A stretch of 64,000 nt of DNA. Origin: Odiellus spinosus (taxonomy: Eukaryota; Arthropoda; Arachnida; Opiliones; Phalangiidae). Position 1 is the stretch's first letter; each line of letters begins with the position of its first letter. The notes beneath the pieces are model-generated. The model did not search any database. It saw only the letters and a list, made by a program, of their open reading frames with translations, and had not been told where the DNA came from. Made by a program: the position numbers and the translations under genes. Location: contig OY987240.1 of the NCBI GenBank assembly GCA_963920705.1, forward strand, positions 4,697,426-4,761,425, written 5' to 3'. Below are positions 1-64,000 of the stretch, one piece after another.

Positions 1-310
1 TCGCAATTTGTACTTAAACAAGCCATTTTAAAACTTCTTATGTTACTAAGACTTTAAAAATGTTAATATTTTTTAGCTTTATATATGGAAATAAATGGGT
101 TATATCTATGTAAAAATTTAACTAGAGGGGATAATTATCCTAGATTAAAATATTTTTATAAATAGGCGTTGTGCCATAAAAGGGTTTTTGATACATATTT
201 AAAAAAAAAAAAACTAATTATCTTTGTACGTGACTTAAAAATATTAAATTCTAATTTTTGAAAAAACAAAAAATATCTATTTTTTTTTATTTATTTTTGA
301 AATTTTCGTC
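1..310. other. AT-rich left flank, no gene seen
   Basis: This stretch has no open frame of note and many A or T runs. It probably belongs to the left end of Polinton 1, but I could not find a terminal inverted repeat partner for it near 21-23 kb. The true element boundary is therefore undetermined. Confidence 0.4.
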
Positions 311-353
311 TATATAAAGATAGATCATAACGTATAAAAGTTTACTTTCAGTT
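311..353 (+). promoter_or_regulatory. Candidate TATA box plus initiator for the first Polinton 1 gene
   Basis: TATATAAAG lies at 311-319, a second TATAAAAG at 333-340, and an arthropod-type TCAGTT initiator at 348-353. All are upstream of the ATG at 390. Spacing from the first TATA to the initiator A (350) is slightly longer than the usual 30 bases, so this remains a candidate. Confidence 0.4.
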
Positions 354-389
354 TAGGGTCGACTAGGGTCTGATAAAAATAGTTAGAAT

Positions 390-1069
390 ATGAGTCAATT
401 ACTCGAATCACAAGATATACTGGACTTGTCCAGCCCTTTACCGTCTCCTGACATTACGATCGAAGAAGCAGAATCTGATTTAAACGAATTGCCAGACATC
501 AATCGGCCCAGTCCCTCTCATAAATTGAATAGCTCAAAACGAAAAATAACTTCGTTTTTAACATTCGAAAAATTAATAGCACCCGATGATAATGTTTTTC
601 TGGAAAAAGTAAAAGAAAGTTCTACTGTTTCAACACTTGGATTAGAAAGTAGCGTGCGGTTGAGAGTCAATGGCAATTACTACGAATCAAAAACGAGACC
701 CCGTACGAATGGACTATTTTATATGGAAATGAACTTATATAAAATGGATGACATTGGAAACAGTCCCGTCGACGAACTCTGGAAAGCGGATCACAAAAAA
801 TTAAAATACATGTAAGATTTTTAAATAATTTTAAATTCGTAAAATTTGAGTTTAATTTACAATTATTAATTTTGTAGTGTCAGTGATGAATCGGATCGAG
901 ATGGTGTAAAATTGGTCAACGCCTTTTACAAATGTTGCGAGCGAATTCAAAACAGTAAAGAAACTCAAATTATTGCTCCAAAGAAGGTAATGAGAAAATA
1001 TTTTTGACATAAAAAATAACCCTCGAATTAAAACTTTGTGTCTTTAATTAGAAATATTTTAAAAAATAA
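390..1069 (+). CDS. Spliced small protein of Polinton 1, three exons, unknown function
   Basis: I do not recognise the product. The first exon (390-811) opens at an ATG and would hit a stop at 813-815, but that stop lies inside a clean GT-AG intron (812-877, 66 nt; donor GTAAGA, acceptor TTTTGTAG). The second exon (878-986) continues the frame without stops. A second GT-AG intron (987-1051; donor GTAATG, acceptor TTTAATTAG) leads to a short third exon ending in TAA at 1067-1069. The spliced product would be 182 residues, Ser/Pro/Glu-rich at the N terminus and with a Lys-rich tail. It ends 13 bases before the polymerase ATG. The splice model is inferred from consensus sites and frame continuity. 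Confidence 0.6.
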
Positions 1070-1082
1070 TTCCGCATAAAAA

Positions 1083-4000
1083 ATGGCCGATTATTCAACA
1101 ACCTCTTCATCTTCTACCGCTAGTGATTCGGAGTCACCTTCTTTCCCTAATCTTAAACGTTTCTATCACATTCAACGCCGCTTAAATAAACGTTCGTATA
1201 AATGGAAGACAAAAGAAATAGATGTCCGAATTCAATTTCATGATTTAACTAAAATTCCCGTTAAAGACTTTTATAAAGTCTTTAAAAGAATTTTAGCAGA
1301 AATAATTCGTGAAATATTATTGGATCGCGAAAACTTTACTCATTTGCGTTTCAGTTTAAATTCCGAAAGTTTAAATACGCCAGTTAATATAAATTTAATT
1401 AAAATAGACAAACTCACCCCCAAGCGTATTATTCGAACGTTAAGTCGGGTAATACAATCAAATTCGAAAGACTTGATTGTAGAAAGTGATAACTGGAAAT
1501 TTGATTTAATTTTCATAGACTTGCCTCAAAATATTGGTGGTTATCAACGTTCGGTTAAAAACAGAACTTTAGCTAACATAAACGACTGGCTCCAAAAAAA
1601 TTCCAATTTTATTTTTATTGACAATGACACGGATAATTTTTGTTTCGGACGAGGCATTGTATTAGGTCAATTACTCGCGGATCGATTTTATTTCACTGAA
1701 ATTAAACAGCTCGAATTATTTGACCAAAAAGAATTTCAAAAAATTAAATACGGGAAAAAAATACAATTAAAAATGGCCAAAGAGTTACACGAAAAAGCGG
1801 GTCTAGATGAAGGCGCCGTAAATATGATTAGTATTAACAAAATGCAAAATTTTTTACTTCCCCTTTATCGAATTGTTATAATAGACGCTTTAGATCAATA
1901 TAGTATTTTTTACGAAGGTCCCGACGCCCCTCGTTATATTTATCTATTAAAGGTAGGCTCTCACATTCATGTCGCAAAAACTCTTCATTCAATAATGGGA
2001 GGTAGAAGTTCGTGTAATCCTTGTTTAAAAACGTTTCATACAGATTATCAAAAAAGGAAACATAGATGTCCGAACACAACTGAATATATTTGTTTTCGTT
2101 GTCAGTCTCCCGCTTATCATACTATGAATAATTTAGAACGGTGCACGGAATGTTTTCGCTACTTTGCTCGAGGAGCTTGTTTTGAAGCGCATATTTCTAA
2201 CGGAACATGCGAATCAAAAAAGAGGTGCTTAAAATGTGGACATTTACTAGGTGAAAATCACGATTGTTTACCCCGTTGTCAGCGTTGTCTAATTAAACAT
2301 CCCGAACAATTGCATTACGTCATGCCCCTTTGCAGCCCACGTGAAAAAAGTCGGTTAATTTTTTTTGATACTGAAACTATTTTAGAAAACGATATTTTTG
2401 TTCCCATTTTATTAATTAGTGAAGCTGAATTAGAAAATGGTAGTTACGAAAAAATGATTTTTTATGGAAAAGATTGCATCGACAAGTTTTTAGATTATAT
2501 TCTATCAACGGAAGTGACTGTTGGTTCTCAAAAAATTAGAAAACGTAAAACTAGAAAGGCGCGCTTCCATGGGTTTTCTATATTAGGTCACTATGCACAA
2601 GGTTTCGACCTGTACTTCATTATAAGAAAGTTAATTGAGCGAAATTTATTGCCCTTTCTTATTTATGACGGTTCCAAAATTTTACTTATCTCTTTAAAAA
2701 ATTTACAGTTAAGATTTATTGACAGTTATTCTTACGTCGCAGCCCCTTTAAGAAATTTTACGCAAATGTTTGGGCTTGATGATGACGTAGTGAAAGGATA
2801 TTTTCCTTACTCTTTTTACAATAACTCGACTTTAGATTACAAAGGGGCACTGCCACCAAAACATTATTTTAGCCCGGAAAAAATGAAAGATCAAGATTTC
2901 TTAAATTTTGAAAAATGGTACGAAAGTCGAGAAAAGGAAGAGTATGACATTCACGAAGAAGTTTTAAAATACTGTAGCCAGGATGTAAAATTGTTACGGG
3001 AAGGAATGGAAATTTTTCGAGACATTTATTTAAAAATTACGAATTTTGATATTTTGTTTTCCTAACGTCACGATTGCCGGGTGTCTAACTACAATTTTTC
3101 TAAACAATTATCTTCAACCATACACAATGGGTATTGTCCCTCCCAATGGGTATAACAATCAATTTGCCTATTCTCAAATTAGTTTAAAATATTTAGCTTG
3201 GTTTGAAAAACAAGAAGGCGTAAAACTTCAAACAGCTTTGTACGGAGGGGAAAAACAAGTTGGCCCATACCGATTAGACGGCTACTCTAACGACCCACCG
3301 TTAGCTATTAATTTTGATGGCTGTTTTTATCACGGTTGCGAGCTTTGTTTGGCTTTAAATTCTTATAATTCGCTATTAAAAACAACCAATAAGCATCTTC
3401 ACGAACGCACTTTGGATAGAGATATTTTTATTCGAGAAACTCTTCCAAACCATAAATATATTACAGTAAAAGAATGTCAATTCTATCGTTTTTTGAAGGA
3501 AAATGCCGAAGCCAAAGCTTTTTGCAAAAGTTTAACATTACGCCCCCGTATTAATGGACGTAGCGCTTTATACGGTGGCCGCTGTAGCGTTTTCAAATTA
3601 AAAAGCGTTCCCCAAACACATCAAACTATAAAATATTTAGACATAATTTCGCTTTACCCCCATATTTGTCGCGATAAGGTTTTTCCGGGATTACACCCTA
3701 GTATTATTACCTCTAACTTTAATTACGAAGCAGATGCGTACTTTGGGGTGGTATATACCCATTGAATAGAATCCTATTGGACCGAATTCCCATTGGTCCG
3801 AAATAAAAAATAAATAGTCCCAATCAACCGAATCTTGGCCGACCGAGCCCAATGCACCGAATTCCCATTGAACCGAAATCCCGCTGAACCGAATCCCGCT
3901 GAACCGAATCCCCCATAGACCGAATTTCCCATTGGGCCGAAACCAAAAAGGGCGTCCCGATGAATTTAAGCCGATAATGGTTAGGTTAGGTTAGGTTAGG

Positions 4001-5371
4001 TTAGAATGTGTTAATGGACTTCTGATTGTGAACGTCTGTCGAATGGGATTCGGTCGAATGGGATTGACGGTCGAATGGGATTCTGGTTTACGAAAACGTA
4101 TCGGTTGAATGGGATTGTGGATCGAATGGGATTCTGTCCAATGGGATTCTGTCCAATGGAATTCTGTCCAATGGTCGAGAAGCCTTTGGGGTTATTCACG
4201 CGCGCGTACTGCCCCCCCAAAATCTTTATATTCCCGTTTTACCCGTTCGAGTGCATGGAAAATTATATTACCCGCTATGTAAAATGTGTGCTAAATTTCA
4301 GTTAAACGTTTGTAATCACGGAGAGAACGATAGAGCCTTAGAAGGCGTTTGGGTGAGCAACGAGCTCTACTGGGCCGTAAAGTATGCTAATTACAAAATC
4401 TTAGATATTTACGAAGTTTATCACTATCACAAACAAGAAAATTTCTTTAGTCAGTACATGACGGACTTTATTGGCCTTAAAATAGCGAATTCGGGATTTC
4501 CAAGTGATGCTGTCACAGAAAAAAAAAAAAAAATTTTGTCGAAAAAATTAATCAAAGTGAAAAATTAAATTTTAATATTTTTGACATTACTGATAACCCT
4601 GGATTGCGTCATGTCGGGAAATTAAATATTAATGCGTTGTGGGGGAGGGTAGGGTTGAATACGAACCATAATAAAACAATACTAATTAATAAATATGCAG
4701 AATTAATTAAATATTTAGGAGACCCTAGCGTGGAAATAGCCGATTTGCGACCCGTAACTGACGAAATTGCGATGTTGAGTCTCAAAAGCGAAAGCGATTA
4801 CGCGCCTTCGTATAATTACGGTAATGCTATTGTAGCTAGTTTCGTTTCCGCTTATGGGCGTATTAGATTAAATGAAACTTTGTTTAAATTGGACAGGGCT
4901 TGCGCGTACGCAGATACGGACTCGTGCCTTTATATAGCTACCCCCGGGGCGTGGGAACCTTCTATTGGCACTGCGGTAGGCTCGTGGGCCGACGAATTAA
5001 AGGGCAATTCGATAGATTTATTTATGGCGACGGGACCAAAAAGTTACGTCTATAAATTAAAAGAATCTCAAAAAATTGTACAAAAATGTAAAGGCATCAC
5101 TTTAAATCGTGAAAATGTCAAAGCTATTGGCCTAGAAAATTTCGAAGAATTAATCATGGATCCTCAAAAAGAATTAACGCTCCAAATTCCCTTTAACGTA
5201 AAAAGACATAAAATACAGATGGCCCTAGAGTCGACCAAACCGACCAAAAAGTTTAGACGCACAAATGATAAACGATATATTTTAAATAATCTCGACACTT
5301 TGCCTTTCGGCTACAAAGCGGACGGAAGCGAAAAAAATGAATCACGAATTGACCCGCCTAGAAAGTTTTAA
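1083..5371 (+). pseudogene. polB: Protein-primed family B DNA polymerase of Polinton 1, disrupted
   Basis: This gene would copy the linear element from protein-primed ends. The first 660-residue block has a long N-terminal region with several CxxC zinc-finger-like pairs, then the exonuclease motifs: DTE at about residue 429, a GxxxxGFD motif at about 507 and YCSQDVKLL at about 630. Polymerase motif A (DIISLYP) is near 3640-3660, motif B (LNINALWG) near 4620-4643 and motif C (ADTDS) near 4910-4925. A TGPKSYVYK thumb segment follows near 5031. There are three breaks: a one-base frameshift near 3055, a 434-bp MULE-like insertion at 3750-4183, and a frameshift at the A-run near 4520. The start ATG follows the upstream spliced gene by 13 bases, and the 3' end overlaps the BIR ORF. 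It cannot be translated as it stands. Confidence 0.9.
3741..4192. mobile_element. MULE-like non-autonomous insertion in the polymerase gene
   Basis: CTTTGGGGT at 3741-3749 is repeated exactly at 4184-4192, a 9-bp target duplication typical of Mutator-like elements. The 434 bp between them is built from degenerate repeats of a GACCGAATTCCCATTGG-type unit on the left and its inverse on the right, so it folds back on itself. A (TTAGG)n run sits at 3979-4004. The polymerase frame stops just inside the left end and resumes at the right target copy. The small ORFs within it are repeat artefacts. Confidence 0.7.
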
Positions 5372-5810
5372 AGGGCGTTGGAAAGGTTGCATTCCCATTG
5401 AAGCCTTAGCCAAAGCTGGATTTTTTTTATTAGACTCGAAAATTCAAGCTTGTCAATGCTTTCAATGCGGGCTTAATTTATATCGCTGGGAATGTTTAGA
5501 CATTCCCTTTAAAGAGCACGAAAAATATAGTCCAAATTGCGATTTTGTTACTAAACGAAATTTGACTACGAACATCCCTCTCGTACCATTTCAACCGCTT
5601 CAAACTGGTTTTGACGAATGTGGCAGCATTCCTTTCGCGAAATATAACTCGAATCCAAGCGGTAAAGATGAAAGGGGGCGTATAGTAAATACAATAATAA
5701 ACGGTGCCCCTGAAAAAACTATCGTTGAAGAAAAAATTAAATGTCCACCCTTTATAAATAGCCAATCATGCCCAAGAATGGAAACAGGCACGTGCATTTT
5801 TCTAAAGTAA
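5337..5810 (+). CDS. BIR-domain (IAP-like) protein of Polinton 1
   Basis: The protein has 157 residues. The N terminus carries a single BIR fold: R7..SF at the start, AKAGFF at residues 25-30, then the zinc ligands C41-x2-C44-x16-H61-x6-C68 with the conserved W51. This is the canonical BIR spacing. Such domains bind caspases or IAP antagonists in cellular and baculoviral inhibitors of apoptosis, so an anti-apoptotic role in infected cells is the likely inference. No RING finger follows; the C-terminal half has no domain I recognise. The ATG overlaps the end of the polymerase frame by 35 bases. The 3' end overlaps the start of the PPP1R15-like gene. A homologous gene occupies the same position in Polinton 2. 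Confidence 0.85.
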   Translation: MNHELTRLESFKGRWKGCIPIEALAKAGFFLLDSKIQACQCFQCGLNLYRWECLDIPFKEHEKYSPNCDFVTKRNLTTNIPLVPFQPLQTGFDECGSIPFAKYNSNPSGKDERGRIVNTIINGAPEKTIVEEKIKCPPFINSQSCPRMETGTCIFLK

Positions 5811-5950
5811 TTCAAATTTATGAAATCCCCGCGGAAAATAGAAAAAATTATAAATGGATTGATCAATTACGTTTTCAACATAAAATTAAAAAATTTGAAC
5901 AAATATTTTTAGCGTGTAAAAGAGGACAAGATTTAAAAAAGGAAATATAA
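5768..5950 (+). CDS. Small PPP1R15/GADD34-like PP1-binding protein of Polinton 1
   Basis: The protein has 60 residues. Residues 7-11 (RHVHF) fit the extended RVxF docking motif for protein phosphatase 1. They are followed by a beta-like stretch, an Asn-Arg pair near 24-25, W30, and R35-F36..K39-I40. The order RVxF, aromatic-rich strand, acidic/Arg, Trp, RFxx(R/K)I matches the C-terminal core of PPP1R15 regulators, which direct PP1 to phosphorylated eIF2-alpha. Cellular GADD34/CReP and several large DNA viruses use this core to restore translation. The ATG lies inside the 3' end of the BIR ORF in another frame. The counterpart in Polinton 2 matches the motif set better. The family call is by eye and is an inference. 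Confidence 0.6.
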   Translation: MPKNGNRHVHFSKVIQIYEIPAENRKNYKWIDQLRFQHKIKKFEQIFLACKRGQDLKKEI

Positions 5951-6070
5951 TATGGTGGCGGAAACTACATAGCATATAAACTGGTGTCGGGTTCATAAAA
6001 ATGTAAATTGCTGGTAAAACTTTAAAGTGACGGGTTTTATTATATGGTGTTGGACTTTTTTTTTGTAATA

Positions 6071-6815
6071 ATGAATGATAATACTTTAAAATTTATTACT
6101 CCATTTCGAAGTTTAATTTGCGGGCCTTCTATGTGTGGTATGCTTTTTTGCCTGTATTTTATTATTAATAAAATTATATACATATATAATAATCTAGCAT
6201 TTAAAAAAAAAATGTGTTTTCTTTATTTTTATAGGAAAAAGCACTTTTGTCTCTAATTTTTTAAAACAATTACCATTAATTACATACCCCCCTCCCGAAA
6301 AAATAATTTATTGTTTTCAAGCTTATCAACCCAATTTTGACGTTTTACGCCAGACACTTCCCAATATTGTTTTTATTCAGGGTTTACCCGATTCTAACGT
6401 TGAATTTTGGGAAAAAAATCGTAATTCACTTATTGTTTTGGACGATCTAGCTAATGAAATCTTTAACAATCCTTTTATCGCTAATTTAGTGACCGTCAAA
6501 TCGCATCACTTTAATATTAGTGTCATGATCCTTTGTCAAACTTTATTTCCGAAAGGCAGCCAAGCTCGGTTAATATCTCTAAACACTTGTTACATTATTT
6601 ATTTTAAAAATCCCCGAGATTCCTTAGGAATTTCTTTGTTAGGCTCGCAAATCGCTCCTGGTCAGGGGAAAAAAATAGTAGAAGCATATAAACTAGCGAC
6701 GCGAGAGCCCTATAGTTATTTACTCATAGACAATAAACAAGAAACACCTGACCTTTTAAGACTAAGGAGTCGTATTTTAATTAACGAAGCACCGATGATA
6801 ATTTATTGTGATTAG
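6071..6815 (+). CDS. FtsK/HerA-type genome packaging ATPase of Polinton 1, spliced
   Basis: This is the A32-like ATPase that would pump DNA into capsids. The first exon ends at 6137 in the middle of Walker A (GPSMCG). A GT-AG intron follows (6138-6234, 97 nt; donor GTATGC, acceptor TTTTTATAG). The second exon resumes with the GKS part in frame and runs to the stop at 6813-6815. Walker B is the LIVLDDL stretch near 6430-6450; ILCQT and IIYFKNPRD follow as in Polinton ATPases. ATG 6071 is preferred over the in-frame ATG 6044 because it aligns with the start of the Polinton 2 copy. Total length is about 215 residues, normal for the family. Without splicing the P-loop would be destroyed. Confidence 0.8.
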
Positions 6816-6844
6816 CAAATAATTTTGAAACTATATTCACGAGC

Positions 6845-7237
6845 ATGGTTTTAAAGCGAAAACGTCGCTCGAAAGGATCCAAAAAACATCCGATAGCCTA
6901 TCCGAGCAAAAAATTTAAGACTTTTTTACCATTTCTACAAGCATTACGTCAAAGTACAGGCCCCGCCCGTCGCGCTTTATTAAACAATAGTAGCGCGAAT
7001 CAATTAAATTCTATTTCCACTTTATGCAAAAATTTGAAAGGCGGTGGTATCTTTTTAACCACGGCTCGTAAAAAGCGATTAGCCAAATATAAATCGCTCA
7101 TTCGGAAGTTAGCTTCGCCCAAACTCTCCCGAAAAACCAAACGTAAATTATTGCTTAATCAAAAAGGCGGATTTGTTGGTACTTTATTAACTACTTTGTT
7201 ACCGTCTTTAGTGGGTTTAATCGCCCGTCAATTATGA
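6845..7237 (+). CDS. Small basic core-like protein with GG motif
   Basis: The protein has 130 residues and is strongly Lys/Arg-rich over residues 1-106. Near the middle is LKGG-G (64-68), which fits the adenain cleavage consensus [MLI]xGG-x. The C terminus (110-130) is a hydrophobic helix with GG and LLPSLVGL. This layout resembles the small basic or membrane-active virion precursors of adenoviruses (pX/pVI type), but no firm orthology can be claimed. The stop overlaps the next ATG as ATGA, implying linked expression. Polinton 2 has a homologue at 33100-32722 with the same overlap. Confidence 0.6.
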   Translation: MVLKRKRRSKGSKKHPIAYPSKKFKTFLPFLQALRQSTGPARRALLNNSSANQLNSISTLCKNLKGGGIFLTTARKKRLAKYKSLIRKLASPKLSRKTKRKLLLNQKGGFVGTLLTTLLPSLVGLIARQL

Positions 7238-8028
7238 AATCAATGATTCTCGTCCCCGCTACCTCCCTAACCGAAAGCACCGAGAGTAAAGTTTTTCAAA
7301 CGCTTGACGAAGAAATTGAGCAAATTTTAAAATCAAACGCCCCTGCTTCGGCTAAATTATACATTTATATGGATAAGCTACGGCGTTATTTAGATATGAA
7401 AGAAAATATTCCCTTGCCCAAGTTTGAAGTTAGTAATTTATCAGCCCTCAATCATCCGCCCCAATCTACCGCACCCTTAACTCCCGGATTGCAACCTTTG
7501 AAAGCTTCACCGCAAACTTTTATTACGCCGAGATATCCTATGACGAAAGGATTCCGCGGGAGAACGCCGCGTTCAAAGATTTCCCCTTTATATCAAGAGC
7601 ATTCGACTCCATTGTCAAAAGAAGAAATGGAACAAAAACTTGGCCCAAATTACGTGTCTGATTTAATAAGAGATTCCGCCTCAAAAATTACCCGTCAATT
7701 ACATCAAGATTTATTTCAAGAACCCCCCGAAGAGCTTTTAGGCGCCGTGGGAGGCACGCCTACTCCAGAGCGGGGAAATTTTCTCCGGGCGAAACAAGAA
7801 GCGCTCGATTCGATATCCGAAGTTTTAAGTAACGAGTCGAGCAAAAACGATCAAACACCCGACATCGATCAAACCCCCCGTAATGGTAAATCATCGAGAA
7901 AGAAAAGAAAGAAAAGAAAAAGAGGAATCGAACGATTGGAACCGGTTTCTCCCCGAGCGCGCACTCGTAGTAAACAATTTTCACGAGAACAAAAGGGAAC
8001 TGGAAAACCTCAAAAATGGAGAGACTAA
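7234..8028 (+). CDS. 264-residue Polinton protein, Pro-rich with basic C terminus
   Basis: I do not recognise a named domain. The N-terminal 70 residues start with MKSMILVPATSL and look helical (ALDREI/LDEEI-type heptads). A Pro/Thr-rich linker follows, then a helical segment near 125-190 and a very basic C terminus (KKRKKRKR near 225-232) that looks like a nuclear or DNA-binding tail. The gene overlaps the preceding stop by four bases. The same N-terminal signature starts the split gene at 32725 in Polinton 2, so the family is conserved between the elements. A virion or core role is possible but is inferred only from its position. Confidence 0.6.
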   Translation: MKSMILVPATSLTESTESKVFQTLDEEIEQILKSNAPASAKLYIYMDKLRRYLDMKENIPLPKFEVSNLSALNHPPQSTAPLTPGLQPLKASPQTFITPRYPMTKGFRGRTPRSKISPLYQEHSTPLSKEEMEQKLGPNYVSDLIRDSASKITRQLHQDLFQEPPEELLGAVGGTPTPERGNFLRAKQEALDSISEVLSNESSKNDQTPDIDQTPRNGKSSRKKRKKRKRGIERLEPVSPRARTRSKQFSREQKGTGKPQKWRD

Positions 8029-8762
8029 ATAACATTTTATATATGTTTATTGACAATAGTAACCGTTATGCATTTGTAAATGTAAACATAAAAATAATAA
8101 AATTAAAATATCATTTAATTTTAAAGAACAACAGCAACTCCCCATTAGAGTCTGGGTCCACGTAATGTTAAAAATTTTCGTCTCTTTTATGATAAATTCG
8201 TATTATATTATTAAAATAGGGTAGTTGGGGGATAATTTAAAGCTAAAATTCGAGCTCACAACTGTAAATTTTGGGAATTACAACGAATGGAAGGTTTCTT
8301 CCATAATGTAAAGAATAGGAAGAATCTATGGCTTCCGTGCCGGATATGAAAGCCTTCCCCCACACGAAAATCTTGAACGGTTATTATTTTAGATTCATAA
8401 TTATGTTAGGAAAATATTAGGAAAGAATTATTTTGTAACTGCCACGGGTATAGTGCTGGCGGCAAAATGAAATTCGTATATTTTTGGTCTACTATGCCTC
8501 GAAATCCTCGAAAACGCCTGTAGAAGTGTTCCACTTGTCAAGCATTCATGCAGTAGGCTTTTGCTAGCTTTACAGGGGCCGTGCAAAGACTATATAGCTT
8601 ACTTGAATAGTCTTTGGTGTATAAGAAACTCGAAAAATAAATAGAGAAATCATACCAATTAGAAGATACTGGAGTAGTATCTTTAATTTTTATTTCATAT
8701 TAAACAAAACACACTTGTATAAAACGGACAAATTATTCATTTAACGCTAAGGTTTTCTACGT

Positions 8763-11014
8763 TTAACGTATGTCTGGTAGTTCAAGCTCAGTGGCATCTT
8801 CACACACTACACGCAATTTTGACTGGTACCAACTGCCTCGATCTTCATGGCGACGATAACCAAGATACCAGATTACGCTGCTAACGTGAACACAAGTACC
8901 TATCGTCAAACTACCACCTTTGCAATTGCAATACCAGCCTTTAATGGCATTTGCACCTGTCCCGTTCGGTACATAACGAATTAGAGCTTGGTGAACAGCT
9001 GAGGTGGAAAATTGACCAGGCACGCGTATACGAATTAAGTCATGTTCAACTTTGGACACTTCGACGCTGAAAGAGCCGGATTTCTCTATAGTCAACGCCA
9101 CATAAGATTCAGCGCGTTTCGTTTTAAAGTCGCTCATTACCACCTCACGTACATCACTTTCACGAAGTACAGGGAAGTCTTGAAATTCACTATCCTCAAT
9201 TCGTTGCCATTTAGACGGTTTGCGAAGCAGATTATCGCGCTCAACTACTTCCTTAAGAGGATTTTCTTTCGTAGAGACTGCCAGCATTTTTTCGACGGAG
9301 TCTTCCCAGGAACCTTTAAGATGTAACTCCGGGTGGTAGGTGTTCAACAGCGCAGCAGCAATTTGAAGAAGTTCCGGAACTAATGGTAACATATGCACAG
9401 GTATACGGTTTTGAAAAAAACGATACACCGTCCGCAAATGCCCATTCCTAACTTCAACCGGCCACCTGAGGTACGTTACTTGTCGGGAACGATTAACTTC
9501 TTGCGTGTTTACTTGCTTCTCGCCTTTAGACAAGAACGAAGGCATTTGTAAATCCACACCCAGTTCAGTCAGTACGCTGTTGGAGTCTCGAAAACCGCGG
9601 TCTGCCAGTACAACGTCACCAACTTGAAAGAAAGACTGGAGTTCTTCTCTCTTTTTGATAGAATGGTTTAAAATGCGCGCGTCGTTATTGCGGCCATTAG
9701 CAAAGTAGGGTCCGATTATATCTATTATGTAACCCGTAGTTGTTACCATTAACATTGGCTTGAGGATATGCTGGCCTTTGTGCACACAGAAGGATTTGTG
9801 AAGAACGGTATAGTCCTTGGATCTTCCAACCTTGATATAGGTGCCATCTACAGTGGTAATAAGACAATTAGGCTTGTTGTTAGCAAAGAGTTTTACTGCT
9901 GCTCCAGATTGATGGTTTGTTATCAGATTGTCACGTGATAAGTGTTGCAGGCCAAAATGATGTGGCACGAAATGCTCCGATAAAGCCATAATAACCGCTT
10001 TTACCGTGTTTGATACCGATCTTTCAGTTAAATGAAATAAAGTTGATAACACCTTATTGGAGATACCCAATCGTAATTTCACCAATAATACTGCTAGAGC
10101 TGTCTTCGACGAACAGCATCTGATGGTACGAATAATGTCCTCAATAGTCGAATGCAACTCTAGGAACTCGTGCAGGTACAATGAAGTTAATACTTACAGT
10201 CTTCATCACTTTGTATGAAGTTGTCAAAGCTCGGCGTCCGTAGGTCGTTAACACATTTCCTGAGGTCCTGTAATAGTTGCTCAATGTCCGTGGCAGTCAT
10301 AATGGTTAATCTAGCGCAAACCTGAATTCCAGCAATTATTTCGGTGGGAAGCTCTCCGTTAACGAGATGCGTGGAGCACATTCGGTTGTCCCGATGAATA
10401 AATATGGCTCTTTCCACAAATATACTTGTTCTCACTTCGGCTTTTACCCTGGTTCGTGTACTAACACCGCAAATGAAGCAAGTCTTTGGCAGGGGCCGAA
10501 CACAACTGTGCTTTATGGCAATAGTGTTTGATGACGTACGCTTTCGTGGTAATTGCGACGTTGATGGCTGAGGTATTGGTGACGGTGATGGATTAGATAC
10601 TGTGGACTTTGTTGGTTCAGGTACTGTGGACGTTGATGGCTCAGGTACTGTTGACGTTGATGGATTAGATACTTGCGTCATTTGTCTTCGTTTTTGTGGT
10701 GAAGACGATGACGTTGAAGAGCCATGATCACTACTGAAGGACGATTTGCTAGCATTTAAGAACGTTTGAAACTTTCGTGACAGACCCGAGCACTTTAAAC
10801 AAATCTTCGTTGTTTTGCTATTAATTACAAGTGGTAATAACCCTTTATTAAAACGAAGAAAACGAGCAAAGCCAGCCTTTACGTGAGTGCCTATACCTCT
10901 ACTTGTACTATTGGTAACTTTCCGATTGCACGCGTAACTTGTATTTGGAGCCATCTCCAAATTCCAAGTGACTCTCACATTGATGTTATTGATAAGGAAA
11001 GTTCTTAAGATCAT
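8763..11014 (-). pseudogene. Left-arm DDE transposase with SWIM finger, one frameshift
   Basis: The gene reads from 11014 leftward. The first 275-residue block has an N-terminal Cys-containing region, a Ser/Thr/Pro repeat linker (STVPEPSTSTVPEP type) and a second zinc-binding block (CFICG..C..H). It stops at 10187 because one A is missing relative to the other arm. The next frame (from about 10181, no ATG) holds a DDE_Tnp_4-type nuclease with D112 (VDGTY), D194 (LADRGF) and E243 (PVEV), numbered from that frame. It ends with a SWIM zinc finger C418-x-C420-x9-C430-x-H432. IS4EU/ISL2EU, related to PIF/Harbinger, is my best assignment. Confidence 0.8.
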
Positions 11015-11196
11015 GGCTCAAACCAGATATTACAATTTTTTTAATGTTTATAAAAGCAGGTTTAATTATTTTTCGCCAACCTGGCTGGCGAAAAATATTA
11101 AAGACGTCTTTAATATTTTTCGCCAGCCAGGTTGGCGAAAAATAATTAAACCTGCTTTTATAAACATTAAAAAAATTGTAATATCTGGTTTGAACC

Positions 11197-13451
11197 ATGA
11201 TCTTAAGAACTTTCCTTATCAATAACATCAATGTGAGAGTCACTTGGAATTTGGAGATGGCTCCAAATACATGTTACGCGTGCAATCGGAAAGTTACCAA
11301 TAGTACAAGTAGAGGTATAGGCACTCACGTAAAGGCTGGCTTTGCTCGTTTTCTTCGTTTTAGTAAAGGGTTATTACCACTTGTAATTAATAGCAAAACA
11401 ACGAAGATTTGTTTAAAGTGCTCGGGTTTGTCACGAAAGTTTCAAACGTTCTTAAATGCTAGCAAATCGTCCTTCAGTAGTGATCATGGCTCTTCAACGT
11501 CATCGTCTTCACCACAAAAACGAAGACAAATGACGCAAGTATCTAATCCATCAACGTCAACAGTACCTGAGCCATCAACGTCCACAGTACCTGAACCAAC
11601 AAAGTCCACAGTATCTAATCCATCACCGTCACCAATACCTCAGCCATCAACGTCGCAATTACCACGAAAGCGTACGTCATCAAACACTATTGCCATAAAG
11701 CACAGTTGTGTTCGGCCCCTGCCAAAGACTTGCTTCATTTGCGGTGTTAGTACACGAACCAGGGTAAAAGCCGAAGTGAGAACAAGTATATTTGTGGAAA
11801 GAGCCATATTTATTCATCGGGACAACCGAATGTGCTCCACGCATCTCGTTAACGGAGAGCTTCCCACCGAAATAATTGCTGGAATTCAGGTTTCCGCTAG
11901 ATCAACCATTATGACTGCCACGGACATTGAGCAACTATTACAGGACCTCAGGAAATGTGTTAACGACCTACGGACGCCGAGCTTTGACAACTTCATACAA
12001 AGTGATGAAGACTGTAAAGTATTAACTTCATTGTCCCTGCACGAGTTCCTAGAGTTGCATTCGACTATTGAGGACATTATTCGTACCATCAGATGCTGTT
12101 CGTCGAAGACAGCTCTAGCAGTATTATTGGTGAAATTACGATTGGGTATCTACAATAAGGTGTTATAAACTTTATTTCATTTAACTGAAAGATCGGTATC
12201 AAACACGGTAAAAGCGGTTATTATGGCTTTATCGGAGCATTTCGTGCCACATCATTTTGGCCTGCAACACTTATCACGTGACAATCTGATAACAAACCAT
12301 CAATCTGGAGCAGCAGTAAAACTCTTTGCTAACAACAAGCCTAATTGTCTTATTACCATTGTAGATGGCACCTATATCAAGGTTGGAAGATCCAAGGACT
12401 ATACCGTTCTTCACAAATCCTTCTGTGTGCACAAAGGCCAGCATATCCTCAAGCCAATGTTAATGGTAACAACTACGGGTTACATAATAGATATAATCGG
12501 ACCCTACTTTGCTAATGGCCGCAATAACGACGCGCGCATTTTAAACCATTCTATCAAAAAGAGAGAAGAACTCCAGTCTTTCTTTCAAGTTGGTGACGTT
12601 GTACTGGCAGACCGCGGTTTTCGAGACTCCAACAGCGTACTGACTGAACTGGGTGTGGATTTACAAATGCCTTCGTTCTTGTCTAAAGGCGAGAAGCAAG
12701 TAAACACGCAAGAAGTTAATCGTTCCCGACAAGTAACGTACCTCAGGTGGCCGGTTGAAGTTAGGAATGGGCATTTGCAGACGGTGTATCGTTTTTTTTT
12801 CAAAACCGTATACCTGTGCATATGTTACCATTAGTTCCGGAACTTCTTCAAATTGCTGCTGCGCTGTTGAACGCCTACCACCCGGAGTTACATCTTAAAG
12901 GTTCCTGGGAAGACTCCGTCGAAAAAATGCTGGCAGTCTCTACGAAAGAAAATCCTCTTAAGGAAGTAGTTGAGCGCGATAATCTGCTTCGCAAACCGTC
13001 TAAATGGCAACGAATTGAGGATAGTGAATTTCAAGACTTCCCTGTACTTCGTGAAAGTGATGTACGTGAGGTGGTAATGAGCGACTTTAAAACGAAACGC
13101 GCTGAATCTTATGTGGCGTTGACTATAGAGAAATCCGGCTCTTTCAGCGTCGAAGTGTCCAAAGTTGAACATGACTTAATTCGTATACGCGTGCCTGGTC
13201 AATTTTCCACCTCAGCTGTTCACCAAGCTCTAATTCGTTATGTACCGAACGGGACAGGTGCAAATGCCATTAAAGGCTGGGATTGCAATTGCAAAGGTGG
13301 TAGTTTGACGATAGGTACTTGTGTTCACGTTAGCAGCGTAATCTGGTATCTTGGTTATCGTCACCATGAAGATCGAGGCAGTTGGTACCAGTCAAAATTG
13401 CGTGTAGTGTGTGAAGATGCCACTGAGCTTGAACTACCAGACATACGTTAA
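11197..13451 (+). pseudogene. Right-arm DDE transposase with SWIM finger, two lesions
   Basis: This is the mirror copy. Here the zinc-binding block and the nuclease form one continuous frame, unlike the left arm. That frame ends at a TAA near 12166-12168, where the left arm has TCA. A second break is a frameshift in a lengthened T-run near 12790-12800. The DDE residues, SWIM finger and C terminus are otherwise intact. The left-arm break is at a different place, so the two copies have non-overlapping lesions. Confidence 0.8.
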
Positions 13452-14066
13452 ACGTAGAAAACCTTAGCGTTAAATGAATAATTTGTCCGTTTTATACAAG
13501 TGTGTTTTGTTTAATATGAAATAAAAATTAAAGATACTACTCCAGTATCTTCTAATTGGTATGATTTCTCTATTTATTTTTCGAGTTTCTTATACACCAA
13601 AGACTATTCAAGTAAGCTATATAGTCTTTGCACGGCCCCTGTAAAGCTAGCAAAAGCCTACTGCATGAATGCTTGACAAGTGGAACACTTCTACAGGCGT
13701 TTTCGAGGATTTCGAGGCATAGTAGACCAAAAATATACGAATTTCATTTTGCCGTCAGCACTATACCCGTGGCAGTTACAAAATAATTCTTTCCTAATAT
13801 TTTCCTAACATAATTATGAATCTAAAATAATAGCCGTTCAAGATTTTCGTGTGGGGGAAGGCTTTCATATCCGGCACGGAAGTCATAGATTCTTCCAATT
13901 CTTTACATTATGGAAGAAACCTTCCATTCGTTGTAATTCCCAAAATTTACAGTTGTGAGCTCGAATTTTAGCTTTAAATTATCCCCCAACTACCCTATTT
14001 TAATAATATAATACGAATTTATCATAAAAGAGACGAAAATTTTTAACATTACGTGGACCCAGACTC

Positions 14067-14480
14067 TTATGGGGAGTTGCTGTTGTTCTTTGAATAATAC
14101 ATTTTATTTATAATATCACTATAATTAATATTATTACAGCGAGCCGTTAAAAAGTAGACACAATGCAAACCGCACGTTTCCGCCCGAGTTGGTTGTATCT
14201 GATTTGTATTATAGTATATTTTGGGATGATATTTTTCGAGAGATAAATTATAAAAATCCGGCCCTAAACCGAAACTATCAAAAAATTCTAATTTTTCTTT
14301 AGTTCGAAAAACCGCTAACCAATGTTGACCTTCTTGATTGTGCTTATCAGTGTTGAGAATAAAACAATAAGTTTCTTGATGAGGGGGCTTTGGTAAGCGG
14401 TCCCTAGGAAAGACCCCTAGAAAGTATTTTCGAGTTTCAGGATTGCAATGCATAAGAGCCATGAGCTGATACGTATCCAT
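14067..14480 (-). pseudogene. Adenain-type cysteine protease of Polinton 1, C-terminally replaced
   Basis: This protease would process virion precursors. Counted from ATG 14480, the catalytic residues are H53 (QHW), D68 (FFDSFG), an oxyanion Gln near 94-96 and C103 (ETCG). An earlier TTG at 14495 overlaps the integrase stop but is less likely as a start. The last seven codons (to TAA 14067) lie within the palindromic transposon, so the native C terminus has been cut off. The missing continuation seems to lie in the other flank, minus strand just left of 8123, where the translated frame resembles the C terminus of the Polinton 2 protease. The catalytic core is intact. Confidence 0.85.
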
Positions 14481-14491
14481 CTTGTTTTTCT

Positions 14492-15451
14492 TCAAGTTTC
14501 TGGTAAACGGACTCGTTGAAGCTCGTTCGCGTAAAATGGACCCGCAATTTCTTCGTTTTTCAAATCTTTGAGTTTGTACACCGGAGGGTGGCGTTTTATA
14601 ACCCGGTCAACGACAAATATTTCGGGTGTAAACGTCCCGGTATAAATCTTTCTAAAGGCCCTTTCACCCACCGACAGACGGACCAGATCTCCTTTTTGTA
14701 ACGACGTTGATTTTTTAGAAATATTTTTCACACGTCCGTATAGCGTGTTCCAAACAATATTTTCGTTATGTAACGTGACTTGATCCGGTGCTATATTAGT
14801 CGTACCATGAACTCGAGCGTTGTACGCTTTTAAAATTTGAGGCAGATATTGAATATAATTATTTTGCCTCGTATGTGTCAATATTTTATAAATTTGACCC
14901 TTCAAGGTTCGAATAAATCGTTCGGCGATAGCCGCTTTATGGGTGCCTAAAGCGAAATAAAGCGAGACGCCATGTTTTTTGAGGAATTTCTTAAAGGCGT
15001 TATTATCATATTCTTTCCCCATATCGGTAATTAACTTTAAGGGTTTTCGATATCGAAAGATATCCCGAAAAGCTTTGATAATTTCCACACTAGATTTATC
15101 TTTTAAAGGTCTAGCGAAAGCGTAGCGGCTTAAAATGTCAACGGCGACTAAAATAAATCTCACATTTTTATTGTATTTTTTTAATTTAGGTAAATCAATT
15201 AAATCCGACTGCCAAGTTTCATTAAGACTATTGACGAATATTTGATTCGTTTTAAATCGTTTTCTTCGAAATCGATGCCTAGTGTACGATTTTTGACTTT
15301 CTAACCATTCCAGTATCACTTTACGAGAAATATCTGGAAATTCCTTATTTAAGATCTCTACGTTGCTGTACGAGGCGGGATGTTCGATATTATAATACAC
15401 CGCCTTTAAGCGTTTTTTAATAGGGGCAGATAATTTCGATATTTTTTTCAT
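14492..15451 (-). CDS. Retroviral-type DDE integrase of Polinton 1
   Basis: The protein has 319 residues from ATG 15451. An N-terminal basic helical region (1-70) is followed by the rve catalytic core with D83 (QSDLIDLP), D143 (ITDMGKEYD) and E177 (AAIAERFIRTLK). The D-to-E gap of 33 residues fits the D,D-35-E group. An SH3/chromo-like C terminus follows (residues 245-315: KGDLVRL, FTPEIFVVD). It would insert linear element DNA into chromosomes with short target duplications. It is uninterrupted and all catalytic residues are present. It reads in the same direction as, and directly into, the protease. Confidence 0.9.
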   Translation of the reverse strand: MKKISKLSAPIKKRLKAVYYNIEHPASYSNVEILNKEFPDISRKVILEWLESQKSYTRHRFRRKRFKTNQIFVNSLNETWQSDLIDLPKLKKYNKNVRFILVAVDILSRYAFARPLKDKSSVEIIKAFRDIFRYRKPLKLITDMGKEYDNNAFKKFLKKHGVSLYFALGTHKAAIAERFIRTLKGQIYKILTHTRQNNYIQYLPQILKAYNARVHGTTNIAPDQVTLHNENIVWNTLYGRVKNISKKSTSLQKGDLVRLSVGERAFRKIYTGTFTPEIFVVDRVIKRHPPVYKLKDLKNEEIAGPFYANELQRVRLPET

Positions 15452-15550
15452 AATATATTTAATAGCTCTACAAAAAATCAGTGGAAAAAAATACGAAAAA
15501 CGTGACCAAAATGAAATTTTTTATTTCAGAACATCGGTTAATATACATTT

Positions 15551-16267
15551 TTAATATCCAAAAACAAGGGCATTCTTTAGTTCTTGTAAATTAGTACTCA
15601 TATAATTAAATAATAAATTTTCGTCGTCTTCAAATCCGTATTCGGCGCGAAATTTATTTAATATAACAGACCGATCGATTAAAGGTAAAGCCTCAGATAG
15701 AGTTATTTCTACTCTATTTTCCCAGCTTCCTCCGCCCGCGTTACATTCTGGAGTATGGGCTAGAGATTTTTTACAATCGATATTTGGACAATTATCAGTC
15801 ATATCAAAAATAATATTAGTTAAATGATTAACCAATAATTCTTTCATATGAAGTCGCGCGGCTTTCTTGCTTTTGATTTCACGATCCAAAACTGGTTTTA
15901 AGATGAGCCGTCTTTCCCAATCCTTCAGCTTCAGACTAAAACCTCTGGCGGTGGAAAATAATATGAAATAATTTGCTTGATTGCCCCGTTCATAGTAACG
16001 AATGTCCACGAGTCTATCATTAGACGAGTTCACGAAACATTCCAGCTTGATCCTTTCATTGCTTATTGGAAGCCATAGATGAAACCGTCTCGAGTTATTT
16101 TTCAAAAAAGCGGTAATGTCGTCGGCAAATCGAAATAAAGCTATCCAAGCCTCTTCTTTCAGATTCAATGTTGTCAGCGTATCGACTCGTCGAACATTTA
16201 TTTCAGGTTACAAGGCATTTACCACCGTAATTTCGAGCTTCTCGGACAAGTTGTGCACGGGACCCAT
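15551..16267 (-). pseudogene. Unknown Polinton 1 late-side protein with one early nonsense codon
   Basis: I do not recognise this family. An ATG at 16267-16265 opens a frame that meets TAA at 16210-16208 (codon 20). The same frame then runs openly for another 219 codons to 15551. A CAA-to-TAA change explains this simply. The main block (from about 16168) has an amphipathic N-terminal helix, a beta-rich middle and a Cys cluster (CPNIDC..HTPEC near residues 124-139 of that block). It lies between the capsid-type gene and the integrase. The block has no ATG of its own before residue 80. Confidence 0.5.
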
Positions 16268-16309
16268 GTTGATCGTTAAATAATTAAATTTTGAAAGACG
16301 ACGGAGTTT

Positions 16310-17626
16310 TTATTGCGGGGTGTAGATGACATCTCGTTCTTGAGAAATAAGAATCGTGTTTTCAAATTCAGCGTATATTAAAACGCAAACATTTTCCGGC
16401 AGGGGTTTTTCAAATTTCATGGAGATTCGGACGCTGCCTGTTTGCGTCACGGAGCTGTGACTTGCCGAGGCGAGATGCTCTTTTGTAAGGTCCAACGCGT
16501 ATAAACAGTTTCCATGAAGATATCTCTGATATGATATCCCATTCCCGCTGTCTGTCAGATCCGTGTCAAGGCCATCAAACAAAGATTGGTATTCACGGGT
16601 GTAATTAAGAGATTTATTCGTATTGAAATTTGGGGTAAAAGCCTGGTCAGGGAAATTTAGCGTACCGACGGTTATTTGAAGAAAGTTTAAGGTGAAGTGC
16701 TTAAAATTAAAGGGATTTGTATCGAGCGAACCGTTTTTACATTTATTCGTTACCAACCCAATAACAACACGGTTGGGAACTAAACCTAAAAATACGTTTT
16801 CCCTCACGACATCCGTTGAGTTCGCCATGATAACGAAACTTTTCATTGTGACATTTGTCAAAGGATAAATGGCGGGAGTTTTTCTCATTACAGCCGCGTG
16901 AGACAAAACAATTTGGTCCAATACTTCTACATGTTTGGCGTATAAACTAACTTCGACAAGTTCAATTTTATATTGTTTATTCGCTTCTGTGCTAATAATA
17001 GAAAAAGCGTTAGGAGCGCGAAGTAATCTAACTCGAACATCCACATCGTTAATTAAAAATTTATCGAGTTTAGTAATATCTAAAAATAAAGGGCCTAAAA
17101 ATTCAAAAACATTTGATTGGTGGACAAAAGTAGAGCGAGTTTTAATGCCATTTTTAATAGAATCAGCCGCGACAAAAGCATCGTCTGGCTTAGAGGGATA
17201 ATCACTGTAATATCCCCAATTGGTTAATTGACTTTCTTTGGCCGCCGGCCCGTAATTTAGATGAGTTGCCAACTAGGCCTGATATGGATAAAGAGCATTT
17301 GAAGATTGTACCGGTTTAGTTCCAAGATACGCTTCAACTTGGCTAAAAAGACTCGCGATAGGAATGTTACTTAAGGAAACTTTTTTCTCGTCAGGTTCTA
17401 AAATACTCCCGTCCGTATGAATAATACGCGCTCTAACTTTAATGCGTAGTTTTGATAAATCAAGATATAATGGGTTTCCAGCGATAAAAAACTCTATTTG
17501 CTCGGTATTTTCATTGACGGGGCTGATGGGATGATACTGAGTCGTTTTATTGGAAATAATATTTCTATTTAATAAAGGGCGAGTAAACAAATCTAAATTC
17601 GACATCATTCCTTCGTAAAGAGCCAT
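16310..17626 (-). pseudogene. Capsid-type protein (F54H12.2-like), one in-frame stop
   Basis: The frame opens at ATG 17626 and runs 117 codons to TAG at 17275-17273. It then continues in the same frame for 320 codons to 16310. The residue before and after the stop fits a Tyr-to-stop change. The protein resembles the family annotated in many invertebrate genomes as uncharacterized protein F54H12.2-like, which sits in the structural block of Maverick elements. I infer a major or minor capsid (jelly-roll) role. The total of about 438 residues is typical. The second block begins with TTG rather than ATG, so it is not an independent gene. Stop read-through cannot be excluded, but decay is more likely given the other lesions. 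Confidence 0.75.
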
Positions 17627-17633
17627 TTTTTTT

Positions 17634-18056
17634 TCAATCTAAATAATCCGATCTAATTTGACGGGGTTTTCTGCGTTTTTTCCGTGGATTTTTAAAACGT
17701 TTGTCAGAGCCTAGTTTTGAACCCCTGCGTCTCCTTTTATTGCCACTTCCACTCTGAGGTCTAATGGTATTATCCACCACTTTATTTATCAAATTGGCTA
17801 CGGCAATTCGCGAGTTTCTTTTTAAACTGGGTTTAGGCTCCATACCTCCTTGAATATCTTTAAGAATGTTATGACTCATGCTTAACGCTTCGGTGCCCAA
17901 ATTTGAAGCTAACGGTTTTAAAATTGGCGTAACATATTTTAATAAAGACCTAAAAATTGAACCGAGGCCTCTGCCGGACTGATATACCCCCCCGTGAAAA
18001 CCGCGGATACCACCCCCTTTTTGCTGAGAACTATTATATTCAAGATATCTATTCAT
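17634..18056 (-). CDS. Basic GG-motif virion-like protein (pVI/pX-like)
   Basis: The protein has 140 residues from ATG 18056, which overlaps the stop of the 956-residue gene by eight bases. It has an N-terminal Gly-rich segment (QKGGG, GRGLGS), an amphipathic or hydrophobic helix near 33-60 (FRSLLKYVTPILKPLA), then IQGG-M at 68-72, which fits the adenain cleavage consensus. It ends in a strongly basic tail (KRRRRG, PRKKRRKPR). The combination recalls adenoviral membrane-lytic or core precursors. The assignment is by architecture only. Confidence 0.6.
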   Translation of the reverse strand: MNRYLEYNSSQQKGGGIRGFHGGVYQSGRGLGSIFRSLLKYVTPILKPLASNLGTEALSMSHNILKDIQGGMEPKPSLKRNSRIAVANLINKVVDNTIRPQSGSGNKRRRRGSKLGSDKRFKNPRKKRRKPRQIRSDYLD

Positions 18057-20919
18057 AATGACGATTCTTTATGAAATGAAGCTTTACTAGAGTTCGACCT
18101 TTATTTGTAAAGGGAATTAGTTCGTTAAAATCCGTTTTTAATTCAATTTCTATAATTCGATTTGAATCGAGACGTAAGGGATAATAATCAATGTTTAAAA
18201 AATTCGCTTCATTTTGATCGATATTCTCTTGGTTGGAATTTTCAATTTTGAGGACTCTTAGCAACATGCTTTCTGTATCACCCGTTAATTGCGGTAATAT
18301 TATATCGCTATAAATATACATAATGTGAATGCCTCTTTGTAAATCGTATGGATATTCGCTCGTCACTTCTTTGTAAACGGCGTCTTGATCGATTCGAAAG
18401 CCTAACATATCACCTAACCCCCCAAGATGATCGTCGGGATGTGAGACGTAATGAAAACAAATCCAAATATTTTTATCGCACGAAACCTTGACCGTCCCAT
18501 TTTTATTTACCGAAAACTGAATACTTTTTTGGTGAATCTCTGCGGGTAAGGCTTCAATCATAGCAGAAAAAACATCTTCTATTGACGTGTATGTCCCGAT
18601 GGGAATTTCGCAAGTGTAAACTTTGGTGTTTTGCTGGAATAAGGGTTGGTCGCTATAAAATGATAAATCACCCGCCTTTCTTTTTCTTATAAAAACTTTT
18701 TGATTGGCCTCTTTATCACGATTCATTTCAAACGCAAATTGAAAACTATTCGGTTCAATGTCAATCTTCACCACGAGCGGATCGAGAGTACCCCCTTGGT
18801 AATAAAGACTAACGTATTCATCGGATGGAAATTTAAATAAATCGGCTAAAGATTCGCTCATTTTGAAACGAACACCCGCCGGTAATTCTACCGCGAGTCG
18901 AAAATCGTTTTCGTTTACTTTTAAAATATTAAAAGAACATCCCCTTAGTTGACGTAATTTTATTTGTTCTCTTAAAGCGGCTAAAATTTTTAAATGCAAC
19001 CCAAATGGAATAATTTCTTTATTTTGACGATTGTACATAGGCATATAATTTTTACTATCCAGTCGAACAGAAGTTTCCGTATGGTCACCACCCATGATAA
19101 ACAAATGATTGTGAACTCGAAAATTAATCGAACTATTTTTATCCGCTTGAAATTTCTTATAATTAGCGTGTAAATTTCTAGTACTAACTAATATATTTTT
19201 TTGATATCTGCTTAACTCTAAATTTAAAATATCAGCGAGAGAGCCGCTAATTGAACACTCGACGTACGGGGGGAGACTAATTTGAAAGTATTTTTCTTCA
19301 TTACGATTGATAATGTCAAATTTTATATTATAAGCGCGCAAAGGCTCGTAATTTAAACTTTCTTTTAATTTTTCTAAAATCTCTTCGTACATGGAAAAGG
19401 GAACATAAACGTTATTTTCATCCATTTTCCCTTTAAAAACTATTTCAGGATCCAAATTAAAATTATAGTAAACGTAATCGTTTTGGTTCGAAAGAACCGG
19501 GTTACCAAATGGATTTATTCTGTAATCGATATAATTACCATTATCCTTAATATATATTTTTTCTGTTTTGGGGTCCATAAAATTATAGCCCGTAATATTC
19601 GAATGAAACGCGTATGGAATATTTAAGAGCTGACTTAATTGAGGCGATAAACGAATTTCGATACCTGGAGGAGCTCTCATGGTAAAACTAGGATCATTCG
19701 CGTAATTAAATTCTACTTTAAAAACTACCCCCCGAACTCGATTAAATATAGTTAAACTAAACGCGTCGCAAATTTTTTGGGCTAAGGTCTCGTTAATAAC
19801 GCGTCCTCGTTCGTCTAAATCAGCGGATATGCTCCCCGGTTTCATCAAAACCCTGTAATTTGCCCAGTGTTCGTACGAAGTGGGGGTTGGCGGGGGTAAA
19901 GTTGTTATCGCCGGGCTCAATGTAGGTACTGATTTATTTTCTGGGGCCTTTTCAAGCGGTATCGGCTCAGACTCTACTACGGGGGCCTCGATACCAGATT
20001 GATCCGCTTCTTTCGTAAGAGGTTGAATAGGGGGAATAGATGGCTTGAAGGGCGTGGTTTCTTTAAACGACGGTTTTGCGCTTATAGATGGAGGGATATC
20101 GATTTTTACAGCCTCGGATATTTCAGGGGAGTTAATTAAAGTAGTTTCACCCGGAGGTTTTGAATCTGCTATATAATCCGACTGCGAATTTTTCTTGGGC
20201 ACTTTTGAATCGAACACGTTGCCTGCCAATAATCTTCTTTCAACCAGCGGAGACGGAATTCTGATATCAATGTAATTATTTGTATATTGCAAACTTATCG
20301 TCCTAGCGTACTTGCTTAATGGTATAGGACTTAGAAAATTATCTTTAACAAATTCGTTCTCTCTAAATTCGAATACAGTTGCTAACGGAGACATGGAAGG
20401 AATCCGTACTTCGACATTATTTGCCGTGCGAATGCTCAAAAACCGAGGTAATTTTTTGTCAATTAACGGATTTTTTGAAAATAGCTCTAAATGTTTATTA
20501 TTTCCCGCCAAACGATTGGTAATACCAAATTCGATTTTGTCCCTCGTCAGCTCGTTCTCTTGAATTAGTTTACTAATTTCATTAATTAGCATTTCTTGCA
20601 AAGAATATTCTATAATTTTATCATTTTGGGTGGTGGCTTTATAATTTCCAGGCGGTAATTCGAGTTTATAGTAAATATAGGGTTCGTCTAGTAAATTATT
20701 TTGACTATTTTCGTCCGTCAATATCCAAAATTTGTTATATTTAGGACCGCTTACGTTATGCCAGGACGCGGGATAGATTATTTCGCTTAACCCTACACTC
20801 CATTCGTGATTATTAAGTTGTAGCTCTTTAACGAGTACATTTTTAAACGAACTTTGAGTATTATTTGGAAAAATATCGAGTGAAGCGTTAGAGCTTAAAG
20901 TACAATGGAATTGTTCCAT
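18049..20919 (-). CDS. 956-residue modular structural protein of Polinton 1
   Basis: The single uninterrupted frame from ATG 20919 is the longest intact gene here. The N terminus (LSSNASLDIFPNNTQSSFK, then VGLSEIIYPASW) and the C terminus (LQRGIHIMYIYSDIILPQL, then LHF) match a widespread metazoan Maverick-associated family of large virion-like proteins. The middle contains about four or five degenerate modules of roughly 100 residues. Each has a helical stretch and ends in a Pro-x-x-(V/I)-x-(I/F)-(R/S)-x-S-x-x-L pattern before a (L/I)GF or (L/F)xF-like segment, for example near residues 160-180, 425-440, 560-575 and 700-715. A Pro-rich linker (TTLPPPTPTS) lies near residue 345. It is likely a minor capsid or fibre-like component; the exact role is unknown. 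Confidence 0.65.
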   Translation of the reverse strand: MEQFHCTLSSNASLDIFPNNTQSSFKNVLVKELQLNNHEWSVGLSEIIYPASWHNVSGPKYNKFWILTDENSQNNLLDEPYIYYKLELPPGNYKATTQNDKIIEYSLQEMLINEISKLIQENELTRDKIEFGITNRLAGNNKHLELFSKNPLIDKKLPRFLSIRTANNVEVRIPSMSPLATVFEFRENEFVKDNFLSPIPLSKYARTISLQYTNNYIDIRIPSPLVERRLLAGNVFDSKVPKKNSQSDYIADSKPPGETTLINSPEISEAVKIDIPPSISAKPSFKETTPFKPSIPPIQPLTKEADQSGIEAPVVESEPIPLEKAPENKSVPTLSPAITTLPPPTPTSYEHWANYRVLMKPGSISADLDERGRVINETLAQKICDAFSLTIFNRVRGVVFKVEFNYANDPSFTMRAPPGIEIRLSPQLSQLLNIPYAFHSNITGYNFMDPKTEKIYIKDNGNYIDYRINPFGNPVLSNQNDYVYYNFNLDPEIVFKGKMDENNVYVPFSMYEEILEKLKESLNYEPLRAYNIKFDIINRNEEKYFQISLPPYVECSISGSLADILNLELSRYQKNILVSTRNLHANYKKFQADKNSSINFRVHNHLFIMGGDHTETSVRLDSKNYMPMYNRQNKEIIPFGLHLKILAALREQIKLRQLRGCSFNILKVNENDFRLAVELPAGVRFKMSESLADLFKFPSDEYVSLYYQGGTLDPLVVKIDIEPNSFQFAFEMNRDKEANQKVFIRKRKAGDLSFYSDQPLFQQNTKVYTCEIPIGTYTSIEDVFSAMIEALPAEIHQKSIQFSVNKNGTVKVSCDKNIWICFHYVSHPDDHLGGLGDMLGFRIDQDAVYKEVTSEYPYDLQRGIHIMYIYSDIILPQLTGDTESMLLRVLKIENSNQENIDQNEANFLNIDYYPLRLDSNRIIEIELKTDFNELIPFTNKGRTLVKLHFIKNRHYE

Positions 20920-20982
20920 AACGTAACGAAACCAAATGTTAAATGAGAGTTTTTTATGAGAATTTTTTCTTTTAAGAACAAA

Positions 20983-21093
20983 AAAGACTAGCGTGGTTTA
21001 AGGGTAGGAAATATTATTTTATCGAAGGGGATTCGAACCCCGGACTTTTTTTTACAATATTCATACTTTTACCCCTAAACCACGCTAGTCTTT
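20983..21093 (-). ncRNA. tRNA-like hairpin with B-box, candidate Pol III RNA
   Basis: On the minus strand the sequence has a tRNA-like A-box region (TGGTTTAGGGGTAAAAG) and a perfect B-box (GGTTCGAATCC) capped by the GGGG-loop-CCCC T-arm. The outer ends, AAAGACTAGCGTGGTTTA and its complement, pair for about 22 bp with one mismatch, far longer than a tRNA acceptor stem. A T-run follows the 3' end as a Pol III stop. No good anticodon stem forms, so it is not a normal tRNA. It lies 64 bases upstream of the late gene block. Confidence 0.45.
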
Positions 21094-22660
21094 AATTTTA
21101 CAGTCATATAATTTTGCTTTTTTTTTTGTTTCAGCGGACTGTAAACACCTCTGGCCATATATTACCACTCTTTTACGGCCAGAGTGTAATATATTTTTTT
21201 ATGTTGGTTCTACCAATGCGGTATAGATGGGGGAGTGTAATATATTTTTTTATCATAGTCTCTTTCTTTGCTTCTCATATCTTTACTATAATTTTTATTA
21301 CTCCTCATATCTTTACTATGTCTTTGGAACCTGCAATTTTATTCCTTTTGGCTGTCATGATTTTGGTCCTCTATCGTCTTCTTAAGCTTTAAGTTTCATA
21401 AATCATCATTATTCTTTTTTTGCGTTAAGTTTCATAAATGCATGATTTGTTTTCTTGAATCTTAAGTTTCATAAATTGTAATTTTTTAGTTTTAATTTTT
21501 TAAGCAATCTGATAGCGGTTGTGGTAATTTAGTCTTTTTTGGTTAGGTAAATGAACTCTTTTGCATGCTCAGTCTCTTTCTTTTGGTTGACAAAGATTTT
21601 TTTTACTACGCATATCTTTGCTAAGTCTTCTGGAGCATGAAATTATTTTTTTTGCTCTTCTTGGATTTTTCCTAAGTATGGTAATATAAATATATTTACA
21701 CATACCAACCAAAATACCGTTCACGTCGAGTGAAAAGGACCACTCATAATCCTTGTCTAAGACCGTGTAAGATCGGTCGTGGTCCTTGTGTAAGACTCTA
21801 CGATGAAATTGACGAATCAGAGTATCACTATTAACGGGCGAATTGGTTGCTATAAATTTAATAAAAATCGTAGCGTTCTGGTCTCTAAATTTTTGCAACT
21901 ACTTAGGCCCAGACTTAGGTCCGTGATGACTCGAAAAACGAGTCCCTTTTTTGTTGTAGAGTCTTGCATTAACTCGAAAAAGAATGTTGCTCCAAATGGT
22001 CAAAAAGCAACATCATTGGTAAAATCCAACTTTACATACAGGCAGTTCTGCTCGGGTGAGCAGGAAGCTTTAAATTAACTAGATCTCTTACTAGAGTTCA
22101 AACTTCACTAAATTGATCCAATACCATAAAAAAGCCTTATATTGAAAAAAAAACGTTAACTATCCAAGAAACCCACTTAGACCTTTTATCGAGCAAATAC
22201 AGACGGCGCAAAGATAAAAAATTGCGCTCAAGAATTTGGTCTTCTGAACTTCCGGTCATGGATCTCTAATCTTTCATCGAATATTGCGATGATCAAACAA
22301 TTTACAAAAATTGTGGACGTCGGGGGATTAAAACTTTAGCGAGATGATTGGAACTTGCGATGACGTTCTAAATTCGAACTTTCTGTGTTTCAAATAAAAC
22401 TTAAGAATGACATCACTATCTTTGAAAAAAATTTCATTCGAAACAGAATATTGAGGCAAAAATTATCTACCAGTGGAACTCGAGAAAAATATCTACGAGG
22501 GAAACTCGAGGAATTCTTACAATTTCCATACTTTTAAAAATAATAAATACCAACTTTTGATGAAAAAAAAAAAACATTTATTATATTTTTAATTTATATA
22601 ATATACAATAAAAATTACACATTTCTTTGTAACATATTACAATTTTTCACAAAAAATAAA
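21094..22660. other. Non-coding stretch between the late block and small membrane genes
   Basis: I see no supportable gene. A CATAAAT-containing unit (TTAAGTTTCATAAAT) repeats three times at about 21388-21475. A short inverted repeat of AAGGACCAC lies near 21735-21790. Small open frames here have no recognisable domain. The right end of Polinton 1 is probably somewhere in this stretch, but no terminal repeat was found. Confidence 0.4.
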
Positions 22661-22662
22661 AT

Positions 22663-23022
22663 TTATGATTGTTCTTTTACTCGTGATAATTTTTGGATGT
22701 TTTGAAAGTAATAGTCCAGGCTCACATTATATAGTATTTCTCCACATGTCACAGGTATCAATACGAGCTTCTTTAGGACTTGGTAAATAAGTAGCGATAA
22801 CCACAAGTACGGTGCAAAAATAACCAAAACACAGTACATGTCTCCTTGCAAAAGTCCAATTAGAAAGGCGATTGGCACAGTCAATGGGCTTATTAAAATC
22901 AAGAAAAAAGCCGCGAAATATTCCGCCGGTAACAACATCGGAAATATCCAAATTATCAAAATTGAAAAAAACGGATAAGTTAGAATAATTTCGAACAGAG
23001 CTGAGAATATCGATTCCCACAT
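22663..23022 (-). CDS. Small multi-pass membrane protein, 119 residues
   Basis: The frame from ATG 23022 is mostly hydrophobic, with about three membrane segments (near 8-30, 36-60 and 64-85) and a charged C terminus. The middle (SPLTVPIAFLIGLLQGD) resembles the core of the adjacent 92-residue protein (TPILVPIGFVMSVFSAD), so the two are probably tandem paralogues. The function is unknown. They lie between the Polinton 1 late block and the Polinton 2 integrase, and I cannot say to which element they belong. Confidence 0.5.
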   Translation of the reverse strand: MWESIFSALFEIILTYPFFSILIIWIFPMLLPAEYFAAFFLILISPLTVPIAFLIGLLQGDMYCVLVIFAPYLWLSLLIYQVLKKLVLIPVTCGEILYNVSLDYYFQNIQKLSRVKEQS

Positions 23023-23084
23023 GATGAAAAGCTCACGAGTAACTAAAATTCTATCATTAGAAAACTAAAATATTTATTTTAAAA

Positions 23085-23363
23085 TTAAAGGAAACGCCCA
23101 CAGTAGTGGCATAATTTGTCTAAAGGTTCTCCCATTTTAATGTAGATGTAAAGGAGCGGTAAAAAACTGGTTATCAAATAAATTGGATCAGCAGAAAAGA
23201 CTGACATAACAAAACCAATAGGAACGAGAATGGGGGTTAGCAACGTTACCCCAAACCCAATAGCGAATCTTCGAGTATACGAATCATTGTATTTCCATCT
23301 TTTAAAATAATTACAATGACAATAACGTTTAATAACAATTTTTTCTGGCGTTTTTCTTGACAT
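23085..23363 (-). CDS. Small Cys-flanked membrane protein, 92 residues
   Basis: The frame from ATG 23363 has a basic N terminus with a CHC motif (near 15-17), two hydrophobic segments (near 33-55 and 60-75) and a C-terminal CHYC motif near 86-89. The same layout (Cys-x-Cys, membrane segments, Cys-x-Tyr-Cys near the end) occurs in the 89-residue protein at 25278-25009. Its hydrophobic core resembles the 119-residue neighbour. The paired Cys motifs could bind zinc across a membrane hairpin. The function is unknown. Confidence 0.5.
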   Translation of the reverse strand: MSRKTPEKIVIKRYCHCNYFKRWKYNDSYTRRFAIGFGVTLLTPILVPIGFVMSVFSADPIYLITSFLPLLYIYIKMGEPLDKLCHYCGRFL

Positions 23364-23753
23364 GATGATCTTGAATAAGTGATTATAAATTATGAGCCTT
23401 AATATATGTCAATATATTCTTTTATAATCCTCGGGACAATGATATAAAACCCCCTTATTTTCTATTGGTTATTCAGGTATAGAGACCAACAAATATCCAA
23501 ATAAAAATAATAACAATTTTAATTCGTGACACCACCACTTTAAAAACCAAACGCGCGAAACCTTTGTATAACGAGAAGGGAGAACCTCGCTAGTACCAAA
23601 GCCCTCCGGCGCGAGCGGAAATTTTGAAAAAAAAAATTTAACAAGTTGGTGATGTCAAAAACAGGTTCTCCCAAACCTTGGGAGGGGCTCTAGCAGGCTG
23701 GGGCTGGAAAGGGGGATGAATTTTTGCTTAACGGGTGCGTACTTTACTACTGA
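23364..23753. other. Junction region left of Polinton 2 integrase, no gene
   Basis: No frame is supportable here. The integrase frame meets TGA at 23751-23753 and its N-terminal 60 or so residues are not found upstream, so an old breakpoint of Polinton 2 lies in or near this stretch. Confidence 0.4.
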
Positions 23754-24520
23754 AATCGAAGAAAAAGGTTTCCGAGAAATAAAACTTTTGTTAATTCTAA
23801 AGACGAAATATTCCAAGCGGACCTGGTAGATCTACCCCAGTTGGCCAAATTCAACAATAGATATCGATATATTTTAACGGTTTTTGACGTGCTATCGTGC
23901 TACGCTTGGGCTAAACCACTCAAGAAAAAAACGGCTAAAGAAATTATTCCGGCTCTCGAATCAATTTTTCGAGAACGAACTCCTTTAAAGTTGAATACAG
24001 ACGCGGGTACCGAATTTATAAATAAAGAAGTTCAAGCTTATTTTAAACGTAAAGGGATCCTCTGGTACGCTAGTTATGGTAATATAAAATGTGGGATCAT
24101 AGAGCGTTGGAATAGAACTTTAAAAAGCCGAATGTTTCGACTTATGACCAAGAACCAGGATTATAATTACTCGAAACATTTACAAAAATTGGTTGATGGT
24201 TACAACCAAACTGTCCATTCAACCATTGGGATGGCACCCAAAAATGTTACTATAAATAACGAACATCTTGTCTGGAAAAGATTATACATGAATAGAAGCG
24301 TAAAAAGAAAAGTCCCAAAGTTACGAGTCGGTGATCTGGTTAGAAAGGCGTCTGATAAAGGGGTTTTTGCTAAAGGTTATACGGGGTATTGGACAACTGA
24401 AATTTTCGTCTTTAAAAAGGTCTTATTTCGAGATCCGCCGCTTACGTCATACAAGACGAAAATGATGAAATAATTAAGGGTAGCTTTTACGAGCCCGAGC
24501 TTCAAAAAATCGAATTATGA
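23754..24520 (+). pseudogene. Polinton 2 DDE integrase, N-terminally truncated and frameshifted
   Basis: The frame is open from 23754, after a TGA, without an ATG. It begins at the RRKRF segment that aligns with residues 62-66 of the Polinton 1 enzyme. The catalytic residues are D at 23820-23822, D at 24000-24002 and E at 24102-24104, with the same 33-residue gap as Polinton 1. The frame ends at 24473, but a shift near 24440 gives a second frame whose C terminus (SFYEPELQKIEL) matches the Polinton 1 end and stops at 24518-24520. That stop overlaps the protease ATG. Non-functional. Confidence 0.85.
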
Positions 24521-24997
24521 ATACCGAAGATTTACAACGCTTTTTGCAATGCGAACCCCGTACTAGACCATTTTTTATCTGGGTTTTCCATCAAGATATT
24601 TCACCCAAGAAACCAGATTTTAAGCCCTTTTGTTTCGTCATCAACTCGCAACCTTCGACTGAAAGTGGATTGCATTGGATGGGCATCTACGTGGATAAAA
24701 ATGATGACGGCATTTTCTTTTGTTCTTACGGGGAAAGAACCGGATTTTTACGGATTAGATTTGTCGAGATACGCCTCAAACTGGAAACACAATCTTACAC
24801 AACTGCAGCCAACCAAATCTTTCTCCTGCGGCGGACACGTCATTTTTGTTCTGACAATTCTGTGCTCCGGAATTTCTTTCGAAGATATCCTTCAAGATAT
24901 GTACAACAAGAATGACAAAACGTACAACGACGCTATAATTATGTTAAATATGCTTATACATTTATGGAATCATAAAAATCAATCTTGTCTTGAATAA
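24517..24997 (+). pseudogene. Polinton 2 adenain-type protease, frameshifted
   Basis: ATG 24517 overlaps the integrase stop. The His motif (LHWMG) is near 24670 in the first frame. The position matching the catalytic Asp (FFDS in Polinton 1) reads Cys (TGT, 24721-24723). A frameshift follows within about 20 bases. The second frame holds the active-site Cys (SFSCGGH, about 24820-24840) and a longer C terminus ending at 24997, with AATAAA across the stop. The Asp change and the shift both argue for decay. Confidence 0.8.
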
Positions 24998-25008
24998 AAA
25001 ACATTTTA

Positions 25009-25278
25009 TTACTTTGTTGTACGTTTATGGCAATAATTACAAAGACCACCGTAACCCGCGCCTAAAACAGAAGTTAAGACAAACAAGGCTGAATAATACA
25101 GAATTTTTACTTTTTTAAATGATAATAGGGCCTTTACATGAAAAATAATAAAGTGTAAAGAATTACACCAAATAAAAAAATATACTCGACGAAACTGCGA
25201 ATCGTGAAAATAAAGACGAACTAAGCCCGGACATTCGCAACAGATTGAATTCCTATGTTCAAAAATATTACTATGCAT
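25009..25278 (-). CDS. Small Cys-flanked membrane protein of Polinton 2, 89 residues
   Basis: The frame from ATG 25278 has an N-terminal CCEC motif (13-16), hydrophobic segments near 33-52 and 60-78, and a C-terminal CNYC motif (residues 80-83). This is the same architecture as the 92-residue protein at 23363. It lies just downstream of the 264-like gene and converges on the protease. Function unknown. Confidence 0.5.
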   Translation of the reverse strand: MHSNIFEHRNSICCECPGLVRLYFHDSQFRRVYFFIWCNSLHFIIFHVKALLSFKKVKILYYSALFVLTSVLGAGYGGLCNYCHKRTTK

Positions 25279-25325
25279 AAAACCAATTTAGCAAACTTTT
25301 TCGCGATAGAATAAATCATTGTCAA

Positions 25326-25752
25326 TTACTCCCAAAGTAATGTTCCTTTACCCGATTGTTTAGTCTTTTTGGGATTTTTTCTCATAGTCATTCGGGGTGG
25401 CACATCCTCATCATCGGCAATATCAGTAGCATCTTTCAAAGTAAGCGTACGACGGGCGTACCTTTGATGCTCTCGTTTTTCTTCTCGATTTTTCGCCAAT
25501 AGTTTTTTAGCAACGCTGCTCGCGCTACGCTTCGGGGGAAGGTGAGCAACTTGTAGCGGAGGTAAAGAGGACGCCGCTTGCGAAGTCAACAGATTCGATA
25601 TCGCTTGTGACAAACGCTGGGTCTGACTGCTTGATGCACCGGCTGATATCTGAGGTGGAGGGGTAGGAGTCCCTGATATAGAAGCGACCGGTGTAGACGT
25701 ACCAGTTGACGACAACGCTAAGGCGGGAGAAGTTGTAAAACTTGGAAACCAG
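25326..25752 (-). pseudogene. C-terminal half of the Polinton 2 264-like gene
   Basis: Reading from 25752 leftward, this frame holds a Ser/Thr/Pro-rich stretch, a helical segment (AISNLLTSQAASSL), and a basic tail (AKKLLAKNREEKREHQRYARR) ending at 25326. Upstream of 25752 the frame runs into hAT terminal sequence and is not meaningful there. The N-terminal half lies at 32725-32425 on the other side of the hAT element. The 8-bp target duplication is shared by both halves, and the frame would be continuous without the insertion. Confidence 0.7.
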
Positions 25753-25766
25753 TAGAGACGAGTCGG

Positions 25767-25850
25767 GCCCACTTTTTTTAAAACCCGACCCGGCCCGACC
25801 CAAAAAAAAATTCTAAAAAAACCCGACCCGGCCCGACTCAAAAAAAAAAA
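25767..25850. repeat. Left subterminal CCCGACCCGG repeats of the hAT element
   Basis: This GC-rich block has repeated CCCGACCCGGCCCGAC motifs interrupted by A-runs, contrasting with the AT-rich surroundings. The matching block is at the other end (32170-32410). Such subterminal repeats are usual transposase binding sites in hAT elements; that role here is inferred. Confidence 0.7.
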
Positions 25851-26104
25851 TAAATAAAAGAAATAAACCAGACCCCTATTTGAAAACAAATCTCAACTTG
25901 GAGCTTGTAAGATTTGAAACTTCGAACTCAATGCACGTTCAAAGATGATTTCTGTGAAACCAGGTGTACAACAAATTCAAGAGTGTCTTTCACCTATAGA
26001 TCTTCTTTGCTGTTTTACCACTTACCAACTTATCTGAGTTAACATATCTCTGAAAGCAATATATTTGCGTTTCTTTAAGTAATCTTTATTTGTTTAAATA
26101 ATTT

Positions 26105-28207
26105 TTATGAACAAATGTAAGGTTAGAAAGAGTCGATCCCATTAAATTGGTTCTTCGCGGTCCAAGGGTTGACCCTGTGCTTGAAAATACGCGTTCGTCA
26201 CTCGTTTGGGAAGCAGGAATTCCTAGTACTCTTTGTGCAACATTTTTCAATCCTGACAAGTCCGAAGTGTTTGACCAAAAATCGAGAACTGAAACAGGAT
26301 TTCCTAAAAATATATTATAGGAATTGTAAAATAGTCTTTATGTACGGAAATTGAATTTAACTCACCAACGACAGATTTTAATTTCAGTTTTATATACCGC
26401 TCAAACTCAGCTTCTGCTTTTTCTTCACATGTAACTTCTGCATCCGTTTCAAAACCTTCTTCTTCTGATGAATCTTCAAATTCGGCTAATTTCGAAACCT
26501 TGCTCTTGGGAGAGCCTGCAGAACTTGTATAGCCACTAGCCGCACTTTAAGTTCTTGTAAAGATTTCAGTCTCATATCTGTGACTGCTATGTAGGCGTTG
26601 GTACTCCATAGCCAGTTGAGATTTTAATTCCGAGTAGGCCTTCTCTCTTATTTCATTGGTGGCAAATTTAAGTTTGCGATATCTGTTAAAATAAAACCGA
26701 TGAATTTCGGGTGAAACACAGCTGTAATTAAAATATTACTTAGGGTTAAGCAGCGTGGCAACGTAGTGAAATGTATCTAAACAGCAGTATTCTTTGTAGC
26801 ATTCTCTTGCCTGTTGTTTCAGCAATTTTAACTCCATCGAGTCGAGATCATTTTCTTGAATATGATCATTAATGATATGCCACCACGGAGCAACTTCGTG
26901 AATAGTTGGCTTCTTTTCTTTGCTAAACACCTCAGTTGTGTCGCGGAAAGGTTTTAAGAAGTTAATGAATATTTCCAATACTTGATCATCTATTTGGGAT
27001 ATTCGATGCAGTTGATTTTTTTCTAACAAAATTTGCTTAATTTGCTTGGCAGACTTCATGTACGACTCTAACATAATGAGAATACTGTTCCACCTGGTTG
27101 GAACCTCTTGTTTCAATGAGTATTCTAAACCTGAGTTTAAACCCGACCTTTTGAAATAGGCAACCACGGTCTTAACTCCTTGAAGGGTAGAATCAATTTT
27201 CGGACATTTATCCTTTAAAACAAAAAAAGCTTCTTTTTTGGCAAAGATTTCCCATCTGAGCTTTTAATTTTCTTTTGGTCCATTGCAGTATTATTTAACA
27301 TCCACGTTATAAAAAGATTTAATTTGTGGCACTGGCAGTTAAGGTGATGTTTTAATGGAAAACGTTTCGTCATATTTGAACCTCCATCTGTCACTATCCA
27401 AGATAATTCCATTACATCGTTAGTCAGTTCGTCGAAATATTTCTTTAGAATATTGGTCAACTGAAAACGTAGATTTTCCTTTGTTTTCTTTTCGAAATCA
27501 AATTCGTCAACCGCGAGCATCCTACATACTAATTTCCAATTACGGTCTATGTAATGAATAGTGAGAGAGATGAAGCTCCTCTGTCTAAATCTGTCAGACC
27601 ACATGTCTGTGGTAAAAGTAAAAACCGGTGACTGGGGTGCAACAAGCAAGTCATTAATTATTTCTTGCTGTTTTGTCGATAATATCGATGGAAGAATCTG
27701 TCGCTTTAAAGTTGTACGGTGGTATATAACTTCGGAAGCATTTTGATGACCGTGTCTCGCTCCGAAATCAATTAATGCCTGACTTATATGTCTGAAACCT
27801 TCACCCTCAACTGACCCCAAGGGCCGCAAATCCTTCGACAGGCCAACAACAATGCTATTGTTTAAAGATAGTACTTCTCCCGGTGGTACCTTTCTAGAAA
27901 AACAACTAGTCACAGACGGTTGGTTTTGACCCTTTTGGATTAAGGTTTTTGAAGGATTTGGTTGAGTTACTCGAGTAAGACTAAGAGACCCAGATTTGAC
28001 CGCCCAGCAATAATTTTCTTGGTGGCGGTTTAAGCTCGACGTTCCGATTTTGGCTTGATAAGAAATTATACTTTTACATTTTTGACATTTAACAAAGGGT
28101 TGTTCATTAACGTCTACAAAAACGATATCAAAGGTTCCCCATATAGATGACGTTTTACGAGAAGACGAGTTGTTTTTAAATATTATTCTGTTACTGTTTT
28201 GAGCCAT
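26105..28207 (-). pseudogene. hAT transposase (BED finger, hATC dimerisation), broken
   Basis: The frame from ATG 28207 has a BED-type zinc finger (CQKC near residues 39-42, H and C near 61-66). It continues with the hAT catalytic region (FTTDMWSDR near 198-206; WIVTDGGSN near 268-276; HHLNCQCHKLNLF near 285-297). A frameshift near 27225 moves to the frame ending at 26736. A GT-AG intron (26739-26683) then joins to the next segment with KLKFATNEIREKAYSEL. The hATC motif (IPASQTSDERVFSSTG) is near 26292-26105. The internal stops and shift make it inactive. Confidence 0.8.
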
Positions 28208-28294
28208 AAGTCCTATAAAGGCTTTGCCAAACGTTTCTGTAAATAATTATAATAATATGAAATATAAATTACATTTCCGAGATATATTATTTAG

Positions 28295-28400
28295 CGAGGG
28301 GTCAGACACTCTTGAATTTGCTCTACACCTGAGTTCGGCTTTGACAGTGTAAAGAGTTAAAAAATTTGTAAACCTGAGTTCGCGAGTGTCTGCCCCCTCG
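28295..28400. repeat. Small MITE with CGAGGGG(T/G)CAGACACTC ends
   Basis: This 106-bp sequence has inverted ends CGAGGGGTCAGACACTC and CGAGGGGGCAGACACTC, with internal GTAAACCTGAGTTC and ACACCTGAGTTC pieces. A longer relative is at 36639-36801. It sits upstream of the hAT transposase gene inside the hAT element. Confidence 0.6.
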
Positions 28401-28828
28401 ATTTTTTTGGTTTCGTGCCAACTTATGTAAGAGAAAAATCTTTCAACTTATTTATAGCCAAAAATATTATTTTCATATTTAAATTTACAAATATAACTTA
28501 TATATCACTCATATTTTAGTCTTTAAGGTCGATAAATAAATTATATTTGAATTTTCAATAACAAAACACAGCAGAATATACATTAAAAACATAAATGAAC
28601 CAAGGCGTATTGCGCCTTGGCACTTATACTTTTCGATCGTTAGATTAGAGAACTAAAACTGCTCAAAAAATGAAACGAGAATAAGTTGAAATAACCTTTC
28701 TTGTTCTCAGATGTAAAATCCTCAATAATGGTTTCCATACTTTCCATATTCATTATAATTTGTAGTTACCAATCGATATTCGTTAAGTTATCATGACCAC
28801 TTGAGTCTTGATCAGATCGTTATATTCG

Positions 28829-29635
28829 TTACGCGTACGAAAGTAAACAAGTTGGGAAAACCCAAAATGGTACCTCCCCGAGCACTAACCGAACCTGATT
28901 TCTAGCACGTTCGGCTTCAGCATATTCTACCTCTTGGCGTCTAAAAGCCTTCGCTAACTGATTTCTAGCACGTTCGGCTTCAGTACATTCTACCTCTTGG
29001 CGTCTAAAAGCCATCGCCGACTGATTTCTAGCACGTTCGGCTTCAGTATATTCTACCTCTTGGCGTTTAAAACCCATCGCTAACTGATTTCTAGCACGTT
29101 CTGCTTCAGTATATCCTACATCTTGGCGTTTATCAGCCATTGCCAACTGACTTCTAGCCCGTTCTGCTTCTGTATATCCTACCTCTTGGCGTTTATCAGC
29201 CATGGCTAGCCTTTTTCTAGCTCGTTCTACTTCTGTATATTCTGCGTCTTTGCGCGATTTTTTTTTCACTAGCGAACCTGCACTATTATTGGCCCTCGGT
29301 TCTGAGTTAGAGGTGGAAGGTTGATTTTCATCCTTTGGAGAAGTTATAAAACCCTCCATTACCTGTATTCCTACCACTTCAGTATTGCTTTTAACTACAT
29401 TGGTAGATGGCGGTACTTCGTAATTATCTTGCCTAGCAATAGCGCGTGATAAGATCACTTCAGTCGGAGTAACAGTTATATTAGTACCGGACACAATGAC
29501 TTTCTTTTGGGCCGCTAAATCTTTCCTTCTTTCACATTCTCTCCTACGATATTCTGGATCAGCTCTGCGTTCTCTCATTCTCTCTCTAGCTTTACTCTTT
29601 CTTAATTCCTCTTTGCTAATATCTTCGTCTCCCAT
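28829..29635 (-). CDS. Protein with 21-residue tandem repeats, unknown function
   Basis: The frame of 268 residues from ATG 29635 begins with a charged segment rich in Arg and Glu (KARERMRERRADPEYRRRE). It ends with about five or six tandem 21-residue repeats of the pattern RQEVxYTEAERARNQLAMxxK (roughly residues 130-250). The regular EAERARxQLA spacing suggests a long helix, similar in style to STPR-type DNA-binding repeats, but I do not claim that identity. It lies in the Helentron-like insertion, and its last residues run into that element's end. Confidence 0.5.
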   Translation of the reverse strand: MGDEDISKEELRKSKARERMRERRADPEYRRRECERRKDLAAQKKVIVSGTNITVTPTEVILSRAIARQDNYEVPPSTNVVKSNTEVVGIQVMEGFITSPKDENQPSTSNSEPRANNSAGSLVKKKSRKDAEYTEVERARKRLAMADKRQEVGYTEAERARSQLAMADKRQDVGYTEAERARNQLAMGFKRQEVEYTEAERARNQSAMAFRRQEVECTEAERARNQLAKAFRRQEVEYAEAERARNQVRLVLGEVPFWVFPTCLLSYA

Positions 29636-31631
29636 TTTTTATGATTAAAATTTTTAAAGTAAATAATACCCAAACGCAATAATAAAAATCCAAATCGAAG
29701 TTGAATGAATTCAAAACTACAATCTCAAGAAAGTGTTAAATAACTCTTAACACAAAGTAAAATAAATTACTAACGAATACAAAAACCAAATAGAGAGTAA
29801 CTACTTTGATCTTCAAAGTAAACATTAAACTCGTACACTTGAGTAACAAAAAATATATCAGAATTCAATCGGTAAAGCGTAAAATAATATTTTACGAAAA
29901 TAGAAATTTATAACTTTAGAAAAAAAAATAATGAATCGGAAATAACCATTGTTTTTCAACAATTATTCCAATTCTAAACTCAATAATAAATCGAAACAAA
30001 ATTAGAATTCAAGCGATTGAAAATAGCAATCTTCAGTAAATATTTGGTACAGATATAATAAGAATATCTCAATTAAACACTAAATTCATCAATTAAATAA
30101 TTGAAAGGAAAAATTAATTTGTTACCGAGAATAAGTTGAATTCGAAGAATTCGAAGAATCCAAAATTTCATAGAGGGAACTTTTATGTAAACTAGCTTGA
30201 TCAAGAAGTAAATAAATTATGGATTAAGCAAGTCTTTCAAGAATTAAAATCAATTAAAAAGAAAAAAAGGTCAAGGTTCCTCTGATAAAACCATATGGGA
30301 AATACGGTACTAGAGTATTTGTAAACCAAGTAACGCCAATAAGCAAAACTTTATATGCATGACTTCGGAATAGTTGACACAATCCTAAGCAAACCTATTC
30401 AATAAACAATAAACACATTATCTTTCCGCGTGTGAGGCTAAAACAAGGCTTATGGCGTAAAATTTCGGTTTTTGCTGATACTCGGTCTATAGATACGCAA
30501 TTAAATGACGGCCGAATCAGTATTTCGCGCTTATATATGCGCCGAGAAACGATAAACTAATTAAAAAATTCAATCCCATGATAAAAGAAACACCTACAAT
30601 TTTAACAACGGTGGCTAAGCTAAAAAATTAAATCAATCTATCAAAATTATATACAAGAGTATAGACATTTGTATACAACTTGTATTAGATTTTCAATCCA
30701 CCCTGAGTTTGCAGCAAGCCTAAGCCTAGAGTACCGTTATACTTATGCTTTTTGAACTAAATGGTATATGGAAAATAGCTTAGCGCGTGCTGCCAACTCT
30801 AGCTGGTATCATAACGCTCATTTTTCTTTAAATTTTGGACTATTTCTTAAATATCTTCTAAACTATCTCCAATTTTAAATTTAATTTTCAACTAAATTAT
30901 AAATTAGATTAAGTGAAACAATTGTAATATTTTTAATTACATTTTAAATTAATATTACGTTTCAATTCACCAAAAGATATCCCGGCATAAGGCAACTTTA
31001 CACTTTACGCTTCCAAAGAGACTATAAAAGCGAATCGAATGCCATTATATAGTATCCGATTGTGGTAAGATCTGGTGGACACCCCAACTTATCAAAGCTC
31101 AAAGGTTCTGGCATTGAGTGTTCACGTGTCGGTCAATTTACCCTTGGGGGGCGATGTTTGGAGAGTGGATGGTTGACGTGGACCATATTAGTGAGGGACG
31201 CCTCGCTAGTATGGCCCGCTGAGATCGGAAACTGGAGGTTGGACCTTGGTGTGTGGATGGTCGGAGGTGATTATAACAGTGGGAGACGTCCCATTGGCTA
31301 TAATCGCCTTCAACTGTCCGGCATCGAGGTTCGACCATGATGTGGATGGTGGAAGGTGATAATATGCAATGGGAGACGTCCGGTTGCATAATATTGCACG
31401 ACACCTGAAGCTCAATTTGGCAGCCAGAAGGAATTCCCGTTGAACGGAATTGAACGATAAGAAGGCATGATTACGTCACTAGACTTTTGATCCGATTATT
31501 AAGGTCACGTGATATCCGGTTACACCGGAAATTGTGTACACCGGAAGCCACAAACACACACACAGACACACAGACTGACACGACGAACGTAATACCTCCC
31601 CGTGAACTAGTTCACTCGGGGAGGTAAAAAG
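28845..31631 (-). mobile_element. Helentron-like (HINE-type) element nested in the hAT
   Basis: Read on the minus strand, it starts CTTTTTACCTCCCCGAG (31631) and ends CTCGGGGAGGTACCATTTT, then a TTGGGTTTTCCCAA hairpin and CTTGTT (28845). A sister copy at 50199-53257 has the same two ends. Both have a CA-rich microsatellite near the 5' end. Paired subterminal inverted repeats plus a 3' hairpin fit Helentron-type elements; no Rep/helicase is visible. Confidence 0.5.
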
Positions 31632-32169
31632 ACAAGCGAAGGCTGCAAAGCGATGCCAAGGAATATTAAAGGGGGAAGCAACGGCGCTGAACATTCCGTG
31701 AAAAGTCTAAAGATGACGTAGGTTTTCTCTCGCTTCTGTAACCAAAGATGCTTACTGAGTTACCTATACATCATCTAGCCTTAGACTCTCAAGCAAGGAG
31801 TCGCGACTGTTACACGTAGCATGCGCGAAAAAGGACGCGCATTAGAAAATTAGGTCGAGAAAAAGGGGGAATTGATATTCCCTGGCGACGCCAAGGAAAA
31901 AAATGAGAACGGCACTCACGAGTCACCGCAGATATCGCCCTGTGGAGCCTGGGATATGGGATGATGGGACGGTTTACAAGCCGTATCTCCCACGAAAGAA
32001 TGACTTTCTTCGCGCACCGTACGCCCAAGAGCTAGAGGTATATGTAGGTGATAGACTACTACCTAAATAGACTAGTCGAGCTCTTTCTTAAATGTGTCGC
32101 CTAAAGAAATCGCTTCAATATCCCTCTCACGAAAATCCAGCTTAAGCATGAGAGCCCGCCCATGAGAAA
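31632..32169. other. hAT interior right of the nested element, no gene
   Basis: No coding frame is supportable. A stretch at about 31680-31850 (containing ACGTAGGTTTTCTCTCGCTTC and GCATGCGCGAAAAAGGACGCGC) recurs in inverted, rearranged form around 38450-39100, so it is another dispersed repeat. Confidence 0.4.
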
Positions 32170-32410
32170 TAAAGCTGACCGGGCCCATATATTTAAAGAC
32201 GAAGAAAAAACCCGACCCGAATATTTTAAGGCGAAGAAAAAACCCGACCCGGCCCGGGCCCGATTGAAAATGAGCCCGACCCGACCCGGGCCCGATTGAA
32301 AATGAGCCCGACCCGACCCGACCCGGATTTTTTTTTTAATTTTGTGCTCGACCCGACCCGACCCGAAACGGGTTCGGGTCGGGTCGAAAAAGCCCGATTT
32401 AATCGGGGAC
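32170..32410. repeat. Right subterminal CCCGACCCGG repeats of the hAT element
   Basis: Repeats of CCCGACCCGGGCCCGATTGAAAA-like and CCCGACCCGACCCG motifs lie just inside the right hAT terminus, matching the left block at 25767-25850. Confidence 0.7.
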
Positions 32411-32424
32411 CCGACTCGTCTCTA

Positions 32425-32725
32425 GAAACCAGCTCGGTGTAGGTGGAGGTCCGGGTAAAATTTGCGTCGGTCCTGTCAATGGTGGCGTTGGTATTGATAT
32501 TGGTGACGTCAGACTGGCTGGAAAGTTCTGCACGTTGACGGAGGGAGGTTCTATTAAACTTTTCATGGTCAAAAATTGTAGAAGAGTCGTCAAATAGTGT
32601 CGAAGTTTGTTTTCGGGTGACATTTTCAATTTCAAAATCCTCTTTATTTCACGATCAAGAGCTGAGGCTTCTTTACCCGCTTCCGAGGAAAGAGCCGTTT
32701 CTGGTAACAAAACCATTCGCTTCAT
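32425..32725 (-). pseudogene. N-terminal half of the Polinton 2 264-like gene
   Basis: ATG 32725 overlaps the preceding stop as ATGA, exactly as in Polinton 1. The start (MKRMVLLPETAL) and the helix with ALDREI correspond to MKSMILVPATSL and TLDEEI in Polinton 1. A Pro/Thr-rich linker follows. The frame enters the hAT terminus after the target site and stops shortly inside it. The other half is at 25752-25326. Confidence 0.75.
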
Positions 32726-33100
32726 CGTACCAGAGAAGAAATGGTTGAAATCAGGGTGGGTACCAAAGCACCGATTAAACCGGGCAACAGACCTCCTCCT
32801 TGTTTTAAATACAATTTCCGATTCGTTTTGGTGGTCCCCCGTTTACTGCCTAATTGACGGACAAGACCTCGGTATCTCAATGTTACCGCGTAACAAGTTA
32901 AAAAACGTTTTGTTGATTGATTTAATTTGAGGGGCCTTGGCTCTTTTCAAAAACTGCTCTAGTTTTCCACCTCCTTTCTGACTAACGTTGACCAACCTCC
33001 TTAAGAAAGGCAAGTGTTTCTTCAGGGGATGCCGTTGTCTGGTAAATCTGGTTTGGGTCCGTAAAGCCCTCCGAGCGTTCCGTAATAAAACTTTTTTCAT
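32722..33100 (-). pseudogene. Polinton 2 small basic core-like protein, frameshifted
   Basis: From ATG 33100 the protein is Arg/Lys-rich with HLPFLRRLV and QKGGGK, like the Polinton 1 130-residue protein (TFLPFLQAL and LKGGG). A shift near 32840 moves the hydrophobic C terminus (GGGLLPGLIGALVPTL type) into another frame. That second frame ends with TGA overlapping the next ATG. An upstream open stretch to 33187 lacks an ATG and is not counted. Confidence 0.65.
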
Positions 33101-33210
33101 AATGATATTGGTTTGCGCTTGCTCCTCAAACGTCTTGAGGTACGTTTTCTCACCATGTTCTTTTAAAGTCAAGATCCGTAATAACACTTTTATTGAAGAA
33201 ACAAGCTTAT

Positions 33211-33855
33211 TTATTTGTCATCGCAAACAATAATCATATTTCCTTCGTGAGGGAATAGGTTACTTCTTAAACGTAACTCGTCAGGCATATTTTGTTTTAA
33301 ATCTATACACAAGTAAAAAAATGGATTAGCAGCCGTCACTAGATGAAAAGCTTTGGCCACGAGATTTTTGTTATGGGGAAATATTTGTCTACTCAAGTAG
33401 TTTATTTGACTTCCATCGCGAGGATTTTTGAAACATATGATATACGAGTAATTAAGGCGGCTTTCTTTTCCTTGCCCAAATAGATTTTGAGTTAACAAAG
33501 CCACTGACACATTTTTATGGTGTCAGGAAACACAGTAGATACTGGCGATGTGCGCGTTATTATAACAGGTAAAGGCCAAATCGTCAATAATTAAAAATTT
33601 ATGCAAATTTTCATCCCAAAAATTGGGATCTTCTGGTGGCAATCCTTCTATAAACTCCAAATTTTTTACCTCTTTCTGCATGTCTTTAAATTTTTGTTGG
33701 TACTCTTTATAACAGTACACGATCCTATTGGGTGGAGGTTCAATTAAAATGTCGGCGTTTTTTAAAAGGTTAAATATCCAGGTGGTTTTGCCACTCATGG
33801 TTGGACCACTCACCAACAGCTGCATTGGGGCTTGAAATTTGATTCGGCACGACAT
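33211..33855 (-). pseudogene. Polinton 2 packaging ATPase, one frameshift, no intron
   Basis: ATG 33855 opens a frame with an uninterrupted Walker A (GPTMSGKTT, residues 17-25) and Walker B (LIIDDLAF near 88-95). The frame shifts near 33515-33525, and the rest (ALLTQNLFG, then IICFKNPRD, ending at 33211) is in another frame. Unlike Polinton 1, the P-loop is not split by an intron. The ATG lies within the 3' end of the PPP1R15-like gene. Confidence 0.8.
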
Positions 33856-34004
33856 TTTTCAAATTTAAACTCAAAATCTCTAATTCTCTTTTTAAAACGG
33901 AAATGATTGACAAAATTCCAATTGGTCCGATCCTCGATAGGGATATACCAAATAACCGTTATCTCGTCAAATGTCACCTTTTTTATACTCTTTTCCAAAT
34001 CCAT
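33810..34004 (-). CDS. Small PPP1R15/GADD34-like PP1-binding protein of Polinton 2
   Basis: The protein has 64 residues from ATG 34004. K9-V10-T11-F12 is a textbook RVxF docking motif for PP1. It is followed by a beta-like ITVIWYI stretch, an EDR (24-26), W29, RFKKRI (36-41) and a helical FEFKFEKC. This order and spacing match the conserved C-terminal core of PPP1R15A/B, where RVxF and nearby residues hold PP1 and the RFxxRI helix helps contact actin/eIF2-alpha. I infer an eIF2-alpha dephosphorylation role against host translation arrest. The gene overlaps BIR upstream by 38 bases and the ATPase downstream by 46 bases. Confidence 0.7.
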   Translation of the reverse strand: MDLEKSIKKVTFDEITVIWYIPIEDRTNWNFVNHFRFKKRIRDFEFKFEKCRAESNFKPQCSCW

Positions 34005-34389
34005 CCAATACCACCTCTCGTACTGCTTTCACAAACCTCAAAATATGTTTGTTTTTCATCAAAATGGTGAGTTTTTCCACAGCTTTGGCCAATTTTTCTT
34101 GATGGGCTTCTTCGTACGCTTTCAAATTAGTTTTATCCTGATCGAGTAAAAAGGCGCAAAACGGGGCTTCTCTTTGATGTACGCTCAGTGGATATTCATC
34201 GTTACTGCTTTCGCTCCAGTCAAATTCATTGTGACAACAGAAACATCTAGTCTTACAGCCATCGTTCAAGTAGAAAAAACCCGCTTCAGCTAGTTCCGAA
34301 GCTAGATACGAGTGGCGTGGCAAGTGTTTCGAGGCCGTCAACCAATTGATATTGTTAAAGGTCTCCAATCTTTTACTTTCACGATACAT
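33967..34389 (-). CDS. BIR-domain (IAP-like) protein of Polinton 2
   Basis: The protein has 140 residues. The BIR signature spans R7-LETF, ELAEAGFFY (32-40), C49-x2-C52, W58, H71-x6-C78. The C-to-H gap is two residues longer than in the Polinton 1 copy. The C-terminal half is Lys/Glu-rich and helical. The ATG sits at the edge of a dispersed repeat that begins near 34388, so the native start may be lost; in Polinton 1 this point overlaps the polymerase gene. Likely an anti-apoptotic element protein. Confidence 0.8.
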   Translation of the reverse strand: MYRESKRLETFNNINWLTASKHLPRHSYLASELAEAGFFYLNDGCKTRCFCCHNEFDWSESSNDEYPLSVHQREAPFCAFLLDQDKTNLKAYEEAHQEKLAKAVEKLTILMKNKHILRFVKAVREVVLDGFGKEYKKGDI

Positions 34390-34830
34390 TCTTCAATCTC
34401 GAGTTTGCAGGAAGCCAATACTGCCCGTTATACCTTCGCTTTTTTGACTAAATTATATATGGAAAATAGCTTAGCGCGTGCTGCCAACTCAAGCGGGTAT
34501 TAAATGGTTAAAGTTCTTTAAATTTTTGGACAATTTTTTTAAATATATTCAAAACTATCTCAGATTTTAAATTTTTTTACCATGGAAAAGGGGTATATAT
34601 AGCTTTCTTAATTTCTTTCATTTTTGGTCAATTTCTTAAATATCTTCTAAGCTATCTCGAATTTTAAATTGATTTTTCAATTGTATTATAATATAAATTA
34701 ATATTGCGTTTCATTTCCTTAAACGGTATCACACCATAAGGCTCATTTTCATTCAATGTGGCAGCCAGGCTTATAGGAATTCCCGTTGAACGGAATCGAA
34801 CGATATGATGGCATGATAATGTCTGTAGAC
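34388..34830. repeat. Dispersed repeat copy abutting Polinton 2
   Basis: This sequence (TTGCAGGAAGCC, TATATGGAAAATAGCTTAGCGCG, then AATTCCCGTTGAACGGAAT) recurs at about 30700-31470, 51590-51760 and 52260-53060. It belongs to the Helentron-like family and marks the right breakpoint of Polinton 2, where the polymerase gene should lie. Confidence 0.6.
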
Positions 34831-34966
34831 TTTTGCTCCAAGAAAGGTTTAGGGAGTAAATATCACTCGAGTTGAACTTCATATGCCAAGTGCTCAATAA
34901 TACATGCAATTTAAAGTTTAACGTTCTCAATCTCTACTTTACTTTTTTAATAAACTTGAGTTTTGT

Positions 34967-35089
34967 GACTAGGATGTGCTTTAAATCCAGACTAATAATT
35001 GGCCAGCAACGTCATTACTACTCCTTAATGACGTTGTCATTAAGTAGTTTGTCAATTATTAAAGTCTGGATCTAAAGCACATCCTAGTC
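34967..35089. repeat. Short foldback element
   Basis: The arm GACTAGGATGTGCTTTA..ATCCAGACT at 34967-34993 is inverted at 35063-35089, and inner parts (TAATTG, AATGACGT) also pair. It is a 123-bp foldback or small MITE. Confidence 0.65.
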
Positions 35090-35225
35090 GTAGAAATCAA
35101 GAATATTAAAAAAGAAAGTATAGATTTATAATGTTAAATAGGATAGGGGAAACGAAACATTCTTCTGGTCCCCATCTTGTAATCTTAAGGTAAGGTAAGG
35201 TTAGGTTAGGTGAATTAATCCCTGC

Positions 35226-36369
35226 CAGGGGCGTAACAACTAGGGGGGCACAGGGGGCATTGCCCCCTCCAATGTTGATCTTGCCCCCTGCAATGTCGAA
35301 CTTGCCTCCTCCAAAACATTTAAAGTGTCGCCTCTATTGTGGAAGAAAATATTTTCCATGCTAAACACCCAATAATATTTATAATTATATTATATTGGGG
35401 GAAATATTTTATATCAAAATCTTGTAGCTCGAAAAATGTATTTTCTTGGTAACTACTAGACCTAGTTCATTATATTCATATAGAAATATTTTACTGCTAT
35501 AAAAAAACCACCGTACTGTAAAGAGGTGGTTACTCATCGGCTAAGACCGAAGGTTAGCTTTCAAAGCTGTCAAAACATAATACATTGATATTCCCACACT
35601 TCGCTTTAACCGTTTTAACTAAAACTAAAAGTATACTTCAAAAACATAAAGCCCGAAACTAAAAGTGATGAACATAAACCCCCGATTCTCAGCCCTGACT
35701 AGGATGAACCCGCCTTTGGGCTGTTGTAAGAATTCTCTACGTTTAACGTTTTAACTTAAGTAAGGTCTAAAAGAAGAAAACTGACGGACTATTTTGTGGA
35801 CATAAAATCCAAATATGAAGATAAATACAATGCATGGGCTTTTACACAAAATTTGTTGACCAACTTGACCATGGTGAATAACGTATAATAATAATAAAAT
35901 AAGAGCTAGTCAGCTACTGCACGTTTAAAAGCAACAGTTTATTAAATATATGTTTTATGAGAGCTTTCGGACGTACTAGAGTACTGACTCCCTTTTCAAT
36001 CCTTTTCTACTTTAACATAACAACATTTACAAAAATAACAAATATACGTCCGAAAGTTCCCCTAAAAACGCTTATTTAATAGATTATTTTTCACCATGCA
36101 GTAGCTGTCTCGACTCTAGTGAATTATTTGAATATTATTATACAATACCTGTGGTTGTACAGTACTTGTGGGTAGGACTTGGACTATTTGAAAAATTGAA
36201 ATACCTTTTAGTGTTAAAAAGAAAATTATCATATTTGCCCCCCCCCCCCGTCCCATCTGAAAAAGGTATGCATTTGAAAAAAAATTTCAATATAGGAACC
36301 AAACCAAAAAATTACCTCATTTTTGCGGATTTTGCCCCCTCCAATCTGAAAAACGTTCTTACGCCCCTG
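35226..36369. mobile_element. Non-autonomous hAT-type element, 1.14 kb
   Basis: The ends CAGGGGCGTAACAAC (35226) and its inverse form CAGGGGCGTAAGAAC (36369) are flanked by ATCCCTGC (35218-35225) and ATCCCTGG (36370-36377), a 7/8 matching duplication. GGGGGCATTGCCCCCTCC lies just inside the left end. It has no transposase. Confidence 0.75.
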
Positions 36370-36638
36370 ATCCCTGGAAACAGCCCATCCACCCAACTAG
36401 ATAATCCCTAGCTCGGGCTAAGCCGTCCCTCTAGTAATATTTTAAGTGAGGTTAGGTTAGTTAATCCTTCAAATTGTTTTACGTTAGTCCTGTCTTTCCT
36501 AGGGAGAGGGATGTAGCTAAAAATAGGCAAAGCTGGATTTCCTTTAATGTATATATATTTAACATTAGTCGTACACATGGTTATGTTTTAAATATTTTTG
36601 AAAGGCTAAATTAGATAAAATTAATTTTTAACGCTTTA
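36370..36638. other. Repeat-derived spacer, no gene
   Basis: It contains a short TTAGG-like run near 36450 and otherwise unremarkable AT-rich DNA. Confidence 0.3.
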
Positions 36639-36801
36639 CGAGAGGGATGTCACTCTTGATTTTCTTGTACATCTGAGTTCACTAAAGTCCAGCTTTGGAA
36701 GCGTAATCAGTTTTAATTCTTGCTGAGCCCAAGGTCCCGCTTTGGTAGTTCAAACATTTTGTACACCTGAGTTCTCAACTTCTCAAGTGTCTGCCTCCTC
36801 G
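36639..36801. repeat. MITE with CGAG..GACACTTGAG-type ends
   Basis: A longer relative of the 28295-28400 element, with the same GTACACCTGAGTTC interior and terminal CGAGAGGGATGTCACTC / CGAGGAGGCAGACACTT. Confidence 0.55.
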
Positions 36802-37025
36802 ACACTTGAGCACTAGCGTCGGGCATTTAAGTCTAAAAAATCATAGAATAAGTAGGGGGAGATAAAAATAATAATGTAAAATTTTGTACATTTAGTGTTA
36901 TTTTATTTATAAATTTAACAATAAATTTATTTGAAATATTTTTTCCTAGGTCGTCTTTATCCGTTTTTTTGTTGAGAGACTCGAGCAGAGAGTGTTTAGT
37001 TTAGTGCTCTCTGGTAGGAGAGAGC

Positions 37026-37998
37026 ACGGACCGTTTATATACCGGACGAGAAAAGCAACCGTTTTTCTGCCCCGTCCACCGACTCTCTATAGAGTCCAGA
37101 TTGTAGTGGGACAAGGTCATCCTTTCATTCGCGGGTGACAAAATCTCGTATATTAGTTGCAACGTGAAGCTGGGCACCCTCTTTCAGTAACGCTCCCCAC
37201 ATTTCTAAGTAAACAATTCTTAGAGTTAAAGGAAAGAGTAGATTTATACACGCTGCCAAATTAAGGTGAACTACAGAGAGTGAACCAGCTGCGGGCAAAT
37301 GGTCACCAAACGTGATGTACGCGCTGTAAACTGTGGCTGCGGACCTAGAATCGAAACCTTATTGTAAATTGGCACCCCCTGCTGAGAAAATCTCCGAAAA
37401 TACTAGGAATTTTTGCTGATCACGTGGTATACCACTTTGAATGAGGGGGAAAACGACCTTGGACAACTATTTTCTCATGCTTTACTGAGCCGATGCTAAG
37501 GGAAGGATATTTTGTAGTGTTGAAGCTAGGAGGATGAAGGGGGACCTCTGGAGAAGAAAGCAAGTGTTGCATGAACGGCATACTAAAATGTGCGTGACAT
37601 AACTATAGACTGCCACCTAAAGGAAAAATTGAGAAACTATATTACTATTTTCGTCCAGGTTTTTAAACTGGGTGGAAAGTTAAATTCTTCTGGCACTGGG
37701 AGCTAAAATCGCTACGACAATTATCGAAACAGCAATATCTCCCCATTTTAATTTGAAATACTATATAGCACACTAATCTTATTACATATTATATATTTTA
37801 TTTTATATTTCGAGCTTCTTACGCCTATCATATGATGGCGCTACCTACTATGTCCGTCAATTTTGGCTCGGCCGAGGCAGCCGTAGATGAATCGCGCAGC
37901 TCGTGTTCGGGGAATACAATTTTCTGTTCCAGAGGCACGAGTATTATATTCCTAGGTTGAAGGCTAGCGAATTCTCGTCCGGTATATAAACGGTCCGT
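37026..37998. mobile_element. MULE-like element with 9-bp target duplication
   Basis: The terminal inverted repeat ACGGACCGTTTATATACCGG (with GACGAGAA following) begins at 37026 and is inverted to end at 37998. GGAGAGAGC flanks it on both sides (37017-37025 and 37999-38007), an exact 9-bp duplication as in Mutator-like elements. No transposase is present. A second family member is at 54916-55679. Confidence 0.8.
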
Positions 37999-38007
37999 GG
38001 AGAGAGC

Positions 38008-38519
38008 CAGAGTTTGCTCATTTGGCCTCGATCTGCTAGTGAAGAGAGATCATCACGACTAGGGACAGAGGTATTTAGTAATTGACGAATTCGAAATATC
38101 CTTACTCATAAACTAACTTCTAGGGGCTACGCCATTCTGGGTACAAATATAATGATGTATTATCGCAATAGATGGCGCGCCTGCGCCTCACTCTATCTCT
38201 CGCTCTCGTTCCTATCCACGCATTACACCGGTTGCTATGGGAAACGCGTCGACGGGAGGAATTATCGATCGCCTAGTTTGTCTCTCTCGTCTACAGCGTA
38301 GCCAATCAGAATAGGATCAGAATGGGAACTACAATCTAGGAAGATGAATGGATAGGAACGGCCACCTCATGTCATAACTTGCGTCGTTTCAAAGTCAGCT
38401 TCTGCTTTCAATTCCCCCTTTGTTTCCCCCCTTTGCTGATACCGTATTTTCTAAGGCGCATCCTTTTTCGCGCACGCTACGTGTAACACTCGTGACTCCT
38501 TGCTAGAGAAGGAGCGAGC
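38008..38519. other. Non-coding spacer
   Basis: No gene is seen. The stretch includes GC-richer sequence near 38160-38300 and a dispersed repeat piece near 38455-38510 shared with 31800-31840. Confidence 0.3.
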
Positions 38520-38890
38520 TATGGATTTTCTCAGCAGGGGTGCCAATTTACAATAAGGTTTCGATTCCACCACAGTTTGCACCGCGTAAATATTTACCTT
38601 ATCCGTTATCCTTACGAATAGTTTATTTATTGGGATATTGAGCGCCTCGCTTTACGCGAGCTGATCATCACGTTTGGTGACCATTCGCCCGCAGCTGGTT
38701 CACTATCTGTGGTTCACCTTAATTTGGCAGCGCGTATAAACCTACTCTTTCCTTTATTTCTAAGAATTGTTTACTTAGAAATGTAAGGAGGGTTATTGAA
38801 AGAGGGTCCCCAACTTCATGTTGTACGAAATTTGTCACCCGCGAATAAAAGGATGACCTTGTACCATTACAATCCGTGAGAGAGCGGACT
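38520..38890. repeat. Inverted second copy of the 37083-37395 sequence
   Basis: The sequence from CTCAGCAGGGGTGCC through CATCCTTTTATTCGCGGGTG is the diverged reverse complement of 37083-37395. It makes an inverted pair about 1.1 kb apart, and appears to be a partial MULE-family copy lacking its terminal repeat. Confidence 0.6.
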
Positions 38891-41800
38891 AAAACACTCC
38901 CCAAGCCCACTCTTCCATAGAAATCCGAAATTATTCAGGTGCAGCTAAGGCGCCTAGGATATAGCCTGCTGTAATTTGATGCGAGATGATGTAGGTATGT
39001 AACGTGAGTGCACACCAAAAGCGCAGTTAGCTTCTTTGGACACAGAAGCGAGAGAGGAAAACTACGTCATCTTCAGACATTTCACGGACGGGTTGTGCTA
39101 TACTAGTGGCCGTTCCTCTCATTCATCTTCCTAGCTACAATACTGACATCTCTTAAGAGATCGGCGCGTAAAGAGTGTACCCAAAATGGAGGCTGCCCCT
39201 GCAAGTTCCTTTGAATTCGTCTATAGCTTAGTGGCGTTAAGTTAGGAGGAGAGATTATAAATAATATCTAGCAGTTTTGGACCAGTGGTAACACAAGTAG
39301 GACAAAAGAAAGTCAAATAATCACTGGGGTGAATGGTGTGATAGTTAAACATTTCTTCTTAGATGTTAACGCGAGAAATATGGCACCAAGAGAGACAATC
39401 TTCACATTGGAATGATTTGTGGGTCTCTTCAACTGAGAGGGAGCACGAGGAGCAAGCTACTTTAGAGTTTAGACTGTTTCAACCTGAGAGAAGGTTGAGA
39501 AGAGAATCTCTTAGTTCAAGGACTTTTCTTGGTAGTAGTTAGTTCAGACCACGCATTTTATTCACTTTCGGGAGCGTGGAACGACTAAAGGGGATGGTAA
39601 ATGGAGTATCATCCAAGATCTTAATAGAGCTCGTATCACTTGGAGGGAGAGTCGAAGCAACAGAGTTAAAGATACTGGGATCTTCAGTGGATGTCAATGA
39701 TAACGTTTTAGGAAGGTAGGCGGTATTGTTATTTCCTGTATTAATAAGTACTTTTTCTTATTGGACAAATGTGCAGTGACTCCCTTTCAAAAATAAAAAG
39801 TTATGGGACATTTGGAAAATTTATCGGCAAAAACGAGATATAGCTCCCCAAGCAACCTTTGCCAATGCTAATAACTGGCCTGGCAAACTTCCGGTCACAT
39901 GACATCACCCGCATTAGAGGGATGCTATACCGGAAATCGACCCAGCCTTTTACAACGGTTGTTTTGAGCTACATCTTCGCCTCTACTTTCCACTCCCTAT
40001 GTTAAAAGTCTCTATGGTAGAAACTCATACTTTCTACCATCTATGATAGCGCGGCCGCGGCGGCGTTGATAAATCTTTTTTAGGCGAGAACTTGGGTTTG
40101 TTTTTCGACTCGCGGAGACTGGCAGCACTGAGAAGCATACAAATTCAAAATATTTCATGAGAAGATTCCGATCCTAATCATGAGTGTAATTGTTTTGTTT
40201 TATTTTAATCGTATTTTTTACTGGGCCTTGGTTGTGGGTCAAGAAATGTGATACCAGGACATAACAGCCGCAGCTTCGCACGTACAAACTCAGACAGTCA
40301 CTAGTTGTAACAGGCGACGCTCGTGATGGGGGTGAAATGGTAGGGGAGGGAAGAAAATTGGGTAAAAAAATCTGACGGAATTTCCGTTTCTTGCAGACGA
40401 CGGTTTAAAATTTATAAAAAAATATACCCTATCACGTGACCTTTATATTTGTACCTAAAGTGACGTAGTTCCGAAATTTCGTGCTTTTGTCAAAAAGGGG
40501 CGATAGTTGACGCGTGTTACAGATAAGGGGAAAGGTTTTTTAGAAAAGTCATGTCCTGGTCAGTGGTGGGAATCTTCAGAAGAAACTTCCACGGGAGGGC
40601 GCGACTATACACTTCTTCAACATCTTTTCTGCAGAAGGGAAAGAGAGACTTGGGAAGAGATTGAGAGGTTTCAATGAAGGGAAGCGCCAGAACGGGAAGA
40701 TAGCTACTCGCTTCTTTCTATTTTTCTTCCTTCCCCTATTAAAAACTCCCCTTGAAGCGAAATTTTTCTAGAGGGAATTCTAAGTCTAAGATACTGAAGG
40801 TAATATTATTGAAGGGTGTTCGAGCTTCTTTTTTTTTTTGGGAAGGAAATTCTCCTTCCCAAAAAAAGAAGGAGACCTGCCAAAGACGGAAGATTCCCTT
40901 CTTTTCTCCTGATTGGAGAGAGCCAAGGAGAGAAATATTTTGGGGGGCTGGTGAAAGAGCACTGCCCCAGAAGGCAGGGTGGTTTCTAGAGAAAGGAAAG
41001 AAGTAACATAGTAAATGGAAACGCGTATTAGAGTAGATAGATGGCGATATCTATAAAAGAAAAAGATTCATCGAAATGAAATACTTTTACACAGACATGT
41101 CAATAAACTCAATATATAATTTTTTTATTATTTGAATAAGTTTAACTTATTTAATCGTACGTTTTAAGCCTATATAAATTAAATTTAAAACGCCTACTTT
41201 GAGTTGGACAATCAGATTATCATACTGATTGCTAGATCATAACTTATAAGTTAAAGCCATTAAGCCTATAAATTGAATTTCGGCAGTTTAGTAACTTTGG
41301 TTAAAGGTTTAATTTAACCTTTTTTATTTAAAGGTTTTATTAATATAAGGCTAAGCTCTTATGTGAAATTGGTGATTCGTGACTCATTATTACATTGAAA
41401 ACATGATTGATTTATGTCAAATTTTACTCAAGATTTAAGTACTATATATTATGCATTTTAAACTATGCTTAATTCAATTGAAGTTACAGCCCAACTTGAT
41501 AGTGTCTCAAATTTCCCAATATATGGCCCGTTAATCTGGTGATTCTGTCTGGTGTTTTACTTTTACCTCTTCTTATTAATACGTCATCACGCGGGAATTT
41601 TTAAATGTAAAATTTCCCAAAATTGGTTAAAACAAACACTAGAGCTATAGATTTCGACACTCTTGTACAACCTATAATATTCTTATTATTCAGGTAACGC
41701 CTGCTAGTGAGTAGTGACTCATTTAAACCAGTGAAATTTTAACCTAGCAGATGTGTATATAAATATGTGCTTATATTTAAATGTGTATATATGTGTATAT

Positions 41801-43080
41801 AAATATGTTCATATTATATATAAATGTGCGTATATATATATGTATATCAGTATATGTTTATATATATATATATATTGCCTTAAAATAAAGTAGTACACAA
41901 TCTCTACTTGCGCCAGAACTGCACCCCTTAGATAGGAGTAAGGTGTTCAAGGTCAAACTCTTAAAAGAAAAACTATAACTTGAAGAAAGAAAACAGACTT
42001 CTTCAAGATAGAATTCAGAATGAAATCAGGACTCTTACAGGATAGAGGGCCTGAGGAGTGAGGAGTGAGAAACCAAAAAATAAAAACGGCCGTTCTAAGG
42101 GCCACCAAATATTAAGTAGAGGATTTGTCTCAAATGTATTGCAAATATTAAGCCTATTTAGTTGGTCAATCAGACTGATTATAACTTATAAGCCTATAAA
42201 TGTTATAAGCCTATAAATTTCTGTAATTTTATTTTGATGTCCCAAATGCGTAGAGTAAACTATTTGGGTTCAACATTTTGAACTAATTTCAGAATTTTAT
42301 CCATTTGTTACTCGCCAGAAATCAAAACTACATGTTAAATTTTACGTTTTTTTTTCTTTTTCATAATTAAACCTATACCCGATAACTTAACCCTCATGAT
42401 AACCAACTCTTGATTTGGAAGAACTAAGTTTTAAGTCTGACTGACAAGCTTGTGACGTCATAGGGAAAGTAGGGAAATTTTCGGTGGACACAAATATATT
42501 TACTTCTATCTGAATGCCACCGCGCAGAACTTTTACCATATCGTGGTACTATCTCTTTAATTAAGTCATGATCTTAACTCTTAATGGACGCTTTTCTTTT
42601 ACTTATGTGCCTTTTGGTATTAAGTTATGTTATTACAATACATTTTGAGTAAAGACCTTCATCCAAATCTTAGGGTGGCCCTTAAAAGGGCCTTTTTTTT
42701 AAGTTTTTACTCTTAATCCGAGTCTGAAAATTGTGAATCCGCGAACCGGAACTTCTTCAAGACAGGGCGGCGGTCTATTGGGGAAACCTTTAGTTTTCCG
42801 AGTAACGGAACCCCTAAACGGTTGTATTCGATCTTCCTAGATTTCGGTAATGCCCTTTTAACGCGTGTGCAAGGAGTATCCCCAGTGTTATACGCAGGGT
42901 CGGACTCGCATTCACCGAAGAAATGTTTCTGGGAGCTTACGTATTTAAATTGGCTCCATCTGAGGCTCTTCTCGGGCGGGGTCTTTGAGTCCGATTCTGA
43001 GTCCGGGGAAATATCCGAGTTTAGAAAAATATTGGACGAATCAAACCATTCGCCAGGTTCTCCTCTGATATCATTCTCAA
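38891..43080. other. Gene-poor stretch
   Basis: I see no supportable gene. Contents include a dispersed repeat piece near 39040-39090 related to 31680-31740, an inverted GGAAGGAAATTC/CTTCCC hairpin near 40830-40880, a TA-rich microsatellite at about 41750-41880, and duplicated text with TAAGCCTATAAAT near 41160-41280 and 42150-42220. Confidence 0.4.
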
Positions 43081-43099
43081 TAGGAATAATTCGTCAAGC

Positions 43100-45704
43100 A
43101 TGGATGAAGATTCCAGGGAAACATCTTCAGCACGGGATTTAGCTTTTTCAGAGAAGTTTGACTTAGAAAATTTCGGCAAAAAAAACATTCAGGAACATTT
43201 TATGTTCGAAAAATGTCTCCCAAGTCCATCGAGAAAGGTTGTATTGCGCTGCAAATATTGCAAGAATGGAAAAGGGACAATACAATCAGAGTCCGCTAAT
43301 AATTTTGAGCGACATATTCTGGTAATTATTTTTTTAATTAAGATAATGACATAAGGTGGCATTCTGTCTTAACGGAAAAAATTTACCATTTTTACCAGCA
43401 AAAGCATCCTGAGTTTTTGAAACTTAAAGGGGAAAAAGGACATTGGAATGGATCCCGGAGATTGGCCATAAAAAGAGCGCTAAGAAATTAAAACAGACTG
43501 ACCCGGAGCAACAACGCTACAAAAGGGCAGTTTTGGATTTAATTTGTACGAGCGGGCTCCCTTTTAGCCTTGTTGATGGTGACGGGTGGAAGAGATTCAT
43601 GGACCAGGTAGCGCCACATTTGACAGTTCAGTGTCGAGGCACGGTAGTGAATGATCTGGAAGCGGCTATTAAGCAATTAAAGCCGAAAATAAAAGTAAGT
43701 TGCGGAGCCGACATTATTTTTCAAGTTGTTTTGAATTCTATTGATTTTTTTCCCTTTAAAAGGATCTTCTAGCTGGATTATCGAAAAGAAGCGTTCACCT
43801 GACATTGGATCTATGGAGGAGCCGCAGCCGGCAATCTGTCATTGGGGTGCGTTGCCAATTTATTGATGAAAATTGGGAGTTCCAAAACCTCCTCATCGCT
43901 TTTTCCCACTTTCCGGGAAAACACTCTGGGGAAGCGATCCTCCAAAGAAGTTGGCCTCCAACCATCCCAGGTAAGACCAAAAATTCTATATACTACTTAC
44001 TATATATATACCTAATGTTAACCAAGCCTCCACAGAGGAGCAAAATAATATCAGGCTAAAGCCCAGTTGTATAATAACAATAACTCTTTTTCAGATATCC
44101 TGCGTATGCGCCGACAACGCATCGAATATTACGAAAGCCCTAAACATGGGGCAGGTTTTCCACGAGCCATGGGCTGATGGAGAGAATACCGACAATGAAT
44201 CGGAAAATGAACTAGATGATGGTAAGTTAAGGCAGAGTGTTATTGTTAATATCGAAAATTTGTAAAGGAGAAGGATAAAACCCAGATGTTAATATTATTA
44301 ATTGTTGGTGTTTCTACTTTCACTATATTACCGCATCGAATCAAATTATATTTAAATAATGAAAATTTTCAACATTAACAGCATGGGACCCATTCACTAT
44401 CATTTTTGCGAATGGCGAAAATAGGGAGGCAGAAGATGGGGAGGTAGAAGATGGAGAGGCTGAGCATGAGGAGGCAGAAGATGAGAATGCGAACGATCGA
44501 GCACCCTTAATAAATTGGGAAAGAAAATTCTGCATCGCCCATACACTCCAACTGGCTATCAATGATGCTATTAAGGAAGAAGCCCTTGCAAAACAACTTC
44601 TGGAGAATCTCCAGAAGTGGACGAATTTTTTTCGAAGGTCCGCGAAATGGACAGAGGAACTGAAAACTAGAACTGGTGGGAGAGACTTGAAGCAAGCGGG
44701 TGGCATAAGACGGAGCTCTCTGTTTTTCTCCCTGGAGCGATTTGTGGAGGTAATATGTATAACATTACATACGTTCACAAAGGGGGTTTCTTATAAGCTC
44801 CTGGTTGCGCAAGATCAAAAGGGCGTCCATGATGTCGGTTGTTATTTAATACTAGCAATATTTGATTACAGGACAACATGCAAGAGGCCATGATTCACAC
44901 CTTTTCGAAGGCAAACAAGGATAAAGTAAAGATATGTTTTGAAGTCCCCACAGATGAAGACGTTGAAGACACAAAGGAGTTGGTGGCCTTAGTCAGACCA
45001 CTGAAAAAGGCCACCGACTATTTTCAAAAAGGCGGTTCAATGGCCCCTAAGGTCTTAGGTGGCCTGTTAACGGTTTTCAAAGAGACGTTCGACGTCCAAA
45101 TTGAAAAATTTGTCGGAATGAAAAAATCTCTGTTAGATGGGTTAGAAAACAGATTTGAAGACGTTTTGAATGACGAAACTTATATTTTGGCGTCAATACT
45201 AGACCCAAACCAAAAATTTCTGCTGTTCAAGAGTAAGTAGACCATTTTCCAAGTATTGTATTATTCTTATTATATTATTCTTAATATTAGACGAACTCAT
45301 GATAGCTTCAATAAATTGGGCACTCATACTTTCTCGGTCTCGTTTAGAACTTCTCATTGAGTTCTATCAAAACCGGATATCATACCGACTTTTTAATTAA
45401 CTCTCTTATAAGTAGTTTTAAACATGCTTTTCTTTCTAGGCAGCTACACCCACCCACCTTGGATTGAAACCCACCCAGGTTTTAAATGCCCAACCAAGAC
45501 CAGGGCGGAGATTGTGCTCCAAAATGCAATTTTAAAGGAGAAAGTGGAAGACTAGGAACCTGTCAGGCCGCCAGCACCAACCGAGGAGAAGTACAACCCA
45601 TTCAGCTCTTTGGCTTTACCCTTGGCGTCAGCAACCCCAAGGACGTCCATGAAGGAGGTGGAGTGTTTCCTCAATGAGGCCACGGAGTCTATTCTCTAAC
45701 TTTC
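43100..45704 (+). pseudogene. BED-finger hAT-type transposase gene, multi-exon, degenerate
   Basis: The first segment (ATG 43100) carries a BED finger: CKYCKNGKG near residues 51-59 and the first ligand His in FERHI. A GT-AG intron (43322-43398) leads to the second ligand His in KHPEF. A frame change near 43440 gives the next block (KRAVLDLICTSGLPF). Another intron (43695-43762, donor GTAAGT) joins to HLTLDLWRSRSRQSVIGV, the catalytic-Asp region. Later pieces include CVCADNASNITKAL (near 44098), FCIAHTLQLAIND (near 44530), MQEAMIHTF (44878-45240) and a C-terminal region with an in-frame TAG near 45553. Its introns and domains look like a domesticated or old hAT gene. The shifts and stops argue it is dead. 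Confidence 0.65.
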
Positions 45705-46054
45705 ATTTGGATCAAGGTCGCCCAAATGGTTTGGAATTCCAAATCATTTGGGCAAGATTACCAAAAACCATATTCTGTAACTTCAAAATCCAAACCATTT
45801 GGATTTGCACTGCCCATATCATTTGGCCGGCGAAAGAGCGAGCCAAATCCAAGCCACTTTCCATTTGAGTGTCTTCCCCCTTATTTTTAGCCCCATTTTC
45901 TCTCTAGAAACGAGAGAGCCGCCGCCGCAACTCATTTTTCTCAAATAAAAAAAAAAAAAAACCGTCAACTCCGCTTTGCTAGTAGATTTCGTGAAAATGG
46001 CCGGTCTATTTTTTCAACTAGAACTTAATCGTTTGCAATTTGAGGACCGAAATA
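45705..46054. other. Non-coding stretch with CCAAATGGTTTGGA-type palindromes
   Basis: Several near-palindromic CCAAA(T)CATTTGG motifs occur between 45720 and 45860, followed by an A-run near 45945-45960. No gene is seen. Confidence 0.3.
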
Positions 46055-46163
46055 GAGTTGCACGTAGAGCCCAATTCATAAACAATCTTAACTCGCTATA
46101 GTAGTAACGCGTGCTAGAGCGTTAAGATCGTTTATGAATTGGGCTTTTATTGTACAACTTACT
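46055..46163. repeat. Foldback with AGCCCAATTCATAAAC ends
   Basis: The sequence around AGCCCAATTCATAAACAATC (46073 onward) is inverted as GATCGTTTATGAATTGGGCT, ending near 46146, and the flanking AGTTGYAC sequence is also inverted. The ends look like a Harbinger-type terminus. It interrupts the Myb-like ORF to its right. Confidence 0.55.
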
Positions 46164-46351
46164 TTCTTCCACTTATCAACTGTTTTTGTTGGGCCCAAGC
46201 CACAACTATTCAAAATAAGGGCAAGGTCGACCCACAATTGATCATACTTTTGCTTGGTGAAGTTAATATTGAATTTCATGTGTACAAAATCAATATTAGC
46301 TTCCAAAAACTCGATGTAAAGTAATTGCTGCCTAACGTGTACTTTTCCCAT
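46147..46351 (-). pseudogene. Myb/SANT-like (Zeste-type) DNA-binding fragment
   Basis: The frame from ATG 46351 has a trihelical Myb-like pattern. Its third helix is typical of the Zeste/Myb_DNA-bind_5 family (QLWVDLALILNSCG, then GPTKTVDKWKKV near residues 39-63). After KWKKV the frame enters the foldback at 46146 and is no longer meaningful. It is probably the DNA-binding ORF of a Harbinger-like element. Confidence 0.6.
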
Positions 46352-46723
46352 TTTATAGTAAATAATAAAATTTATAAATTAAAAGAAATTTATATTTATA
46401 AATTAAATTCCTAAGTAAGATGATATAAATCTAAAAGCTCAAGCAAGAAACACAACTACTATAAGAAACACACGAGGTAAAGTAATGAAAGAAAAATAAT
46501 GGAATTCCTTCGGATTATAACAAAAGGACAATTCTTGGAAAAAATGGGTTTTTGCAAGTTTTCCAATTTTTCATCTAAGAAAAAAAAACCCGTTTATTCA
46601 GTGATCTTACAAAATTCCCGCACATAAAATAACCAATAAGGAAGAAGGGGCGGAGATATAGTATCATGTGAACGGTCACGTGACGCAAAAATTATTTTCA
46701 CCCTCAAAGGGAAATGACGTACA
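46352..46723. other. AT-rich stretch, no gene
   Basis: Nothing supportable is seen here. There is an A-run near 46580. Confidence 0.3.
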
Positions 46724-47053
46724 ATATATGGGCGTTATGTAAATATATGAGCGTTACGTAAATATATGAGCGTTACGTAAATATATGAGTGTTACGTAAA
46801 TATATGAGTGTTACGTAAATATGAATGTTATGTTACGTAAATATGAATGTTATGTTACGTAAATATGAATGTTATGTTACGTAAATATGAATGTTATGTT
46901 ACGTAAATATGAATGTTATGTTACGTAAATATGAATGTTATGTTACGTAAATATGAATGTTATGTTACGTAAATATGAATGTTATGTTACGTAAATATGA
47001 ATGTTATGTTACGTAAATATGAATGTTATGTTACGTAAATATGAATGTTATGT
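46724..47053. repeat. Tandem minisatellite, 20-22 bp unit
   Basis: About five units of the type TATATGAGCGTTACGTAAA at the left grade into about ten units of TTACGTAAATATGAATGTTA (22-bp period with ATGT filler). The units are direct and contiguous, without unique spacers. Confidence 0.9.
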
Positions 47054-48756
47054 AAATTGGATAGTAACCACCATTGTTTTAAAAGTTTTTAACACCAACG
47101 TTTTAGTAACTCGCAGTTCAAGAGACTTTTAAGAAACCATTCATATATTTAATCAGTTAATCTCAAATACTTGCTTATTAAATTGAAATTAATTATCTAC
47201 CACTTTTCATTTAACTTAATTGCCTTTGATTTAACAATTTATTTCTGTTTAAAACATTGTCCAATTTTTGAACAAACCAAACTTGTTTTTTTATTTTTAC
47301 AGATAATAATATTAAATAACCTTTAAAAAAGGTTTCCCCAGAAACAGGAATTTTTATTTCTACGTATTTATGGAGGAATAAATTACGTTACCCAACTTCT
47401 TGACTTCTAGCCCGTATCCTATCCCGAAATTCGACCAGTTCGATTGGCGAGCACAATGGCAGCCTCGACTCGAAACTTCATGACGTTACGATATGATGAT
47501 TAATGGCCGTGAGTTTTAAAAAAAGAGTGTTTAGGAACAAAACAGGTAAATAGAGCTATGACGTCATTAGGCAAACTGGCTTGAATTTTAGGAAAGCTCG
47601 CTAGTATACGCCAGGGGATGGGATTCCGCCTATTCCCACCACTTGACGATTGGTTGCAGAGTCACCCACCGCAAGGATTCAGTCTGCCAAAGATTGTGGA
47701 GCGAAAAACGCATGACTATCTTTTATTGGTTAATTATTTATAATTGGACACGCGAAGTTGCACTTTAGGAAGTAGAAGTAGTCGATGGCCGGAACTTTAG
47801 AGGTAACTTGTTGCGAATTAAGACTATAGTTAATAAGATTAAAAAAAACGCGAAAGTCCAAGAAAATTTAAAGAAATTAATTATAAATGTAGTCTATTCA
47901 CGACCGAAAGGCCGCCTCCTAACTTCCTAAGGCGTTATTTATCCCTATGGAGTATTTTTTTCCATAAGAGCAGACGATGTTTAGATAAGGAATTCATTAA
48001 AGCAGGATCTCTACAAGTGATAATTTCGCTTCAAATTCATAAAATTATGTACAGGCGTATGGTATGTAGGTATTTTAAATATCCTAAATAAGTTGAAAAA
48101 TGTATTTCATAGGCATGGGCCTTCCGTTTTCAAAAAAGATTTTTCAAGTTTTTGTTTCCGCTTTTATTGTCTATTCTTCGAATGCAAAAAAAAAACAAAA
48201 AAAAACAGAAAAAAAAAACAAATATAAAACTAATTTAGATATCTGCAAAAAAAGCTTGTTGAAAAGAAAAGCCTATTCGAATCTTTGAACCATTGAAAAC
48301 ATTGAAAGTAAAAGGTGGATTTTTATCCCAAAAAATCTCGTTTGAAAATGGGCCTTTACGCCTACTGCCCCGCACCTAATTGCCGATCCTACACCTTTGT
48401 AATCCTTTTTATTGGATTTTATCAAGGTTGGGTCAAAGTCAGATTTTATATAATTAGTGATATTTATATCAGTGTGACGTAACGCAACGTCACCCACGCT
48501 ATTTCCTATAAGAAAAAAGTTCCCTACAAAATGGCCGCCATGGTCAATGCTATGGACCGATGGGCGCCCGCAGGAAGTTTTGCAAGGGGAGGGGGGCAAT
48601 TGATAATTTTGGTGTAGCCGAAGGGGATAATGGGGGTCTGGGGATATTTTTTGGAAAACGTAGACTATTAATTGTTTAACGTATCTTTTAACTGATCCTT
48701 ATCAATTTACCGAAATTATCATAAAATTAGATTGAATAAACCAGAAGTCCAGCATT
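47054..48756. other. Gene-poor stretch
   Basis: No gene is seen. A-rich runs near 48185-48220 produce a spurious lysine-rich frame. A GC-richer segment is near 48490-48600. Confidence 0.4.
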
Positions 48757-48813
48757 AAAAAAATGGTGTATTTAACCTTGTTCAACGAACAAGGTTAAGT
48801 ACACCATTTTTTT
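48757..48813. repeat. Near-perfect 27-bp stem hairpin
   Basis: The 57-bp sequence AAAAAAATGGTGTATTTAAC... is its own reverse complement around a 3-base AAC loop, with one T/G position that would be a G-U pair in RNA. It may be a very small foldback or a small RNA hairpin. Confidence 0.6.
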
Positions 48814-50198
48814 ATATATAATTCACAAATAGTTTAAAGTTTAAGAAAATATACATTTATAATTTCTCTCGCTTTTTTTTTATTTTTTTTGCTTTCGTGC
48901 AAAAATAACCTTGAAAATTTAAAACGAGTCAAAACCTAGCCTCTATTGAGTATTGACTGCCACTAAAAAAACAAAAACCATGTAAAAAATAATAAAGTTT
49001 AAAATATATCGAGGGATACCTCGATATTACTTTAAAGGGAAAGGCAACCCAACTTTAAAAGTACTTCCATTGGAAAGAGCATGCTTAAAAACCTACAAAT
49101 CAAAACACATTATAGTGATTTAAGTCTTGGTTAATTTATAAATATCATTTTAAAACCGAAATTTACGTTCCTAGAAGAACGCCATATTTTCTTCCCGGCA
49201 TTTCGAGTTTTAAAAATAAGGATCCGCTTCAATGATTGGCCTTTAAGTCACCCAATAAAGATTCGCTAAACGAAGGCCATTCGAGTCGGCTGCAGTCGGA
49301 TCGTCTGTTCGTAACTTCGTAAGAAGACCCGAAATTTTGTGATTTCTAACTTTCTATGAAAACATGCCTAATTGCGTAATTAATGAATGCAGTTTAGTTC
49401 TTACCTTCTAATTCTTCAAATCAACTTAAGACTCGGTTAATACCTAGTACTGACTACTACTAGCTCAGCTGGCCGACCGACCTTCGGGTTAGTGTTCGCG
49501 CGCGGGATCCTTCGGAAGTAGCCTATGTTTCGGCCCGGCATATCTTATTTGACTCTAAAGAAATTGAGCGCGCTTATACCCACATCTATTTTCAGCTAGA
49601 GTCAAGTGACTTTAGGTGAGAAATAAACAAATCGGCGAAGCCGATCCTCAGCAGGCATCGAAAGGGTATGAAAAAACTAAAATGGCGTTCACTAGAGATC
49701 ACTTTTTGCTTATAATAAACGCAAATATCTTAATATCTACTAACTATTAAATTTTTTGCGATATGATATTAGTCGTTTTAATATACGCTCTATAATTTAA
49801 GACACACTTTTTTTTATCCCGGTCTGTACCTTTAATTCTTTGTATGCTTTATTTTCAAAATTTAAACCTAAAGCTAAACGGGCGCGGTTTATAGCGATTG
49901 TAGTCTTTGCCACTACTGTAAAAGTTCAAACTTGGAGGAGAGAGTAGGATGGAGTGGAATTCTCTATAGGTTTAACACGAGAGGTATTTCCCATCTATGG
50001 AATTAAAAATTACCCAGAATGCCTCGGGTTTTGGTTGGTTACAAACTGTATGTGGCACCTAGTTTTAATAATGAGAAGTTATATATTTTCGAATTCGTTA
50101 GTCGCGTCTGCTCGAGTTTTGTGGTAAGCTAACCAAGGGTTACCGTTAACATTAAAATTTGAACTGGAGACTGTACTAGCTTGGTACTAGGTATTATT
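48814..50198. other. Gene-poor stretch
   Basis: No gene is supportable. The text is unique AT-rich DNA as far as I can see. Confidence 0.3.
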
Positions 50199-53100
50199 AA
50201 CAAGTTGGGAAACCAAAATATAACCTCCCCGACCCCGACGTTAAGGTAATCTAACCTAACCCTACCTAATATAAAAGATGAAAAGAAATGTAGAGTATTG
50301 GAAGAGAAAAGGAAACAGCGTGCATTTCCATCATTATTTTCTATTTTACGGAGTATAAGTATTTTCCCTTAACCTCAAGGATACAGAGAATTCAAAAGAG
50401 TGTCATGCTTTACCCATAATTACATGTGGCAGGTCGTAGACTCTTTAATATACACACCAAATGAAATGTCCTGCGTTACCCATAATTATATGCGGCATGG
50501 CGTAGATTTCTTAATAGACACACCAAATGAAATTTATTTTCTAAATAAATATGTAAAATACATGTTCTTATAATATAAATTATCACTAGAGCATAGGCTG
50601 TACTGTGTGATTATCTTTGAGATAATCCACTGATTTGATAAAGACGAAGGATTTAGTCTGGGATGGCAATGAAGACAAGGAATTAAAACGACGAAGATTT
50701 TGTAGCAAGTTCCTCTTACACAAACCAAGAAATATTGTAGACTGAATGTTCCATTTACAACCCATTTTCGGTAGATGATCGGCAATTACTTCCGGTACAG
50801 TTTTCGTCTAAAATTCTTGTTTTGACATGCTAATAGAGGACCATTACTGATATTTTCATCATGCAAGTGATCCCAGTCATTGGAAGAATCAAAGGATTGA
50901 GCTGGTCGAGGTTATTTTCCAAACCGGCTGACAAGACGTTAGCTTCCACTCCTATGATAAAAAAAAATATCTTGAATACTGAAATATACTAATTTCCATA
51001 CCGTTAATATTTATACTTGAATAGCTCCTTATATGTTTAGAATAACGAGGCCGTATGAAGAACTGTTGAGCTTTTACTGACTGTAAGAATCTCATATGTC
51101 GAGTCCGAAAACACTCACTGCTTGCATGATTCAATTCTTCGTAGCCAGGCCGTCTCTCTCTGGTGATAAATGAAAGCCATGTCGCTGCTCTGTTGACTTC
51201 AAATGGTGATGACATTCTGCGCTGGTTGATTTTCTCACTTAAGTCACTATAGCTCTCTTTCGTCTGGTCTCGTCTTGTCTCGTCTCCTGGTCTGCTAACG
51301 AAGATCACTCTTCACGGCTTCTTTTGATTATGAAAATAATAGGAAATGTTTCTTGGTTTTATAGTGGAGAAATCTGAAGCCTATTTTTTTTTCCAACATC
51401 AGATAACCATTTTTTATTCAAAACTGATGTTTTTTTAAACACGGGAAACCTACTGTACTTCTGTCCAAGGGGAGTTTTCACGACTATAATTTTTCTTAAG
51501 AGGTTTAACATTTTGTATCAATCCGCCTCAGCTTTAAATCTTATGTCGTTTCTATCTTGGATGCCCGTGTAAACGTACCTTTATTTAGATTCTTCAATCC
51601 ACCCCAAGTTTGCAGCAAGCCTTAGCCTATACTGCCCGTTATACCTTTGCTTTTTGGACTAAATGATATATGGAAAACAGCTTAGCGCGTGTTGCCAACT
51701 CAAGCTGGTATTAAACGGTCACATTTCATTAAATTTTTGGGAAATTTCTTAAATAGCTTATCTACAGTTTAATAAATTAAATTTTTGTTCATCAATTTAG
51801 AACCACTTAATAAAGATCGCTAGGTTTATGTTTTAACCTTTTCGTAACCCATTCAGCCACCTTTCTCTCTATTACTTCATATACCTTATCAATCTTTCAT
51901 TATAGAAATCTCTGTTTAACCAAGAGAAGTACTCGTAAACAATAAACTATACTTTCTCTCTATTAGCTCGAATTCAATGGATATTCCTTATCATTCTACT
52001 GTTTAAGAAATAAAGTTTTTGTTTATCATTTTGAAGCAATTAATAAAAATCGGCTAAGCTTATGATTTCACCCTTTTGTAACCAATTCAGGCACCTTACT
52101 CTCTATTACTTCATATACTTTATCAATATTTCATTATTTAAATCTGTGTTTAACTAGAGAAAATCTCGTACCGAAAGAAGTCTTATCAAATTTTGTCAAA
52201 GTACCTTTGTCTGTATTAATTAGAATTCAGTGGACGGTGGGATACCCGTGTAAACGCACTTTTATTTAGATTATTCAATCCACCCCAAGTTTGCAGCAAG
52301 ACTAAGCCTATACTGCCCGTTATACCTTTGCTTTTTGGACTAAATGATATATGGAAAACAGCTAAGCGCGTGTTGCCAACTCAAGCTGGTATTAAACGGT
52401 CACATTTCATTAAATTTTTGGGAAATTTCTTAAATATCTTCTAAACTATCTCGAATTTTTAATTGATTTTTCAGCTTCTTTATTAATTAGATTCAGTTTA
52501 ACAATATTATTATATTAAATTAAAATTTAAATGAATTATACGCTTCAATTCACTAAAAGATATCGCGGCATAAGGCCAAAATAGTTAGGGCATGGAAAAG
52601 GGGTATATATAGCTTTCGCTAACCTTTATTCACCGAGCGAGTAACCGAGAAGAGTTGGGGAAAACCCCCCTTCTCAACGTCTAGACGTTTATCGTAACCC
52701 TAGGCATTCGGTAACTGCACCACAAAGACCCGTAGAGGGAGGAGATGACTGGAGTGGAAGGTTGATGTGGACTATATTAGTGAGGGACGCCTCGCTAATA
52801 TGGCCCGCTGAGATCGGACACTAGAGGTTGGACCTTGGTGTGAGGATGGTCGGAGGTGATTATAACAGTGGGAGACGTCCCATTGCGTATAATCGCCTTC
52901 AACTGTCCAGCATTGAGGTTTGACCGTAAAGTGGATGGTGGAATGCGATAATATACAATTGGAGACGTCCTGTTGTATATAATTGCACGACACCTGAAAC
53001 TCATTGTGGCAGCCACGCTTAAAGGAGGTAATTCCCGTTAAACGGAATTGAACGATAAGCTGGCATGATTACGTCTCTAGACTTTTGGCTCCACGAGCTA

Positions 53101-53257
53101 GGTCACGTGATTTCCGGTTACACAGGACATCCGCTTACACAGGAAGTGACACACACACACAGACACACACACACACACACACACAGACACACACACACAC
53201 ACACACGACCAGTGTAAAACCTCCCCCTGAACTAAAGTTCAGTCGGGGAGGTAAAAA
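50199..53257 (-). mobile_element. Second Helentron-like (HINE-type) element
   Basis: The ends match those of the copy at 28845-31631: TTTTTACCTCCCCGAC at the right, and TCGGGGAGGTTATATTTTGG then CCCAACTTGTT at the left. Internally it carries tandem copies of a roughly 670-bp segment (51590-51760 and 52262-52440 are matching parts), a repeated 245-bp piece near 51830 and 52070, and a CA microsatellite at about 53150-53205. No helicase or transposase is seen. Confidence 0.55.
52795..53000. repeat. Stem-loop module of the Helentron-like family
   Basis: This segment contains two GGGAGACGTCC-centred hairpins (GATTATA..TATAATC and ATAATATACAA..TTGTATATAAT). The homologous module at 31195-31395 has compensating differences in the second stem (ATAATATGCAA..TTGCATAATAT), so the pairing is preserved. 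Confidence 0.5.
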
Positions 53258-54300
53258 GGAGAATAATGGTTAAATACTGTTGTTATTTGGAGTATTTTAT
53301 TAAGATTTTTATTTTATTTAGATTTTTTTATTTAGATTTAATTCGATTTATTTATTTAGATTTAATTCGATTTATTTATTTAGATTTAATTAGATTTTTT
53401 ATTTAGATTTATTTTGATTTTTATTTAGATTTATTCATATAAATTGTTTATTTAGAATTTTTTTTAGATCTATTTAGATTTTTTATTCAAATTTTTATTT
53501 TTATTTAGATTTAACTTAAAAAACTATCGAGAATGCCATTTAGATTTGTTCCTCGGAGGAACTTCCATCGAGTACACCTACCCTCCTCCAAGCTCCAACG
53601 ATATTCCCTACCCCACGTGACCTCTTAAATAAAATGATTCATTTTTCTACCAAGAGGTGGCAGCGCTTACTGTAACCAACCGCGGAAAGCATTTTGGGAT
53701 TTTTACACAGCATCAGATGGCCACCCACTTTTCCACTCCATCCTACTCTCTCCTCCAAGGTTCAAATTAACCAGTTAAATCCTTAGCCTGACAAATTAAG
53801 TGGCGCCACTTCACAGCAAGCACACGAACTATAATCTCAATATTAAATGACTGGCCACTTGGCGGCAAACACTGAAACTACAATAATGTTATATTTAAAT
53901 AAAATTCGTAAATCTATTAATTTGTATAATTTTGATCGTGTTAGAAGTTTTAAAAATATTTTCTGAGATAAATATTGAAAATTAATTTAATTCAATTAAC
54001 TGCTATTCTCACTTTCGAAAAAGAAGGGTAGTAAAATCATTATTTTCTCAACCTTAAAAAAGAAGATAGGTAATAGTCAGGCAGACCCCCCCTTCTTGAA
54101 AAAGAAGGACTACCCCCTTCTCAAGCAATCTTCCCTCTTTGCTAAGGAAGGAAAATATTAAAAAAGGTAAACTCTCCTTCTGAGCCAAGTTCCTTCTTTT
54201 CAAAGAAGGGAGGGAAAAAATTCTAAGAGGGGAAGGCCCAGAGCCCTCCTAGAAAAGCCTACTTCTTCTCCTCATTTCTTTCCCTTCAGTTTCATTTTGA
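53258..54300. other. ATTTAGATTT-rich low-complexity tract and spacer
   Basis: Tandem ATTTAGATTTAATTCGATTT-like repeats occupy about 53290-53515. The remainder has GAAGAAGG/CCTTCTT inverted patches near 54010-54240 and no gene. Confidence 0.5.
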
Positions 54301-54314
54301 GGAAGGGAAGAGAC

Positions 54315-54593
54315 CAGGCTGGGAAATAAGGATTATTTTTAAACTGGACTTGTGGCCAGTAGAGCCCAAGCAGTTTAATTAAAAAACTGGACATTGGCCA
54401 GATACAATTTTTATGAGATTGACAAACTGTCATTATGACTTAGTACTATGACGTAGCTAAGAAACAAAACAAAATTTTGGAATTAACTGGCCTTGTGGCC
54501 AGTAGACCCCCAAGCATTTTTAATTTTTAAACTGGCCCAGCTAATTTTTAAACTAGACTTTTGTCCAGTAAAACCGCCTTATTTCCCAGCCTG
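54315..54593. mobile_element. Small hAT-type MITE
   Basis: The ends CAGGCTGGGAAATAAGG (54315) and its inverse (54593) are flanked by GAAGAGAC (54307-54314) and GAAGAGAG (54594-54601), a 7/8 matching 8-bp duplication. The interior has repeated ACTGG(A/C)CTTGTGGCCAGTAG units. Confidence 0.7.
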
Positions 54594-54915
54594 GAAGAGA
54601 GAGAATTTTTTCTTCCTCTTCTGAGAAGCAGAAGCGTGAGTCGGCGGTGTCGCCGTCGTCTGTGTCAAGGAAGTGGAAGTTTGTCTTCGGGAAGAAAACG
54701 CGAAATTCCCACCACTGGACTCCTGGTATCACGGTTCTTGGCCCATGGTCCAATACCAATTTGGTTTTCATTTCTTACTGTTGGCCATAAAAACCAACCG
54801 TCAATCTGCCAGAATCCGCCCTAATAAAGCGTATCGTATCTGGGTGGATTATTCCACCAGATCCGCGACGGACGATATAGCTATAACCAATTTCAGACTA
54901 AAGTAGAAACGAACC

Positions 54916-55679
54916 ACGGACCGTGTATATACCGGACGAGAATTCGCCAGCCTTCCACAGTACAAAAAACCTTCCCGAGCATTGGGCTCTGAAGCGAGAG
55001 AGAAAATAGCGGTACAAGGTCGTTTTTTTTCTTCGTGACTCTTATGTCACGTGAGAGCGAAATTTCAAAATGGCTATCCTGTTTTCGTACGTTATAATTC
55101 GTTCGCGCTTATTTTAATTTAATGTAAAAATTAGCTTTAAATTTTGGTTTGAATGAAGTTCAACTTAAATTAGGGTGTTAATATAACGCAAAAATTACGA
55201 AAAACCAGCGGTGTATGTATTCATTGTGTCAGAACAATACAGATCCAGTTAAGCCTAGGTCTAAGTATGTTATCCTAATACCGTTCATTATTATGGTTAG
55301 TTTATGCATGGATGTATAAAGAACAACGTTAGTTCTTTATACATCCATGGTTTATGAATGAAAACAAGAATACATAAACCGAGGCTTAAAGAAATTTGAC
55401 GTTCATCTCGTTAATAATCAATTTTAGGCCCATGTTTTATGTCTAGCGCTATAATAAGATATTGTAAATTTAAAATAAATACCTTTTTGACTAATAATGA
55501 TCATTGTGGAACGAATTTTTCTGCCTTTAATGTTATCTTGGATTTGCAGCGACTTAAAGACAAGCGCCATTTTGAATTTAATAAACGACCTTGTATGGTT
55601 ACTTTCTGAGCTCTATTGAGAGTCGGTGCACGGGGCAGAAAAACGCTTGCTTTTCTCGTCCGGTATATACACGGTCCGT
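54916..55679. mobile_element. MULE-like element, second family member
   Basis: The terminal inverted repeat ACGGACCGTGTATATACCGG is the same as at 37026-37998. The flanks AAACGAACC and GAACGAACG are a diverged 9-bp duplication. The right end (GGGGCAGAAAAACG, AGAGTCGG) is homologous to the left end of the other copy. A perfect 18-bp-stem hairpin (CATGGATGTATAAAGAAC) lies inside at 55306-55350. Confidence 0.75.
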
Positions 55680-55909
55680 GAACGAACGGATTTATTCATT
55701 TTAAGCTGAATAACTACACGGTATATGAAAAAAAAAAAAATTTAACACGAAAAAAATATATTAATAATTGCTATATGTGTGTAAATGCGTTTCGTTTTAA
55801 ATATAACTTTTTAACAGATAATCATTTGTGGTGCCCACCTTCATCAAAACGGAATTTGTCCAGGGAAATTAATCAATTTAGAAAGTGAACAATATGGGGG
55901 TTATGGATT

Positions 55910-57165
55910 ATATCTCCGCTCACACACATAGAAACTTTCTGAAATTAAAACATATTGTAGAGCATTTAATTATCTATCCAGTGGTACTAGCGTCATATCT
56001 GGGCCCTAACCCGTTTTAGAGTTATGAATATTAATTCACATAGGGAAATCATTTTAATCAAAAATATATGAGAGTTATTGAGGGGGGGGGGGTTTGAATT
56101 TTGGCTAATATCTCCGCTCACACACATAGGAACCTTCTGAAATTAAAACATATTGTAGAGCGTTTAATTATCTATCCAATGGTACTAGCGTCATATCTGG
56201 GCCCTAACCCGTTTTAGAGTTATTAATATTAATTCACATAGGGAAAACATTTTAATCAAAAATATATGAGAATTAATGAGGGGGTCTGCATTTTGGCTAA
56301 TATCTCCGCTCACACACATTGGAACTTTCTGAAATTAAAACTTATTGTCGGGCATTTAATTATCTATCCAATGGTACTAGCGTCATATCTGGGCCCTAAG
56401 CCCTTTTGGAGTTATTAATATTAATTCACATAGAAAAAAATCTCTACTCAAAAATATACATATAGAAAATTGTTAGGGGGGTTGGAATTACTACTAATAT
56501 CTCCGCTCACACACATAGGAACCTTCTGAAATTAAAACATATTGTTGAGCATTTAATTTTCTATCCAATGGTACTAGCGTCATATCTGGGCCCTAAGCCG
56601 TTTTAGAGTTATTAATATTAATTCACATAGGGAAAACATTTTAATCAAAAATATATGAGAATTAATGAGGGGGGTTTGCATTTTGGCTAATATCTCCGCT
56701 CACACACATAGGAACCTTCTGAAATTAAAACATATTGTTGAGCATTTAATTTTCTATCCAATGGTACTAGCGTCATATCTGGGCCCTAAGCCGTTTTAGA
56801 GTTATTAATATTAATTCACATAGGGAAAACATTTTAATCAAAAATATATGAGAATTAATGAGGGGGGTTTGCATTTTGGCTAATATCTCCGCTCACACAC
56901 ATAGGAACCTTCTGAAATTAAAACATATTGTTGAGCATTTAATTTTCTATCCAATGGTACTAGCGTCATATCTGGGCCCTAACCCGTTTTAGAGTTATTA
57001 ATATTAATTCACATAGGGAAAACATTTTAATCAAAAATATATGAGAATTAATGAGGGGGTCTGCATTTTGGCTAATATCTCCGCTCACACACATTGGAAC
57101 TTTCTGAAATTAAAACTTATTGTCGGGCATTTAATTATCTATCCAATGGTACTAGCATTCTTCGC
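55910..57165. repeat. 193-bp satellite array, about 6.5 units
   Basis: Units begin with TATCTCCGCTCACACACAT at about 55911, 56109, 56301, 56498, 56691, 56884 and 57075, giving periods of 191-198 bp. The array breaks off inside the last unit near 57160. Central units are nearly identical, which suggests recent amplification. Confidence 0.95.
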
Positions 57166-57479
57166 TCACACCAGAAGCCGATGAAACCCTCCTTTGAAGT
57201 CTACAACTCTAATGTTCCATATAGCGCTCCTCTCTGTATAGGTAAAATTCACAATTTTACGAGATCGGAGGGGTCCTACTTCATACCCCCTGTCTACAGA
57301 AAATTCGGTTCGTATGCAGAACCTCTAAAACATTTAGAAGTTCCGCTCTTAGAGGTTTTGACTTTAGAGGGTTTGCCTTTAGAGGTTTCGCCCTTTGATT
57401 TACATGAAATGCTTTGCCCCTTAATTAAGTATTTCTAAAACATCCAAGAGCACAAGTATGGGGCGCCAAACCGGCAAAA

Positions 57480-57870
57480 AATGGAAGAAATTTCTATAAA
57501 AGTATGAAAAACGTCTATAAAAGTATGAAAAACTTCTATAAAAGTATTAAAAACTTCTATAAAAGTATGAAAAACTTCTATAAAAATATTAAAAACTTCT
57601 ATAAAAGTAACAAAATTTTCTATAAAAGTATCAAACTTCTATAAAAGTATTAAACTTCTATAAAAGTATTAAACTTCTATAAAAGTATTAAACTTCTATA
57701 AAAGTATTAAACTTCTATAAAAGTATTAAACTTCTATAAAAGTATTAAACTTCTATAAAAGTATTAAACTTCTATAAAAGTATTAAACTTCTATAAAAGT
57801 ATTAAACTTCTATAAAAGTATTAAAAACTTCTATAAAAGTATCAAAAACTTCTATAAAAGTCAAGAGTCT
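57480..57870. repeat. Minisatellite with CTTCTATAAAAGTATTAAA unit
   Basis: About twenty direct copies occur, with 19-bp units in the middle and slightly longer ones at both edges. Confidence 0.9.
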
Positions 57871-58307
57871 ATAAATAAAGTATGAAATACCACCGAACCA
57901 GTCTCAGCCAGACTGTGGTGGCCGCACGGGAGGTGGTGACGCTGTCGCCCTCTCTTCTCTCTCCCTCTCCCTTTTCTCGGATAGCGTTCTTACTCTACAC
58001 TACTGCAGAAGGTACCCGGCTGTGGTAGTCTTACAGTAGATGGGGCTAACGCGGCCGTGATTCTAATTTAAATCCAGCTCGTTCGCTTCTCGGAGATCGA
58101 TAGATCGCTGCCATTTAGCCATTACTTGGGGCGCTATAGCGGCAAAGGGCGAACTTCAACTTGGTGAAAATGGCAGGGAAAAAAACCTGCATGGGGTAAT
58201 ACGCGGGATGCTACGCGAGTTTCACAAAGTTAACGTTCTTTTTTTCGCCACTAGTAAGCGTTTCGAGCGCGGGCATGCGCACAGTGGAAGAGCAAAGTGG
58301 TGTATTA
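57871..58307. other. Spacer, no gene
   Basis: GC-richer unique sequence without a supportable frame. Confidence 0.3.
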
Positions 58308-58478
58308 GCCTTTTCGATATAAAAAGGGGTAGGCAACGGGTCGTTTTCCGTCAGTATCAGGGGGTTGAACCAAACGCTATCATGCGCGTGAGCTTATGCG
58401 CAGTGATAACGTTTGGTTCAACCCCCTGTGCATGCCTGATACTGAAGGATGCCTACCCCCTTTTTATATGGAAAAGGC
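58308..58478. repeat. Long imperfect hairpin, about 75-nt arms
   Basis: GCCTTTTC..AAAAAGGGGTAGGCA at the left pairs with TGCCTACCCCCTTTTTATATGG at the right, and GGGGGTTGAACCAAACG pairs with CGTTTGGTTCAACCCCC in the middle. The loop is around GTGAGCTTA. A foldback MITE or hairpin RNA precursor are both possible. Confidence 0.6.
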
Positions 58479-58579
58479 TTTCATTATAACTACGGTAACC
58501 CAAACATTTCCCATTGTTGGCGCCGATGCACTACTGCGCATTTTACTCGCGCATGCAACTGATGTTATGTGATTTTATA

Positions 58580-59942
58580 TCCGGGTCAATCCATGTGAAT
58601 TCGACTTGATAAAAAGGGCCTAATTTTAAATTTCAACCATTATTTGTTATATAATCTACGGTTATATAAGGGAAAGAAACGTATATTTCAAGTTTTAGAT
58701 TCCAAAAAAAAAATTATTTCTCAAGTTATAATTTAAATTTTTTTGCATAAATTTGGATTTTAAATTTTCAAAATGGGTTTTCTCTAATATCTTTAGAATT
58801 AATAGAGTTAAATTAATAAAAATTCATATTATAGACGAAAAAGAGGTGCTGAATACGAATTTGATGACGAAAACACTGGGAAAACTTTACAGAACGAGAT
58901 ATTTTCAATTTTGGGGGGTCTCATATGCGACAAATTTGAGACTTGAGCGTCACCTTCAAAAATTCTGAAAATTTAATATTTTTGGCCTAACAGGCTACCT
59001 ACTTTGAATTATAAACGGGATCAATGAGAAAGTATTGTAAAGTGCAAATTTTTTTTTATTTTTCAAAATTTTAGGCTTTTATTTTGAATTAAAATATCAA
59101 TTTAACGTAATTCAAACAATTTTTTGTAACTGGCACTGCTAACCCATTTGATGTTTTTGGGCAACTACTCTAAATTAGTAATTAAGAATCGAAAAGGGAC
59201 TCAATCCCAATTTGAAGCCTAAAAAACTGGTTAAATTATATCCTCAACTACATCATAGTAATGCATATATGTATTTCTAGGATGTAGTACAAATTGGGAT
59301 CGAGTCACGTTTCGATGTTTTAATTACTAATTTAGAGTAGATTGCCCAAAAACATCAAATGGGAAGCAGTGCCAGTTACAAAAAATTGTTTGAATTACGT
59401 TAAATTGATATTTTAATTCAAAATAAAAGCCTAAAATTTTATAAATAACAAAAAAAATTTGCACTTTACAATACTTTCTCATTGGTCCCCTTTTATAATT
59501 CAAAGTAGGTAGCCTGTTAGGCCAAAAATATTAAATTTTCTGAATTTTTGAAGGTGACGCTCAAGTCTCAAATTTGTCGCATATGAGACCCCCCCAAAAT
59601 TGAAAATATCTCGTTCTGTAATTTTTCCCAGTGTTTTCGTCATCAAATGACAAATTCGTATTCAGCACCTCTTTTACGTCTATAATATGAATTTTTTATT
59701 AATTTACCTCTATTAATTCTAAAGATATTAGAGAAAACCCATTTTGAAAATTTAAAATCCAAATTTAGGCAAAAAAATTTAAAAAATTATAATCGAGAAA
59801 TAATTTTTTTTTTTCGGAATCTAAAACTTGAAATATACGTTTCTTATCCTTATATAACCGTAGATTATATAATAAATAATGGTTGAAATTTAAAATGAGG
59901 CCCTTTTTATCAAGTCGAATTCACATGGATTGACCCATCCGT
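58580..59942. repeat. 1.36 kb palindromic foldback element
   Basis: Arms of roughly 640 bp begin GGGTCAATCCATGTGAATTC and end with its inverse, meeting near 59261. Identity between the arms is high, with a few small indels. The small open frames inside read across both arms and have no known domain. Confidence 0.85.
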
Positions 59943-61334
59943 ATTTATAGGCTTTTAGCTACTATACTATTTGTTTTCGATTTATTCGGTTTGTTTGTTT
60001 GGACTAAGGTTTTATCGTGCACGGCCCGTGAGTTGTGTAATTATACCATGTTTGGGAAAATCCATTTTTGGCATTTTAATTAGTCACATGGGCTTGCTAC
60101 GTTTCGCGAAGGGAGATTTCTATACTATGGAACCTTCCCGTTGTTGTTATTCCATGATCGCTGGAAGTTGAACTACTACTTCTACATCGTTCTCAAAGCA
60201 ATACTTTTAGAATCAACACCCTTAGCGGGGGTGAAAATAATAAAAGCCACTAGTTATATCAGGAAAGTGCTAGTTCAAGCTACTGACTAGGTCTAGTCAT
60301 AAGAAAAATAATTACCATAAGTTGGACTCATCCATGGTATAAAGAGATTCAATAAATATCGCCTTACGGTGGGTTATTAATAATTAAAAGGAAAGGTTTC
60401 AGATTAATGACCTAGAAACTTAATTTAGAAATTAAAATATAAGACCCAAAAGTTTTGTTATATATCCGACTCCTGTATAGGATTCGCCCCAACGACTCGC
60501 AGGCGGAAACTTCGTGGTTACTCTCCCTCGAATCCTGTACGTAGGTCGTAATGGGAAAATAAAAAAACTTGGTTCTTTAATTGTAATATCTCGCTAAAAA
60601 ATGGTTCCATTATCCTTTTCTGGGATAAAAAAGGCTTACTTTAGGGTAAATCTTTCCCAAATCACCCGGTGCCTCCCACGGCACCGATTTTGATTTTGTT
60701 TAAACTTTAACCACTTGAAATATAGACCTTTTGAGTGGGAAAGCCAAGTTTTTAGCTCAAAACATTTAGTTTTTTGAAAGATACAATTTTTTGAAAAAAC
60801 CTTGGCGATTTTGAGCGAAGATATCTGAAGTTGGGTTAAAGTGACACACTCCCAATTTTTTCTCTAGTTTATGTTAGTGGTAGAGACCACTTTGCGCCTG
60901 CGTAAACGTTCGAAAATGGTTCCCTTTATTTTTATAAAATCCGGTAAAGGTGTCGTAAAATCTCGCAAATCCGATAAATAGATTATCTTCAGCAGTCCCT
61001 CAACCATCGAAAAAACATTCTGGCTTTAGAAAAAACTGCCCTTATAGGATAAAATGAATCGTAGGAGAAGGAAAAAATGACAAAAAAATCCTGGGAATTG
61101 TACTTTCGAAGCTAAGAGGCCTCGAATTTGGCATTTTTGGAAAAATCTCAAAAACATGGATACTAATTGTAGCTTTTTTGGCCAGGTAGGACACTAAAAT
61201 AAAAAATAATTTTAATACCATCTGAAAGCAGAGGTTTCAGTCTATAACATATCGAAATTTCATTTTGTATTTCCAACTCCTTCGTGGTCAAACGTTAAGA
61301 AGAAATTGACAGAATCTGAAGGATTTTACAAATA
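59943..61334. other. Gene-poor stretch
   Basis: No supportable gene. Short open frames at 59971-60171 lack recognisable features. Confidence 0.35.
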
Positions 61335-61783
61335 ATGTCAGAAAACGCCGAAAGTTTTCGCGATTTGTTCTGTTTTACAGACAATAAATTAACCGCAGAC
61401 CAATTTTTGGATTTGTTTTCTAACATAGAATTTGCTGATGAAGGCAGCAACACATATAATAGAGAATGTAATGCATATGCGTATTTTAGAGAATACGTTT
61501 TGCAGTGCGATTTGAATTCTACGGCTTATCCAGACGAAGGAAAGAATTTGGTTTATGTCTCCGACATATTATTTTTTCAACTGGGACTGATTGTGTTCCA
61601 CCGATGGGCTTTGATAATACACCGACGATTGGATTTTTGGATCCTGGAAGTGCAGGGAAGTATCCAAAGGCGAATACATGTGCACCCAAGCTACTACTTC
61701 CAACGATGCACGAATCGTTCGAAGAATTTGAAACATTTATGAACGAGGGAATAAAAAATTGTGTCGGTTTTGGAATGCCGTAA
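61335..61783 (+). pseudogene. HECT-type ubiquitin ligase C-terminal fragment, frameshifted
   Basis: ATG 61335 opens a frame that leaves the family pattern at a T-run near 61568-61578. The other frame continues (STGTDCVPPMGF, then YPKANTCAPKLLLP, EEFETFMNEGI, FGMP) to the stop at 61781-61783. The TGxxxVPxxGF and PKAxTCxxxLxLP motifs match the C-lobe of HECT ligases, where the Cys accepts ubiquitin. The N-lobe is absent, and the fragment is non-functional. Confidence 0.65.
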
Positions 61784-62064
61784 GCCAACTTAACGCTGCT
61801 TTTTACATTAACAAATACCTACAAATGAAAAAAGTGTATTTTTTTGAACCAAGCATTTGATTAAAGGCAATCATTTTTTTGGAAACATGGTCCAATATAA
61901 AATATACGTGTGTATATAGTAAGGTAATATTCAAATTTTACGTAACTAGAAATGGAAGTGCGACTGTGCGATAACTCTAAAAGTTCAATTAAAGTGAGTA
62001 TATCTTCTTTAACGGTTTTTAAAGAAGATCCCCATCATTTTTAGTTAAACCATTAGTATAGCAC

Positions 62065-62703
62065 GAGGGGTAACTCACTATGATAAATTTTGTACACCTG
62101 GTTAGTGATTCCTAAATGATTACCTTGATTACGATTGATACCTGTATTTTAACGTTGATTACCATAAGATTATTAGTGATTACCATAAGATTATTGGTGA
62201 TTACCATAAGATTATTGGTGATTACCATAAGATTATTGGTGATTACCATAAGATTAGTCGTGATTACCATAAGATTAGTCGTGATTACCATAAGATTATT
62301 GGTGATTACCATAAGATTAGTGGTGATTACCATAAGATTATTGGTGATTACCATAAGATTATTGGTGATTACCGATGATTATTGGTGATTACCATAAGAT
62401 TATTGGTGATTACCGATGATTATTGGTGATTACCGATGATTATTGGTGATTACCGATGATTATTGGTGATTACCATAAGATTAGTGGTGATTACCATAAG
62501 ATTAGTGGTGATTACCATAAGATTAGTGGTGATTACCATAAGATTATTGGTGATTACCGATGATTATTGGTGATTACCGATGGTTATTGGTGATTACCGA
62601 TGGTTATTGGTGATTACCGAAGTTTATCGGTGATTTCGGAATTCAAATAATTAATTACTCAATCGTTTGTACACCTGATTACTAGAGTGAGTAGCCTTTC
62701 GGT
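62065..62703. repeat. MITE-like ends enclosing an expanded minisatellite
   Basis: The left end CGAGGGGTAACTCACT with TTTGTACACCTGG and the right end TTGTACACCTGATT..AGTGAGTAGCC are inverted, related to the MITEs at 28295 and 36639. Between them (62104-62640) are about 25 direct copies of GATTACCATAAGATTATTGGT and a shorter GATTACCGATGATTATTGGT variant. Confidence 0.7.
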
Positions 62704-63239
62704 ATAGGGTAGAAGAAAAAAATACAATAACCAAAAGCCGACGTGGAAAAAAATTTAAACCTTGTCCACACTAAAACCGAAAATATTCTCTTTGAAATCA
62801 AAATTGAAATTAATTTATTTTTGGGGATGCATAGGTTAAAATGAATGGACAGTATACATAGTAAGGCAAGATTTATATTTTAAGTGACTAGAAAAAGAGG
62901 AAAATAATAAGTGATATGTCACATAACAAGATCAGTTAAGGTTATTATGACAATTTCAATAATTAGTCTTAGTATTAGATTCAGTTTCGCAAATTGATAA
63001 TAAGATTTTTACCACGAACATTTGGTGGCAACCCTGCAATTTGGATGGTAAGACGTTTACTTTTCCCCAATTTCAAGAAACGCGTTTATTACGCTTTGCC
63101 CATAAGGTTTTCGAAGCGAATAACAGATAGACACAAACACACTATGGTTGTAATACATAGTTCACTCGGAGAGTGGGATTTCACTTGAAAATATTCAAAA
63201 CGATTCTTCCGTTTTAATTATTACGTTTGGAAAGTTACC
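62704..63239. other. Spacer, no gene
   Basis: Nothing recognisable is seen. Confidence 0.3.
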
Positions 63240-63662
63240 TTAATAATTTTCTTCGATATTAATTATATGTTCGTTTATAAAGTTTACGACGAAAGCGAAA
63301 TGACTGATACCGTGATTTCCGTCATCTTGAAGAGGATCCAAATTATTTTGTAGTTGGGCGTAAGTATTATTTGATAAAATAAATTGGCATTCTTGAATTA
63401 CGACATTATTATCCGATTCTATAGGAATTTCTTCGAACAATGGTTCTTCTGTTCCATACATTTCTCGATCGCATTCAAACGTTTGGTTCAATTTTCAATT
63501 TTTCAATTTTATTTAAGGCATTCAGTACACGTTTTATGTATACAATTTCATCTGTTGGCGTAAGTCTAAAAAGACTTTTTCGCCATTTCTCTCGACATCG
63601 TTCTAATTGATTATATTTATCTAGATCTTCCTATTTATTATATATTGGTTGAATTACTAGTT
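63240..63662 (-). other. Possible decayed coding remnants downstream of the LINE fragment
   Basis: An 83-residue frame (63491-63240, Asn/Glu-rich) and an adjacent helical, charged stretch (about 63640-63500) have coding-like composition but no domain that I recognise. They may be unrelated remnants. Confidence 0.25.
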
Positions 63663-64000
63663 TTATCTTATTACGAATTTTTTGGCTTCTTTTTTAAATT
63701 GACTAAGCGATTTTATATCTTTTTTTGAAATAAATTTATTATATAGTTTTACCCCAGAGTAGAAGATTGAGTTACTTTTTTTGGTTGTTTTTATCGCGGG
63801 AGTTGTTATTATTGTTTTTTGACGGGTTTCTCTTTTAGATCTCGGTATTAAATTAAACAAGTTATTTTTCTTATTGTTTATAGATTTATAGATGAATGTT
63901 AGACTGCAATACTCATATATTTGAAATATGTTTAATATTTTTAGCTTTTCAAAGAGGGGTTTTGTTGTTTCAAGATAAGTTTTATTACATATTGATCGTA
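63663..64000 (-). pseudogene. C-terminal end of a non-LTR retrotransposon reverse transcriptase
   Basis: A continuous minus-strand frame enters from beyond the window edge and stops at 63663. Its pattern (NKTYLETTKPLFEKLKIL, then TFIYKSINN, then SIFYSGVKLYN and LSQFKKEAKKF) is the typical C-terminal tail of Jockey/CR1-like LINE ORF2 proteins, after the polymerase domain. Only this fragment is visible, so activity cannot be judged. Confidence 0.7.

Follow-up and report, generated by a model that had tools for sequence, protein, structure and literature searches.

The question raised by this locus is whether a 64-codon open reading frame (ORF) in a Polinton of Odiellus spinosus encodes a protein of the PPP1R15 type, as proposed in the first-pass annotation of the 64,000-nucleotide stretch of DNA analyzed here (the window). 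On the evidence presented below, it is probable that the ORF product, P0001, is a minimal, intronless homologue of the functional core of PPP1R15 (GADD34/CReP), which is carried by Polintons beside a BIR/IAP-like gene and would recruit PP1 to eIF2-alpha.

The ORF and its neighbors in Polinton B

The coordinates and motifs reported in the first-pass annotation were reproduced, with the ORF on the minus strand. Its product contains, in order, KVTF (residues 9 to 12), EDR (residues 24 to 26), W29, and RFKKRI (residues 36 to 41). Among these and the neighboring residues, KVTF corresponds to the RVxF docking motif, I21 to the phi-phi position, R26 to the Arg-pocket residue, and RFKKRI to the helix. 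The gene does lie between BIR and ATPase genes, as had been claimed, and it overlaps both. The features of the element that carries it (Polinton B) are as follows.

33810..34004, minus strand: PPP1R15-core-like protein of Polinton B (P0001), 64 aa, ATG at 34004 and stop at 33810
33967..34389, minus strand: BIR (inhibitor-of-apoptosis domain) protein, directly upstream of P0001, Pfam BIR E value of 1.6e-11
33211..33855, minus strand: packaging-ATPase gene of Polinton B, weak AAA/Adeno_IVa2 Pfam matches and homology to the Polinton A ATPase
23754..24473, plus strand: integrase, B half of the window, similar to the Polinton A integrase at 14492-15451 (44% identity, E value of 5e-69)

The BIR gene and P0001 share 38 nt, and the 3' end of P0001 is overlapped by 46 nt by the ATPase ORF at 33523-33855. 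As the ATPase gene is broken by an in-frame stop, the element carrying P0001 is a decayed copy. The integrase at 23754..24473 was taken to belong to this element. The Polinton B region also contains a BED-finger, hAT-like transposase ORF at 27215-28246 (zf-BED E value of 0.0057, below the cut-off). When searched alone, P0001 matched no Pfam family at an E value of ≤10, and its sole match in the PDB was an NDUFB7 chain (E value of 1.7).

A second Polinton with a related protein

The left part of the window, from about 0.4 to 21 kb, is filled by a second, divergent Polinton (Polinton A). When all six frames of the window were scanned for a relaxed RVxF...RFxxRI pattern, three matches emerged: P0001, 5768-5950 (+), and 62997-63122 (+). 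The last of these lies outside both Polinton genes studied and is probably due to chance. The match at 5768-5950 is a 60-aa protein of Polinton A (P0002), listed here with other genes of that element.

5768..5950, plus strand: PPP1R15-core-like protein of Polinton A (P0002), 60 aa, with HVHF, ENR, Y/W, and RFQHKI
5337..5810, plus strand: BIR protein, Pfam BIR E value of 1.8e-15
1083..3065, plus strand: DNA polymerase B, N-terminal part, Pfam DNA_pol_B_2 E value of 5.4e-20
6525..6815, plus strand: ATPase, C-terminal part, homologous to 33211-33522 (47% identity, E value of 4e-26)
14492..15451, minus strand: integrase, Pfam rve E value of 1.3e-11
14067..14480, minus strand: adenain-like protease, Pfam Peptidase_C5 E value of 5.1e-6

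P0002 is located between BIR and ATPase genes, the same site as that occupied by P0001, and overlaps its BIR gene by 43 nt. P0001 and P0002 align at 31% over 51 aa (pairwise E value of 1e-10; none of 2,000 shuffles as good), and their conservation is about equal to that of the neighboring BIR proteins of the two elements (28% over 89 aa). Polinton A carries PolB, integrase, protease, and packaging ATPase genes, as expected of a Polinton/Maverick, and the presence of these genes in the carriers agrees with the initial identification of the carrier as a Polinton. The region at 17273-17626 is presumably the capsid protein of Polinton A. This element further contains a 956-aa ORF (18049-20919), for which a viral-contig scan found no relative, and an insertion (8763-13451) in which two near-identical ORF pairs of opposite orientation flank a point at about 11.1 kb. 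The insertion is apparently a transposon duplicated in inverted form.

Copies and families across the genome

The assembly from which the window comes (443 Mb, 286 contigs) was searched with P0001, which yielded 286 candidates and at least 150 scored matches, P0001 included, all with E values of ≤1.6e-7 among the matches listed. These matches are not equivalent to whole copies; some are fragments. The matched stretch was free of stops in 112 of the 150 matches listed and contained a stop in the other 38. About 17 of these 38 form a group with a shorter product of 56 aa (read in L011, L012, and L027), and here the stop seems to be the genuine terminus of the protein. Of 28 loci (L001 to L028, where L001 is the window copy itself), 27 had a BIR match immediately upstream, and 27 had an ATPase match immediately downstream. 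With a homologue at the same gene position in Polinton A and many matches in the genome, P0001 is more than a chance motif.

Representatives of families F2 to F5 were 41 to 50% identical to P0001 and kept the pattern, as in RVTFDEIPVTWYFQTEDRVDWFYRD..HFKKRIKDFE. The first-pass annotation would have been contradicted by a lack of conservation of the motifs in related Polintons; instead, RVxF and RFxxRI were common to several families within this one genome. Motif losses among the fetched copies included KLTF in L005 and L006 and RL in place of RF in L009, and the RVxF part was gone from the frame read in L010 and L028. In family F5 (L021 and L025; about 65 aa), there are two successive FKKRI-like stretches (FRKKIKDF...FKKRIKD), reminiscent of a duplication of the helix. 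In L015, L022, and L023, no stop separates the PPP1R15-like frame from the ATPase frame, and the continuous reading of up to 235 aa may represent a fusion.

Resemblance to PPP1R15 and the F6 bridge to the host gene

A profile built from P0001 and P0002 only, without PPP1R15 information (A1), was compared with 177,635 distinct PDB sequences. Its top three matches were DP71L (E value of 0.0011) and PPP1R15B (E values of 0.052 and 0.073), with alignments extending from before RVxF to beyond RFxxRI. NDUFB7 ranked next (E value of 0.1), with the helix part only. Likewise, a profile of eight sequences chosen without PPP1R15 information (A3; P0001, P0002, and six loci) was matched best by two PPP1R15B chains and DP71L (E values of 0.008, 0.0084, and 0.012), with the NDUFB7 background (0.036) only threefold above these PPP1R15 matches. 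NDUFB7 was rejected as a true relative; its best stretch began only at profile position 17 and never included RVxF.

The Pfam model of the PPP1R15 core (PF10488, PP1c_bdg) was searched through the entire 443-Mb genome and gave 14 matches. The best of these, which scored above the cut-off, served as a yardstick for the Polinton copies.

C14:5247726-5247863 (L029 1450-1653): exon of the host's own PPP1R15, PF10488 score of 41.8 bits

The other 13 matches scored 17.5 to 20.7 bits, below the cut-off, and no PF10488 matches were obtained in 14 control genomes. All nine of these 13 loci that were fetched contain one and the same ORF type, F6 (MRKVRFDSSVEIYYINSDEDRRNYHWRDAMRFRNRIKK...), which represents a third Polinton family; eight of the nine have a BIR match upstream. 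F6 matched PF10488 with an E value of 1.4e-4 and 22.0 bits (gathering score, 26.1) over residues 2 to 39, which cover both motifs; the other eight of the nine representatives compared here, including P0001, had no PF10488 match. In a phmmer search of the PDB, all five hits of F6 at an E value of ≤10 were PPP1R15B (four chains) or DP71L (one), the best at 0.0079, and the match to the PPP1R15B chains took in RVxF.

F6 also matched the host PPP1R15 exon directly, at 42% over 48 aa (E value of 8e-9; 0 of 2,000 shuffles), in an alignment of residues 7 to 49 that begins immediately past RVxF and extends to LLHPIL. On the Polinton side, it matched P0002 (E value of 4e-10) and P0001 (E value of 1e-6; 0 of 2,000 shuffles for P0001) from RVxF through RFxxRI. 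As F6 matches both sides, the chain of homology leads from host PPP1R15 through F6 to P0002 and P0001. Direct comparisons of the host exon with the other proteins were weak: P0001 scored at the random level (1,170 of 2,000 shuffles equally good), and for P0002, F3, F5, F2a, and F2b, 29, 47, 179, 249, and 300 of 2,000 shuffles, respectively, were as good. BIR and ATPase controls gave no match to the host exon.

A further profile, A4, matched DP71L (E value of 3.7e-5), PPP1R15B (1.9e-4 and 2.1e-4), and NDUFB7 (0.069) in the PDB; these values are partly circular, because A4 includes F6, which was found via the PPP1R15 Pfam model, whereas those of A1 and A3 are not. As hhalign comparisons with the host exon were weak and confined to the RF..RI helix (probability of 2% and P = 0.022 for A3; 9% and P = 0.0039 for A4), we relied on the pairwise match between F6 and the host instead. 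In an AlphaFold2 model of A4 (F6 sequence), a single helix spanned residues 17 to 55 (mean pLDDT of 69, pTM of 0.35); the predicted helix is compatible with an actin/eIF2-alpha helix and was not counted as evidence. The initial assignment as a PPP1R15/GADD34-like protein thus stands at the level of the family, through A1 and the F6 bridge, but not for P0001 alone, which has no significant Pfam, PDB, or host match. Similarly, the first-pass annotation had named as the support to look for a profile match that spans RVxF as well as RFxxRI; this was obtained with A1 (DP71L/PPP1R15B) and, below the curated cut-off, with F6 (PF10488) but not with P0001 by itself.

One F6 element, read on both sides, carries an rve integrase (E value of 1e-11), an A32-like ATPase (E value of 2.4e-5), a weak protease match (E value of 0.036), and what we take to be a capsid-like protein, without Pfam support. 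Its BIR gene (E value of 6.3e-19) overlaps the F6 ORF, and the ATPase does not follow the BIR-F6 pair. A third Polinton type was observed at C3:3882001-3902000 (L039-L040), with a chromodomain-containing integrase (Chromo E value of 3.8e-6) and a BIR and PPP1R15-like pair apart from the ATPase. Three long in-frame minisatellite arrays (unit SNDTNLIK / LVSFDLIK on two strands) are present at L039 458-4082.

Protein database searches with P0001, A4, and F6 returned no homologue (for A4, 125 candidates and none at an E value of ≤1), and viral-contig scans with R15 queries, the 956-aa ORF, and the integrase gave nothing useful. As these searches found no relative beyond one genome, the conservation shown here is that between element families in one host, not that across species.

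Conservation and spacing of functional residues

Residues were compared among nine representatives of 56 to 104 aa, with V.F as the anchor of the alignment script. The functional roles of PPP1R15 residues were taken from passages of PMC4394352 and PMC8500838, and PPP1R15B numbers beyond those printed were counted from the PPP1R15B letters in the PDB alignment. Equivalents of the RVxF residues V641 and F643 were present in all nine representatives. The position of PPP1R15B I652 (F+9), which has a phi-phi role according to a passage of PMC4394352, was hydrophobic (I, F, or L) in all nine, and the Arg-pocket residue (PPP1R15B R658; R26 in P0001) was R throughout (9/9). E24 was also invariant (9/9), and the W662 equivalent was W in seven, including P0001, and Y in two.

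In the helix, the equivalent of F672 (actin cavity; PPP1R15A F592; P0001 F37) was F in eight of the nine, that of R675 (actin Asp334; PPP1R15A R595) was R or K in all nine, and I676 (P0001 I41), the last I of RFxxRI, was found in every representative (9/9). The actin contacts of F592 and R595 are those described in a passage of PMC8500838. The eIF2-alpha-contact positions (PPP1R15A R587, R591, and R594) are occupied by V, R, and K in P0001. Among the representatives, the R587 equivalent was R in six and otherwise V or I, the R591 equivalent (P0001 R36) was R in four and H or Y in five, and the R594 equivalent was K in seven. Functional residues were enriched in invariant columns (P = 0.005, or P = 0.07 without the two anchor columns), a result that is not leaned on here.

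The order of the motifs is that of PPP1R15, as originally proposed; the approximate PPP1R15-like spacing claimed along with it did not hold throughout. The distance from the F of RVxF to the Arg-pocket R is 14 in P0001-type proteins and P0002, as in DP71L; PPP1R15B and F6 have 15, and the host exon has 20. Between the Arg-pocket R and the phenylalanine of RF, the distance is 11 in all nine representatives versus 14 in PPP1R15B, DP71L, and the host, which makes the linker 3 residues shorter. F6 keeps RDxxRF and LLHPIL, the latter aligning with LLSAVL of DP71L, and P0001 is without such a stretch. The LSAVL residues of DP71L are needed for eIF2-alpha dephosphorylation according to a passage of PMC5346070. 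By inspection, the C-terminal actin segment (PPP1R15B F696-Q700) was not recognizable in the Polinton products; the C terminus of P0001 is an unrelated stretch, and the 56-aa F2-type products stop before the equivalent position.

Because the scores lie below the Pfam cut-off, the spacing is not canonical, and the C-terminal segment is missing, these comparisons support a divergent homologue of the PPP1R15 core, of the type of the viral mimics, and not a full PPP1R15 orthologue. In such a protein, by homology with PPP1R15A/B, DP71L, and ICP34.5, the N-terminal KVTF strand, the phi-phi residue I21, and R26 would dock on the catalytic subunit of host PP1, and W29 with the RFKKRI helix would hold G-actin and/or eIF2-alpha. 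PP1 could then dephosphorylate Ser51 of eIF2-alpha, and translation would go on during replication of the element or production of its virions. On this scheme, which we infer, P0001-type proteins would be expressed, would bind PP1 and actin/eIF2-alpha, would enable catalysis, and would benefit the element. Substrate direction is its weak step, because the linker is shorter and the terminal segment is missing.

The main rival explanation starts from this step. A PPP1R15-core homologue could bind PP1 without directing it to eIF2-alpha and could instead sequester PP1, compete with host PPP1R15, or serve another substrate, the shorter linker and the missing C-terminal actin segment having destroyed the eIF2-alpha geometry. 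Such a role would be in keeping with the PP1-docking V, F, and R being the best-conserved residues (9/9), with the distance of 11 rather than 14 between Arg pocket and RF, and with the variation at the eIF2-alpha-contact positions (R in 6/9 at R587 and in 4/9 at R591). However, the equivalents of F592 (8/9), R595 (R or K in 9/9), and the last I (9/9) are kept, which would be superfluous for PP1 docking alone, and LLHPIL of F6 aligns with the DP71L stretch reported as required for activity in a passage of PMC5346070. Overall, we regard an exclusive PP1-binding role as unlikely.

A generic RVxF-type PP1 binder, or an unrelated small basic Polinton protein that resembles PPP1R15 through convergence of short motifs, is very improbable. 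RVxF motifs are common among PP1 partners, and P0001 by itself has no significant direct match to PPP1R15; yet the profiles made without PPP1R15 information place PPP1R15/DP71L first. Furthermore, F6 connects host PPP1R15, PF10488, and PPP1R15B on one side with P0002 and P0001 on the other, a bridge by which convergence is already largely refuted.

Selection on the core

Selection was estimated by the Nei-Gojobori method over a 37-codon core. Among F2a, F2b, F3, F4, and F5, dN/dS was 0.05 to 0.18 in 8 of 10 pairs (pS of 0.49 to 0.74 and pN of 0.11 to 0.16), with the caveat that, in some families, the opening codons of the gene are shared with BIR; the other two pairs were saturated. As dN/dS was low at high synonymous divergence, the frame was kept by selection for its protein while F2a to F5 diverged. 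Pairs with F1, A, and F6 were mostly saturated, and the rest gave unreliable values of 0.24 to 0.83. The only F1 pair tested (F1 versus F1d; P0001 and L009) had a pS of 0.00 and a pN of 0.09, with nonsynonymous differences only, as expected for a copy decaying after insertion, and single genomic copies, P0001 included, may be dead. That the ORF is noncoding or dead in general, an accidental frame within a decayed transposon, is hardly conceivable: the broken ATPase gene of the same element, the stops in 38 of the 150 matches listed, and the F1 pair without a sign of purifying selection are in line with it, whereas the 112 of 150 matches listed without a stop, the frame kept between families (dN/dS of 0.05 to 0.18 in 8 of 10 F2a-F5 pairs), and the same gene order at 27 of 28 loci refute it for the gene family, which is no accident.

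Relation to known systems and meaning

The Polinton proteins share with cellular PPP1R15 (PPP1R15A/GADD34 and PPP1R15B/CReP; PF10488) the RVxF motif, the phi-phi residue at F+9, the Arg-pocket R, the W, and the RFxxRI helix, in the same order, and RDxxRF and LL-x-P-IL of F6 have counterparts in RDRCRF...IISPIL of the host exon. In contrast to the cellular proteins, in which the core lies inside a long protein, the Polinton representatives have 56 to 104 aa in all, an R-to-F distance of 11 and not 14, no recognizable terminal actin segment, and scores below the Pfam cut-off. The short form of DP71L of African swine fever virus (about 71 aa) is likewise a stand-alone short viral protein with the same 14-residue F-to-R spacing; it ranked first in the PDB search with profile A1 (E value of 0.0011), and its LLSAVL aligned with LLHPIL of F6. 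DP71L differs in retaining the 14-residue R-to-RF stretch and in belonging to an unrelated virus lineage, and P0001 is without its LSAVL-like stretch. Herpes simplex virus ICP34.5 and the baculovirus/granulovirus PPP1R15 homologues, likened here by description, are PPP1R15 cores in DNA viruses of different kinds; such copies are named in passages of PMC4394352 and PMC5704228. The baculovirus PPP1R15A homologue, of likely lepidopteran origin according to a passage of PMC5704228, sets a precedent for the acquisition of such genes by viruses of insects. The carriers themselves resemble Polintons/Mavericks (adintovirus-like) in their PolB, integrase, adenain-like protease, and packaging ATPase.

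Full-text literature searches found no description of a PPP1R15/GADD34-type gene in Polintons or adintoviruses, and within those searches the earlier statement that no such mimic had been described in Polinton/Maverick elements remains valid. Term searches found no eIF2, GADD34, or phosphatase in PMC11071296 (gene transfer among animal viruses) and no phosphatase or apoptosis in PMC8363768 (Drosophila adintoviruses). From sequence, the best reading is that of a known viral kind, an eIF2-alpha phosphatase mimic that would recruit PP1, in an unreported carrier.

PPP1R15 mimics in herpesviruses, African swine fever virus, and insect baculoviruses sustain translation in the face of the stress response of the host. 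A mimic in Polintons would extend this mechanism to elements long regarded as transposons and would speak for a life cycle that is virus-like and in conflict with the host. A small Polinton ORF would thereby gain a concrete, testable function, and natural variants of 56 to 64 aa with a 3-residue-shorter linker would offer a compact means to ask what the holophosphatase needs. The BIR neighbor suggests that apoptosis and translation arrest may be blocked jointly. We lean slightly toward the view that several diverged Polinton families carry a conserved counter-defense cassette of two genes, BIR and then the PPP1R15 core, which overlap in several families. If it works, these Polintons would behave as true viruses that have to counter apoptosis as well as translation arrest, and the genome would hold about 100 ORFs for small eIF2-alpha phosphatase regulators. 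In that case, some of these ORFs could be of use to the host or have effects on it.
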